Shown one piece after another: positions 1 through 64,000 of a stretch of 64,000 nucleotides of DNA; the first letter of the stretch is position 1, and each line of letters begins with the position of its first letter. The translations under genes and the position numbers were made by a program. This stretch comes from Hemerocallis citrina (Eukaryota > Streptophyta > Magnoliopsida > Asparagales > Asphodelaceae). The notes beneath the pieces were generated by a model that saw only the letters and a program-made list of their open reading frames with translations, was not told where the DNA came from and made no database searches. The DNA lies in contig CM030358.1 in NCBI GenBank assembly GCA_017893485.1, positions 149,061,363-149,125,362 on the forward strand, read 5' to 3'.

Positions 1-1462
1 TAGGAGGAAAATAGAACTTCAAATATTTTTTGTATGCAGGTTTTACAATCTCACTAATATAAGTATCATTTAACATTTCGTTAAATGTTTGCATCATGCT
101 AACTAATAAAATAAAAATGCTACTAGAAGTAGATTCATATGTTTTTGAAAATTTTAAAGTTGCGGTTTTAAAAGGTTCAAAAAATTTCAACAAAGCTTCG
201 GCATAATACCAATCGGTGGGAGTCATTTCAAAATTGTGCATATTTTTTGCTATGCAAAAATCATTTACAACTGCTTTATATTCGGTAACATGTAGTAAAT
301 CAAAAGTAGAATTCCATCAGTGTCTAACATCCTTTGGAAATCTTCTAAAAGGTACATTTGAAATCCGACACCAATTTTTCCATTCTTGAAATACGCTGGG
401 ACTTAATGCAATGAAATGTACACAATTTCTAATTTTAACTATATATGGATCGACTATTTTTAATGCATCTTGAACACATAAATTTAAAATATGACATGCA
501 CATCTAATATGAAAAATATTGTCAGATGGAGGGTTTAATACGGATTTTAAAGTAGTAATTGCTACATTGTTGTTAGATGCATTATCAAAACTAATACACA
601 TAATTTTATCGCGAATATGAAAAACATCACAAATTTTTAAAATACGGTTTGCTATTTCAGCGCCACTGTGGGGATACGGCAACGCCACAAGTAATATGAT
701 TCTTTTTTGAAGAATCCAATCATTGTTGATCCAATGACAGGTTATTCCCATCGTTGGAATATTGTTGACACCCGTCCAACAATCCGAAGTTAAACTAACT
801 CTACAAGTTAAACTCCATAAAATTGCAATCAAAGCGTCCTTCATTTCATTGTACACTTTAAAACAATCCGATTTGCAAGTATTTCTCAGAATTCTTCTAA
901 AATGAGGATTTAAGGCCGTTTGATTAAAAATTTTCAAGCCCCTACTCTCGGGATAGGAAAATGGTAACTCTTCCTTTATGACTAATCGGGCCATTTTCCG
1001 ACGAACGAGATTGAGATCATAAGGGTGGCTATCAACTAGTTCGGTCCTGGGGTTGATTTTTTGTTGGCTTTGTAGGTCAGCAAGAAGGTCTTTATGGTTA
1101 TTTTGGACATGTCTACTAATTGTACCGGTGCCATCACCCCTCTTGAATTTGTATGTCTTAGAACATGTTTTACAAACTTTCAAATCTATACTCGGAGTTT
1201 GTTCGTCCGGGATATAATCGTAAAACTTATGCCAATAACTACTTTCTCCTCTACTTTTCCTACTACTACGGGGTTGTGTGGTTTCGGTTGGTGGTTGTTC
1301 TTCTTCTAATTGTATGTCACCTACAACCTCGTCGTGTGTACCCCATTGTTGGGTAGGAGGATGATGGTACTCTTAGGCGGGCTCACTAATTGGGATAATT
1401 GGTGGCCTACGGGAAGAGGAGGATTCTTGCCCGCTACGACCGCTACCGCGTGATCTAGACAT
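1..1462 (-). pseudogene. hAT transposase with BED zinc finger (RICESLEEPER-like), broken, 3' end outside window
   Basis: The reading starts at the ATG at 1460-1462 (MSRSRGSGRSGQESSSSR), with a Ser/Arg-rich N terminus common to plant hAT transposases. A TAA at 1373-1375 interrupts it, after which the same frame resumes with an acidic linker and a BED-type zinc finger: CKTC, then the pair HVQNNH about 20 residues on (around 1180-1100). The hAT core follows, with the typical phrases LTSDCWTG, ISFDNASNNN and RCACHILNLCVQD. A TGA at 317-319 replaces the usual Arg in the phrase DVRHRWNST, and the frame continues (WNSTFDLLHV) to base 1. Nuclease activity in the nucleus on the element's own ends is the family role. 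Two nonsense changes make this copy inactive. Only the N-terminal half to two thirds is visible. Confidence 0.85.
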
Positions 1463-2326
1463 AATGTAGTAATGTATGTAAAAAAAACTACACAATGTAG
1501 GAACGGTGAATTATAAAAAAAATCTAAAAAACAAGAGGGTTGAGATAGAGAAGATCAAAAAACCAACAATAATTATAACTATAACACAAAAATAAAATAA
1601 TGAGAGAGACATGAAATTTTCATACCGTTCACCGTGAATACGCGTATATAAAAAAAACCGTGAAAATAAGAATAGAAGTAGAACTAGAAATAAGCGATTA
1701 CGGAATTGAAGAGTTGAGGAGAGCTTGAAGGAGAATTGACGACTTGATCACTTGGAGTTGGACGAGAGTTGAAGAGTTGAAGATGATGTTGAATTTTGAT
1801 TTCGATAAGATCGAAATTTGATCGTGTATATGCCCTTGAAGACTTGCTTGTTGAATACTTCAATTGTTGAAAAATCCTTAGAAATGAGTTATAATAGTAG
1901 AGAGAGTAAGAGAGTAAGGTGTGATTTTTTTAATGGGGTTTTGGGGGGGTATTTATAGGCTAAAAATATTAAAAAAACCAAAAAAAAACCAAAAAAAACA
2001 AAGACAACAGCTATGAGAGAGCCAAACGGCTCTCTGTTGTACAGTGCGCCCCCCAACGGCACCGTTGACCCGCGGGTCAACGGTCGACCCGTGACGGGTC
2101 GAACGTTCGACCCGAACGGGTCCAACGGTTCGTAACCCGCGGGTCGACCCGCGGGTTGGGCATTTTAAACGGGTTCGCGGGCCGGGTTAGATGGGTTCGA
2201 TTCGTGTTTTTGACGACCCGGGTCGATCCATTACTGTTCACGGGTTCGACCCGAACCCGCCAAACCCTTTCACGGGCCGGGTTCAACGGGCGGGTTGCCG
2301 GTTGATCCGGCCCACTTGCCATTCCT
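1..2326 (-). mobile_element. hAT DNA transposon, 5' part (left side of the window cuts it)
   Basis: The element reads on the minus strand, so its 5' terminus is the right boundary. That boundary is supported by a terminal sequence ending in GGCCCACTTGCCATTCCTA at 2326; its reverse complement, TAGGAATGGCAAGTGGGCC, has the look of a plant hAT terminal inverted repeat. Positions 2040-2326 are GC-rich subterminal DNA full of short palindromes such as ACCCGCGGGT and GGGTCGAACGTTCGACCC. Positions 1463-2040 are an AT-rich leader without a gene. The other terminus lies outside the window, so the 8-bp target duplication (expected GTTCTCGC at 2327-2334) cannot be confirmed. Confidence 0.7.
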
Positions 2327-2334
2327 AGTTCTCG

Positions 2335-2766
2335 CAGTCGTGCTCATTCTTGGTTGTTCGATCGTTTATCTTGTGTCCTTGTTCATTGTCAACGTGCCAA
2401 TTTCTTAAATAACTTCTACTGTTCTCCCCAAAAAATTAAAAAATAGCTTCTATAATTTAGAAGTTACCAAACTCTCATAACATCCAAAATAACTGGCCAC
2501 TATCTTTTGAACCATACGAAGTTGAGAACTACACAGCTAAAGTCACTTAGATGGCTAGACATTTTCTTTGCTGAAGTATGCCACCATGCAAATCAAAGTT
2601 GATCTTCTATAGCCTTTCTGGATGACATATTTATGTCATGTGCACTCATCTTGATTCATATGATATTTGTTCCCAGACATTGTCAGAATCTTTAATGTAA
2701 CAATGTGCTTATTGCAGCTATTGTGTTTTCCCTATATCCTTATTTCTTATTTGCTCTTTAATGCAG
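2335..2766 (+). other. probable intron of a host gene
   Basis: This stretch has no open frame. It is T-rich and ends in a good 3' splice site (pyrimidine-rich tract, then TTTAATGCAG at 2757-2766) directly before the coding exon at 2767. The hAT transposon to its left would then be inserted in the same intron, with the upstream exons outside the window. Confidence 0.4.
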
Positions 2767-2871
2767 ATATGGCGCATGAGTGACCTAATCTACAGGCCAG
2801 AGAGTGAGGTTCTGAACGAGCTGAATGAGTTCAAAGAGCACATATTGCAATGTGCACCTGCTAACCCCTAA
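2767..2871 (+). CDS. probable last coding exon of a host gene (protein not recognised)
   Basis: After the splice acceptor GCAG, a 34-codon stretch runs open to a TAA at 2869-2871. It reads IWRMSDLIYRPESEVLNELN followed by EFKEHILQCAPANP. The composition is that of a normal folded protein end: amphipathic and Glu-rich, without the low-complexity bias of the neighbouring repeats. The DNA after the stop looks like a plant 3' untranslated region. Codon use and GC content are higher than in the flanks. I do not recognise the family. The rest of the gene must lie left of the window, beyond the hAT element, or have been lost. An isolated pseudo-exon is the alternative. Confidence 0.4.
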   Translation: MWRMSDLIYRPESEVLNELNEFKEHILQCAPANP

Positions 2872-3540
2872 TAACTTGGCTCAATGGATTTAGAAAATTT
2901 GGGGAGAACACTAGTTTATTATGGAACTCGAGCATTGCTGTTTATGTGCTGTTGCAAACTCTGTTGTATAACTGTTTTTATGAGCATGTGAAGTAGAAAA
3001 ACTATGTTACCTTAACTAAGGGTAAAAATTTAACAAACCCCAAAGATGTAACATAGAGCTCTGTTGTTTAAATAACACCGTGATTATGCATGCATTTGGT
3101 TTGGTCGTTCAAAAGTTTCTCCTACTGCAGGTGTTGACGTGTATCATTAGCTCTGCATTCCTAAGGTAAAGCTTATGTTGCTTCGTTACCAAATTAGAAG
3201 TTTTGCATTTGGGCATTTGCAATTCCAACTTTGCTTATTTTGTGGTATGAAATTGCATTTTCAAGTCATGTTTGCATGATTTGCATAACTGATGGGTATG
3301 CGATGTATTAGTTAACATTCACTGGATTGTCTATTTCATTTAAACCTTTTGTTAATGCTGATCCTATCCAAATTGTCTGCTATTTTTCAATTCTAGTGAC
3401 AATATATGTATGTTGTATAATTTGGAGCTATGCATTTTCTGGGTTAATTTGGTAAAAGGGGAAAATGTCCTGGGTTGCTATTGCAGTTTGACATAAGATT
3501 TGGGGTAAATGTCAAAAAAGCCTCACTCAAGTATACTGGT
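2872..3540 (+). other. 3' untranslated and intergenic DNA
   Basis: AT-rich sequence without a convincing coding frame. The first 150 bases (T-rich runs, TTGTATAACTG) look like the 3' UTR of the exon just upstream. Nothing else supportable is seen up to the hAT derivative. Confidence 0.3.
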
Positions 3541-5056
3541 GGTATCCGAGCTGGTTCAGCTTAGGATTGGCCCGGCCCGTCCCCAACCTGAGCCAACCCC
3601 GACATGAACACCCCCCCCCCCCCCCCCCATGAGGTTTAGGCTGGTCCCCTCATTTGCCTTCGAAAGCCTGCATAGGCCTGGCTTAGTTGTGGTCTGGCCC
3701 GGCTTGAATTGCGATCGGGTTGAACCGGGCTGGGCCGACTGTTGCTGAGCCATTTTTTGATTTTTTTCGGATTTTTTCTTTTTGAAGTTGTATTTATATA
3801 ATTACCAAACTATCCTTCAACGGATATATACTAGTTAGTATTTTGGGGTATTTTGAAAAATCTGAAAAAAATCTATATATACAATTCAAGTTCATTCATT
3901 TTTTTACAAATTCATTCAATTCTGTCAATTCTCTCAAACATCAACAACAATCAAGAACTCTATTGACTCTCAGCTCTCTCAAGATCCAAGTGCTCTCCAT
4001 TTTGCAAGAACAAATTCATAACTCTTTACTCTCATTCTTCAATCTACACTCGTACGACATTTTTGTATTTTTTTTATTTTTAGAAATAGCATTGTTCTTA
4101 TCTCTTTATCTTTATTAGATTTTAATAATTAATATATTACTAGTTCATAATTTATTATTTGTGTTTCGTTGAACTTCTTTTCTTTTTTTTAGATTTTTTT
4201 TTGTTGTTATACACTAGTTAATCACTAATTTGTTGTTGTCTTATTGAACTCTCTCATCTTCTTTTTTAGATTTTGTTTATTAACATACACTAGTTCATAA
4301 CTTGTTCTTTGTGATTTTTTAGCTCTCTACTTGTTTTGTAGAATTCTTTTCTAGAACATATGCCAGTTCATAATTTGTAGTTTGTTGTTTTTTATTTGTA
4401 GATTTCTTTTTCTAAACATACATACACTAATTTTTAATTACATGATATCTAACCGATCACGCGGTATGCATATTAGTCAAGAGTCTACCTCATCTCGTGG
4501 CATTGCTTCTATTCCATAAATAGATAGTGATGAAACATTCAGAAATTTTGGTAGTATTCTTGATTTTCATGATATTCTTCCATACACAGAGAAAGATGTA
4601 ATAGTAGAAGACATAAAATTGCAAAACACGGAACAAGCCTCTATTCAATCCTGTAAAATAAGAGGATCCACTTCCGAAGTACACCATTATTTTATTTTTA
4701 TCCCTTCTCAAAATGATGCAAGTGTAGGACTTAAAAATGCACAAACTGAGTTGAATTGGTATAATACACAACCTCCCATCGATGATATAGTTGATGTGTT
4801 AATTTTTTGGAAAAACAATGAAAATATTTTTCCTATTCTTTCTCGTATGGCTGAAAATTTGCTAACTCCCCTGGTGTCAACTGTTGCATCGGATAATATT
4901 TTTTTCTCTTGTTGGTAAAATAATGAGCCCGAACAAAAATGCTTGCTTTTAAAAATTTTGGAAATGCTAGTATGCGTGGAAGATTCGATGAAAGCAGAAG
5001 AGGGGACCCAAAATTTACTTCAAGCGGCACAAAATGGATCAAGTAGCGATAAATAA
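3541..5056 (+). mobile_element. internally deleted hAT derivative
   Basis: GC-rich subterminal DNA of hAT type occupies 3541-3760 (GGATTGGCCCGGCCCGTCCC, CCGGGCTGGGCC) and contains a poly-C run at 3609-3630. It is followed by an AT-rich leader like those of other plant hAT elements, then a short transposase remnant that joins the protein's first residues to its last domain. A right terminal inverted repeat was not found before the TA tract at 5392, so the right boundary given is just the end of the coding remnant. Positions 5057-5391 are AT-rich with nothing recognisable. Confidence 0.55.
4442..5056 (+). pseudogene. hAT transposase remnant: N-terminal stub fused to C-terminal dimerisation domain
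   Basis: One frame runs from the ATG at 4442 (MISNRSRGMHISQESTSSRG, the usual Ser/Arg-rich hAT start) to a TAA at about 5054, with in-frame stops at about 4517 and 4916. The C-terminal part contains the hAT dimerisation signature, with FWKNNENIFPILSRMAENLL and TPLVSTVASDNIFF at roughly 4800-4905, then a tail (LEMLVCVEDSMKA) like the end of the family. The BED finger and the catalytic core are missing, about 500 residues by comparison with the usual length, so the element lost its middle by deletion. It cannot transpose by itself. Confidence 0.75.
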
Positions 5057-5388
5057 AAAATGAGTAGAAGTGCACTACGGATTAAATATTGTAAATAAAA
5101 AGAAAATTTAGGGTGATGAGATTTTATATTTAGGTTAAAAACAAGTGCACAACTGTAGTCCAATGCCTTATCTTTAATCTAAATAGATGCCATCTCGAAC
5201 TCTAAATACAAATATTCTCCCTGACTTGTAATTTGATTAAATTTGTATGAAATGTTACTTATCTATTTAATTATATTTGAAAATTTGTAATTCACTGAAA
5301 CAATTTAATATATGAACTTTTTCCTTTAATCTACATTCTATTATATTCTTACAATTGTTGTCTTCATTCAATTTTCACTTTAATCTTT

Positions 5389-5391
<3 letters not shown>

Positions 5392-5461
<70 letters not shown>
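5392..5461. repeat. TA microsatellite, left flank of giant element 1
   Basis: About 35 uninterrupted TA dinucleotides directly abut the left inverted repeat of the giant Mutator-like element. An equally long TA tract (21097-21165) abuts the other end. The element therefore seems to sit inside a TA microsatellite, which hides its target duplication. Confidence 0.95.
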
Positions 5462-5466
<5 letters not shown>

Positions 5467-5695
5467 TCTTCCGTTGCAAACGGGTCTGTGCACTCCGTTG
5501 CAAACGGGTTTGTGTGCACAGACCCGTGCGAACTTTAATCTGGACCGTTGGATCTTTGATCCAGCGGCCCATATATTTTTTAATAATATTTTGCCTTAAC
5601 CCGTCGTTGGGAATGACGGGTTAAGGCTATTTATAAAAAAATATAGCCTTAACCCGTCGTTCACAAGAATGGGTTAAGGCACTCTAAATTCATTT
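5462..5695 (+). repeat. left terminal inverted repeat of giant element 1
   Basis: The sequence matches the reverse complement of 20895-21096 with small indels. It contains two imperfect palindromes with arms GCCTTAACCCGTCGTT and AATGACGGGTTAAGGC (near 5593-5680). These are the same hairpin class that forms arrays in the middle of the element. Confidence 0.8.
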
Positions 5696-6170
5696 AAATC
5701 TGCATACAGATCATCTTCTTCGACGACTCTCTCCCACTCTCTATCTCTTTTCTTCGACGAACCCAAAGCAAAGAAAACCCTATTCCTTGATCTAAACACA
5801 AACCTGTCCTCCTCCGTCCGCTCCCTCTCCTCTCTCCCAATATCTACTCCAAACATTGAAACCCAACTCTCTCATCCCCTATTCGAAAGCCAATCGAAAC
5901 CCTAGTTCGGCCCCAAATTGAATCATTGGCTAAATTCGGACTTATTTTGTAAGGTATTGACTATTTCTTTACCTTAGTAGATATATTTGTGTTTATTTTT
6001 CAATTTGTGTATACTAAATTATTTAGAAAGTGGGCAAAAAATTATTTGCCTTAGTAATTTGTAGATGTAGAATTGGGAAGATTTTTAATATATTCAATTG
6101 CCGAAAATTTTTGTTTGCCTTAGTAATTTGTAGAACTAGAATTGTATATACGAAATTATTTAGAAACTTT
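5696..6170 (+). promoter_or_regulatory. inward-facing leader at the left end of giant element 1
   Basis: A pyrimidine-rich 5'-UTR-like stretch (CGACGACTCTCTCCCACTCT, CGAAACCCTAGTTCGG) ends in a conserved candidate splice donor, TTTTGTAAGGTATTGAC, near 5947-5963. The reverse complement of 20600-20890 has the same order, including TTTTGTAAGGTAATGAC. I infer that each end supplies the promoter, the leader exon and the start of a 5'-UTR intron for the gene reading inward. The matching acceptor for the left gene would be GGTACATAG just before the ATG at 8269. Confidence 0.45.
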
Positions 6171-8140
6171 TCAGTGCGGTTATGGTTGAAAACCTTGCAA
6201 ACGACCGTAAAAAAATACGAAACTTTGCGAGTAGGTTGGTCTCACGTAGTACAAGCCACCCCAAGTTGTAGAAGTGAGTTTCGACTCACGGTTCGCGAGA
6301 TACGGCCGCGTATCGCTTTTGGTTGAAAAAACCAAGTAAAGCGGTATCTGGCCGTATCTCGCAAACCGTGACTCGAAATTTGCTTCTACAAGTTGGAGTG
6401 GCTTGTGTTACGTGAATTCGACCAAGTTGCAAAGTTTTATAAATTTTGGATGCCGCTTGTGCGGTTTTCTCACGTTTATCTTTTTATAAGTAAATGAGTT
6501 AGAACTTTTTCAGTAAGGTTAGACTAGATTACCCTTCAAACGACGTCAAAAAAATACGAAACTATGCGAGTTGGTTGGTGCCACCTATCAGAAGCCAACC
6601 CAACTTGCAGAAGTGAGTTTCGACTCACGGTTCGAGAGATACGGCCGCGTATCGCTTTTGGTTGAAAAAAACCAATAAAGCGGTACACAGCTGTATCTCG
6701 CAAACCGTGACTCAAAACTCGCTTCTACAAGTTCGGGTGGCTTGCGCTACGTGAATTCGACCAAGTTGGAAAGTTTTATAAATTTTGGATGCCTTAGTAA
6801 TTTAGTTTTGTTTGTGTTGTTTTTTCACGTCCGATATATACGAAATTATTTAGAAACTTTTCAGTGCGGTTATGGTTGAAAACCCTGCAAACGACCGTAA
6901 AAAAATACGAAACTTTGCGAGTAGGTTGGTCTCATGTAGTACAAGCCACCCCAAGTTGTAGAAGTGAGTTTCGACTCACGGTTCGAGAGATACAGCTGCG
7001 TATCGCTTATGGTTGAAAAAACCAAGTAAAGCGGTGCCCGGCCGTATCTCGCAAACCGTGAGTCGAAACTCACTTCTACAAGTTCGGGTGGCTTGCGCTA
7101 CGTGAATTCGACCAAGTTGAAAAGTTTTATAAATTTTGGATGCCGTTTGTGCAGTTTTCTCACGTTCATCGCATTAGAAGTTAATGACTTAGAATATTTT
7201 TATTGCGGTTAGAGTTGAAAACCTTGCAAACGGCCTCCAAAAAATACGAAACTTTGCGAGTAGGTTGATCTCACGCAGCACAAGCCACCCCAACTTGTAG
7301 AAGTGGGTTTTGATTCACAGTTCGAGATATAAGGCCGTGTATCGCTTTTGGTTTAAAAAATCTAATAAAGCGGTATACGGCCGTATCTCGCAAACCGTGT
7401 GTCGAAATTCACTTCTACAAGTTCGGGTGGCTTGCGGTATGTGAATTCGACCAAGTTAGAAAGTTTTATAAATTTTGGATACTGTTTGTGCGGTTTTGTC
7501 ACGTTCCTCGCATTAGAAGTTAATGACTTAGAATATTTTTAGTGCGGTTAGAGTTGATACCCTTGCAAACGGCCTCCAAAAAATACGAAACTTTGCGAGT
7601 AGGTTGATATCACACAGCACAAGTCACCCCAACTTATAGAAGTGAGTTTCGATTCACGGTTCGAGATATAAGGTCGCGTATCGCTTTTGGTTTAAAAAAA
7701 CCTAATAAAGCGGTATACGGACGTATCTCACAAACCGTGAGTCGAAATTGATTTGTACAAGTTCGGGTGGCTTGCTCTACGTGAATTCGTCGACCAAGTT
7801 GGAAAGTTTTATAAATTTTGGATGTCATTTGTGCGGTTTTCTCACGTTCCTCGCATTAGAAGTCAATAACTTAGAATATTTTTAGTGCGGTTAGAGTTGA
7901 AAACTTTGCAAACGGCCTCCAAAAAATATGAAACTTTGCGAGTAAGTTGATCTCACGCAACACAACCCACCATAATATGTAGAAGTGGGTTTTGATTCAC
8001 AGTTCGAGATATACGGCCGTGTATCGGTTTATTTAGGTTTTTTACAACCAAAAACGGTACACGCCCGTATCTCTCCAACAGAGAGTTGAAACTCACTTCC
8101 ATAAGTTGGGGTGACCTGTGCTACGTGGATCTGACCAAAT
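6170..8140. repeat. left subterminal array of six palindromic ~340-bp repeats
   Basis: Six tandem diverged units are seen, with centres near 6325, 6670, 7020, 7355, 7700 and 8035. Each holds a roughly 150-180 bp inverted repeat whose arms read from ACAAGCCACCCCAACTTG through GAGTTTCGACTCACGGTTCG to GAGATACGGCCGTGTATCGC, and then back in reverse. Between palindromes is a spacer with TTTTATAAATTTTGGATGCC and a (C/G)CAAACGGCCTCCAAAAAAT motif. The array lies wholly in the inferred leader intron. It has no coding frame of its own. The same core recurs at the right end and in giant element 2. Confidence 0.85.
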
Positions 8141-8268
8141 TGACTTTTATTGCTTTTTTTTGTTGTCATTTGTGTTTTTTTTTCCCACAATCTCGGTATA
8201 TTTATTGATGATAAATAACTGGATGTAACGTGTACCAACCACATTTAAATTTTTTGGTACATAGATAA

Positions 8269-10512
8269 ATGGCTAGAACAAGGCAACCGAGAAGCCCGTT
8301 CGGTACCACTAGTGGCGCACCAACTACTGAGGTAAGATTGATTATTATTATTGATTTAAAATACTCATATGTAACATTATCTCAATAATAACATTTGTTA
8401 TCTTTATTCGTGTAGGTTGGTGGCCGTCAATCCACATTACTGGGGCAGGTCCGTCGTCCTCGGTTCTCGTTACACCACCTGGACCCGTGGACACAAACTT
8501 ACTCACCTTGCAACCCAAACACCGATCCGAAGTCGGGTAGAATGGGTCCGATAAGAAATATAACTTCCGGAAGCACGCGGTTCTTCCTTTTGACCCCCGT
8601 ATCACGCCGTACTTAGTGGAGGCCGGTTTCTGCGGAGCAAAATTCATGAGTTCAGTGAAGCTAGATCGGCCGCTACTTACAACTCTTGTCCAGCGATGGA
8701 GGCCGGAGACCCACACATTCCACCTACCAGTGGGTGAGATGACCGTGACCCTCCAAGATGTGGCAATGATAACTGGGCTACCAATAGATGGGGTCGCCGT
8801 GACGGGGAACATGGACTTCGATCGAGGTGAAGTTGTTCGTGATTTGCTCGGTATGGACCTCAAGTTGATAGTTCTCCAAAGAAGAGAGGCCGTTGAAAAA
8901 AAAATCCTCGATAATGTTCTCGCAGATATTGATGAAGATTTATTGTATGAACAAATAGAAACTGCGAAAGATAAAGCGGAAGCTGAAGTTATGGATGAAA
9001 CTTTTGATGGTAAATCACTGAACATTAGTTGGTTGAAATTTCTGTTCGAGGAGGATTATTTGGCCCCCGATTCGGACGAGCAAACCCTAACCTACTATGC
9101 ACGTGCATACATTTTTAGTATGATAAGGGAAGTGATCTTCCCGTACTCATCCGGATCAATCGTGCCGCTAATGTACCTACGGTTGCTGGAAGATTTTCGT
9201 TATGCGGGTCGTTTCAGTTGGGGGAGTGCGGCACTGGCACTACTATATAGGAATTTGTGCACATGTTCTTTAGGTGGCGTACAAATGGGTGGCCCGATGG
9301 TGCTACTGCAGATCTGGAGTTGGGAACACATCCACATCGGACGTCCCCGTACTATTGAGGTTACACCGGATTGATTGGCCGACCCGGGAGTGCCGGAGTT
9401 GTTACCTCCTCTAAGAGCATATTGGGCGGGGCGGCACACGTGGGTCGATAACCCACGCCAATCTTTAACCTACTACAGAGATGAGTTAGATAACCTACGG
9501 GACAAGTTCGTCAATTGGAAATCGTACTCGACCGCCAGGTTGCAAAGGGTTCCACCGATCTGTTTAGACAGTGCCCTTTGGTTGACGGCTGCACCACTTG
9601 TGAATTTTGGAGTTGTCGAGTTCCAATATCCTGATAGAGTCTTGCGGCAATTTAGATATCAACAAAAGATTCCCGATGTCAGGTGTTATGATAAAAAGTT
9701 GCACTAGGTGAGGGGAACGGGACGAGTGCCCAACTTCGATTGGGCTGATTACCATCGTTACCATGTAGCCAATTGGAACACCATGCGGCGTCAAATAACA
9801 CCGAATATGATGTTCGTCGCGATACCGTATGATGGCTCCCTCCAACATACGTACATGATGTGGTACAAGCGGGTAACACGGTTGTATGTATCTCCAAAGG
9901 CTGCTGTACCAGCCGGTGTGCAGATTCTGATTCTCCCAATCCAGGCAGAACCAGCTCCAGCATATTCCTCCTCCCAGCTGATGTACCAACCAAAGGCTGA
10001 GACATATCGAAAAATGGTTAGTCAAATTTCATATAGTTGGTATGCATGTACTGTAATTTAAGGTGGGTGATGTGTTAAGTATGCATAATGTTTAAATTGA
10101 AATTTTCAACCAAATGTAGATTGAAAACACATGGGAGAACGTTCGAACAACTGCTCGCGTCTTAAAGAGTAAGGTACCCGAGAGCTTTAAGGAGATAATG
10201 CGGGAGATGCTAACACCGTGCCGTCGTACTCTTGAGGACGCGGGTGAAGGTCCGCAACTTGAGGCGTATTTGAAAGCCAACGTGCCAACAACGGATTCTA
10301 GGCGAAAGAGCGTGACAAGACAGGGAATTCACATCGCCGAGCCACAACAAGTGCAACAACAGTAAAATCCTGAAGAAGTTGAAATGGAGCAGTGGTCGGA
10401 TGACCTTGAATCCCCCGGGACACAAGGCAGACTGCAAAATCCTTAAAGGAAGCGGAACCCGCCCTATCAATTCACACCAAGCGGTCGCAAGCCGCGTGGC
10501 CGTAAACGGTAG
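8269..10512 (+). pseudogene. plant mobile domain (PMD, aminotransferase-like/MAIN-type) protein of giant element 1
   Basis: Three exons are inferred: 8269-8331 (MARTRQPRSPFGTTSG, donor GAG|GTAAG), 8416-10016 (acceptor GTGTAG, donor ATG|GTTAGT) and 10120-10512 (acceptor AATGTAG). Exon 2 carries the PMD hallmarks: LVQRWRPETHTFHLPVGEMT, LQDVAMITGLPIDGVAVTG, WGSAALALLYRNLC, GPMVLLQIWSWEHI and LTYYRDELDNLRDKFVNW. The tail is basic (PSGRKPRGRKR). Breaks: a frameshift at about 8425-8440, TAG at 8538-8540 where relatives have Trp, TGA at 9372-9374, TAG at 9705-9707, and at least two stops in exon 3. PMD proteins are known both as host silencing factors (MAIN, MAIL1) and as transposon passengers; their biochemical role in transposition is not established. 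Its position opposite the transposase suggests an accessory protein. Confidence 0.85.
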
Positions 10513-10934
10513 TATCTAATACTCTTTAGTAGTTTAGCATTTGGTTGTTGATTTTGTTATTCCAATAACTAATGCATAGTTTGTTTCTATGTTGATAAAT
10601 TGTTGTAGGTAAATACCGGGCATGCTGTGCAAGCCAACGTGAAGAACGCCTTTATTACTATTTTTTTATTTTGGACATGTGCAACTTTATATGTATAATT
10701 TTTGTGTAAATTTTGGATAATTGTATTGATTTGAATTAAGTATGTAGTTTGGTTGACATTGTACATTTGTATGCTTTAAAATTCTTGTGAAGTTATCTGT
10801 TGTATTATATACATTGATGTGATGTGAATTTGTGAACAAAATTTGGTGAAGTTGTATTTGTATCAACAAAAATGTATATAGCCAAACAGAGACAAAAGTG
10901 ATGCACAAATATGTATACTAAACTCGTTATTGAC
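10513..10934 (+). other. 3' region of the PMD pseudogene
   Basis: AT-rich DNA after the PMD stop, with TTTATATGTATAATTTTTG and similar runs that could serve as polyadenylation signals. No other gene is visible. Confidence 0.35.
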
Positions 10935-11525
10935 GATGATTGGTTAATTAAGTGTAGCCCGTTATTCGTGATGACGGGTTAAATAGAGAGATATTGACAG
11001 TCCTTTAGAAGCCTACAGACCAAGTCTTAATAAAGTACTGCCAATATCGCTCTTCTTAACCCGTTATTGTGAACAACGGGTTAAGATCACTTAACCCGTT
11101 CTTCACAACAACGGGTTAAGTAGAGCAATATTGGCAGTCCTTTATCCCCTACAAACCAAAGTACTGCCAATATCGCTCTACTTAACCCGTTATTGTGAAT
11201 AACGGTTTAAGTGATCTTAACCCGTTATTCACAACAACGGGTTAAGTAGAGCGATATTGGCAGTACTTTATCCCTCTACATATAAAGTCATCATAATGGA
11301 CTGTCATTATCTCTCAACTTAACCAGTTATTGGCGTTAACGGGTTATGTTTGCTTAACCCGTTATCCACAACAACGGGTTAAGTAGAGAGATATTGGTAG
11401 GACTTCACTGAAGTTCTCATAATATAATGCCAAAATCTATCTACTTAACCCGTTCTTGTGAATAACGGGTTAAGGTCACTTAACTCGTTATTCAGAATAA
11501 TGGGTTAAGTAGAAAGAAATTTTTA
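10935..11525. repeat. hairpin array A1: alternating palindromes, period ~125 bp
   Basis: Two kinds of palindrome alternate. Type A has arms CTTAACCCGTT and AACGGGTTAAG around a short AT-rich loop and often comes in close pairs. Type B has arms AGCGATATTGGCAGT and ACTGCCAATATCGCT around a 25-40 nt loop with CCTACA(G/A)ACCAA. About four to five units are present with arms kept complementary despite changes, for example paired changes in the loops and GTTCTTCACAACAAC against GTTATTGTGAACAAC. No coding frame crosses the array. Confidence 0.85.
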
Positions 11526-11699
11526 TGCTTTCTACAACTTTCTTTTCTCCCTTTGCGAACATTGTCTCCTGAACTCTGCAAAGTGACATTCATATGCCAA
11601 TAATTGTTTATATTTTTTTATTAATTTTCATTTATTGCCACGTAACTAACCAATATAAAATCGTTAACATTAACGGTGGTGTAAAAGTTTAAAAAATAA

Positions 11700-13350
11700 A
11701 ATTTGATAACTAGCCTAGGGTTAGAGTTAGGGTTAAGTAAGCTAGGGGTTGGTGTAGGGTTAGGGTTAGGGTAAGCTAGGGTTAGGGTAAGCTAGGGTTA
11801 AGGGTTAAGAGCAAGTGGCTGTTTTTTGTTTTGATTAATTAGGATAATATTTGTAGCTCTCCGGTCTAAAACGCAATGAATTTTTTCTATTATTGGGTTC
11901 TACATGTGATCATCCATATGTGGGGAGTACAATATGATGTGGTTCTACATGTGGTTCTACATGGGTTCTACATGTGGGGTTCTACTTATGGAATTTTATC
12001 AACTCATGGATTCCATAAGTAGAATCCAACATAACAGTAGAATTGTTAGGGTTATTGTTAGGGTTAGGGTTATATCTTTGTAGAGTGAAATGTAATAGTA
12101 GAATCGTACTTTTCTTGCTCGGTCCTTGCTCTTTTTCTCTCCATAGTTCCCTCTTCACTCAGATAGATTTTGGTAAGTCTATGTCGAGGAATGGAGCGTT
12201 CATTTAGTGGGCACCACATGTAGATCCTCACATGTAGAACAAGTCCATAATCGGTCTATTATTAGATTTCACTATACAACATGTGGAACCACATGTACAA
12301 CATGGCCATAACCCTAACATGTAGTACAAGGGGTTAACTTGCTTTTACAAAAATAGGGTTACGGCTTGGCAGCACCCTAGGGTTACAGTAGGGTTACGGC
12401 TAGGGTTAGAATAGATCTCTCTACATTAGGGTTAGAGATTAGTTCGTAGGGTTATTTACAATTTTTAATAAATTTTTTCATATTTTCAACTATATTATTT
12501 AATTTTAGAATGTTTAAAATTACTCTAACCCTACTGTAACCCTACTTTAACTATCCAACCTTACTTAACCCCCTAATGTAACCCTACGAACTACTCTAAC
12601 CTACTCTAACCTTATCTCTAACCTACTCTACCCTACTCTATCCTTATTTATTGTGAACCAAGTTCCTCTAATTTGAGTATTTTTTTATATTTCAACATTT
12701 TTAACACTCAAAGTTTTAAGAAGTTGGATTTTACATAACCCGTAACCCTATTTTTACCCTAAGAACTACTTTAACCCTACCGTAACCCTACAATAACCCT
12801 GTAACCCTAGCCGTAACCCTACAAGTTCGTAGGGTTACATTTGGGTTAGAGATTAGTTCGTAGGGTTATTTACAATTTTTAATAAAATTTTTCGTATTTT
12901 CAAAATTATTATTTAATTTCATAATGTTTAAAATTACCCTAACCCTACTGTAACCCTACTTTAACTATCCAAATCTACTGTAACCCTACTGTAACCCTAC
13001 AAACTACTCTAACCTACTCTAACCTTATCTCTAACATACTCTATTATTTATTTTCATATTGTTTAAAATTACTCTAACCCTATTTTCATAATATCTCAAC
13101 TTAACATGTCATTGGTTCGACGGGTTAAGTACACCTTTATTTATTTATTTGGGTTATATTTATTTTTTGTGAACCAAGTTCCTCTAATTTTAGTTTTTTT
13201 TTAAAAATATCATCTTTTTCAACACTCAAAGTTTTAAGACGTTGGATTTTACAAAACCCGAAACCCTATTTTTACCCTAAGGACTACTTTAAGCCTACCG
13301 TAACCCTACAATAACCCTGTAACCCTAGCCGTAACCCGTTGACACTGTAA
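11700..13350. repeat. telomere-like tracts in opposing orientations, centre of giant element 1
   Basis: Degenerate AGGGTTA repeats run on the + strand at 11715-11815, 12045-12075 and 12340-12470. The opposite strand type (TAACCCTA, CTACTGTAACCCTAC) runs at 12520-12650, 12740-12815 and 12935-13085, with more at 13260-13335. Between them at 11895-12320 are many copies of (C)TACATGTGG and CACATGTAGA. Part of the block (about 12470-12660) is repeated at 12860-13050. The repeats are irregular, so this is not a fresh telomere cap. Confidence 0.8.
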
Positions 13351-13609
13351 GTTTTAAACCGAATTCGTTGAATGTACGTAAATGTTATAAAAATTTATTT
13401 GTTTACTTTAAAAGTTCAAATTGTGTAACGAACTTCTGTGGATAAGTGATTATATAAAATTTTATGAACAAATTTCTTGTAATGTGCTAAGGTTAGAGGG
13501 TTTTAGTAGGGTTAAAGTAGTGTTTAAATAATTTATAATAAATTGTTTTCATTTATTGAACTACATTATATATTATATTTACAAACATTTTTTACATTTT
13601 TTTCCAAAC

Positions 13610-13975
13610 AATGTTAAAATTATTAGCCAATATATGTCTACTTAACCCGTTATTAAGGATGACGGGTTAAGTACATTTAACCCGTCATCGTTAATAACGG
13701 GTTAACATATATTGGCACTGCTTCATCATCTACAGACCAAGTTCGCATAAATTACTGCCAATATTTGTCTACTTAACCCGTTGTTGGTGATGACGGGTTA
13801 AGTACATAACGGGTTAAGTAGACACTTATTGGCAGTGCTTCATCATGTACAGACCAAGTATGCATAAAGTACTGCATATATTTGTCTACTTAACCCGTTG
13901 TTGGTGATGACGGGTTAGGTACACTTAACCCCTCATCACCAACAACGGGTTAAGTAAACATATATTGGCAGAGGT
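13610..13975. repeat. hairpin array A2
   Basis: More type A palindromes (arms CTTAACCCGTTRTT and GATGACGGGTTAAG) with type B half-sites (ATTGGCA(G/C)TGCTTCATCA, ACTGCCAATATTTGTCT). The pattern is the same as at 10935-11525, on the far side of the telomere-like block. From 13976 to 14472 there is only T-rich sequence with short GAGAAGTG(C/T)ATCAA repeats. Confidence 0.8.
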
Positions 13976-14472
13976 TTATGAATACTTGGTCTGTATATTA
14001 CTGTCGTTGTTCCTGCATTTTGAGAGGTGTATCATATTGCTGTTCATGCTTGCTGTCCTTGTTGCTGCATTTTGAGAAGTGCATCAAAGTTTTGAGAAGT
14101 GTATCAATGTATTGAGAAGTGTATCAACATTTTCTTCTTGTCTTCATTTCCTTTTTTTTGCCTTCTTGTTTTCTTGCCTTCTTGTTTTCTTGCCAATCTT
14201 TTCTTCTTGTCTTCATTATTTCCTTCTTGTTTTCTTGCACTTCAATGCTTCCTTCTTCATTTTCCTATAACTATGCCTCTTGAGTACAATGAAGAAAAGA
14301 AGGAAGAAAAAAAAAAGGGAGGAGACACATTTCTTGAAGGGGGAAGAAGTTTGAGTTCTAAAAAAAAACTGAGTTCAAAGTGAGTCTCCTTCAACTGAGT
14401 TCTTCATAACATTGTTTCAGAAAGAAGCTGAAGATGCAGAAGTAGAGAGACATATGCATGTCTACTTTAGCG

Positions 14473-14965
14473 TACAAGTGCATGCTGGGTTTCTTTCAAG
14501 GGGTAGGGAGGACTGCTGACTCTGCCTTTTTTTTTCTTCATTCCCCTTACTCTTCTTTTTTGGGGCTTTTTGAATGAATGCATAAGTAGCAATTCTCCTC
14601 CCTTCATACACATTCGTTCCCTATTGTTACACATAGTGCAACAGTTCTCTGGTTTCGTAGGACGGAGTAGTGGTGGTTGTGACAATGTATTCATGGTACT
14701 TTTCAACTTCTTGGCATGCACACCTCACAATCGTGCAACAAATAGTACGAATATGAAGAGTGCGTGTCAAGAAGTTGTCAAGTACTTTGAATATACGGTT
14801 ACACCCACTACTACTTTATCCCACGAACCGGAGAATTGCTGCCTCTGTGTAATAGTAGTGAACTAAATTGTATACAGGGGGATAACTGCTACTTATGCAT
14901 TCAAAAAAAGGCAGTGTCAGCAGTCCTTCCTACCTCTTTGAGAAGAAACCCAGCATGTACTTGTA
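14473..14965. mobile_element. foldback element nested in giant element 1
   Basis: The ends are inverted copies: TACAAGTGCATGCTGGGTTT at 14473 and, reversed, TACAAGTACATGCTGGGTTT ending at 14965. Complementarity goes on inward through GGACTGCTGAC, GCATAAGTAGCA, TTCTCTGGTTTCGTAGGA and ACTTCTTG to the middle, so the whole 490 bp can fold on itself. The left arm has an extra insertion of about 45 bp near 14520-14565. There is no coding frame. It lies in a spacer between hairpin arrays and has no sequence in common with them, so it is read as a later insertion. Nothing notable is seen from 14966 to 15355. Confidence 0.7.
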
Positions 14966-15355
14966 TATATACTAACTTAAATGCAAATTTTGGTGAAAGT
15001 ATCAAAGAATGACTTTGTAATATCAATTAGCTTTAGATATGTATGCATTTTATGTATGTTCAATTTACATGTATTTGCCAGTTTGTAATGTATGATGTAC
15101 AAAGCTGTTATAAGATATAACCTGTATCCCTATATTCTCCGAACTTTATCTTGGAAATTTGAAGAGTTGTACCACAAAGGCGAAGACACTGCAAATATCA
15201 ATCAACCTAATGGGTTAAGTATCTCAAGATTGATGTGAATTGCTGAATGAACAAATTATCATCTGTAGAAGTTGTTGTGAATGAACAAATTTTGTGAAGT
15301 TGTATATGTATCAACAAAAGCACATAGAGCCTACATAGACGAAAGTTCTGTCAAA

Positions 15356-15700
15356 AACTCTCAACCCGTTATTGACGATGACGAGTTAAGTGATCTTAAC
15401 CCGTCATCACCAATAACGGGTTAAGTAGATTGATATTGGCAGGACTTCATCCCCTACAGACCAAATACTAATAAAGTACTGCCAATATCTATCTACTTAA
15501 CCCGTTATCTTCAATAACATGTTAAGTGATTTTAACCCGTTATCCCCAATAACGGGTTAAGTTGAGAGAAATTGGCAGTGCTTTATCAATACTTGGTCTG
15601 TAGGGTATGCAGTCTTGCCAATATCAATTCACTTAGCCCGTTATTGGTGATAACGGGTTAAGTTATTTTAATACGTTATCCCCAATAACGGCTTAGGTTT
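15356..15700. repeat. hairpin array A3
   Basis: Type A palindromes (CTTAACCCGTTATC and CAATAACGGGTTAAG pairs) and type B half-sites (TTGGCAGGACTTCATCCCCT, AAGTACTGCCAATATC) in the same order as in arrays A1 and A2. The array ends 600 bp before the 3' end of the transposase gene. Positions 15701-16326 are AT-rich sequence without a recognisable feature. Confidence 0.8.
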
Positions 15701-16326
15701 ATCCGATTTTTGCAGTATTATCTTCAAAATGTATGTTTGCATAAATTTTCACAATTTTCCACAAATTAAAAAAATCCAACAGCATAGATATATTGCAGAA
15801 ATACACAATCTCGACAAACACATAAAATTCACTCACAACCTTCAACACAAATAATAAATCTATACACATCGGCATCCCAAAAAAATCAATTACAAAAAAA
15901 TTCACAAATAGTTCGGGTTGCCCAAATTGCACACATCTTCAAAATCCACAAATTTCAACATAAATAAACAGTCGTTACCCAATTACAATATCAAAACCCA
16001 CAACAACATATGTGGCTTACAAATACACAAAATGCACACATACAGAGATTACACTCTTATTAAATACACCAGTAATCTAATTGTACCAAAAAGATACGTT
16101 CAATTAACCACATATATACAATCAAAAGTAAGGAATTTTTCAATGCATTGATTCTTTCCATGGGCACGATTTTGTTTCATTCCGGACCTACACCAAAAAA
16201 TATAAAAAATTGGGTTAATAATCAAGTCGAAATTAATAATTATCTTCACATCAAAATAAAAAAGTAAGCAATTATTTGGTGTTTATCTTCAAAATTTGAT
16301 ATGACATACATAACACGAAAAACCCC

Positions 16327-18686
16327 TTAGCACGAATCTTCACCTTCAACATCGTCACTCTCTCCAGTGTTTGGAGCTTCTTCATACCCTACCGATCCAC
16401 TAAATAAGGGAGAAGAATGGGTTAGTATCGACTACAACAAGTTTAGATTCATTGAGTCCAATTAACAAATACTTAGTCTCTGATATATTACCTTGTCATA
16501 TTTTTTGGGCAATTTCGTGAATCGTGACATATGACACGAAGGCATGTCCTGCAAAGTCTTGGCCTCTTCGTTTTTTTGGCCTTCTCTGATAGAATTCAAC
16601 ATTTTTCCTTTAGGCCTCCCATTTGTGGTGCACTGCACAGGGTCCCCTACTTGTGCATGTGCATGTGCATGTGCTTGTGCATGTGCATATTCACCACTCT
16701 CCGGTTGTGCGCTACCTTCGTGTGGTGTCCTATTCCCGGATTCAATGTGAGCAAAGCCTTCGATTCCCTTGAGCATGTGGTCGAGCATGTACTTGTACCC
16801 TCGCTCTGAAGAACAACCAAGATCGACCAAATGTCTTGAGTGCATAGTCAGTTCACAATAACGAGAGGCAAAATTATCACCCATACTATTGGGAACCGGT
16901 ATACTGCTTCTTGTTAGTTGATCCCTGGTCCATCGCCTACAAATATATTGCTCGGATAGTGCGGTGTGATCTGTGAACCGAATAACTGCCAATAGATATT
17001 TGCAGGGAATGCCTACGAAGTCATACATGGCGCAAGGGCATTTAGCAATTTGACTGATTTTACAATAAGAAATCACCCTCCCCAGTTCAGAATTTCCACA
17101 AATGGTTACAGAATAAGCTGCATTATCCGGTGTATCCATACTCGCAATTAAACTCACATTAAGTAATAAGCTTTTTACAACTTCTTGTTGGAATTTGTAG
17201 AAAATCTTCAGTGTGTATGTTCCCGCCATTTGTGACTCTAACGGCCATTCGGTCTTCAATTTTGTCCTCTCCTCACGATTACGATGTGTTTCTTTAAGTT
17301 CATTGTGTCTTTGTTTTACTAACACTCGGTCAAAGATGACGGTAAATTCATGTAATGAGTACTTCTTATGAGTATGGTGCTTCAAGGATGAATGTAGCGA
17401 TTCGCTACGTTGGGTACTCAACATGCCGCCCCAAAATGAGTCTCTTGCGTACACGGGAGCCCATTTCTCGTAGATCTCAAATTTTTCCTTCAACCATTTG
17501 TTATTCTCAAGTTTGTACTGGGAAATCAAAATTTTCTACTTATGTTCAAATTCTGTTTTATATTCCGCCGTATAAATGATAGTTTTCAAAGCATCCCTAA
17601 ATTCGTCAATGTTATTCGGCATACGCACTTCATGCGGTAACTTATCCAAAATATGCCAAATGCAATATCTATGTGACGTGGTTGAGAAAACTTTAGAAAC
17701 TGTAGAAGTTATTCCACGATCCTCATCTGTCACGATGTTCATCGGATCGTGAGTCATTGCTCCTCGCCACTTTTCAAAGAACCACTCAAATGAGGATACC
17801 TTCTCATTTGGGATGAACCCACAACCTAGGAATATTGATTGCCAATGATGGTTGAATCCAACAAATGGTACGAACAACATTCCGTATCGGTTTGTGTTGT
17901 AGGTAGCATCAAAGCAGAAAACATCTCCAAATACTTCATAATTCTTTCTAGCGATACCATCCACCCAGACACAATGGGACAATCGGCCTTCGGGATCACA
18001 TTGGTAATCATAATAGAATAAAGGATTGGTCTCCTTTTTGGATTCAAAGAACTCAAGTAGCATTTGCCCGCCTTGTCCTTTTAAACCTTCCATCTCGTCT
18101 CTCCTGAGATTTCTGACATCGGTTTCAGTGAAACCAATTTTCTCATTACCTCTACTTGAACCTTGAAGAATAGGATTTGTTTGCATATAGGGACATTAGC
18201 TTCGGTAAGTTGACCAATTACTTTTTTATCTGTATTTGTCAATTCACGGTTTCGAGGTAGCAAGTGACGTCTACCGGGTGAAGTAAATTCGTGATTTTGT
18301 GGTTCATTAAATGAATAAAGAATCCACGATTTACTTTGTGAATTACTTTGTGGATTTAGTTTCACACGAACGAAAGATTTACAACCCGTTCTAGAAGTTG
18401 TTCCTCGTCTAGCTTCATTCTGATTATTCGGTTACTCCCCGGCTTTATTACAAACATATGATTTATCCACTACATCGTTTTCCTTGTAATTATTTCTATC
18501 CTTATGCATAAAGAATCTCGCACATTTGCAATATGATGAATAAAATTTTTCCGCTTCCTCTAGAGTGGGAAATGTCATACCAATCATCGATTTTAAGTGC
18601 TCGTCAACATGAGGAAGAAACTCGCCAATTTTTTGAGCATGAACAAATTTCTCTTCGGCAACAGAACTTTCTTCAAAACTATCCAT
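16327..18686 (-). pseudogene. Mutator-like transposase with FAR1-type DNA-binding and SWIM domains (giant element 1)
   Basis: The ATG is at 18684-18686 (MDSFEESSVAEEKF), right after the splice acceptor TTTCTTAG. The FAR1/WRKY-GCM1-type finger follows (FPTLEEAEKFYSSYCKCARF, SRTGCKSF). Then comes the MULE catalytic domain with FDATYNTNRYG (first Asp), NIVTDEDRGI (second Asp), HRYCIWHILDKL (C-x2-H motif) and RSESLHSSLKH (probable Glu), and a SWIM finger at CPCAMYDFVGIPCKY. A His-Ala/Gln repeat near 16630-16690 comes from a TGCATG microsatellite. The last exon is probably 16327-16395 (NTGESDDVEGEDSC). Breaks: TAA at 18432-18434, a frameshift near 18155, and TAG at 17536-17538. The first His of the finger's H-N-H pair reads Gln, and the SWIM His reads Tyr. 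It would cut and join the element's ends in the nucleus; this copy cannot. Confidence 0.9.
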
Positions 18687-18779
18687 ACCTAAGAAAGCGT
18701 GAAAAGGAGAACAGTTAGGGCTACTAAACCCATTACGAAATGTGATGATAACTTTCTAACTTTATTTACATATTATTAG

Positions 18780-20480
18780 AGAAACGTCACAAAACCGCAC
18801 AAACGGCATCCACAATTTATGAAACTTTGCAACTTACTTTAATTCACCTAGCACAAGCCACCGTAACTTGCAGAAGTGATTTTTGACTCACGGTATGCTA
18901 GATATGGTCATGTACCGCTGTATTTGGTATTTTTATAACCAAAAGCGACACGATTGTATCTCTCTGACCGTTAATCGAATCTTCAACCTACTACAAATTG
19001 GGGTTGCTTGATTTATGTTAGACCATCCGAGTTGCAAAATTTCGTATTTTTTTAAGGTCGTTTGAAGGGTTTTCTGGTATAACCGCAGTAAACGCGTTCT
19101 AAGTCATTAACTTCTAATGCGAGGAACGTGAGAAAACCCCACAAAACGGCATCCAAAATTTATAAAATGTTGCACCTTGCTTGAATTCACGTAGTGCAAG
19201 CCACCACAACTTGTACAAGTGAGTTTCGACTAACGGTTCGAGGGATACGGCCGTGTATTACTTTTTTTGTGTTTTTTTCAACCGAAAGCGATACACAGCC
19301 GTATCTCTCTAACCGTGAGTTGAAATTTACTTATAAAAGTTCGAGTTGCTTGTGCTACATGAGATTATCCTACTCGCAAAGTTTTGTATTTTTTGGATGT
19401 CATTTGAAGGGTTTTCTAATCTAATCGCACTTAAAAAATTCTACGTCACTAACTTCTAATGCGAGGAACGTGACAAAACCGCACAAACGGCATCCAAAAT
19501 TAATAAAACTTTGCACCTTGCTTGAATTCACGTAGCGCAAGCCACCCCAACTTGTACAAGTCAGTTTTGACTAACGGTTCGAGAGATACGGCCGTGTATC
19601 ACTTTATTTGGCTTTTTCAACCGAAAGCAATACATGGCCGTATCTCTATAACCGTGAGTCAAAATTGACTTATACAAGTTCGGGTTGCTTGTGCTACATG
19701 AGATCATCCTACTCGCAAAGTTTCGTATTTTTTGGATATTGTTTGAAGGGTTTTCTAATCTAACCGCACTTAAAAAATTCTAAATCACTAACTTCTAATG
19801 CGAGGAACGTGACAAAACTGCACAAACGGCATCCAAAATTAATAAAACTTTGCACCTTGCTTGAATTCACATAGCACAAGCCACCCCAACTTGTACAAGT
19901 CAGCTTCGACTAACGGTTCGAGAGATACGGCCGTGTATCACTTTATTTGGCTTTGTTTCAACCTAAAGCGATACACGACCTTACATCTCGAATCGTGAAT
20001 CGAAACCCACTTCTACAAGTTGGGGTGGCTTGTGCTGTATGAGATCAACCTACTCGCAAACTTTCGTATTTTTTGAAGGCTATTTGCAAGGTTTTCAACT
20101 CTAACCGCACTAAAAAAATTCTAAGTCAGTAACTTCTATTGCGAGGAACGTGAGAAAACAGCACAAACGGCATCCAAAATTTATAAAACTTTCCAACTTG
20201 GTCGAATTCACGTAGCGCAAGCCACCCGAACTTGTAGAAGTGAGTTTCGACTCACGGTTTGCGAGATACGGCCTTATACCGCTTTATTAGGTTTTTTTAA
20301 ACCAAAAGCGATACACGGCCTTATATCTCGAACCGTGAATCGAAACCCACTTCGGTGGCTTGTGCTGCGTGAGATCAACCTACTTGCAAAGTTTCGTATT
20401 TTTTGAAGGCCGTTTGCAAGGTTTTCTACTCTAACCGCACTAAAAAATTCTAAGTCATTAATTTCGTATAAATTGAACGT
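18780..20480. repeat. right subterminal array of five palindromic repeats
   Basis: Five diverged units in inverted orientation to the left array, with palindrome centres near 18920, 19270, 19610, 19950 and 20290. Each has arms with CAAGCCACC(C/A)CAACTTGTA, GAGATACGGCCGTGTATC and GCGATACACGGCCGTATCTC. The spacers contain TGCGAGGAACGTGA and CATCCAAAATTTATAAAACT. The array lies between the transposase start and the inward-facing leader of the right end. Confidence 0.85.
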
Positions 20481-20599
20481 GAAAAATCAACACAAATAAA
20501 ACTAAATTAGTAAGTCAAATATTACTACAGTTCTAAATTATTTTGGGCAAAGCATTTTTTTGGAACTACCTAAATAATTTACTTATAAAAAAATATTAA

Positions 20600-20894
20600 A
20601 ATCAACATAATTAACTCTAATAAGGCTAAGAAATAGTCATTACCTTACAAAATACAGATCGAATTTTGCCAATAGAACGATTTGTGGCCTTCGCACGGGA
20701 ATTGATTTGCTTTTGATGTAGATATTTGGAGAGAGAGATTGTATGAGAGTGGAAGAGGAGGAGTAGGGGCAAACGGAGGACGTTGAAATTTTTTTTGGGT
20801 TTTTGGGTTTGGTTTCGCCCAAAAAACGGGGATCTGTGCTAGGGTTTTTGGGTTTAGTTTCAACGATGAAGATGAAGGACTGTATACAAATCTA
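20600..20894 (-). promoter_or_regulatory. inward-facing leader at the right end of giant element 1
   Basis: It is the inverted counterpart of 5696-6000 at the left end and includes AAACCCTAGCACAGATCC and the candidate splice donor TTTTGTAAGGTAATGAC when read on the minus strand. It would drive the transposase. The acceptor in front of the ATG at 18686 fits a leader intron that spans the subterminal array. Confidence 0.45.
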
Positions 20895-21093
20895 AGATTA
20901 TATCTTTGCCTTAACCCGTCCTTGTCAACGACGAGTTAAGGCAATTTTTTAAAATTAAATTTTGCCTTAACCCGTCGTTTCCAAAGACGGATTAAGGCAA
21001 AATTTAATAAAAAATATACGGGCAAAGATCCAACGGCCCAGATTAAAGTTCGCACGGGTCTGTGCACACAGACCCGTTCGCAATGGAAGGAGA

Positions 21094-21096
<3 letters not shown>
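20895..21096 (-). repeat. right terminal inverted repeat of giant element 1
   Basis: The reverse complement matches 5462-5695, including GTGTGCACAGACCCGTGCG and two palindromes with arms GCCTTAACCCGTC and GACGGGTTAAGGC or close variants. Confidence 0.8.

Positions 21097-21165
<69 letters not shown>
21097..21165. repeat. TA microsatellite, right flank of giant element 1
   Basis: About 34 TA dinucleotides immediately follow the right inverted repeat, matching the tract on the left side. Confidence 0.95.
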
Positions 21166-21167
<2 letters not shown>

Positions 21168-21176
21168 TAGTTCTCA

Positions 21177-21283
21177 ACCGAAGGGCCCCGATATAGCACT
21201 CCTTTCCGTGCTCACGGTGAGCGGTGAGCACGGAAAGGAGTGCTCAATGGAAGATTTTCCTATATATATCGGGGCCCTTCGGT
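21177..21283. repeat. short inverted-repeat element between TA tracts
   Basis: The outer arms are ACCGAAGGGCCCCGATATA at 21177 and TATATCGGGGCCCTTCGGT ending at 21283. A second inner hairpin has arms AGCACTCCTTTCCGTGCTCAC and its complement. The unit is bordered by TA repeats, so a tiny MITE is likely, but no family is recognised. Confidence 0.55.
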
Positions 21284-21302
21284 GTGTATATATATATATA
21301 TA

Positions 21303-21882
21303 TGATATGGCTAAAAATAGGGTTAATTCGAAACCGTTCAAAGTGGGCACGAATCTTGAAGTCGCAGGGGCAGGATGGTAATTTCGTCTACATACGGGTC
21401 TGAATCGGGTACCGGGCCTCTTCCCTTAGACCCGCTAGCCTGCGAACGGATCTGGTAGACAGAGAACGGGTCTCAACCCGTTAGGGACCAGTCAAATAGG
21501 ATAGGAGCAAATCCTACTCTGTCCCTATCTTACGGGGATGGTTGTAACCTACCCCAACCAGCCACACCGGGAAGTAGGGATTCACCCTTATCCTGAAAAG
21601 GATCTCCATGGCGACTATAAAAGCCCCCTACCTCCTACTGTAAAAGGTGATCACACTTTTCACACTTGAGCTCTTTCTCTTCACTTTTTCTGTGTATTGA
21701 CTTGAGCGTCGAAGGGTTCGTCGTCGGGATCCATTCCGGTGTCTCGAACGTTTGTGCAGGTCTCAAGGGAGCACCAAGGAGCCAACAAATCACCAAGGAA
21801 GAAGAAGGGGTCAACCTGTGTGAGTTCCTCACGAACCTACAAATCTCATCTATTGCCCCCACACCCGAATTCAGCGGCAACA
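21303..21882 (+). repeat. 5' LTR of the Tat-lineage element, followed by primer-binding site
   Basis: It runs from TGATATGGCTAAAAATAGGG to CAGCGGCAACA. A promoter-like CTATAAAAGCC lies at about 21615. The primer-binding site TGGTGCCGTCTGTGGGAA begins at 21886, three bases after the LTR. Its start complements the CCA end of a tRNA, but I do not assign the tRNA. Confidence 0.9.
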
Positions 21883-21956
21883 GATTGGTGCCGTCTGTGG
21901 GAACTCACTCGATAAGCAATCTCGTCCTCCTCTTTCAACCCACGTTACTCTCAGCC

Positions 21957-23735
21957 ATGCCTTCCAAGAAGAGATCCGCAAACTCCAACCGAAGGAAAAC
22001 CTTTTCTCATCATCCTCCTCCTCCGCAGGGGGATCTCTCCCATCCCGTCCAACCAACCCAGCAGCTTGATCCTCTGGCTCCGCAGTCCATCCAGCAGCCT
22101 TTGGGACCCCAGGCTGCAGTGGGGGAACCTTCTCGACGGAGTCGCCACAAGCAACCTTTCATCAGGTTCGAGTCTCCATCAACAATGCCGACACCGATTC
22201 CATGGCTTCCTATACTCCCCCCACCCCAAAGAATCTGCAAAACGTGATCAACAATCGGCAGACCGAGCATGGACCCGATCTCCGTACCCATCTGGAGGAG
22301 AGGCGGGCCCAAGAGTCAAACCCTCGCCGCGAGCAGGCCAGGGACCGTTTGCCATGCCGATCCAACCGAGGGGGGTCCAACTCTCCCCGTAGACGAAGAG
22401 AGTCGCCCCAAAATCACCCAAGACGGAGCTGTTTCCTGGCAGGTCGCCACGCACCTCAGGACCATCATGAGCAGGAGGCCCCCATTACAAGGGCGGAGTT
22501 CCAGCAATTCCGGGAGGCGGTCCTCCGGGCTCTCAACGCTGCCCCCAATAATGGCCGTAAGGCTCCTAGTCCTCCGCCGGCTCCTCACCATCCTCACCAT
22601 TTTCGAAGTCCTCGACCGGCTCCTCACCATCCGCGTCGCTCCTGAAGTCCTAGGCAGGCCGCGAGCCATCGCCGTCCTTCTTCCAATCACCACCGCCGCT
22701 TTCGTAGTTCGCGCCCTATTCCAAGTCACCCCTGCCTCTCAGTTAGTCCACCTTCTACTCTGAGGCATCACCGGTGCAGCCCCAGCCCACCTTAACATGA
22801 GAACGAGTCTCGGGGCTCGGCCTCAGCCAGCTCGACCGAGACGATGGGCGACATGCAAGGGACCCTCGTCCGAGCAGGCCCCCATTCTCCCGTACCATTA
22901 TGGAGGCTTCAGTTCCCGACAACTTCAAGCCTCCACATTTCGAGACCTATACCAGGGCGTCGGACCCCGCAGATCACATTGAAAGTTTTAAAACTCTCAT
23001 GATGATCTACCATGCATCCGACTCCCTCCTTTGCAAGACCTTCCCAGCCACACTTAAGGGGCCGTCTCGGGAATGGTACTCTTGGCTTGTGCCGGCATCT
23101 ATCTTCTCCTTCGACCAGTTCGAAGGTCTTTTCCTCACGCATTTCGTGAGCAGTTAGCGTGCCGAGAAGATGAGCGACACCCTATTGTTCCTCAGCTAAA
23201 AGAAGGGCGAACAACTAAAGGATTATGTCAAATGCTTCACTGCAGATGCCAGGTCCATTGCTTCTTTGGAACCCTTGGTCACCACCATCTCCTTCCAGTC
23301 CAACGTCCTCAATGCTGACCTCAGGGCGTCCCTTGCCAAGAAGCCCCCTCGGGACTTCTCAGAGCTCCTACTTCGAAGTGAGAAGTACATCTGAGCGGAA
23401 GAAGCCGTTCACCGCCCCACCTTTAAGGCCTCATCTTTCGCGAAAAAGCGGAAGGATGCAGAAGAAGAAGGAGCTAAGAAGCTCCAAAAAGACAATAGGG
23501 GTCAGCGGCGTCCTCCTCCTCGGTTCGAGAAATTCACTCTGCTTAACGCGAGTGTATCTGCCATCCTCATGGAGATAGGGAACGTTGGCCTCCTACCGCC
23601 TCCCCCAAGGATGAATACTCCGGCAAAGAAGGGGGACCGGAGTAAGTGGTGTCGTTTCCATCGAGACCACGGTCACAACACAGATGAATGTCGGGCCTTG
23701 AAGGATGAAATCGAGGCCCTCATTTAGCGAGGGCA
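21957..23735 (+). pseudogene. Tat gag (capsid-nucleocapsid) pseudogene
   Basis: It starts at the ATG at 21957 (MPSKKRSANSNRRKTFSHH). A Pro/Arg/His-rich N-terminal region includes MASYTPPTPKNLQNVINNRQ and REFQQFREAV-like sequence (ITRAEFQQFREAVLRAL). The capsid-type Retrotrans_gag domain follows at about 22900-23370 (PPHFETYTRASDPADHIESF, then FPATLKGPSREWYSWLV). The nucleocapsid-like part is KWCRFHRDHGHNTDECRALK near 23645. Breaks: a frameshift near 22200, further shifts at 22650-22900, TAG at about 23155, a stop near 23205, TGA near 23392 and TAG near 23726. It would package element RNA in the cytoplasm. Confidence 0.8.
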
Positions 23736-24366
23736 ACTCAACCGGTTCGTAAAAAGGGACCGAGCCGATCTGCCCCCACCGCCTAGGGGGGCTAACAGGC
23801 GAAATGAGCAGTGCACGGAGACTCCGGAGGCTGAAGTAGAGGGCATCTTGCACCTGATACACGGGGGCCCAGTGGGGGGAGATTTCAACTCCTCTCGAAA
23901 AGCCTTCGTAAGGGAGGTTAACTCTATGCAGAGCCATCCTCCTCCAAAGGGCCTCAGAGTCCCGATGATGTTCTCTGATAGGGATCTGGAGGGTGTCCGC
24001 ACGCTCCACTGCCACGCCCTCATCATCAATCTCTGCATGGCGAACTTCGAAGTTCGTCGTGTCTTGGTAGATAACGGCAGCTCCATCAACATCATTTTCT
24101 TGGAAGCCTTCAAAGGCCTCCCGCTGTTCAGGGACCAGCTCAAGCCCGCGGGCTACACTCTCCACGGGTTCACCGGGGTCCCGGTTACGGTCGAGGGAAT
24201 TATAACCCTCGACGTAACGGCTGGAAAGGCCCCGACAACTCGCACGGAGCAAATGGACTTCATGGTGGCCGACGTCAAGGCCGCCTATAATGTTATCCTG
24301 GATAGACCAGGTTTGGCTGCGCTTCATGCCATCCCTTCAGCCTACCACATGAAGATGAAGTTCACC
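23736..24366 (+). pseudogene. Tat retroviral-type aspartic protease, C-terminal end displaced by an insertion
   Basis: An open stretch leads from the linker (DRADLPPPPRGANRRNEQCT) into the protease, with the catalytic motif VRRVLVDNGSSINIIFLEAF (Asp-Asn-Gly-Ser) at about 24052-24110 and VILDRPGLAALHAIPSAYHM near 24290. The frame stops at the insertion point 24366/24367, where a solo LTR entered. The coding frame resumes exactly at 30075 (TPSGVGEVRGSQEAAQKCYM) if one copy of the 5-bp target sequence is removed. This places the insertion in pol and shows the frame was open here when it happened. Confidence 0.85.
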
Positions 24367-26287
24367 TGTAACACCCCACAAAATTTAATTGACAATTTTG
24401 CCCTCGGGTGTTACGCACGTGCATTTTTGTACTGTTATTGATGATATCCATAAACGCATTTTGATATGTACTTTGAATTCCAATTATTTATGAAATCCCG
24501 TATTCTTAAAATCACATTTGAGACAACTCAAATGCTAAATTTCAATCCCTGAGTTTTTACGTGCTTTTTACGTATTATCGATGCACGTGTCGATTTTGGG
24601 TATTCCATCGTTACGTGCAAAGTTTTCGATGGGTTTCAATTATTTATTTTTATAAATATGTTTAAATTCATTTTTGTAAATAGAATTCAATTTTTGTCTA
24701 TTTTTAATTAATTAAAATAAATTTTTACGTACAATACACGTGTTTTCTGTATGTTTGAGTATATCATAGAAAATGTATATTAAATATACTTTATGTTGCA
24801 TCCCAATTAATTATAAATATTTTTCGGTCGATAAAGTCAATTTTTGGGTTTTTGGGATTTTACGGGCGATGCACGTGTTTCGGTGCACGTGTTTTAAGCG
24901 TATTATTCTTTCAAAATAAATTTCATGAAATTGTTTGTGTATATTTTATTGTGCATGAAAAGTATAATTTTAAGTTAATTTCATATATTTATTACATATA
25001 TAAATAATTGTTTTAAAGGGACTAATTAAATAAATTGTTTTTGGGTGTACACAAAGCACGTGCACGTGTACACGTGCAATGTGCACACTTTTGGGGACCG
25101 GGCTGATATTGAGAAGAGGGAATTCTTGGATTTCAAAATGGGAGGAAAAGCAAGTTTCAAATCTAAATCATGGGGTTAGTGGTGTTCATGTGTGAGGTGG
25201 TTTCTATAACTACCTATTAGTTAATCTATAAAAATGCACCATTGGTCTCTCATTCTCTCATCTCTTCTCCTCCCTCTCTCCTGCCATTTCCGAAAAGAAA
25301 CCCACCAAAAGCCAGCATAGCCTTTGCCCATTTCTCCACCTGAATCACCTATTCCACATGCTTATATACATATACTAGTGTATTTATATGTACATACATA
25401 GTATGTGTATATGAAAGAAGATGGGAGTTGTTCTTGATGTTGCCGAATTGGAGTGGGGATGGAGATGCTCTTGATGATTGTTGCTTGCCGAAATGGATTG
25501 AAGACCTTGCTTGGGTGCGCGGATTTCGAGGAGTTGCAATTGGAGTTTCTTTAGGAGCTTCTAATTCTAGGAGTTCATTTGAGTACAAATGCTTCAACTT
25601 TAGGTGGGTGTTTCTTAAATGCTTTCTAATTTAGGAATATAAATTTGCATGATAGATGATATATAAATTTATTTGGTTGAAATTGAATTGATTGCATGCA
25701 AATTAATGTAGAAATGAATCGTTAAATCTTGATTGGTGTGGTAGATGCAAATTGCTATTCTATTTTCTAAGTGATTATGATTGTTAGTTGAGATGCTATA
25801 ATTGAAATGATTTATATAAAATTGATGCATGTTGAGACATGATTAGAATAATGCAAATATGTTGTTTGTTGAGAATGTGGCAAAGAAGTGTGATTATAAC
25901 CTCAAAATATTATACCAGTATAGAGATTTTTGTAAAGTAATTTTGATAAAAGAAAACAGTTTATTTGGAAAATTGATTGAATATGTGTTTGGATGTATTT
26001 TAAGGATTTCATTTGAAAAATGAGAAACTTGAGAATTTGATAACATATACAATATTGTTTTTAAAAGGAATATATTCTGGAAATGATCTATATTTTATAT
26101 ATGGAAGTACAAATCGATTAAAAAGGTCGGAAAATATATGCAGGCTCCAAATTGTGTGATCGACAGTCGACTGTTTACTTTCCACAGTCGACTGGTAAGT
26201 ACAAGAAATTGGTTTTTCGTCGGCAGGACAGTCGACTGTCTACTTTCACAGTCGACTGCTACTGTACTGAATTTTGGTGTTTGAGTT

Positions 26288-27897
26288 TGTTGTGAAATCT
26301 AGCTACCTAAATAAATAGATAAAACTAGACACAAATTAAAAACCTCGCAAGTGCACGAATCGTTTATAAAAGCGTAGCAATAGCAAGGGTCGATCCCACA
26401 GAGATTGTAGACCTTAACTTACTAATCAATAAAAAGAATAAGAATCATAAAGAGTTGTTTTATAGATCTAAAAGAAATAAAAAGATTAAAACTAAATTAA
26501 GAAATGCTGAATCACAAATATTTATGAGGTAGTTGGGTTTAGATCTCCACCAATAGTCAATAATGCTAAGTTACCTTCTGAACTTCTTCTTATTACTCAT
26601 GTTTGTTCCCTTCAAGGGCATGGTATCTACTCCTTAAAGTATTGTTTCCCTAAGCCAAGAATTAGGCATGGTATCTACTCTAATTCGTTTCTTTCTTTAA
26701 GTGTTTAGCATTGTATCTACTAAGTTGTACTTAAAGAAAACATAAGATCAGTGGAAACGAACAAACACTCAAGGTTCTAGAAATTGGTATCAGATCTAGA
26801 TCCCTTAAGTTGATTGAACCAAGAACCCCAAAAGATTCCCTTGTTACAAGTCATGAACACGAGATACGGGTCGTCTCAGTATGCTCATATAACATATTCA
26901 GATAGATGGTAATGCAAACTTGATATTCTCGAGTTCTGTATGTCAGTCGACTGGCTCTCACCTCAGTCGACTGCTCTCAGAACTTGAGAACAAGTTTGAT
27001 TATCATCAATCTATACCAATTCAATCAGATTCAATCAATAAGTAAAGTAGAAGGATTCAGAAGAATATAGCACTACATAACTACGGTTTCAATCACCCAA
27101 CTATGAAATTAGTTCCACATAATAATACTTTTATTAATCAACAAGTTTGAATACATGGTTAACATAAAAGAATAAGAAAGAGAAGGAATAAACTGATGTA
27201 GTTCGGCTAGATGGTCGGCTGGCTGTCACACAGTCGACCAGCCGTTCTCTTCTTAATACTTGATCTCCTTTCTCCTCCTTCTATGTTGATGCCGTGCTGC
27301 TCTTTGTTGATGGCTTGATCGTTCAGGAACTCTTGTGATTCGGCTGATGGTGTGTGCGGGAGAGAGTCAGAGAGAGGATCCCCCAAGTAATGCTTCTTGG
27401 TTGGTATTTATAGAACACGGCTAGAGACTTAGGGTTTGCACTTTTCTTTTTATAGAAAAGTCCTTTTCTTTTATTTATTTCCTTCCTCGTTGCTCTGCGT
27501 ATTATTTCTTTCTCTTTTCTTCTATTCTTCCTTTTCTGTTCTGATTTGGATTAGATTTGGACGAGTCTTCAAATATCCTATCTTTTGACTCTGCCGCCTA
27601 CCAGTCGACTTGTCTTCGAATCAGTCGATTGTGTCGAGACTTCTGAAGATTTTATAATTGATCATCCAAGTCGGCTGTTGATAATCAACTTCTCTGGGCA
27701 GTCGCCTGCTGTAATGGACCAGTCGACTGATGATCTGCAATTTCCTGTGTATCATCCTGAATCTGCTTCGTTTCTCTGTTTTAGGCTGTTTCCTATGGAA
27801 AAGAGAAAATAAGAGTTAAATACCACATATAGAGCTTTTAAATATCTAATTGCATTAAGATTATTGCTCCTAAATGTGAATAATATTGTGTTCATCA
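26288..27897 (-). mobile_element. solo LTR of an unidentified LTR retrotransposon family (copy 1), nested in the Tekay-like LTR
   Basis: Read on the minus strand it runs from TGATGAACACAATATT to TAGATTTCACAACA. Perfect 5-bp target duplications GAGTT flank it at 26283-26287 and 27898-27902. It shares ends and most internal sequence with 34811-40478, for example GGGATCGACCCTTGCT and CACTTGCGAGGTTTTTAATT. It has no coding region. GGGATCGACCC phrases are common near the ends of LTRs in large plant gypsy elements, but the lineage is not settled. Confidence 0.8.
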
Positions 27898-28739
27898 GAG
27901 TTTTCAAAGTATTCGCGAAACAGTCGACTGATTCCTGGTCGACAGTCGACTGAACCGACTGTGTATTATTGATGTTTAAAGTTTCGTAAAACAATCGACT
28001 GATTCTTTGTCGATAGTCGACTGATACCGACTAAGAAGTTTTGATGTTCGCGGAATAGTCGACTGATACTGCTACCAGTCGACTGAACCGAACTGGTTTT
28101 TGTTCTTAAGTTTGGATTTGAATTTGACAAATGAAAGTTAAATAAGTTGAATACGAGATTTTATGATTATTAAGATTTGATTGAGTTTTATTGTGAAATG
28201 CACACCAGGATATGAAAGATGAAATTGAGCGAATTGAATGGTTCTCATGTTGTGAGATTATAAAAGAAATGTTTTGAGAAAGAATTTGTGAACAAAAGAA
28301 ATGGAAATGTTATTTGAGATTGATTATGAAATATTGTTGATCTCTAGAAAGAGATAGTTGTTGGAATCTAGGGACTAGGCGAGACCCCAGTGACCGGCAG
28401 TATTATTTATGATTTTTGAGAGCTAACCGCTGAGGGTTGAGCGTCTCTTGAGAAGTAGCCAGGTAGGCTGACTATCTCTATGGTTTTGATTTAAGTCCGG
28501 CAGGGTAAGCTAGCTCTAGGTTGTGATGATTTTCTTTTAAAACAAATTTTGTAAGGCTGTGATGGAAGTAAGAGAAAAACATGGGTATGAGGGCCATTGG
28601 ATGGGTGTTGTGAGGGTATGCACAGGCTGTCTTCACGATGCGTCGTGACATGACGTGGATACTACTCCAGAGTAGCATCCCGGTAGCAATGCTTGTGGGA
28701 TGTTTGGTGACTGCAAGATGATCGTGTGCCATGAAGGAG

Positions 28740-29470
28740 GCTGAATTACTGTAGAATGCATGCTTGATGAGTCAAGACATGGCGCGGGATTCCCCTCCAG
28801 GTTTTCTGTATACGTGCTTGTAATCATAGAACATTTATGATACTTACCGAAATTACAGATAGATTACATAGTGGGGACGTGATGAAAGTAGGAGAAAACA
28901 TAAGTATGAGAACTAGAGTTTACGGTACGGGTGTGTGAGCCACAGAATGCATGCTTGATGAGTCAAGACATGGCGTGGGTACAACTCAGTAATGATCGGA
29001 CTTTAGCCACGCTTGTGGGATGTTTTGGTGACTGCAAGAGGATCGTGTGCCATGAAGGAGGCTGAATTACCGCAGAATGCATGCTTGATGAGTCAAGACA
29101 TGGCGCGGGATTCCCCTCCAGGTTTTCTGTACACGTGCTTGTAATCATAGAACATTTATGATACTTACCGAAAATACAGATAGATTACATAGTGGGGACG
29201 TGATGAAAGTAGGAGAAAAACATAAGTATGAGAACTAGAGTTTACGGTGCGGGTGTGTTAGCCACAGAATGCATGCTTGATGAGTCAAGACATGGCGTGG
29301 GCACAACTCAGTAATGATCGGACTTTAGCCACGCTTGTGGAATGTTTTGGTGACTGCAAGAGGATCGTGTTCAGGGAGGAGACTGAATTACCGCAGAATG
29401 CATGCTTGATGAGTCAAGACATGGCGCGGGATTCCCCTCCAGGGTCTTGGACACGTGCTTGTACTCATAG
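28740..29470. repeat. tandem repeat, ~320-bp period, inside the Tekay-like LTR
   Basis: The phrase GAATGCATGCTTGATGAGTC followed by AAGACATGGCGCGGGATTCC recurs near 28756, 29078 and 29398, and a half-step variant with GCGTGGG(T/C)ACAACTCAGTAA lies in between. At least two full copies plus a partial one are present. Confidence 0.8.
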
Positions 29471-30074
29471 ATCATCTAAGATACTTACCGTAGTTACAGT
29501 AGTAGACTAAGTCATGACGAGGGATTGAACCTTACAAAGATGAAGAACGATTAAGGGCTTGCCCTCGGACCTATGTAGTATGGAATGCATAGAATCCAAA
29601 CAAGTGCGCATTAGTGTCATGTAATATAATAATTGCATTAAGGACTAAGTGCACCGCACAACACGATATCAACAGGATAGTCCCTTTGTAGCTTTGTTTG
29701 TGATCAAGTTTGTGTTTGCTAAAGTATTTAAGAATCGTTATACTGTTCCCGGTATAGAGAGGATGGCCGTGTATAATATTTCGTCAGTTGTAAGCAACTG
29801 ACGCGCCCACAGTTTTATATGCAGAATTTGGAGTTACATGAAGATATAAAGAGAATTGATGCTGATGATTACTTAAATGTTAAAGTTGTAACAATTGTAC
29901 ATTCATTATTGTTGTATTTTATTAATTTCGCTGCGTATTGATGTAAAAGACTCTGATGTAACCATTGTTGAAATAAAAGTTTTAAATTCCTTGTAAAATT
30001 GTACGAAAGAAGTGTAAAGATCCTGTGGAAATCTCGAATTCAGCTGTTTTTAGAATTCGGGGTGTTACATCTCC

Positions 30075-31110
30075 ACCCCCTCAGGAGTGGGAGAAGTGAG
30101 GGGAAGCCAAGAAGCGGCTCAGAAGTGCTATATGACCTCGATGGAGGGTCCGGTTCTCTCTTTGGAAGCGCTCGAACTTCTTCAGGAGGGCGGCCAAACT
30201 ATCTCCGAGTCCGTAGACGAATTGGAGGAAGTGGCCTTCTCCGAAGAAGACACCACTAAGACGTTCCGCATCAGCAAAGCTCTCCCCCCCTCCATAAAGC
30301 AACATATCTCCCGATGCATGCAGGAAAATTGCGACCTCTTCGCATGGACTGCGGCAGACATGCCCGGGATCTCGGAGGAGCTCTCAATGCACCAACTGAG
30401 CGTCACCCCTGGGGTCAAGCCTGTCCAGCAGAAGAGGCAAAAGTTTTCCCCCGAGAGGCAACAGGCAATCAAGGAGGAGGTTGAGAAACTCCTCAATGCC
30501 CGCTTTATTTAGGAGCTGAACTACCCTGAGTGGCTCTCCAATGTGGTAATGGTCAAGAAGGCCAATGGGAGTTAGAGAATATGGATTGACTTCAATGATC
30601 TCAACAAGGCGTGCCCGAAGGACCCCTTTCCTCTTCCCAGCATCGATGCCCTGATCGATGCGACTTCTAGGCACGAGCTCCTCAGTTTTATGGATGCCTT
30701 CTCAGGATACAACCAAATCAGGATGTTCCCTCCAGACATCCCGAAGACCTCGTTCGTAATGGACCAAGGCCTCTACAGCTACCGTGTTATGCCCTTCGAC
30801 TTGAAAAATGCGAGAGCTACCTATCAGCGCCTAGTGAACAAGGTCTTCTGAGACCAGATTGGCTGAAACATGGAGGTTAACGTCGACGACATGTTGGTCA
30901 AGAGCACTCGAGGGCAGGAGCACACCCTCGACCTTCAAGAAGCCTTCGAGGTGCTCAGGAGGCACAATATGAGACTAAACTCGAACAAGTGTGCGTTCAG
31001 TGTCTCATCGGGCAAATTTCTGGGGTTTATGGTCAGCCAGAGGGGCATAGGGGCCAACCCTGAGAAGATCCAAGCCATTCTCAAAATGGCTCCCCCTCCA
31101 ACATCAAAGA
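30075..31110 (+). pseudogene. Tat reverse transcriptase pseudogene
   Basis: The frame continues the protease after the solo LTR. Reverse transcriptase motifs are SVTPGVKPVQQKRQKFSPER, ELNYPEWLSNVVMVKK, FNDLNKACPKDPFPLPSIDA, FMDAFSGYNQI and the active-site version VNVDDMLVKS (Asp-Asp kept), followed by GKFLGFMVSQRGI. Breaks: TAG at about 30510, TAG at about 30574, TGA at about 30849 and TGA near 30864, then a frameshift near 31110. It would copy element RNA into DNA inside the particle. Normal order and length for a gypsy element. Confidence 0.9.
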
Positions 31111-32281
31111 AGTGTAGAGTCTCGCGGGGCGCCTCGCAGCGATCGGGCGATTCCTCTCTAAGTTCGAGGAAAAGTGCCTTCCCTTCTTCAAAGCCCTCAG
31201 AGGGGCTAAAGGCTTCGAGTAGGGACAACAACAACAAGAGTCCTTTGACAAGCTCAAAGAGTATCTGGCCAACCCCCCACTCCTGAGCAAGCTAGCACCT
31301 GAGGAGGTCCTCTACCTCTATCTCGCAGCCTCGGAGTAGACGCTCAGTGCAGTCCTCGTAAGGGAGGAGGAGAAGACACAGAAGCCCGTCTATTACGTGA
31401 TTAAGGTGCTCTGCGATGCCGAACTCCGTTATCCGAAGCGGGAGAAGATGGCTCTCGCCCTGGTCATGGCAGCGCGAAAGCTCCGCCCCTACTTCCAATC
31501 CCATTCGGTGGTCATCCTTACCGACCAACCGCTGAAACAAGTTCTCCACAAGCCTGAGACTTCCGGGCGGCTCATGAAGTGGTCCATCGAGCTGAGTCAG
31601 CACGACATCAGCTACCAGCCCAGGACGGCAATAAAAGCCCAAGCTTTGGCCAAGTTCATCGTGGAGAACACCATCCCCGACTCATGTGATTCGCTTGCCG
31701 ACCCCTCCATCTGGACCGTTTATGTGGACGGGTCCTCCTGCACCGATGGAAGTGGGGCCGATGTCATCCTAACTGGCCCCGATGCCTTCATCCTCTAGTA
31801 CTCCCTCCGCCTCAACTTCCCGGCATCAAACAATGAGGCAGAATATGAAGCTCTCATAGCGGGGCTCTGCTGGGCTCGTAAGGCAGGGGCGAAGCACGTA
31901 AGGGTCTTCAGCGACTCCCAGTTGGTGATCAATCAGGTGTCTGGGGAGTACGAGGCGAGAGACGACCGAATGGCTAGGTACTTGGCAAAGGTGAGGGAGC
32001 TTCTAGCTCTATTCAGAGATGTTCAACTCCAGCGGGTTCCCCGAGAGGAAAACACGCAAGTGGATGCCCTCTCTAAGCTCGCCTCCTCGTCTCTCCAAGG
32101 TCTAGAACGGACCGTCCTAATAGAAGTCCTTCTCAAACCTAGCATCGACGAAGATGGCTCGAAGTCAATGGAAGCCTATCCCCTAACACTTGGGGAGAAC
32201 TGGATGAAGCCCCTCCTCGAGTATCTCCGAGACAGAGTCCTCCCCGAAGATCCGAAAGAAGCAAGGAGGATCAGGACATGA
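31111..32281 (+). pseudogene. Tat dual RNase H pseudogene (gypsy-type plus archaeal-type)
   Basis: The first RNase H follows reverse transcriptase after a frameshift and is recognised by KPVYYVIKVLCDAELRYPKR, MALALVMAARKLRPYF and VVILTDQPLKQVLHKPETSG. The second RNase H begins with WTVYVDGSSCTDGSGADVIL (catalytic Asp), then NNEAEYEALIAGLCWARKAG (Glu) and VRVFSDSQLVINQVSGEYEA (Asp), and ends with VPREENTQVDALSKLASS (Asp). Two RNase H domains in a row are a known mark of Tat elements. Breaks: TAG at about 31338, TAG at about 31797 and TGA at 32279-32281. All four acidic residues of the second domain are still there. Confidence 0.88.
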
Positions 32282-33453
32282 GCAGAGCGGTACACACTCC
32301 TGGACGGGGTCATGTACAAGCGCTCATACACCCAGGTCGATGGTCGGCCCTATCTGAGTTGCCTCTCCCCGGAAGAGGCGCTCTACGCCCTAAGGGAAGC
32401 CCATGATGGTCTATGTGGTGTGCACTTGGGAGCGAGGTCCCTTGCCCGGAAGCTTTTGAACTACGGGTACTTCTGGCCTACACTATTAAAAGATTCTGAA
32501 GAGTACGTCCGCCAGTGCGACTCCTGCCAGAAGTTCGCCCCAATTCGTCGCCTACCCCAAGCACAACTTGCCTCCTTGGCAAGTCCAATCCCATTCGCAA
32601 TGTGGGGGATGGATTTGCTCAGACCTTTCCCTCCGGCACCAGGCCAGATGAAGTTCTTGGTGGTAGCAATAGACTACTTCTCCAAGTGGATAGAGGTCGA
32701 ACCTCTCTCAACGATCACCGAGAACAAGGTGCAAAAGTTCTTTTGGAAGAACATTGTCTATCGGTTTGGGGTACCTCGCATTCTCATAACCAACAACGGG
32801 ACCCAATTTACGGAGCTGCCTTCCAGGACTTCTGCACCGACCTCGGGATTCAACAGCGATTCTCTTCAGTGGCGCACCTACAGTCCAACGGCCAAGCGGA
32901 GAACGCGAACCGACAAATCCTTTCAGGCTTGAAGAAGGGGCTCGACAAGTCCACCAAAGGGCTATGGGTCGAACAGCTCCCCAATGTGCTTTGGAGCTAT
33001 CGCACCACCAAAAGAACTCTGACGGGTGAATCCCCTTTCAAACTCACATACGGATCAGAAGCTCTTATCCCTTTGGAGGTGCGTCTGCCTTCACCTCGAC
33101 TCATAGCTTACAACGAGGCACATAACTCGAACCAGCTTCGCAACTGCCTAGACCTCATTGACGAGATCCGCGAGAGAGCCGCAATTCTCCAGGAGACCTA
33201 CCGTCGTAGGATCACTCAAGCTTACAACAAGAGGGTACGACCCACCCACCTAAAGGAAGGGGACTTAGTGCTGAGAAAGTTATCAATTTCCGATCCAAGC
33301 AAAAGAGGCAAGCTGGCACCCAATTGGGAAGGACCATATAAGGTCTCCAGAGTTATACGCCCGGGCGCGTATCAACTCGAAGACTCGGGGGGTAGGAAGA
33401 TGCCAAGGACTTGGAACACCGAGCACCTGATGAAGTACCGAGAGGGTGTCTAA
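32282..33453 (+). pseudogene. Tat integrase pseudogene
   Basis: An HHCC zinc domain is present (AHDGLCGVHLGARSLARKLL, then RQCDSCQKF). The catalytic core has WGMDLLRPFPP (first Asp), ILITNNGTQF where the usual TDNG second Asp reads Asn, a frameshift near 32815, and then SNGQAENANRQI (Glu). The C-terminal part has ITQAYNKRVRPTHLKEGDLV and a GPYKVSRVIRPGAYQLED segment, ending at TAA 33451-33453 after HLMKYREGV. Loss of the second catalytic Asp and the frameshift each disable it. No chromodomain is seen, as expected for Tat. Confidence 0.9.
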
Positions 33454-33669
33454 ACACCGCTCTAAGCAACTTCCCCAGGATGGAAAAAACCTTACTTGTA
33501 TCTTCTTTTTAATCAAAATGTAAAGGTGGTCTGCAACTTAGAAGCGGCCGCCCCATTGTTTTCAATAATGAGAAATTTCTCCTCACAACTTCCCTATCTC
33601 TTGAATAACCTAACTCTACCTAGCAAGTTTTCTATTTTTTGGGGTAGTCTAACTCTACTTGCAAAAAAA

Positions 33670-34044
33670 AAATTTTAAACGACGAGTTCGGAGTCCAACA
33701 CTTGGCACGATTCCACTTCAAATTACTCCCTTATAAGCAAAGTAAGAAGTGGATTGACATTCAGAATTGCTCCCACAACCGTTGACACTCTTAAAACGAT
33801 GAGTTCCGAGTCCAACACTTGGCTCGATTCCACTTCAAATTACTCGCTTATAAGCAAGTAAGAAGTGGTTCGCCATTCGGAATTGCTCCCACAACTGTTG
33901 ACACTCTTAAAACGACGAGTTCGGAGTCCAACACTTGGCTCAATTCCGCTTCAAATTACTCGCTCATAAGCAAGTAAGAAGTGGTTCGCCATTCGGAATT
34001 GCTCCCAAAACCGCTGACACTCTTAAAACGACAAGCTTGGAGTC
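33670..34044 (+). repeat. ~116-bp tandem repeat downstream of Tat integrase
   Basis: The phrase AAACGACGAGTTCGGAGTCC starts successive units near 33677, 33796, 33911 and 34026. The fourth is cut by the solo LTR at 34045, and its continuation follows at 34636 (GAGTCCAACACTTGGCTCGA). Short tandem repeats behind pol are frequent in Tat/Ogre-type elements. From 33454 to 33669 only non-coding sequence is seen. Confidence 0.8.
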
Positions 34045-34635
34045 TGATATGGCTAAAAATAGGGTTAAATCAGAACTGTCCAAATCAGGCGCGAATCTTA
34101 AAGCCTGGGGGTAAATGGTAATTTCACCTACAAGCGGGTCTGAAACGGGTGCTGGGTCTTCTCTTGGGGAAACCCAACAGCCCGCGAACGGGCCCATCTC
34201 AACTGGGTGCGGGTTTCGACCCGCAGCGAACCCAGTCCAGCAGGATAGAATTAGGGTTTCTGATTAATCCTAATCAACGATCCTGATTCATATCTATCCT
34301 TCCACTGGGAATTAGGGATTACATTCCTAATCTGTTTCTAGGGATTACATTCCTAATCTGATCCCAAAGGCGGCTATAAATACCCCCCATCCACCACCAT
34401 TAAGAGGTAATCAATCTTTTGCCAATTTACGCTCTCTCATAATCTTCCTGATTACTAACTTGAGCGTCGGAGGGTGCGTCGCCGGGATCAACCCCGGTGT
34501 CACGCACTTTTTGTAGGTAAACGGCGGGAGTCAGCGATTAAACTCCGGCGGAAGAAGTTAAGGTTTTATTATTCGGTTCCCCTAAGAATTCACAAATACT
34601 ATCTGTTTGCCCCCACACCAGATTCAGCGGTAACA
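34045..34635 (+). mobile_element. solo LTR of a related Tat-type family
   Basis: It runs from TGATATGGCTAAAAATAGGG to CAGCGGTAACA, with perfect GAGTC duplications at 34040-34044 and 34636-34640. The ends and several blocks (ACTTGAGCGTCGGAGGGT, TTGCCCCCACACC) match the host element's LTRs, while much of the middle is different, so it belongs to a sister family. It lies inside the 116-bp repeat array of the host element. Confidence 0.9.
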
Positions 34636-35999
34636 GAGTCCAACACTTGGCTCGACTCCGCTCCGAGTACTTGCACCCAAAGCGAGTAAAGAGAGAATCA
34701 CCATTGCTCCGACAGCTGTTGACAACTACAAATGCTAGCAAAATGCGCAAGTTCACAAAACAAGTATTATTACATTGAAGTTTGAGGAACAAGTCTAATT
34801 ACAAGACCAATGATGAACTCAATAATATTTACATTTAGGAGCAATAATCTTAGTGCAATTAGACATTTAAATGCTCTATATGTGGTATTTTACTCTTCTT
34901 TTCTTTTTTTCATAGGAAATAACCAAAAGCAGCAAAACGAAGCAGATTCCAGACTAATACAGACTGAGAGAATGATATACAGGGAACTGCAGAGCAACAG
35001 TCGACTGGCTCTTCATCAGTCGACCGTACAGAGAGATTGCTGGGGCTCGGCACAGTCGACTTCCCCAACATCAGTCGACTTGACTGAGGAATCACGAAGC
35101 CACAGAGGTCTCGGCACAGTTGACTTACACTCAACACCAGTCGACTGCATCTGACGGAGTGAAAAGATAAGATCCATCCGCATCTAATCAAAATCAACGC
35201 AAATTAAGGAAAGAAAGAAATAAAGGAAAGGAGAGGACTTTTTCGGAAAGGAGGCAAACCCTAATTCCCTTCCCGTATTATATAAATACCAAGAAAGAGG
35301 CGTTATTAGGGGGCATCAAGTTTGGACGGAACTTCTGAATCATCAAGTCATCAATCAAGAAAATTATTCTATCAGCATCGAAGAAGAAGGAGATCGAGTT
35401 CACTGAAGCAACAGCCGGTCGACTGTGTGACAGCCAGCCGACCTATCTAGCCGAACTACATCAGTTTATTTATTCTCTTTCTAGTCCTTTTATGTTCATC
35501 ATGTATTCGAAACTGTTAGTTAATAAAAATCTTATTATGTGGAACTAATTTCATAGTTGGGTAGATTGAAACCGTAGTTATGTAATGCTTATATTCTTCT
35601 GAATGCTATTCTGTTACTTATTTATTAAGCCTGAGAGTATTGGTGTAGATTTATAATAGACAAACTTGTTCAGAAGTTCTAAGAGCAGTCGAATGAGAGT
35701 GAGAGCAAGTCGACTGCCAAACAGAACCTGAGATTATCAAGTTTGCATGTTATAAATCTAAATCTGTTATATGAGTATAGAGACGACCCGTATCTCGTGC
35801 TAATAACTTGTAACACAGGAGTCCTTAGGGGTTCTTGGTTTAATCAACTTAAGGGATCTAGATCTGATACCAATTTCTAGAACTTTGAGTGTTTGTTCGT
35901 TTCCATTGTTCCTATGCTTTCTTCAAGTGCAACTTAGTAGATACCATACTAAATACTTAAGGAAAGAAATGAATTAGAGTAGATACCATGCCTAATTCT

Positions 36000-38900
36000 T
36001 GTAACACCCCGCAAAATTGGAAATTTCAATTTTGCCCTCGTGTGTTATGCACATGTATTTTGTAACGTGTTTTCATCCCGTATTTTGATTATCGACTATT
36101 TATTTATTATCAATATTGATTTTTCCCTATTTTGAATCAACAAAAATATAATATTTCGATATTTGTATTCTACGTGCTTTGTACGTGTTTTCAATACACA
36201 TATTAATTACATATTTTCCGCCGCTACGGGTGATAATTTCTAGGTTCCAATTATTTATTTTATGTTTACAAATCTATTTTTATAAAACGAAAATTCATTT
36301 TCCCCTTATTTTGATTAAAATGCATTTTTCGATTTTCTGCACGTATGGTGCACGTGCAAATTTCTATTCTCATTTTGCTACTCTCATTTTACTATTTTTA
36401 GCATGCATTAGTTTTATTTAGCCTTTCTTTTGATCCATGGACCTATAAACTAAAATGTGGCCCATTAGGAGAGGAGCCCACTAGATAATTAAATAAATTA
36501 ATTAGTAATGAGCCCATGTAGCAAGCCCACTATTAAAATCACAAATTAAGTTATACATGACAAGTAACAAATATTAGTACACATTTAGAGTTATAGAAAT
36601 GTGTTCATATTTGTTTGTGCATGTGTGCATGCACACACAAATGTATTTGGACCACTTTGTGGGCTAGGGGGGTGGCCGGTTTTGGTGAGGGGAGAAGAGT
36701 AGTGGAGAGTTAAGTTAGTGGAGAGTGGGGAGATGAAGAGATGGGGGTTTTAGGAGTTAGGAAAGTGGAGAGTTGTAGAATTAATTTGATGAGTTATTAG
36801 GGTGGAAGTTTTGCACTTTAAACCCTTCCAAAATCCTATAAATAGAGCCCCATTTCCTACCTTTATCTTGCACCAAAAACATTATCAAAAGAAAGAAAGG
36901 AAAGAAAGGAAAGAAAGAGAAAAGAGAGTTTTGTGCTTGGAGGCCATTGCTAGGAGGAGAAGCCTTACTAGGAGCTAGGAATCTTTGGAGTTAGAAGTGG
37001 TGTTCTCTTTTCTTTTCATTGTTCAAGCTTCACAAAAAGTGGGTGTTCTCCTACTTTCTAATTTTTTTTTAGAATGTACATGCTAATAAAAGTGAATGAG
37101 TAGTTTTGATAAAATAGAATAACTATACTATGATTGTGATGAGAATAATAGTGAATCATGCTATGTTGACAAATAGATTAACAATGTGTTAGTGGGTGAT
37201 CCTATGCTTTTTAATTGTAGAAATTGTATGCTAATTATTTTATATGACTAGTATGAATTGAATGTGATGAGAAATGTGTAGATAAAATCCATGCTAGCAA
37301 CGATCTTGTTGAGGTTAGTGAATGTTTGATTACCATGCTAATTAAAAGGGTTCAACTAAAGAATTAATCATATGAATCATGTTAGAGTGTTTGCAAATTT
37401 TATGTTTGTCGAATATGTGATTTTTCTTTTATGAGAAATTGTTAAAGAATGTTATATTTCGACATATACTTTAGAGACATGATGATTAAGAAAGAAAAAG
37501 AAAATAGAAGAATAATTTTTGTTATTGCATGTCGACATATGTTGAAAATACAAACTTTTGCATGAAAGAATTTCTTTGAGATATCCATGGTTGATTAAGA
37601 GACATGTTTGATTTTTAGCACAAATTTTAATTAGTATAATGATGGATATAAACTAGTTTTAAGAAACATGATTCTTAATTTTCGAGTTTTCAGAAGAAAT
37701 GCAAATTTTTGGAAAGAAAGGAAAAATCTATTTTTGAAAATGAAGATAGATTATAAAAATAAATTTGAATTTACTTGATTATTATTTTTTTGATTTCATC
37801 TCAGTCCAAAAGTGAGATTTATTCCAATGTCCTAAATGATTGGATTATTGGGTGAACAAGTGTTATTAAAAGAAACCAAATTCAAATTAGTTAACAAAAA
37901 TACATTAATACAACTTCTAAACAGAAAATATAATTGGACTTATTGGTTAGCCAGTGAATACTATTTATAAGAGGTTTTGGGTTCGAAACTTGTTGCCACC
38001 ATTTTATTTTATTTTATTTTTGTTTCTCTCAAAAACTGCTTATTTATTTATGGAAGTTACTGACTTTGGAAAGAAACAAATATTATTCACTCTTCCTTAT
38101 TAAGTTGCACAAAGAATTTACTAAGAATAGTTTAATTTCTTATCTTGTATTTTTTTAAAGTGGCAAATGCACTTTGTTTCCAAAATTATTATTTTGAATA
38201 AATAATTCTTTTGAATAAAAGAAAAATATGTAACATGATTATCTCGTTATAAATAATCCCTTTTGTTGAGTAAGAATGCTAAATGAGATTAAAAGTTTGT
38301 GTGAATTCATATAAAGTTTGGAAATAAATTATTTATAATTGTTTGACTTGACAAGATCATGTAAATATGTTTATTTGTTGACGAGATCATGTAAATGTGC
38401 TTGTTTGTAGTCGCGAACTTTTATGTGATTAATTTTTCCCAAAAAGAGATTTGGATTTATGCCATAGACTCATGAAAAGAATTGATGTCTTAGAAAGATA
38501 GTGAATGAATTGAATGATGCTAACAAGACATACACCAAGTTGTGAATAGTTTGAAGATAAAGAATACTTTGAGTTAAGACATGATTATTAAAGGGTATGT
38601 GTACCCATGTTTCTTATACATGAAAGATTTATGATTTAGAATTAGTAAGATCTCGGTTACCGGTAATTTTGAAAGAAAGATTTTGAGACTTGATTTCGAG
38701 ATAATGCCGTCGGGCGATCTCGTATTTTGTGAATAAATCCGGTATGAGGTAAAACTGATTTTAGGGTGATAACATATTCATATCTTGAACTAAAAATAAT
38801 TAGGCACTTAGGTGATGATGTAATAGACTTGTGCAAACGTAAATGGGTGCTTCTATATAGTCGGCGGTGGATCTCCGTGGCTATAGACCCAGTTGGTGGA

Positions 38901-39688
38901 CTGTGGTTGCTCCATAGGAGATGGACTGTATTTTATCCGGGACTTAGGATAGTCGACGGATGTTTACCATACTCCAAAGAATATGTATATACCGGGGCTA
39001 GAGGGGCATTTACGGGATTATTCTCATGATATAATAGCCAGGGAGGCTGGGATCTGTTATTATAGCCAGGGAGGCTAGCCAGGGAGGCTGAGATCCGTAT
39101 CTGTGAAATAACTCTAAAACTTGTTTTATTACTGGGTAGTCTCATGGCGAGGGATCGAACCCTTCAATATGGAGTACGTAGGCACTTGCCCTCAGACCTA
39201 TGTAGTATGGGATGCATAGAATCTGAACAAGTGTGCATTAGTGTCATCCTAGTGTAGAATTGTGTGCATTAGGCATTAAGGCATGACATACACTTATATT
39301 TAGAATAATCACTCTTGACACTACTTGTTCATTCAATCTTTTTTTGTGATTTGTTAAAGTATGAGATCGTTATACTATTTCCGGCATAGAGAGGATAGCC
39401 GTGTATAACATTTCGTCAGTTGTAAGTAACTGACGAGCCCACAGATTAACATGCAGGTAAAGGACCATTCATGAAGCTATAAAGTGGATATGCTGATGCT
39501 GCTTTATTTTAAAGATGTTGTAAATGTTTTATTGTAAATTTCATTCTTCCGTTGTGTAAAACCAAGTTGTAATTGAACTCTGATGTATTATTGAAAAAGT
39601 TTTAAATTTCCTTGTAAAATTGTACGAAGTGAAGTAAAGATCCTGTGAAATCTCGAATTTATCCTTATTTAAAATTCGGGGTGTTATA
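36000..39688 (+). repeat. large LTR (Tekay/Del-like) with primer-binding site, truncated element
   Basis: It starts TGTAACACCCCGCAAAATTG and ends AATTCGGGGTGTTATA; the last CA has become TA. Two bases later TGGTATCAGAGC at 39691 is the standard primer site for initiator tRNA-Met. The sequence corresponds to the LTR at 24367-30069. After the primer site about 500 bp of internal, non-coding sequence follows and then the element breaks off; no second LTR is present. There is no coding region. The 5-bp target ATTCT precedes it but no partner can be placed on the other side. Confidence 0.75.
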
Positions 39689-39702
39689 GATGGTATCAGA
39701 GC

Positions 39703-40250
39703 ATGCTTCACATGTAGTACAAGTTTATAAGGAACGATAAAAAGGGACGATAAATTTGGGAACAAGCCAAAGGAGTCCTTCTGTCAACCGGGTGTAAACA
39801 ACCCTAAGCGACACGGTATTTAAGCATCTTCGGACCACCGCTAGCTGGGAACCGACTCCTACAGCTAACCCAAGTAAATCAGAACTTGATAGACAAAAGA
39901 TTTGTTTAGGAAGAGTAGTAAGATCATTAACTATAGTCTAGAACCCGTGACACCTTATTGAGTAGTTTCAATATTATTCCTGCGGACACTAGAGTGTGAG
40001 TTTCAGTCTATAGAGATTTAAATGTAAGTGATTTACATTTGTGTTGCTCTATGCACTGATGTTTTCTCTTTCTTTTGGATGACTGGAGTCGTGAATGAAG
40101 TTGTTATTGAACTTACATTCAATTTCATTCATGATGTTCTCCTCGTATACATTAATATGAGAGTGTATACGAGCACATTTCCCCCTGGGTATCAGAGTGG
40201 CGCAGTGGAAGCGTGGTTGGCTTGGACCGTCATTCTTGATACCTTACACA
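39703..40250 (+). other. truncated internal region and unassigned sequence with a tRNA-iMet-like fragment
   Basis: Up to about 39930 this looks like untranslated leader of the truncated large-LTR element. Then comes unassigned DNA with a hairpin (CTCGTATAC and GTATACGAG arms at 40142-40173) and, at 40191-40222, ATCAGAGTGGCGCAGTGGAA followed by GCGTGGTTGGCT. This closely resembles the 5' half of plant initiator tRNA-Met, including an A-box-like TGGCGCAGTGG. No B box or tRNA 3' half follows, so it is not called as a tRNA gene. Confidence 0.45.
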
Positions 40251-40639
40251 CTTCCCTCTCAAATTATTTTTGTAGATTTTTATCATGGTACTTTCTCCGT
40301 AGTCAATATTTTTCAAATAAATATTTTTATGATTTGAATATTTATTATTGGTTAGTAAGTTAAATTCTACAATCTCTATGGGATCGACCCTTGCTCGTCA
40401 CTACGCTTCTATAAATGATTCGTACACTTGCGAGGTTTTTAATTTGTGTCTAGTTTAGATCATCTAGATAGCACAACAACCAACTACTCATCCTTACGAT
40501 GAGATACAAAACTTGAAGAACAAAAAGTACAAGACTACGGAAAACTACTTCAACGCCTCCTAGGGGCGGGGATACTTTGGTTTAGAGACACCTGGGGACG
40601 ACGAATGTTGTACTGCTGACATCTCACCTCGGCACTCGT

Positions 40640-41465
40640 CTCTAGGCCGGCAAGCTGAGACGCATCTTCTGCACTGCTTCTAACGGTAGCCCCAACAGAC
40701 GCTCCGCTCGACGAAGCAGCCACCCAACTTTGTGCGTCACCCGGGCTCCGGCGGGTGACGGGTGAGCGAGTCGCGAGCTTGTAAAAAGAAATCCCTCTAT
40801 CACTCTCTTCCCGCGTGCACGAAGTGGTTCTAACGTTGATCCGCTCAGGTTGGGGCTTAAGACGAGCGACCTCCGCCTCAAGTTCAATGATTCGTTCCTT
40901 CAGGAGTCGTCCTTCACAGTTATCTTCAAGCGAGGCAGCCGCGCTGAGCCCACACCACCAGAGCTGTCGGTGATAATCCGTCGAAGATGAGTAACCTCAA
41001 TGCTCTTGTCGACAGTCACCCTCTTCAGCTCGTCTCTCTCTCTGCCGTCAGCTTGTCCATCGCTGTTGTCAGCTCATCTCTCTCCGCCGTAAGCTCGTTC
41101 CTCGCTGCCGTCAGTTTGTCTCTTTCAACTGCCAGTTCGTCTCTCTCCGCTGTCATCTTAGTCAGAGAATGACGGGGTTGCCTAAGCCTCAGGCCGAGGT
41201 TAAGGCTGTCGACGAACCATAATCATCACCTTCGGGGGTCGTCTCCCTGAGCCTCTCTTCTAACCGCCGGATCTCGAGGTCTCAACGGCCTAAGACTAGT
41301 TGCAGATGATTCCGCTCACGTTCTGCTCTACAAAGCCCCCATTCGACTTCGTAAAGCCGCTCTCGGCTCCTAGCAAGGCACAACTTCGTCACCCCTAGGC
41401 CAGCCTCGGGATGAGCTACCTCGGTCGCATAAGGCACTTCGGCGAGCTGCGTCACTTCGACGATC
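40640..41465 (-). pseudogene. antisense coiled-coil coding remnant of the Tat element
   Basis: On the minus strand about 41170-41020 reads MTAERDELAVERDKLTAARN followed by ELTAERDELTTAMDKL, a repetitive heptad-like coiled coil. It then shifts frame and goes on as VTHLRRIITD and, further, an open stretch at 40887-40642. It lies downstream, in the antisense sense, of the antisense Tat gene, and may be its continuation or a duplicated piece. Function unknown. Confidence 0.4.
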
Positions 41466-41479
41466 TGAAAATTTCAAAG

Positions 41480-41745
41480 TGAAACTGTGGTGAACACATA
41501 GCCAAAACTTCAAGGCAGGGCAACGTGAACACTTAGCCAAATTTCGAAAATTTTGTGAACACTTAGCCAAAACTTCAAGGCAAGGCGACATGAACACTTA
41601 GCCAAATTTCAAAAAATTTGTGAATGCTTAGCCAAAACTTCAAGGCAAGGCGGCATGAACACTTAGCCAAATTTTGAAAATTTTGTGAACACATAGCCAA
41701 AACGTCAGGGCAAAGCGACAAAGACACTTAGTCAAATTTAAAGAA
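41480..41745. repeat. tandem repeat of ~65 bp
   Basis: Phrases of the form GTGAACACTTAGCCAAAACTT and CAAGGCAAGGCGACATGAAC recur four times with small changes, between the two antisense coding stretches. Confidence 0.75.
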
Positions 41746-41838
41746 AAAAGATTTCATTCACTCAAAAGAGCGGTGGTCAGTCCGCGATTAGGCGATACAT
41801 CGTTGATATATAAAGAAAAAAAAGGGAAAAGATTGAAA

Positions 41839-43962
41839 TCAAGGCACGACCTCTTTTCCGTGGCGGCTCGCAACTGCGGGGTCGGACTCCTGTGGAGGAG
41901 CGACGATTGCAAGGGGGGTAACCTCAGATCCATGACCTTCGCCAACGACTTCGACCTCAGCATCCGCATCGTCGTCCCCACCTTCATCCTCGTCTGACTC
42001 TTCGTCAAAGCCATCGACGTGGTCAGGAAAGAGGCGCCACCCCGAGCGGTCGACCTCAGGGCAGTGCTCGGTCACTTTCTCGATGGCGCGAGCATAGGCC
42101 TTGGACATGTTGGCCGTGAGGAACCCTTGGGCCTTCTCCATGGTTGCGGCTTCAGCTTCCTACGCGCCCGCGATCTTGGCAGCATCCACAGCTTCTGCCT
42201 GCTGCTTTGCCGCCGCCTCCTTCTGCCGGAGCATATCATCCTCGAGCTTCTTCACAAGGCCGTCGAGGTACTCCAACCTCGTCGTCTTCCCGTCCGCCTC
42301 GACCTTCAGCCCATCAACCCCGTTCGCGATCCGAGCTTTCTCGGCCCGAGCCCTGTCGACCTCCTTCTTCAGGTCCTTCTCAAGTTCGGTGATCTTCTCC
42401 ATGAGATGACCGAAGTGACAGGTTATCTACAGAAAGAAGATGTGTTAGCAAGAAAACCAGACAGAAATACACAAGTAATTCATCCAACAAGCGAAACTAA
42501 GCTACTTACCGACACCGCTGCTTGGGCGATTTCGAAGGCATCGTCTCCCACGCTGCCGGTGTCCATGGCGGCACGATCCTTCGGCATCGCCAGATGTTTG
42601 ACGGCCTGCATACTCGACATCGAGTCGCCGAGGAATCTGTCCAATTTTCGGACCTGCCAGTCCGGAACGAAAATTTTTCTTGTGTTCCTCGGTCAGGAAC
42701 ACTTCGGCCTCAGCCGTCAGCGGAGTCGCCTCCATCCCTAGAGCGGCCGCCATCGGGAACTTGCTTGCCTTGGCTGATACCGAGGTCTCCGCAGTCGCCA
42801 CCCTCGGGGTCACCGTCGCCGAAGCTGATGCCTCTTGGACAGCGCTGGTGACTGTCTTCGGCTTCGGGGAAGTCACCTTCGTGGCGACCCTCTTCCGTTT
42901 CCGCGGCGCCTTGCTACCGAGCGCCGCCCTCTGAGCCAACACCGCTTCGTAATCCATAGTTTCTGTGACAGAAGAAAGTATGGTTAAAACGCAAGTTAAA
43001 ACCGAATAAGGAAAGAAAAACTAAAAAGGAAAACCGCATACTGGGGTCTATGCGGCTGAGCCCCCCTTGAAGAGCGCCTCCTCCATCAGGTCCCTCCAAT
43101 CGAACTTTGGTCGATCGAGGAGAACCTGAACCATTTCTTCTTCGTTGGGATAGAGCACTGGAAGCTCTCTCACCCTCTTCGTCACTTCCTCAACCCAATC
43201 CGAGGGGATACACCATGGCTCGCGACCCCGGATGATGAAGTACTTATCTCGCCAATTTTTTATTGAATCAGGGCAGCTGACGAGCCGAGCACCGTGCCTC
43301 GAGGCCAAATAGTACTTGAACTCTGACTTGTGCTGCTGATGGAGCCGGTACATTGTTCGAAGAATCCTCAGGTCCGGCTCGGTCTCGGCCGCCTGGCAAT
43401 GGAGTGCGAATCCGTTGATAACCCTCCACCCATTCGGCATGAGCTGGATGGGGCTGACCCCAAACCACCGCAAGACTTGGATGGCGAAGGGGTGGAGTGG
43501 CAGGCGTGCTCCGGCAATGAAGGCGTCGACCGGCCAGAAGCACATATTCACCTGCATCGGCGAATGGGCCCTCACCCCGGGACCTGGCAGCATCAGCTCG
43601 AATTCTTCAGGGATCTGAAAACATTCCCGAATCGCCACCAAGTCCTCCTCGTTGAGGATTGGGATGGTGTCATCAACTTCCGAGGTCTCCCTCGCGGCGT
43701 TCTCCTCAAAACTCCGCCCCCTCCCGTATACGATCCGTTCGGCATGTTCCTTTGGAAGTTCCCGAACCCTGTGGAGCCCCATCAGAATGCCAGGCAGTCT
43801 CCCGAACTTCCCCATCCTGCTCGGGTTCTCCACTATGGTCTCCGCTACCACCGAAGCAGGATCTTCGGCTCTTTTACCCCTGTTGACGAGATGAACCTGG
43901 CTCAGAGACAGTTCATCGACAGCAGAAGGGGAGGGCTCTGAACGTGGGGGGAGGGAAGACAT
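41839..43962 (-). pseudogene. antisense gene of the Tat lineage (putative gypsy-type transposon protein, Transposase_28 family)
   Basis: Three exons are inferred on the minus strand. Exon 1 (43962 to about 43040, MSSLPPRSEPSPSAVDELSL) carries the family core: MLPGPGVRAHSPMQVNMCFW, ARLPLHPFAIQVLRWFGVSP, LMPNGWRVINGF. Exon 2 (about 42966 to 42510) is basic and Ala/Thr-rich (GSKAPRKRKRVATKV), with donor TCG|GTAAGT. Exon 3 (about 42430 to 41839) is a coiled coil (MEKITELEKDLKKEVDRARA) with an acidic end (EESDEDEGGDDDADAEVEVV). Breaks: a one-base shift in a G run at about 43065, another in exon 2 near 42590, and TAG near 42160. Antisense genes between integrase and the 3' LTR are known from Tat elements such as Grande; their function is unknown. 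Confidence 0.75.
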
Positions 43963-44257
43963 TTGACTAAAAAATAAACTAAGTGTTAAGTTACCTTGAA
44001 GTGACAGCTGTGGTCAAAAAGATCACCGGAAAACGGTCAGTGGTCGCCGGAAGCTCTCGTTAGTAAAAATTGTTACCTGAGTAAAAATCTGAGAAGTGAA
44101 CAAATGGGGGGGGATGGAGTCTTATAGAGCTGGCACACAAAACGAGAATAGTGGGCTCAAAAAACCCAATAGTCAGGCCCATTTACCACAAAACGACAAA
44201 AGGAGTTTTACCGCCTCATTAATGGCCAACGGTCAAATGGTCAGATGTCCAACGGTT

Positions 44258-44960
44258 AAACGGCCACTTCGCCGAGCGTTCTTTGCACCGACATTTGACT
44301 TCAGCACATTTTGCCGAGCGTTCATGGCACCGACGCTCAAACGTGAGAAAAAATCTCACTTGGACTTCGGCATGCTTCGCCGAGCGTTTTTGGCACCGAC
44401 GCTCAAACGTGAGAAAAAATCTCACGACTTCGGCACCCTTCGTCGAGCGTTCTTGGCACCAACGCTCAAACATGAGAAAAAATCTCACTTGGACTTCGAC
44501 ACGCTTCGCCGAGCGTTCTTGGCACCGACGCTCAAATGTGAGAAAAAATCTCACTTGGACTTCGGCACCCTTTGCCGAGCGTTCTTGGCACCGACGCTCA
44601 AACGTGACAAAAAATCTCACTTGGACTTCGGCACGCTTCAACGAGCATTCTTGGGGCCGACGCTCAAACATGAGAAAAAATCTCACTTGGACTTCGGCAC
44701 ACTTTGCTGACCGTTCTTGGCACCGACGCTCAAACGTGAGAAAAAATCTCATTTGGACTTCGGCACTCTTCGCCGAGCGTTCTTGGCACCGACGCTCAAA
44801 CGTGAGAAAAAATCTCACTTGGACTTCGGCACTCTTCGCCGAGCGTTCTTGGCACTGACGCTCAAACGCGAGAAAAAATCTCACTTGGACTTCGACACAC
44901 TTTGCCGAGCGCTCTTGCCACTGATGCTCGAATATGGGGAAATGGCTCATTCGGACTTCG
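44258..44960. repeat. 66-bp tandem repeat (about ten copies) in the Tat element
   Basis: The unit contains GCGTTCTTGGCACCGACGCT, CAAACGTGAGAAAAAATCTC and ACTTGGACTTCGGCAC. Because 66 is a multiple of three, long open frames appear on both strands, but these are periodic and share no similarity with known proteins, so none is called as a gene. A small hairpin (GTGAG and CTCAC around AAAAAAT) sits in each unit. The block lies upstream of the antisense gene's start and so could influence its expression. Confidence 0.9.
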
Positions 44961-45650
44961 GCAAGCCTTACCGAACCTCTTTTGACACGTGTTGCCACCT
45001 CGAAGCACCACTGGACCTCGGCAAGGGACTCTGAACCTCCCTCGACTTCGGCCTCCTTCATGACACACGTCAGCTCCCTGAGATTATTGGCGGGGGCAAC
45101 ATTGCCGAGGATCCTTGCCACCGACCCCCGAATAGGGGAAAATCAGCTTTCATGCAACCATAGCCATTGGATCTCCCCGAAATTCACGCCCGAAGCTGAT
45201 GAGTAGCTCAGATTGCACCACGTCATAATTGGGTAATTAAAAATCGAATTTTATTTATTAATTCGAATTATTTATTCAAAAAATTGCGAAAAAATGGTTT
45301 AAAATACGGGAAAAATAGTTAAAAAATCTAGAAAATATTTATAAATTCAGGGGAACATTTTTGGACCCCTGGATAAATAAATATGGGCTAGGATATTTGA
45401 TTATTGCTCCCGAAAAGCAAATCATCGCTTGGCAAAATTGAATAAATGGTCCGAAAAATAATATAGAATTGGGAAAAATCACCAAAAAATCCAGAAGAGC
45501 CTGAAAACAAACTTGGGCACGCTGCTAACTCAGGAAATCAGATAATATTCGAGCCCCGATGAGAACTCCGATAAAACCCTGTACGCCATTAAAACAACAA
45601 AACTACTCCTGCAAGGCTGTAATACACAGGCTTTGGGAGTGGGGGGCTCG
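44961..45650 (+). other. 3' untranslated part of the Tat element with polypurine tract
   Basis: Non-coding, becoming AT-rich after 45230. A purine-rich stretch TGGGAGTGGGGGGCTCG at 45633-45649 sits immediately before the 3' LTR and fits the polypurine primer for plus-strand DNA synthesis. Confidence 0.6.
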
Positions 45651-46256
45651 CGATATGGCTAAAAATAGGGTTAGTTCGGAACCATTCAAAGTGGGCACGA
45701 ATCTTGAAGTCGAAGGGGCAGGATGGTAATTTCATCTGTAGACGGGTCTGAATCGGGTACTGGGCCTCTTCCCATAGACCCGCTAGCCTGTGAACGGATC
45801 TGGTAGACTGAGAACGGGTCTCAACCCGTTAGGGACCAGTCAAATAGGATAGGAGCAAATCCTGCTCTGTCCCTATCTTAAGGGGATGGTTGTAACCAAC
45901 CCCAACCAGCCACACCAGGAAGTAGGGATTCACCCTTATCCTGAAAAGGATCTCCATGGCGACTATAAAAATCCCCTTACCTCCTACTGTAAAAGGTGAT
46001 CACACTTTGCACACTTGAGCTCTTTCTCTTTGCTTTTTCTGTATATTGACTTAAGCGTCGGAGGGTTCGTCGCCGGGATCCATCCCGATGTCTCGAACGT
46101 TTGTGCAGGTCTCAAGGGAGCACCAAGTAGCCAACAAATCACCAAGGAAGAAGAAAGGGTCAACCTGTGTGAGTTCCTCATGAACCTACATATCTCATTT
46201 ATTGCCCCCACACCCGAATTAAGCGGCTATATTTCCCCCACACCCAAATTAGGCGG

Positions 46257-46261
<5 letters not shown>
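45651..46261 (+). repeat. 3' LTR of the Tat-lineage element
   Basis: Homologous to 21303-21882. Its first base is C instead of T (CGATATGG), and near the end it has a duplicated segment of about 32 bp (CCCCCACACCCGAATTAAGC then CCCCCACACCCAAATTAGGC). It ends GGCAACA, followed by the target copy ATATA in a TA tract. Confidence 0.9.
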
Positions 46262-46295
<34 letters not shown>

Positions 46296-46297
<2 letters not shown>

Positions 46298-46465
46298 GTA
46301 AAGGGGATATGAGCAACTTGCTCATTTAGTAAATGAGCAATTGATTATGTGGCATGCATGTGATACATTGGACAACTAACCCTTTTAAGGCTTTTCCAAT
46401 CACATGCATGCCACATCATCAATTGCTTATTTACTAAATGAGCAAGTTGCTCATACCCCTTTTTC
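46296..46465. mobile_element. MITE-like foldback element
   Basis: Inverted arms GGGTAAAGGGGATATGAGCA and the complement ending TGCTCATACCCC extend inward through ATTTAGTAAATGAGCAATTG and GTGGCATGCATGTGAT. TA tract (46262-46295) on the left, T-rich then TA tract (46477-46528) on the right. A right half of the same element recurs at about 59491-59555. Confidence 0.75.
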
Positions 46466-46472
46466 TCTCTCT

Positions 46473-46476
<4 letters not shown>

Positions 46477-46531
<55 letters not shown>

Positions 46532-46532
46532 C

Positions 46533-46566
<34 letters not shown>
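46477..46566. repeat. TA microsatellite followed by GA-rich microsatellite
   Basis: About 25 TA dinucleotides, then (GA)n with AAAG interruptions, ending at the next MITE. Confidence 0.95.
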
Positions 46567-46567
<1 letters not shown>

Positions 46568-46986
46568 TGCTCCATTGAATACGGGTTTGTTTTCACTGGG
46601 TTGGAAAACAGCGATCTCAGCCATTGGATCGCTCTTGATCGTGATCAGCGGCTCAGATCGCCTCCGCCCATCACCCGTTATCACTTAAGTGGCAGAAGGT
46701 TATTTTGGGAATTTTGTCCCAAATAACTCTTCGCTTGATTCGCTCTGAAAAATTGATATAACCTAGGCCGTTGTTCCTAACAATGGCCTAGGTGTTTTAA
46801 TAACGTCAAAGCGAATCAGGCGAAGAGTTATTTGGGACGAAATTCCCAAAATAACCCTCAGCCACTTAAGTGAGAACGGTGATGGGTGGAGGCGATCTGA
46901 GCCGATGATCATGATCAAGAGCGATCCAACGGCCCAGATCGCTGTTTTCCAACCCGTGAAAACAAACATGTTTTCAATGGAGCATT

Positions 46987-46990
<4 letters not shown>
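46567..46990. mobile_element. MITE derived from the giant element 2 family
   Basis: Long inverted arms of about 190 bp run from ATGCTCCATTGAATACGGGT through GGGTTGGAAAACAGCGATCT, ATTGGATCGCTC and GGGAATTTTGTCCCAAATAA to the centre, where a palindrome of the type CCTAGGCCGTTGTT and AACAATGGCCTAGG lies. GGGTTGGAAAACAGC, CATCTCAGCCATTGGATC-like sequence and GATCAGCGGCT are also at the left end of giant element 2 (48470-48535). It has no coding content. Confidence 0.8.

Positions 46991-47078
<88 letters not shown>
46991..47078. repeat. TA microsatellite
   Basis: About 44 TA dinucleotides between two inverted-repeat elements; the longest TA tract in the window. Confidence 0.95.
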
Positions 47079-47081
<3 letters not shown>

Positions 47082-48250
47082 AGAAGGTTTGGGTGAGAAC
47101 CATGTCCTGGGGTGAGAACCTAAGGGCCTATCCCAGCCATTCATCTGTGTAATCTTAACGGTCAAGATTTTTTAAAATTAAACAATAAGATTAATTAATT
47201 TTTGCATTAAGATGTCAATCCCTTTAATTAAGGGATGGGGACCGCGTAATAAAAGGAATGAAAGATCACAGATTATAAGGCAACATATATTGCCTTTTTT
47301 ATTTTATTTAAAAGGAATGTAGATCACAGATTATGAGGCAACATATATTGCCTGTTTTATTTTATTTTCAGCCGAACCACAATCTTCATCAGGATGAACA
47401 AATTGATAAACAAACAATATATATATATATATATATATATATTCCTGCTAAAATATGCACTAGTTGTATCTACTTACAATACAGTCAGTTGCTATATAGT
47501 GAACGAATTGGTGAAGGAACGAATTGGTGATGATTCTGCAGTTGCTATGAATTTGGAATACAAAATCCTCTCGAATAGCAACTGTAATAATTATAAATAG
47601 CAACTGTAATAATTATAAATAGCAACTGAAATAATTATACAGCAATACCTGACCACTTAAACAACAACTGTAATAATTATAAATAGCAACTGTAATAAAC
47701 AGTAATTATAAGGAACGAATTGGTGAAGGAACGAATTGGTGATGATTCTGCAGTTGCTATTAATTTGGGATACAAAATCCTCTCGAATAGCAACTGTAAT
47801 AATTATAAATAGCAACTGTAATAATTATAAATAGCAACTGAAATAATTATACAGCAATACCTGACCACTTAAACAGCAACTGTAATAATTATAAATAGCA
47901 ACTGTAATAAACAGTAACTGTAAGGAACGAAATGGTGAATGATTCTGCAGTTGCTATTAATTTGGGAAACAAAATCTTCTCCAATATTTTACGGGAATAA
48001 ATTATTTCTCTCTCCAGTTTGACCAAATTTGCCTTAACCGTCGCACACAGAAAAAGGCAATTTATAATTATTCCTTTTATTACGCGGTCCCCATCCCTTA
48101 ATTAAAGGGATTGACATCTTAATGCAAAAATTAATTAATCTTATTGTTTAATTTTAAAAAATCTTGACCGTTAAGATTACACAGATGAATGGCTGGGATA
48201 GGCCCTTAGGTTCTCACCCCAGGGTTGGTTCTCACCCGAACCGACCCCTA
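47079..48250. mobile_element. long-TIR non-autonomous DNA element (Mutator-like)
   Basis: Terminal inverted repeats of about 195 bp: GGTTTGGGTGAGAACC and CCTAAGGGCCTATCCCAGCC at the left, the complement at 48055-48250. Homology runs inward to TTTTATTACGCGGTCCCC on both sides. The interior has a direct duplication of about 200 bp (from GGAACGAATTGGTGAAGGAA near 47514 and again near 47712) rich in AGCAACTGTAATAATTATAA. No transposase is encoded. TA tracts flank both ends. The class is inferred from the long inverted repeats. Confidence 0.7.
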
Positions 48251-48275
48251 TATATATATATATATATATAAAATA

Positions 48276-48450
48276 GGGAAATGCTCCATTGAAACACAAA
48301 TGTTGTGAAAACTCGTGAAAACAACCTAGGCCGTTGTTGGGAACAACAGCTAGGTTATAATGCATTATAACCTAGGCCGTTGTTCCCAATGGCTTATATT
48401 TGTTTTCACGTTTTCCACGCTACAGTACGTTTTCAATGGAGCATTTTTCA
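48276..48450. mobile_element. small MITE with the CCTAGGCCGTTGTT palindrome
   Basis: The ends are GGGAAATGCTCCATTGAAA and its complement TTTTCAATGGAGCATTTTTC. The centre is two copies of the palindrome unit (AACCTAGGCCGTTGTTGGGA and AACCTAGGCCGTTGTTCCCA). It shares terminal bases with the MITE at 46567 and the palindrome with giant element 2, from which only the heptamer TATATAT separates it. Confidence 0.75.
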
Positions 48451-48457
48451 TATATAT

Positions 48458-49097
48458 GGGATTTGCTCAATGGGTTGGAAAACAGCCATCTCAGCCATTG
48501 GATCTTGGTAGATCATGATCAGCGGCTGTGATCGAAACCCACTAAGTCTCCCACTAACGCTTCCAAAAGCGGAGGGGTAATTTCGTAAGTTCACGCCAAA
48601 AAACGTTTCAGACTTAGCATTTTTTGGCGTGGAATTTTTTTTGTCGAAAAAATTACTTAGGCCGTTGTTTCCAACAACGGCCTAGGTTGTTCTTTTTTAT
48701 AAAAAAAATACCTTGGCCGTTGTTGGAAACAATGGCCTAGGTATGTACAAGTGTTTTTCCAAACACTTGTACATACCCAGATCTCCCTCACTCTGTCTTC
48801 GTCACAAACTCTCTATCTCTTTCTCTTGAGCTCCCGAAACCCATCCCCAAACCCTAGTTCTCTCTCCCAACTCCTTGGCCTCGATTTCTTTGCCTTCTCG
48901 ATCTCCCCCTCTTGTGGAAACCTCTCTATCTCTCTCTCCCTCTCCCAAATACCTCAAACCCTAACGTAGGCCCCAAACACCCAAATCATCTGAACCCTAG
49001 CACAAATTCTCCAACCCCCTAGCCTGTACAAGTTGTTCGTCTACAGCAGCGGCTTCTCACATCTTCGACAACTCTCTATCTCTCTCTTTTGACCAGG
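48458..49097 (+). promoter_or_regulatory. left terminus and inward-facing leader of giant element 2
   Basis: The terminal region contains two CCTAGG-type palindromes at about 48655-48745 (arms TTAGGCCGTTGTTTCC, GGCCTAGG). A pyrimidine-rich leader follows (CTCTATCTCTTTCTCTTGAG, AACCCTAGTTCTCTC) and ends in a candidate donor GACCAG|GTATTTAC near 49096. The same layout in giant element 1 supports a promoter plus leader exon. Confidence 0.45.
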
Positions 49098-49319
49098 TAT
49101 TTACTTAATCAGAATTTACTATAATGAACTATGTTAATTTCTTGAATTATTTTTCAATTTTGGAGTTGGGTTTTTTTTGTATTATGCATAGTAGTCTATA
49201 ATTTAGAGAGTATACAATTAGCTCTGATCATGTATGTTGTATATATTTTGTTGACTTTTTTATAGATGTAGTGTTAGTTGTAGTAATGGAATATAGGAGA
49301 AGGAAATAAACGAGATCCA

Positions 49320-49935
49320 AAAATTCAATTTTCACGAGTAGGTCGGACTCGCCGCGTAGAAGGTAACAAAACTTGTAGAAGCGATTTCTGTCTCACGGTT
49401 TGTGAGATACGTCCGTTTATCACTTTTATTCAATACAACGGATATAAAGCGATACACGGCCGTATCTTTCAAACCGAGAGTCAGAACTCACCTCTGTAAG
49501 TTCCGCTAGCTTGTGTTTGGTGTGCCAGACTTGACAGCCAAATTTAAGAATTTTTCCTTCTCGTTTTTTGTTGTTTTGATGCATATATGCAAAACCTTCC
49601 ATCTACCTCGAAACTTTTTTAGTACGGTCTCAATACAAAAATGCTTAAACGAAGTCCAAAAAATACGAAACGATGCGAGTAGGTTGGGCTAACCATTCAC
49701 AACCCAACGCAACATTTGCAGGTTCCGACCCACGGTTTGCGAGATACGTCAATGTATCGCTTTCCGCTCTTTTTTAAAGAGTAAAAGCGATACACGGTCG
49801 TATCTTTCAAACCATGGGTCAGAAATCACTTCTACAAGTTGCGTTGGCTTGTGTTTGGTGTGCCAGAGGTGACGGCTAACTTTTGGAATTTTTGCATCTC
49901 GTTTGTGTTATTTTGACGCGTATAAGAGAAGTTTT
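49320..49935. repeat. left subterminal palindromic repeats of giant element 2
   Basis: Two units with palindrome centres near 49435 and 49775. They share TTTGTGAGATACGTCCGTTT, GCGATACACGGCCGTATCTT and AAACTTGTAGAAGCGATTTC-type arms with the repeats of giant element 1, although the termini differ. The units lie between the candidate leader donor and the PMD start codon. Confidence 0.8.
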
Positions 49936-50017
49936 GAAATTTTTGCATCTCGTTGGTTTGTGTTCGCTATTTTTCGGTAAATAATTAGTTTTATATATGC
50001 AAACTTATTACAAAGAA

Positions 50018-52162
50018 ATGGCTAGAACAAGGGGAACTGGAAGGACATCTCGGGAAGCTCGGGGGGAACATTCCACAGAGACCATGAGAACTATTAATTT
50101 GTATTGTGCCTAATTTTGTATTTAGTGATATTGTTATTAGACTAATAATAATTGTGTTTTTGGGTTTGTGTAGGTTGGTGCATCCTCTTCGATAGCACCA
50201 CGTCGTGGTCCAGGACCAATATTTTTCCGTGAACTGAGCTTGCAAGACCGCCACAGATCCGCTGCAGTGTGGGGTGGGACAACGCGAAGGTGTAATTTTT
50301 GCCCACGAGACCATGAAGGTGCACCCACATATTGTCGAGTACCTAGTAGCGGCCGGTTTCTACGGAATCACCATAATGGGTCAGGTTAAACTCGACCGAG
50401 CACTTCTCTCAGCACTCGTGGAGCGATGGAGGCCATAGTCGCACACGTTCCATCTACCGGTCGGAGAGATGACGGTATCACTACAGGATATAGCGATGAT
50501 CTCCGGTCTTCCAATAGATGGGTTGGTCGTGACGGGTAATATAAACTTTGATAAAATAGAGATGTGTAATGAACTGCTCGGTACAGAGTTTGATGAGACT
50601 GCCGTGGAAAATAAGGAAATTTTTGTCGGACAATCAATCCGACTATCTTGGTTGAAGGGATGTTTTGATGGGACGTTGACCAATGCATCGCCCGACCACT
50701 ATGTATAGTCCTACACCAGATGTTACATTCTAACGGTGCTTGGAGGGGTTCTCTTGCCTAACTCATCCGGGGATACGGTACACCTCATGTATCTACGATT
50801 GCTCGCTGACCTAGGCTCAGCTGTCGGTATAGCTGGGAAAGTTGCGCGTTGGCAACGCTATACAGGTCGTTGTGTTATGTAGCGCTAGATGGCACGGAGA
50901 TGACCGGTCCGATGGTTTTGTTACAGATTTGGTCATGGGAGCGACTGTACTTGGGTCGTCCCCGCATTAGGAGACCGGCGGACGGTTGGATGGCTGAACC
51001 AGAAAATCCTTATATGTTAGCACCCTTAGGGGTATATTGGCCTGGTAGCCGGAGTTACAAAGACAACCCAAAAGGTGTGCTAACATACTACAGAGATGAG
51101 CTCGACCAACTACGAGAAGAGTTCGTGATTTGGGTGCCGTATGCACCCGATCGGGTGGGAAGATTACCACCGATGTGCACGACCGGATCGCAGTTGTGGA
51201 TGATGACGACTCCATTCATCAACTTTGGTAAAGTGGAGCATCCGCGGCCGGAGAGAATCCTTCGTCATTTCGGTCTTCAACAAGATAATCCCCCAAGATG
51301 CGCAAACCTATACGACCATGAGTTACACGCCGTGAGGGGTACCGGTCACATGCCTACTCATGATTGAGCAAATTTCCATCGTGTTCACATTACAGAATGG
51401 AACGAGCGACAATTTGAACTTGTAATTATCGATGTAGAAGAGTACGATGGCAGAGTGCAAGGGAAGTACATGCAATGGTTCAGATCAATTACACGTTTGT
51501 ATATCTCTCCCGATACAGAACTACCTGCTGGTGTTCAACGATTAATTGAGAAGAGAGAGATTGAACCACCATCCGCCTATTCTAGTTTACAACCCATGTT
51601 CCAACCGAAGGCCTCAGCTATACGTACAGTAGTAAGTATAATCTTCAAATTTCTTTGAATGTTTGTTATATTTAAAGTTACTGAATTGTTTACTTTTCCG
51701 AATCTGTATAATTGTATTTTTTGGTGTTTTTTATTTTAGATTGATAATACGATGGACATGGCAAAAGAATGCGAGGACGTAATCAAAAGTAATGCGGGTA
51801 CGGCTATGAAAAGGTTCGCTCATAGGATGTTCTCTTCGTGCCGTACCAATTTGGATGTTTTGGGAGAGGCTGAACGTTTGGATCGAGCATTAAGGTCACC
51901 GAGAGGGTGACGTAAAAGTGTGAGGGGTAGGCCAGCTGCATTGAGGGGGCAACAATGGGAACGTGAGCTGAGAGAACAACAAGCTTCAACTTCACATTCA
52001 TCTCAAGAACAAGAGCAACAAGATGAGAATGAAGAGAGGGTTGTTGGAGACGTACAAGAGGAGGGAGGAGAAGAAGAAATCCCTGAATCGTCAACCCCGC
52101 TCCGGCGTCGAAATCCTACTCGGAAGAGGCGAGCACCACAACCATACACGCCCGGTTCTTAG
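50018..52162 (+). pseudogene. plant mobile domain (PMD) protein of giant element 2
   Basis: Begins MARTRGTGRTSREARG at 50018; the intron 1 donor is not clear, its acceptor is TTTGTGTAG at 50173. Exon 2 (50174-51631) has REFSLQ-like sequence (FRELSLQDRHRSAAVW), HPHIVEYLVAAGFYGI, FHLPVGEMTVSLQDIAMISG, RYSWESCALATLYRSLC, GPMVLLQIWSWERLYLGRPR and LTYYRDELDQLREEFVIW. Exon 3 (51740-52162) ends in an acidic/Gln part and a basic end (RRRNPTRKRRAPQPYTPGS). Breaks: frameshift near 50285, TAG 50436-50438, TAG 50706-50708, frameshift near 50822, TGA 51365-51367, TGA near 51910. Same position and exon plan as in giant element 1, so it is a fixed part of this element family. Confidence 0.85.
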
Positions 52163-52434
52163 CTAATACCGTATACAATTTGTTTGTTGTAGTAATGTTT
52201 TTTTTTTTATTTTATTCATGTTCTAACTTAATATGTGGTAATTTTTGTTCGTAAGTTTAAGTGTAGTTGATGTTGTTGTTATTAATTGCTAATAGTCAAT
52301 TATGTTGGTGATTTTGGTGGCCGTACGTATAAATTTATTTAGAGAGTGTAGGTGATGGGAAAGTGTTTGAAAATTGGGAAAAAATCAAGTGTAGCAGCTG
52401 TAGCTGCTGTGTGGAGTTGTAGTTATTTTTTTTT

Positions 52435-52965
52435 TTTTTAGACCTAGGCCATTGTCTCCAATAACGGCCTAGGTTAGTTGTTGAAATTTTTATTTTCATC
52501 AATAAAATAACAGAGAGCAAGACTCCTATATTTTTATACCTTAGACCGTTGTCTCCAACAACGGCCTAGGTAGTAGACCAAATGTTGCACAATTTGGGGT
52601 GCTCTCTGACTTGTTGGAGTTAAAAACAACAAGTCAGAGAGCAAGACCCCTATATTTTTTATATCTTAGGCCGTTGTCTCCAACAACGGCCTAAGTAGTA
52701 GGCCAATTGTTTCACAATTTGGGGTGCTCTCTGACTTGTTGGAGTTAAAAACAGCAACAAGTCAGAGAGCAAGACTCCTATATTTTGTATACCTTAGGCC
52801 ATTGTCTCCAACAACGGCCTAGGTAGTAGGTCAAAAGTTGAACACATTGGGGTGCTCTCTGACTTGTTGGAGTTAAAAACAGTAACAAGTCACAGAGCAA
52901 GACCCCTATATTTTGTATACCTTAGGCCGTTGTCTCTAACAACGGCCTAGGTAGTAGGTCAAAAG
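52435..52965. repeat. hairpin array B1: alternating palindromes, period ~128 bp
   Basis: Type A has arms CCTTAGGCCGTTGTCTCC and CAACAACGGCCTAGG. Type B has arms GCTCTCTGACTTGTTG and CAACAAGTCAGAGAGC around a GAGTTAAAAACAG loop. Four type A palindromes and three type B palindromes alternate. The order and spacing are like array A1 of giant element 1, but the sequences of the arms differ. Confidence 0.88.
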
Positions 52966-53237
52966 TTGACCTTTTTGCTTTTTACAATTTTCTCTTCACT
53001 CTTTACGAATAATCTATGTGGAACTTTATACAAAAGATAGATGATCTATGCCTTTATATCGTTTATATATTTTTTTATTTTTCCATTTTTTCACACCTAA
53101 CTAACCATATATAATCACGATGTTTAAATATTTACAGAAAATACCAGAAAATATAACATAATCTTGTCATTTATAAAAAAACATTTTATTAAATATATTC
53201 TTATCACTAAAATGTACATTCTTCTGCTTAGCGTACA

Positions 53238-54860
53238 CCTAGGGTTAGGGTTAGGGTTAGTGTATTAAGTTGGGTTAGTGTTAACGGGGGTTAAGGTAGG
53301 TTAAGGGTTATTGTAGGGTTAGGGTTATTGCAAGAAACACATTTGCGGTAAGAGCTTGTTTTGGGTTATCATTAATTAGGTTAATATTTGTAGTTGGGAG
53401 TTGATAGGTAATAAGTTTTCAGTAAAGAGTTTACAGATATTTAAGTTCTATCAATGCTCTATATGACCAATATATAAAGACTTGTTTGTATTATGAATGG
53501 AGCATTAAACTCTTTTCAGTAAGTACCACTCAATTCAAAATTACTGAAAAATAGAGGGAAAACAGAATACTCACATGTAGATTCCCTTTTGCATAATAGA
53601 ATACTCACATGTAGGGTTAGGGTTATGTTTTTTATGTTTTTTACATATGTCTCTCCACTCTTTACAAACAATGTCTTTTGAACTCTACAAAATTGGCATT
53701 CATATGTATGTTTTTTTGTTTATATTTTTTATTTATTTCCATTCAATGCCACCAAACTAACCAATATAAAATCGTTAGGGTCAAACAAATCAAAAATTTT
53801 TATAAAAAAAATTTGATATTTTGATTCATCAAAATCAATAAAATATGATGTGTACGGTAGGCTTAGGGTTCATTGTAGGGTTAGGAGAGTAGGGTTATGG
53901 GTTAGGATTAGGGTTATTATAGGGTTAGGAGAGTAGGGTTATGGGTTAGGGTTAGGGTTATTGTATGGTTAGTAGAGTAGGGTTATGCGATAGGGTTAGG
54001 GTTAGTGGTTATAATGTTCTTTGTGGTCAATATATATGTAAAATCTGTGATGAGTACAAAGAGCAGTATTACAAGGATCATGTGAATGAGAATGGAATGG
54101 AATTTTATCAACTCATGGATTCCATAAGTTGGAGAACATGTAGATATTAAATCTATGTCGAGGAATGGAGTATTCATTTTGTTTAGGATAACTTTGCCTA
54201 CTATTATTGGAGACTATTCAAAGTGGGCATCACATGTAGTAGAACAAGTTCAATATGGAAAAAACCTAAAGTACATAACTTGCTTATATTCACATGTAGA
54301 TCCCCACATGTATGAAAAAAACCACTTGTAGATCCCCACATGTAGATCATATATGGGAAAAACCACATATAGATCCCCACATGTGGAAGTTCAGTATGGG
54401 AAAATCCACATGTACATCCCCACATGTATAGCCCAACAAGGGATGTTACTACTTGGGTTGAAACCCTGTCATAACCCTAGCTTACCCTAACCCTACCCCT
54501 AACCCCCTATTAATACTAACCCTAACCTTACACATGTAACCTTCATCCTTTTATTTTTTGGAATTATTTTTAAGCATATAACCTTGATAATTTTATATTG
54601 GTTAGATAGAGGAAAAAAATTGAAAAGTAATAAAAAAATATAAACGATATAGACGCATAGATCATCTGTCTTTGGTATATAGTTGCAGAGAGACTGTTCG
54701 TAAAGAGTTAAGAGAAAATTGTAAAAAACGAAAAAACAAAAAACCCATCTGATAGGGATGTTACTACATAGGTTGAAACCATAACAGAAAACCCATCTAA
54801 CAAAAAAACCCCTAACCCTAACCTTACCCTAACCCTAATCTAGGTGTTACTACTTGGGTT
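53238..54860. repeat. telomere-like tracts in opposing orientations, centre of giant element 2
   Basis: AGGGTTAGGGTTAG-type repeats are at 53239-53330 and 53865-54005. TAACCCTAACCC-type repeats are at 54470-54530 and 54800-54840. Between them at about 54225-54430 is a cluster of CACATGTAGATCCCCACATG repeats. The same succession is found in giant element 1 at 11700-13350. Confidence 0.8.
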
Positions 54861-55169
54861 GAAACCCTACACTCACCAATAACCAGAGAGATATATGTTT
54901 TGCAGAAGAATTTACATTTAATAAGGATTAGAATATAGTTAGGCAATTTTTTTTTTCCAAAATTGATGATTATGATTTATTTTATAGTATTTTTTGTAAA
55001 TATTTAACCACCATGATTATATATTGGTTTGAAAGGTGGAAAAAAATGGGCCAATAAAAAATATAGCTAAACGATATACAAGTATAGATCATCTGTCTTT
55101 GGTATAAATTTCCACAGAGACTGTACGTAAAGAGTGAAGAGAAAATTGTAAAACCCCCAAAAACTTCAA

Positions 55170-56055
55170 ACCGAAACAACGGCCTAAGGTATTCATATAA
55201 AGGGGTGCTCCATGACTTTTTGCTCTTTTCAAGTTGGTCAAGTCAGAGAGCAACGCAAAAACTCCAATTTTTAAGCTATAACATAGGCCGTTGTTGACAA
55301 CGGCCTAGGCTATAAATAAAAGAGGTGTTGCGCTGTGACTTGTGGCTCTTTTTAACTTGTCCAAGTCAGAGAGCACCCCCAAAAACTACAACTTTTGTCC
55401 TATTACTTAGGCCGTTGTTAGAGACAACGGCCTAAGGTATTTCTAAAATAGGGTGTTGCTCTCTGACTTGTTGTTCTTTTTATCTTCTCCAAGTCAGAGA
55501 GCACCCCAAAAACTATAACTTTTTGACTACAACCTAGGTCGTTGTTGGAGACAACGGCCTAAGGTATTTTTTAAAATAGGGTGTGGCTCTCTGACTTGTT
55601 GCTCCTTTTATCTTCTTCAAGTCAGGGAACACCCCCAAAAATTACAACTTTTTTGACTACAACCGGAGACAACGGCCTAAGTATCAAAAAATTATTGTTT
55701 TGCTCTCTAACTTGTTGCTCTTTTTAACTTGTCCAAGTCAGAGAGCACCCCAAAAACTTCTACTTATTTGACTACAACCTAGGTCGGTGTTGGAGACAAC
55801 GGCCTAGGGTATAAAATAATTATTGTTTTGCTCTCTGACTTATTGCTCTTTTTAACTTGTTCAAGTCAGAGAGCACCCCAAAAACTTAAACTTTTGTCCT
55901 ATTACTTATGCCGGTGTTGGAGGCAACGGGTTAAGGTTAAAAAATTAAGGGTCTTGCTCTCTGTGTTAATGCTCCAGAAACAAAGAGAGTTATTGAAGTC
56001 CAAAAAAATTCAACAAATAACTTAGGCCGTTGTCTCCAACAACGGCCTAGGTTTA
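55170..56055. repeat. hairpin array B2
   Basis: Six or more type A palindromes (TAGGCCGTTGTTAGAGACAA, CGGCCTAAGGTAT) alternate with type B (CTCTGACTTGTTGCTC, CAAGTCAGAGAGCACC). The array ends just before the 3' region of the transposase gene. Several units have lost one arm. Confidence 0.85.
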
Positions 56056-56266
56056 AAAAAAAACAATTATGTACAACTACAAGTGCAGCTACAGCTGATA
56101 CAATTGAGTCACAAACCAACAATTATGTACAACAACAATATTAACAAACGACACAAACCAACAATACTTGAGTCTCAAGAACATTTACAGTTACCAATCA
56201 AAAGTAATTAACCACATGGGCAATAATCTATAATATACTGAAACATTACATTAAATAAATTCCAAT

Positions 56267-58585
56267 TCATAGTGGATCATCATTTCTCGACTCAGAACTC
56301 TCTTCATCGGAAGGAATTACTTCTTGCCTTCATTGAAAGATTAGTTTTAGTTAGTGAGAAACTCATTTACCACAAATAAAGTATAAAAAATTTAAACGAG
56401 GGACAAACAAATAAAATACGAGTCTTACCCCTCAAATAAAGTTGGACAATTTCTTGAATCATGATTCATTTGCACAATGCCACATCTTTGGCATCGTCTC
56501 GATTTTTTTATGCGGAGTTGCTCTCTTATCGGCCTCAATCTTTTGGCGCGAGGCCATTCCTTTGTCGTACATTGCTGTGGGTCACTAATGCGTGTAGGTA
56601 TGTGTCCACTCCCTTCATCATGAGGTTGTGCACTACCATGCCGTTGTGAACTACCTCCTGGTTCTACACTGTCATGTGGTTGTGAGGCCTGTTCAGGTTG
56701 TTCACCTAATCCGGGTTGTAGCAGAGAAACCTCGTCAATGATCTTCTACAAATTCTCCAACGTGTATTTGTAACTTTCATTGGAGGAACAACCGAGATCG
56801 ACAATCTGTATTGCATGGTAGCTCAACTCACAATATCGAGAAGCAAAATTCTCGGTATTGGGTTCGGTTGGAACGGATGTATAACTTCTTTTCATCACAT
56901 CCCTGGTCCATCTTTTTTTAATATATACATCCGGGAGGAAAGTGTGGTGGCCGAAACGAAGAGCAGCTAAAATATGTCTGTAAGGAATGCCAACGAAGTC
57001 GAAGAAGTGACATGCACATGTAATAATTCCATTGATTTTGCATAATTGAATAAGGCGAGCCGGTTCTGATTCTCCACAGAGTATCACATGGAAGGTTGAA
57101 CTATCCGGTGTCTCAAGATCGGCAACGAATGTCACATTGTACATGAAGCTTTTTGTAACTTCATCTTGGAATTTGTAAAAGATTTTCAAAGTATATGTTT
57201 TTTCCATTTGTGCCTCCAAAGCCCATTCGCTCTTCAACTTCGGTCTCTTCTCACGGTTACGATGATTTTCTTTCAGTTCATCGTGTCTTTGCCTTCCCAA
57301 AAAACGGTCGAAGATGACGGCAAATTCATGCAAGGAATATTTCTTTTCTGTATGATGCTTCAAGGTAGAATGTGCTGACTCAACCTGTTGACTACCCAAT
57401 ATGCCGGCCCAAAAAGAATCTTTAGCGTAGATGGGTGCCCAACTTTTACGGATATCAAATAGATCATTCAACCATTTGTTACTCTCTAATCCGTATTGCA
57501 AAATCAACAAATTCCATTTTCCTACAAATTCATGTAAATATTCGGAATTGTAGATGACATTCTTCAAAGACTCCCTAAACTTCTCGACATCGTTCGAAAT
57601 ACGCACCTCCTGGGGTAACTTATCCAGAATGTACCAAATACAAAAACGATGCCGAGTATGGGGGAAAACTTTCTTAACTGCGGCGGCGATCCCACGGTCT
57701 TGATCGGTGATGATACCGGATGGAGCACGATTCATAACCCCTAACCACTTTTCAAAGAACCATTCAAACTAAGAGGCCGTCTCATTTGGAATGTACCCAC
57801 CTCCTAAGAAAGTCGATTGCCAAAGTTGATTCACTCCAACAAAGGGAACAAATAACATTCCATAACGGTTCGTATTGTACGTGGCATCAAAGCAAATTAC
57901 ATCGCCGAATTCTTCATAATTCATCCTACAAATACCATCAACCCACATACAATGTGACAACCGCCCTTCGGGATCTACTTGAATGTCATAAAAAAATAAA
58001 GGATCCGTCTGTTTCTTAGATTCAAAAAAATTAATTAGCATTGTAGAATCATGTCCTTTCAATGCTTCTTGTGAATCTCTATGTAAATTTCTAATTTTTT
58101 TTTTCTGTGAATCCTACTTGATCGTGACCACCACTAGCACTTTCGAAGAAGAGCATTTGTCGACATGTCTGGATATTAGCTTGGTTAAATTGCTCTACTA
58201 TCCTTTTATCTGTATTTGACACGAAACGGTTCCGGGGCAAAAGATGTCTTCTACTGGGTGAGGTGAATTTGTGATTGTGTTCTTCGTGAAATGAATACAC
58301 CACCCACGTATTACTTGCTTCGTTCAATTTTACACGAATGCAAGCCTTGCAACCCGTTCTACAGGTTATTCTCTGTCTACCATCACTATGTTGACTCGGC
58401 GACGACCCGACTTTATTACAAAGATATGACTTATCTACTTCCACTCCTCCCTTTAATTTATTTCCACCCTTACGCATTGCAAAACCCCCACAACGGGCAT
58501 ATGAAGAATAAAAATTATCGGCCTCAACTAAAGTGGGGAACGTCATACCTAACTTTGGTTTTAGATGGTCTTCGACTAACGGCAT
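56267..58585 (-). pseudogene. Mutator-like transposase with FAR1-type DNA-binding and SWIM domains (giant element 2)
   Basis: The visible frame starts at 58585 (MPLVEDHLKPKLGMTFPTLV). The FAR1-type finger is complete in motif: SYLCNKV, CRTGCKAC and EEHNHKF. The catalytic domain has FDATYNTNRYG, GIITDQDRGI, HRFCIWYILDKL and QQVESAHSTLKH. The SWIM part reads CACHFFDFVGIPYRH. Breaks: a shift in a T run near 58095 and TAG 57769-57771, TAA 56746-56748, and more in the last part. The His of the C-x2-H motif is Tyr and the second Cys pair member of the SWIM finger is Tyr. The probable last exon is at 56267-56330 (PSDEESSESRNDDPL). About as long as the copy in giant element 1. Confidence 0.9.
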
Positions 58586-58609
58586 AGAATCAATGATTGG
58601 TTCTCGCTC

Positions 58610-59060
58610 GCATTCCCCTCACTCTTGAAAATGAGGGGAATGCGATACACAGACGCATATAACAAACAGTGGGTTACAACTCGAAACTATAAGTTGGTAT
58701 GACTTGTGAGTGGCGAGACCAACCTACTCGCAAAATTACGGTTTTTTTCAAGTGGGTTTTTTTCAAGTGAGGTTGTTGTTTGATATACGGTACAAATCCG
58801 CACAAACAAGATCAAATAATTCCTAAACTTTGGGAGTGGGATGGCGGCAAAACATATGAGCCAACAAAATTTGTAGAGGTGAGTTTCGACTCACGGTTTG
58901 CAAAATATGCCGATGTATCGCTTTCACTCACGGGAATTACTCGAAAGCGTTACAAGGCCGTACACTTCTTACCGTGTATCCAAACACACTTCTACAAATT
59001 GCGTTGGCTTGTGCGTGGTGAGCCCGACGTACTCGCAAAGTTGCGTAAATTTTTTTTCGC
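58610..59060. repeat. right subterminal palindromic repeats of giant element 2
   Basis: One partial unit (58610-58740) and one full unit (58850-59035), with GAGGTGAGTTTCGACTCACG, GTTTGCAAAATATGCCGATG and the reverse arm ACACACTTCTACAAATTGCG. More decayed than the left copies. Confidence 0.7.
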
Positions 59061-59214
59061 TTTGTGCGCTATTACTAACATCGAAAAACACCCAACAACA
59101 ACTAATACTACATCTACATACCCAATAAAACTATAAATTGTACACTCAAAACTCTGGATAAAAATTTCCAATCAATTAGCCTAGTTAGATCTACTCAAGT
59201 AGGAACAAATTAGT

Positions 59215-59487
59215 ACCTTTAACAATGACGGTGTTCGGAAAAGAGATAGGGGTGGCCGCTGCGCGCTGTTGTAGAGAAAGGAAGGGGATTTGTGCTAGGG
59301 TTCAGATGATTTGGGAGTTTGGGGCCTACGTTAGGGTTTGAGGTATTCGGGAGAGGGAGAGAGAGATAGAGAGATTTCCACAAGAGGGGGAGATCGAGAA
59401 GGCAAAGAAATCGATGCCAAGGAGTTGGGAGAGAGAACTAGGGTTTGGGGATGGGTTTCGGGAGCTCAAGAGAAAGAGAGAGAGTTT
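59215..59487 (-). promoter_or_regulatory. inward-facing leader at the right side of giant element 2
   Basis: It is the inverted copy of 48809-49010 (GGGGCCTACGTTAGGGTTTG, GGGAGAGAGAACTAGGGTTT). A candidate donor GTTAAAG|GTACTAATT reads on the minus strand near 59213. The sequence ends abruptly at about 59487 where the terminal repeat should continue. Confidence 0.45.
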
Positions 59488-59555
59488 GTCATTTTACCCA
59501 CATAATCACTTGCTTATTTACTAAATGAGCAAGTTGCTCATATCCCTTTACCCTA
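59488..59555. mobile_element. half of the 46296-type MITE, at the broken right end of giant element 2
   Basis: CACTTGCTTATTTACTAAAT followed by GAGCAAGTTGCTCATATCCC and TTTACCC matches the right half of the MITE at 46296-46465. The left half is missing, and giant element 2 sequence runs straight into it. Confidence 0.7.
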
Positions 59556-59567
59556 TATATATATATA

Positions 59568-59749
59568 TCTAATATTATAATGGGAGAAGGGCTTAGTGTC
59601 ATTTGTCATTTTGTCATTCTACCAACATGTGCAACGCACGTACATAACTAATATAAAGGAGGTTTCCGGTTCAAATCCTCCCTACGTCAGAGTTTTTATT
59701 TTTATTTTTAAAAATTATTAAAACATGCATCGCACGTGTAAATTACTAG
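59568..59749 (+). mobile_element. non-autonomous mini-Helitron (copy 1)
   Basis: It begins TCTAATATTATAATGGGAGA and ends GTGTAAATTACTAG, between A and T as Helitrons require. The ends are TC and CTAG, with a small GC-containing hairpin (GCATCGCACGTGT) before the 3' end. A relative is at 60928-61100. Inside, GGAGGTTTCCGGTTCAAATC continues CTCC, which contains a Pol III B-box-like GGTTCAAATCC. Confidence 0.65.
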
Positions 59750-59750
59750 T

Positions 59751-60483
<733 letters not shown>

Positions 60484-60484
60484 C

Positions 60485-60547
<63 letters not shown>
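60485..60547. repeat. CT microsatellite followed by TA microsatellite
   Basis: About 13 CT units and 18 TA units. Confidence 0.95.
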
Positions 60548-60553
<6 letters not shown>

Positions 60554-60555
60554 CT

Positions 60556-61325
60556 AGTGAAATAGGGGCCAAGGTCGAGGTCCGAGCCCCCCTTCCCTCC
60601 CCAACTCGGCCCACCTAAGGTGGTGGGCCGGCCCGCCAAAGCCCGGGACCGGGTCTAGCACGGTGTTTTTGGGCCCTACCCGGCTCGGTAGGCCCGAATG
60701 CCACCCTTGTACTTAAGTAGTGGTGGGCCAGACCGGATTTGCGAAAACCGGGTCCGGGTCCTAGTTAAAAATATCTGCTTGTCGAGTTCGATAGCGGGGA
60801 ATAAATATTTGCACTTACGTACTTTTGCACCCGATATCCAACGGTTCCAACAATTTTTTCACTTAAGGATATGAATAAATATTATATTTAGACATCTGTC
60901 TTCAACAAAAAACTATTTACATGTATATCTCGAATATTATAATGGGAGAAGGCCTTAGTGTCATTTGTAAATCTACCAACATGTGCAACGCACGTACATA
61001 ACTAATATAAATAAGGTTTTTCAAACTCATACTATATTTGAATTTTTAATTTTAAAAAACTAAATTTAGTAAGATGTGCATTGCACGTGTAAATTACTAG
61101 TCCCTATAACCCTATTATTCGAATTCCATATTTTCGGGGGTAGTTTTTAATGGGTCCGAGTCCGGATCTGGGTCGGTTCTATTTTGAGCAGATCCGGACC
61201 CAGAAGTGCATCGAGTTTTATTTTATGATCCAGACTCGAACCCGATCCGTATAAATCGAGTCGGTTCGGTCTAATGACGGGTCCGAGTCGAATCCGGAAA
61301 TCGAATAAATGTGACAGTGCTAGTG
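60556..61325. mobile_element. hAT-like subterminal fragments, boundaries unresolved
   Basis: GC-rich sequence of hAT-end type: ACCCGGCTCGGTAGGCCCGA ending ATGCCACCCTT near 60712, TAGTGGTGGGCCAGACCGG at 60719, and GGACCCAGAAG with many GGGTCCGAGTC-type phrases at 61150-61310, ending near GTGACAGTGCTA. I could not pair the ends. A mini-Helitron sits in the middle. Confidence 0.3.
60928..61100 (+). mobile_element. non-autonomous mini-Helitron (copy 2)
   Basis: Begins TCTCGAATATTATAATGGGA and ends CACGTGTAAATTACTAG, again between A (60927) and T (61101). It shares the first 60 and the last 30 bases with the copy at 59568-59749, with a different middle. Confidence 0.65.
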
Positions 61326-61479
61326 GATATGTACCTATTGATTGAAACAACTGGAAGCCTTTTTTTTAATATTTCACCCTAAAAGAAAAAAAAAAGTATT
61401 AAAGGGAAAAATGAAAGGAAGATTTTTCCTTTTTATTATCAAGGAACAAGTTTTTGGCTCTTCTTAGGCCAGCTACTAC

Positions 61480-61764
61480 AAAAGTGGGGCCCACCTTTCA
61501 TGACCTCTCCTTCTTCTCTCTTCCGTTGTCTCCTTCCTTGTATTAGATATAATCTTTTCTCAGGTTTACAGAATTACACGAAAATAAAATCCATGGCGAA
61601 CACGACTCTCTGATCTGTTTCTCGTCCTTCGATTTTCTCTAGATTTGAAGCAGTTTTTTTTTTTGAATTATTCAACGAGAAGCAGCGTTATTTGAAGGAA
61701 AGGAGGGAATTATTGGCGATTTCCCCCGAAAAGGACGATGTCTTGGAGGCGAGTTCTTACTCAG
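61480..61764 (+). CDS. probable 5' UTR and first coding exon of a host gene
   Basis: A pyrimidine-rich leader (CCTCTCCTTCTTCTCTCTTC) is followed at 61738 by an ATG: MSWRRVLTQ, then a good splice donor CAG|GTACTG at 61765. An upstream ATG at about 61591 (MANTTL) is closed by a TGA after six codons. A short exon 1 with donor directly behind it is a common plant design. The N terminus MSWRRV is shared by a plant transmembrane-protein family as far as I recall, but nine residues are too few for a name. The next exon must lie beyond the window, because the following 2.2 kb has no convincing coding exon. Confidence 0.4.
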
Positions 61765-62781
61765 GTACTGATTAGATCTCTAATTGATTTCTTCTTGTTG
61801 TAAAGCATCTATTTTGATGGGAAATCGTAAAAAGTGTGGATCTTTAGGCATAGTGGAGTGGACTGGATTAGGGTTTCGTTTTGCTTTTTGTCGAATCTGC
61901 GTTTTTTTTGTCATTGTTATGAGTTTATATTGTAGAATCATACCGGGATTGAACACTGAGAATGGAACCCTAACTTTGACTCTTTAATTTTTATTTATTT
62001 ATTTATTTATTTGTGTGTGTGTGTGTGGTGGGGGGGGGGGGGGGGGGGGGGGGGGGGTGGTAGGATTGAAGAGGTTTGGAGCAAATTAGGGTTTTAAAGA
62101 AGGCAATGCAAAAATAAAATAAAATAAAATAAATTTTTTTTTTGTTGTTGTTGAAAATTTGGGCATAGAAATTATGCAGTCATGTTTTTATCACCCTAAT
62201 TCGACATTATCGGGAGGAGATTTTTAGAACATTGGTTATCATGACGTTAACCCCAAAATATTTAAGTATTCTTTGAACGTTGGTTATCATATGTGATACA
62301 CACCTAGAAGAACTCACCCCTAAAAAAGCTAGCTATTATAGGAAGGGATCTAAATCTATTTTAGATAAACCAAAGTTATCTATTTATGCCCAATTTGGGA
62401 ACTGAGTTTAGATAAACCAAAGTTATCATGACTTTGGAGGTACAACGTATGCTAAGGGATTGTTATACTCGTACCTCCATTTTAAAGTTATCTTCAAAGT
62501 TAAGAAAAAATAAGTAAGAGTAGAATTTAGATAACTATGTTTTTCTCATTGTTTAGGCTGAAATAACTATAGTTATCTGAACTCCAAAACGAGTCATAAA
62601 CATGCCAAGATAGCTAGAGTTTTTAAAAGTAATGAGAGATAATTCCAGCTATCCTAACTTAACTTTGTTCCCAAACATAGCCTTAGCCGATATGAGATAG
62701 CTCCCCGTATGAAAAATGGGGCCGTAACAATCTGGGTAATGATAGGTTATTCGAATTAGGAGGCGAGGCAGTAACGAAGTT
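61765..62781 (+). other. inferred intron with a poly-G tract
   Basis: AT-rich DNA with a GT repeat and a G run of about 29 bases (62018-62057). Positions 62280-62700 have repeated AGTTATC(T/A)-type words in both orientations, which may be an old MITE, but its ends cannot be fixed. Confidence 0.35.
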
Positions 62782-63993
62782 CAGTGTAGTTGAAGGCTCG
62801 CCTCAGGCTCAAGGCTCAAGCTTAACAGCAGTTTGAGCCTCAAGTCTCAGTTAAGGCTCCTCCTTTGTTTGAAGCTTTACTCAGGCTAGCGCCTGGACAC
62901 GACTTAGCAAAGGCTCAAGGCTTGCGCCTCAAGTAAAAGGCGCGCCTGAACATAACAGACCCGACCTGACCCGTTTTTACAATCCGACCCATTTTCAATC
63001 CTTCTCAAATCCCGTAACTCCTCCAATTCTCTCTCACCTTCTCATCCCTAATTCTAAACTCTAACTTCAATCTACATCTCCCTAACTCCTCAATCTGCAC
63101 TCTTCTTCATCCCCCCTCTCAACATCATCGGCAGTGACAATGAAGCAGCTCGGCGGCTACATCGGAAGCAGATCAGCTGCGCTGGCAACACTCCTACTCC
63201 CTAGTCTCCAGACTCTCCACTCCTATTCTTGTTTATCTCCTTTCTGATTTTAAACTTTTATGGTTTCTTTCTTGGGTGTTCGTCTATTTTTGCTTATGAT
63301 GTTTTTGCAAGTTACTTTGAAATAAAATTGTGAAGCTAGTTCATTCCATAATTTACTATAATCATGAAACCATGCCTTATTCAAACAATTGCATCTTATC
63401 TCACTGTAGAGCATGACCAAATTTTATGGTCGGTTAACTTTATGTTATTGCTGTAATATTTGAAAATACCTTACTATTTACTAAGACTGTAATATTGTAA
63501 TATTGTAGGCTCATTGCTGTAATATTTAATTTGATACTATTGTAGTTTTACTGTATGCTCAAAACTGTAATACTGTAATATTGTATGTTGTATGGTAAGT
63601 ATCTTCATTACTGTATTACTGTAATGCTGTATGCTCATTACTGTACGAAACTATGAATTGGAGGTTAACATGATATTATTATTGTTTTACTGAGGAACAA
63701 ATTGTATCACTTCTTCTTTGGGGCAAGAAACACATTATAGTTATACATTAGAGGAGAACACATTGTAGTCTTACAAAAATGATAACTTACACAGTTATCT
63801 TGGTCATTGTATGATAAATTTTGTTGCTATGATGTGATCTTGTTTATATAATTTTATTTATAAATTTTAAAAACCCCAAAAAGTAATAGTGCGCCTCGGT
63901 TAAGTGAGACGTACGCCTCAAATTGCGCCTTGCGTCTCTGGCTGTGTACGGGGTAGTAAAATTGTGTTGCGCCTTACGCCTTCGACTACACTG
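62782..63993. mobile_element. non-autonomous hAT-like element with target duplication
   Basis: Ends CAGTGTAGTTGAAGGC at 62782 and, reversed, CAGTGTAGTCGAAGGC ending at 63993. Left flank ACGAAGTT (62774-62781), right flank ACGAAGT at 63994-64000, where the window ends, so seven of the eight duplicated bases are seen. Subterminal DNA is rich in GGCTCAAGGC and GCGCCTCAAGT words and their complements. The 1.2 kb interior has a leader-like stretch (62960-63170) and a TGTAATATTGTAATA repeat (63440-63650) but no transposase. The CAGTG end and the 8-bp duplication support the hAT superfamily. Confidence 0.75.
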
Positions 63994-64000
63994 ACGAAGT

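What the first reader, a model, noticed from the sequence alone, without database searches (positions are those of the whole stretch)
5462..21096. Giant Mutator-like transposon with a PMD protein in the place of mudrB
Seen: terminal inverted repeats in TA tracts, a PMD gene reading in from the left and a FAR1/MULE transposase reading in from the right, both spliced. Known: maize MuDR has two convergent genes, mudrA (transposase) and mudrB (accessory); PMD domains occur in host silencing proteins (MAIN/MAIL1) and in transposons. Inference: the PMD protein is the accessory factor of this element lineage, fixed because a second diverged element (48458-59487) has the same layout. PMD being shared between silencing factors and transposons raises the idea of an anti-silencing or targeting role.
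Basis: partly seen in the sequence, partly recalled or inferred. Interest (0 to 1): 0.85.

Follow-up and report, generated by a model that had tools for sequence, protein, structure and literature searches.

The report
PMD-carrying Mutator transposon with VANC-like system
A large plant jumping gene carries, besides its own cutting enzyme, a second gene whose protein is predicted to fold like a known plant factor that binds DNA and switches off silencing, and the element is dotted with a family-specific DNA motif that could be its target, so an idea about how such elements escape their host can now be tested.

Summary
5463-21096 is a 15.6-kb Mutator-like element (E1) inside an (AT)n tract, with ~2.4-kb foldback-rich inverted repeats, a three-exon PMD gene from the left and a FAR1/MULE transposase from the right. 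Both genes are broken. A diverged relative (E2, ~48458-59487) has the same layout but has lost ~350 bp of one end. PMD is no chance capture. In the window's own 3.8-Gb genome, two capped hit lists give 27 PMD-transposase pairs within 30 kb (0.33 expected), 25 convergent. Of 12 transposase copies sampled, 8 have a PMD; in 4 the element breaks off first. PMD and transposase distances agree across 21 elements (r 0.88-0.93). PMD is under purifying selection much like the transposase.

The parts
5392..5462 (.). (AT)n target tract, left flank of E1
   Evidence: TRF, 35.5 copies, 100%
5463..8145 (+). E1 left terminal inverted repeat: ~690-bp outer part, then array of ~339-bp units (6153-8142), several of them hairpins
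8269..10515 (+). E1 PMD gene, exons 8269-8331, 8416-10016, 10120-~10515; pseudogene (in-frame stops, early frame break)
   Evidence: PF10536; splice sites; stops
10970..11521 (.). palindrome tandem array 3' of PMD (TTAACCCGTYRTT half-sites)
11716..13043 (.). telomere-like TAGGGT/CCCTA-rich centre; stretches around it (11520-12208) similar in E2
13642..13953 (.). central palindrome cluster
15361..15698 (.). palindrome cluster 3' of transposase
16462..18686 (-). E1 transposase: FAR1 DNA-binding + MULE domain; pseudogene (stops, one frameshift)
18754..21096 (-). E1 right terminal inverted repeat, same architecture (array 18779-20465)
21097..21165 (.). (AT)n target tract, right flank of E1
48458..49990 (+). 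E2 left terminal repeat with CTAGGCCGTTGTT palindromes (48657-48740) and stretches like E1's repeat units
50018..52161 (+). E2 PMD gene, pseudogene
52460..52968 (.). E2 palindrome array 3' of PMD (128-bp period)
55175..56050 (.). E2 palindrome array 3' of transposase (128-bp period)
56420..58618 (-). E2 FAR1/MULE transposase, pseudogene; 3' limit approximate
58619..59487 (-). E2 right terminal repeat, outer ~350 bp missing
46567..46990 (.). small non-autonomous foldback element between (TA)n/(GA)n and (AT)n tracts; end 85% like E2's over 68 bp; one E2-type palindrome at its centre
48280..48452 (.). second small foldback element next to TA repeats with two E2-type half-sites

Best explanation
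E1 is a decayed copy of an abundant, FAR1/Jittery-type Mutator-like family that encodes two proteins: a transposase and a PMD protein. Shown: the PMD gene is co-inherited with the transposase, sits in convergent order, and is kept by purifying selection. Shown by prediction: the PMD domain has the fold of VANC21, a sequence-specific DNA-binding anti-silencing factor of Arabidopsis VANDAL MULEs. Inferred: the PMD protein binds the family-specific ~29-bp palindromes in the terminal repeats and beside the 3' ends of both genes, and through them keeps the element free of host silencing, as VANC does, so that the transposase is expressed and copies (including small copies carrying the palindrome) can move. 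The palindrome differs between the two related families seen, as VANC targets do.
Against: No binding, methylation or expression data. A shared fold does not prove shared function, and no sequence similarity between PMD and VANC21 was detected. E1's own model gives Foldseek E 1.1e-3, just above 0.001. The host PMD proteins MAIN/MAIL1 promote silencing (PMC5418596, PMC7156037), the opposite effect. The VANC21 motif printed in PMC5735166 (YAGTATTAY) is not the palindrome seen here. The palindromes could equally be transposase (FAR1-domain) sites. The two fold models share most of their alignment, so they are not fully independent. Across species the nearest sampled relatives differ: Asparagus for the transposase, Juncus/Carex/grasses for PMD, so co-inheritance is shown within this genome only.
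Confidence: 0.5

Rival explanations
1. The palindromes are binding sites of the FAR1-type transposase, used for end recognition and internally for autoregulation. The PMD protein is an accessory factor of a different kind, for instance an integration helper as proposed for MURB.
For: Palindromes lie in the terminal repeats and at the centre of a small non-autonomous element, as expected of a transposase site. The transposase has a FAR1 DNA-binding domain.
Against: Most sites lie internally, in clusters beside the 3' ends of both genes and between them, which I would not expect of end recognition. PMD itself has the predicted fold of a DNA-bound anti-silencing protein.
Confidence: 0.28
2. The PMD protein works without binding the element's DNA. 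It mimics host MAIN/MAIL1 and ties up their partners (such as PP7L), weakening host silencing in general.
For: PMD is shared with host silencing proteins that act with PP7L (PMC7156037; PMC9899485). A counter-silencing role for TE-made PMDs has been proposed (PMC8616336).
Against: Does not explain the family-specific palindrome arrays or the fold match to a protein solved on its target DNA.
Confidence: 0.12
3. PMD is a chance capture with no role in the element.
For: MULEs capture host genes, and PMD capture by MULEs has been proposed (PMC5418596).
Against: Purifying selection, convergent layout in 25 of 27 pairs and co-phylogeny. E1 and E2 PMDs are sisters, as are their transposases.
Confidence: 0.02

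Closest known systems
MULEs of the MUDR/MDR/MUDRAVI2/MULE-Monocots groups with antisense PMD (table in PMC6446971, passages seen)
   Same: MULE transposase plus a PMD gene, sometimes, often or mostly in antisense according to group
   Different: Those groups are listed mainly with SWIM/CCHC fingers; FAR1 is noted there only for an oomycete subgroup. Here the transposase is FAR1-type; the plant FAR1/Jittery subgroup is listed without PMD.
VANDAL21 / VANC (PMC5735166, PMC10398659; passages seen)
   Same: A MULE with a second-gene product of the same predicted fold, and noncoding tandem arrays of short motifs that differ between related families. PMC6446971 already notes PMD and/or a DUF in half of the VANDAL group.
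   Different: No sequence similarity detected between PMD and VANC21. The motif here is a palindrome. Anti-silencing is shown for VANC and only inferred here.
MuTAnT / AutoMuTAnT of Medicago (PMC4486113, passages seen)
   Same: Jittery-like MULE inserted in TA microsatellites, with long modular foldback TIRs
   Different: 4.9 kb with one gene; no PMD in the passages seen
Abermu of barley and other plants (PMC9168764, outline and four sections read)
   Same: Large MULE with an extra ORF transcribed opposite to the transposase
   Different: MuDR-like transposase; ORFR not described as PMD in those sections and judged possibly unimportant for transposition
PMD-MULE fusion proteins (grasses, Amborella: PMC5418596; Actinidia P0053/P0057 and Senna P0044)
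   Same: PMD carried by a MULE
   Different: Fusion on one strand with another transposase type; P0053/P0057/P0044 fall elsewhere in both trees, on long branches in the transposase tree

Membership tests
Mutator-like elements (MULE) | MULE/DDE transposase domain | tested here: met
   PF10551 E 1.2e-25 in E1
Mutator-like elements (MULE) | long terminal inverted repeats | tested here: met
   75% over 2427 columns
Mutator-like elements (MULE) | 8-11 bp target-site duplication | tested here: inconclusive
   both flanks are perfect (AT)n, so a duplication cannot be seen
FAR1/Jittery group of MULEs (PMC6446971 table) | N-terminal FAR1 domain | tested here: met
   PF03101 in E1 and E2
FAR1/Jittery group of MULEs (PMC6446971 table) | C-terminal SWIM or CCHC finger | tested here: inconclusive
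   not called by Pfam in the broken E1/E2 copies; SWIM present in the relatives P0067 and P0070
FAR1/Jittery group of MULEs (PMC6446971 table) | one ORF, as listed there (a description rather than a definition) | tested here: not met
   two conserved genes
FAR1/Jittery group of MULEs (PMC6446971 table) | transposase falls in the Jittery clade | not tested
   no named Jittery sequence was in the tree
MuDR proper | MURA-type transposase | tested here: inconclusive
   no MURA sequence was used; the transposase is FAR1-type and lies far from the fusion proteins P0044/P0053/P0057
MuDR proper | mudrB-homologous second gene | not tested
   no MURB sequence compared
Plant mobile domain proteins | PF10536 | tested here: met
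   E 1.3e-71, profile 1-347
VANC-type anti-silencing factors | VANC fold | tested here: met
VANC-type anti-silencing factors | sequence similarity to VANC21 | tested here: not met
   PMD profile finds no VANC21 chain at E<=10
VANC-type anti-silencing factors | family-specific motif arrays in noncoding DNA | tested here: met
VANC-type anti-silencing factors | sequence-specific DNA binding and demethylation in trans | not testable with these tools
   needs experiment

The most novel reading that the evidence does not exclude
PMD and VANC are one ancient family of sequence-specific DNA-binding chromatin factors, recognisable only by fold. MULEs use its members, together with family-specific palindrome arrays, as motif-guided anti-silencing systems well beyond the VANDAL elements, and the host silencing proteins MAIN/MAIL1 belong to the same family turned to the opposite use.
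Probability: 0.35. Interest if true: 0.9.

Novelty: new variant of a known kind. Interest (0 to 1): 0.74.

Why it matters
What the plant mobile domain does is an open question: a 2021 review calls it a domain of unknown function and its mode of action largely unknown (PMC8616336). A fold match to a DNA-bound anti-silencing protein, plus a named candidate target site in a high-copy family in which many PMD copies still have open frames, turns that into a simple binding and methylation test. If right, VANC is no isolated VANDAL invention, and silencing and anti-silencing proteins in plants share one DNA-binding fold.

Tried and rejected
MAIN/MAIL1 'DOWN' motif (CATGCAGTTT, PMC9899485): does not resemble the palindrome by eye; dropped. 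PMD by sequence against solved structures: nothing relevant. Host identity: the closest proteins in the trees are monocot (PMD: Juncus, Carex, grasses, support 93; transposase: Asparagus), but the species is not known. Clade A/B/C of the PMD was not settled because no named Arabidopsis references were at hand. E2-family genome searches did not complete (below); TIR and genome-wide palindrome searches were planned but, with the tool busy, never sent. The first within-family pN/pS misread minus-strand loci; it was redone and only the latter is used. Loci L001-L008, the best Pfam PMD hits in the genome, are long single-frame PMD proteins unlike E1's and were set aside. VIA rows other than VANC21 are short local matches. 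Rows dropped before the tree comparison: of 25 convergent pairs, 21 were used; two pairs more than 20 kb apart, one second partner 21.5 kb away and one pair 14.1 kb apart (20-stretch limit) were left out. Of 20 transposase copies planned for sampling, 12 were fetched.

Full report
WHAT IS THERE. E1 (5463-21096) is flanked by perfect (AT)n tracts. Its terminal repeats align at 75% over 2427 columns. Each holds an outer part of several hundred bp (~690 on the left) and then an array of ~340-bp units; in the left array four hairpins with ~130-bp arms were found. The PMD gene runs inward from the left (PF10536) with three exons, 8269-8331, 8416-10016 and 10120-~10515; as exact strings the four splice sites recur in 10, 10, 11 and 7 of 14 family copies looked at. 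The transposase runs inward from the right with a FAR1 DNA-binding domain and a MULE domain. Both genes carry stops and frame breaks. E2 (~48458-59487) has the same order, is 51% (PMD) and 56% (transposase) identical in aligned protein, is also broken, and lacks ~350 bp of its right end.

IS PMD A REAL PART OF THE ELEMENT? Four tests say yes. (a) The window lies in a 3.78-Gb genome. The E1 PMD ORF gave 140 scored matches, itself included, the others 82-89% identical (18,683 first-look candidates); the transposase MULE ORF gave 150, itself included, the others 84-92% (9,207 candidates). From these two capped lists 27 pairs lie within 30 kb of each other (0.33 expected), E1 included; 25 are convergent and two same-strand; one PMD is counted with two transposases and one transposase with two PMDs. 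(b) Twelve transposase copies were taken at fixed steps down the list without regard to PMD (12 of 20 planned). A convergent PMD was found in 8: six in the 4.7-9.7 kb slice, one nearer, one 15.7 kb off. In the other 4, similarity to E1 stops 1.5-3.7 kb beyond the transposase edge, in one case resuming about 7.5 kb further on, as after a nested insertion, so they do not count against PMD. (c) Distances between copies agree for the two genes: Mantel r 0.88 over 21 elements, permutation p 2e-4. Shared decay could cause that, so only parsimony-informative sites were then used: r 0.90-0.93, or 0.85-0.91 on transversions alone, against 0.885 between two halves of PMD itself. (d) pN/pS between E1 and E2 is 0.47 (0.41-0.54) for PMD and 0.45 (0.39-0.51) for the transposase. 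Synonymous sites are near saturation there (dS ~2.0 and ~1.1), but copies within the family give 0.36 (15 stop-free of 29) and 0.27 (10 stop-free of 19).

THE PALINDROMES. E1 carries 39 matches (up to 1 mismatch) to TTAACCCGTYRTT and the rest of the 64-kb window none (0.40 expected). E2 and two small elements beside it carry 20 matches to CTAGGCCGTTGTT (0.04 expected): 16 in E2, 4 in the small ones, none in E1. None of either kind lies in coding sequence as I drew it, and neighbouring inverted half-sites are 16 bp apart in 15 of 17 cases in E1 and 3 of 5 in E2. The inner part CCGTYRTT is shared, while the outer five bases differ: TTAAC in 19 of 25 in E1; CTAGG or TTAGG in 10 of 13 in E2. The clusters sit in the outer terminal repeats, beside the 3' ends of both genes and, in E1, at the centre; four of them are tandem arrays of 117-128 bp period. 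Seventeen slices of twelve genome copies of the E1 family hold 68 such cores, 47 with TTAAC and none with CTAGG; 11 of the 17 slices have the exact E1 half-site and 6 have none. A 0.42-kb non-autonomous foldback element whose end is 85% like E2's over 68 bp keeps one palindrome, at its centre. Short, family-specific motifs in noncoding tandem repeats are what VANC proteins bind in VANDAL elements (PMC5735166).

MECHANISM. Shown: co-inheritance within this genome, selection, motif distribution; fold by prediction. Inferred: PMD binds the palindromes and protects the element from silencing. The strongest rival is that the FAR1-type transposase owns the palindromes. The two are separable by one binding experiment.

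PRIOR WORK. PMD in MULEs is known (rice MULE, cited within PMC5418596). PMD genes antisense to the transposase are tabulated for several MUDR-related groups in PMC6446971, where the plant FAR1/Jittery subgroup is listed without PMD. Anti-silencing by TE-made PMDs was suggested in PMC5418596 and PMC8616336. TA-tract targeting and foldback TIRs are known from Jittery-like MuTAnT (PMC4486113). What is added here: a PMD gene fixed in a FAR1-type lineage, the quantitative co-evolution, the fold link to VANC21, and the family-specific palindromes. For all papers only the passages or sections named were seen.

LIMITS. The E1-family sample favours close relatives of E1. E2-family copies, TIR counts and genome-wide palindrome counts could not be obtained. 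Across species the two trees do not show the same nearest relatives. The two fold models share most of their alignment. No expression or methylation data were available.

Noticed in passing
46567-46990, 48280-48452 and 46296-46475: Small foldback elements next to TA repeats; the first two carry E2-type palindromes, and the first has an E2-like end.
   Followed up: partly
11716-13043 and 53288-54011: Telomere-like TAGGGT/CCCTA-rich repeats at the centre of both elements; nearby a 33-bp stretch is identical (11988-12020 = 54097-54129) although the elements are otherwise about 65-75% alike.
   Followed up: no
4520-4918 and 317-1372: hAT transposon remains: C-terminal dimerisation domain (PF05699) on +, and on - a long ORF without a Pfam match that looks hAT-like by eye.
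   Followed up: no
43048-44013: ORF with Transposase_28 (PF04195), a gypsy-type element part.
   Followed up: no
L001-L008: Long single-frame PMD proteins (667-1178 aa here) with charged C-terminal tails, four of them within 0.25 Mb on contig C7; look like host-type PMD genes rather than E1-type.
   Followed up: partly
proteins P0053, P0057 (Actinidia) and P0044 (Senna): PMD fused downstream of a different MULE transposase type in eudicots, beyond the grasses and Amborella named in PMC5418596; gene models not checked on DNA.
   Followed up: partly
L046, PMD-side end: A family copy whose end abuts a compound (TA)n(GA)n tract rather than pure TA.
   Followed up: no
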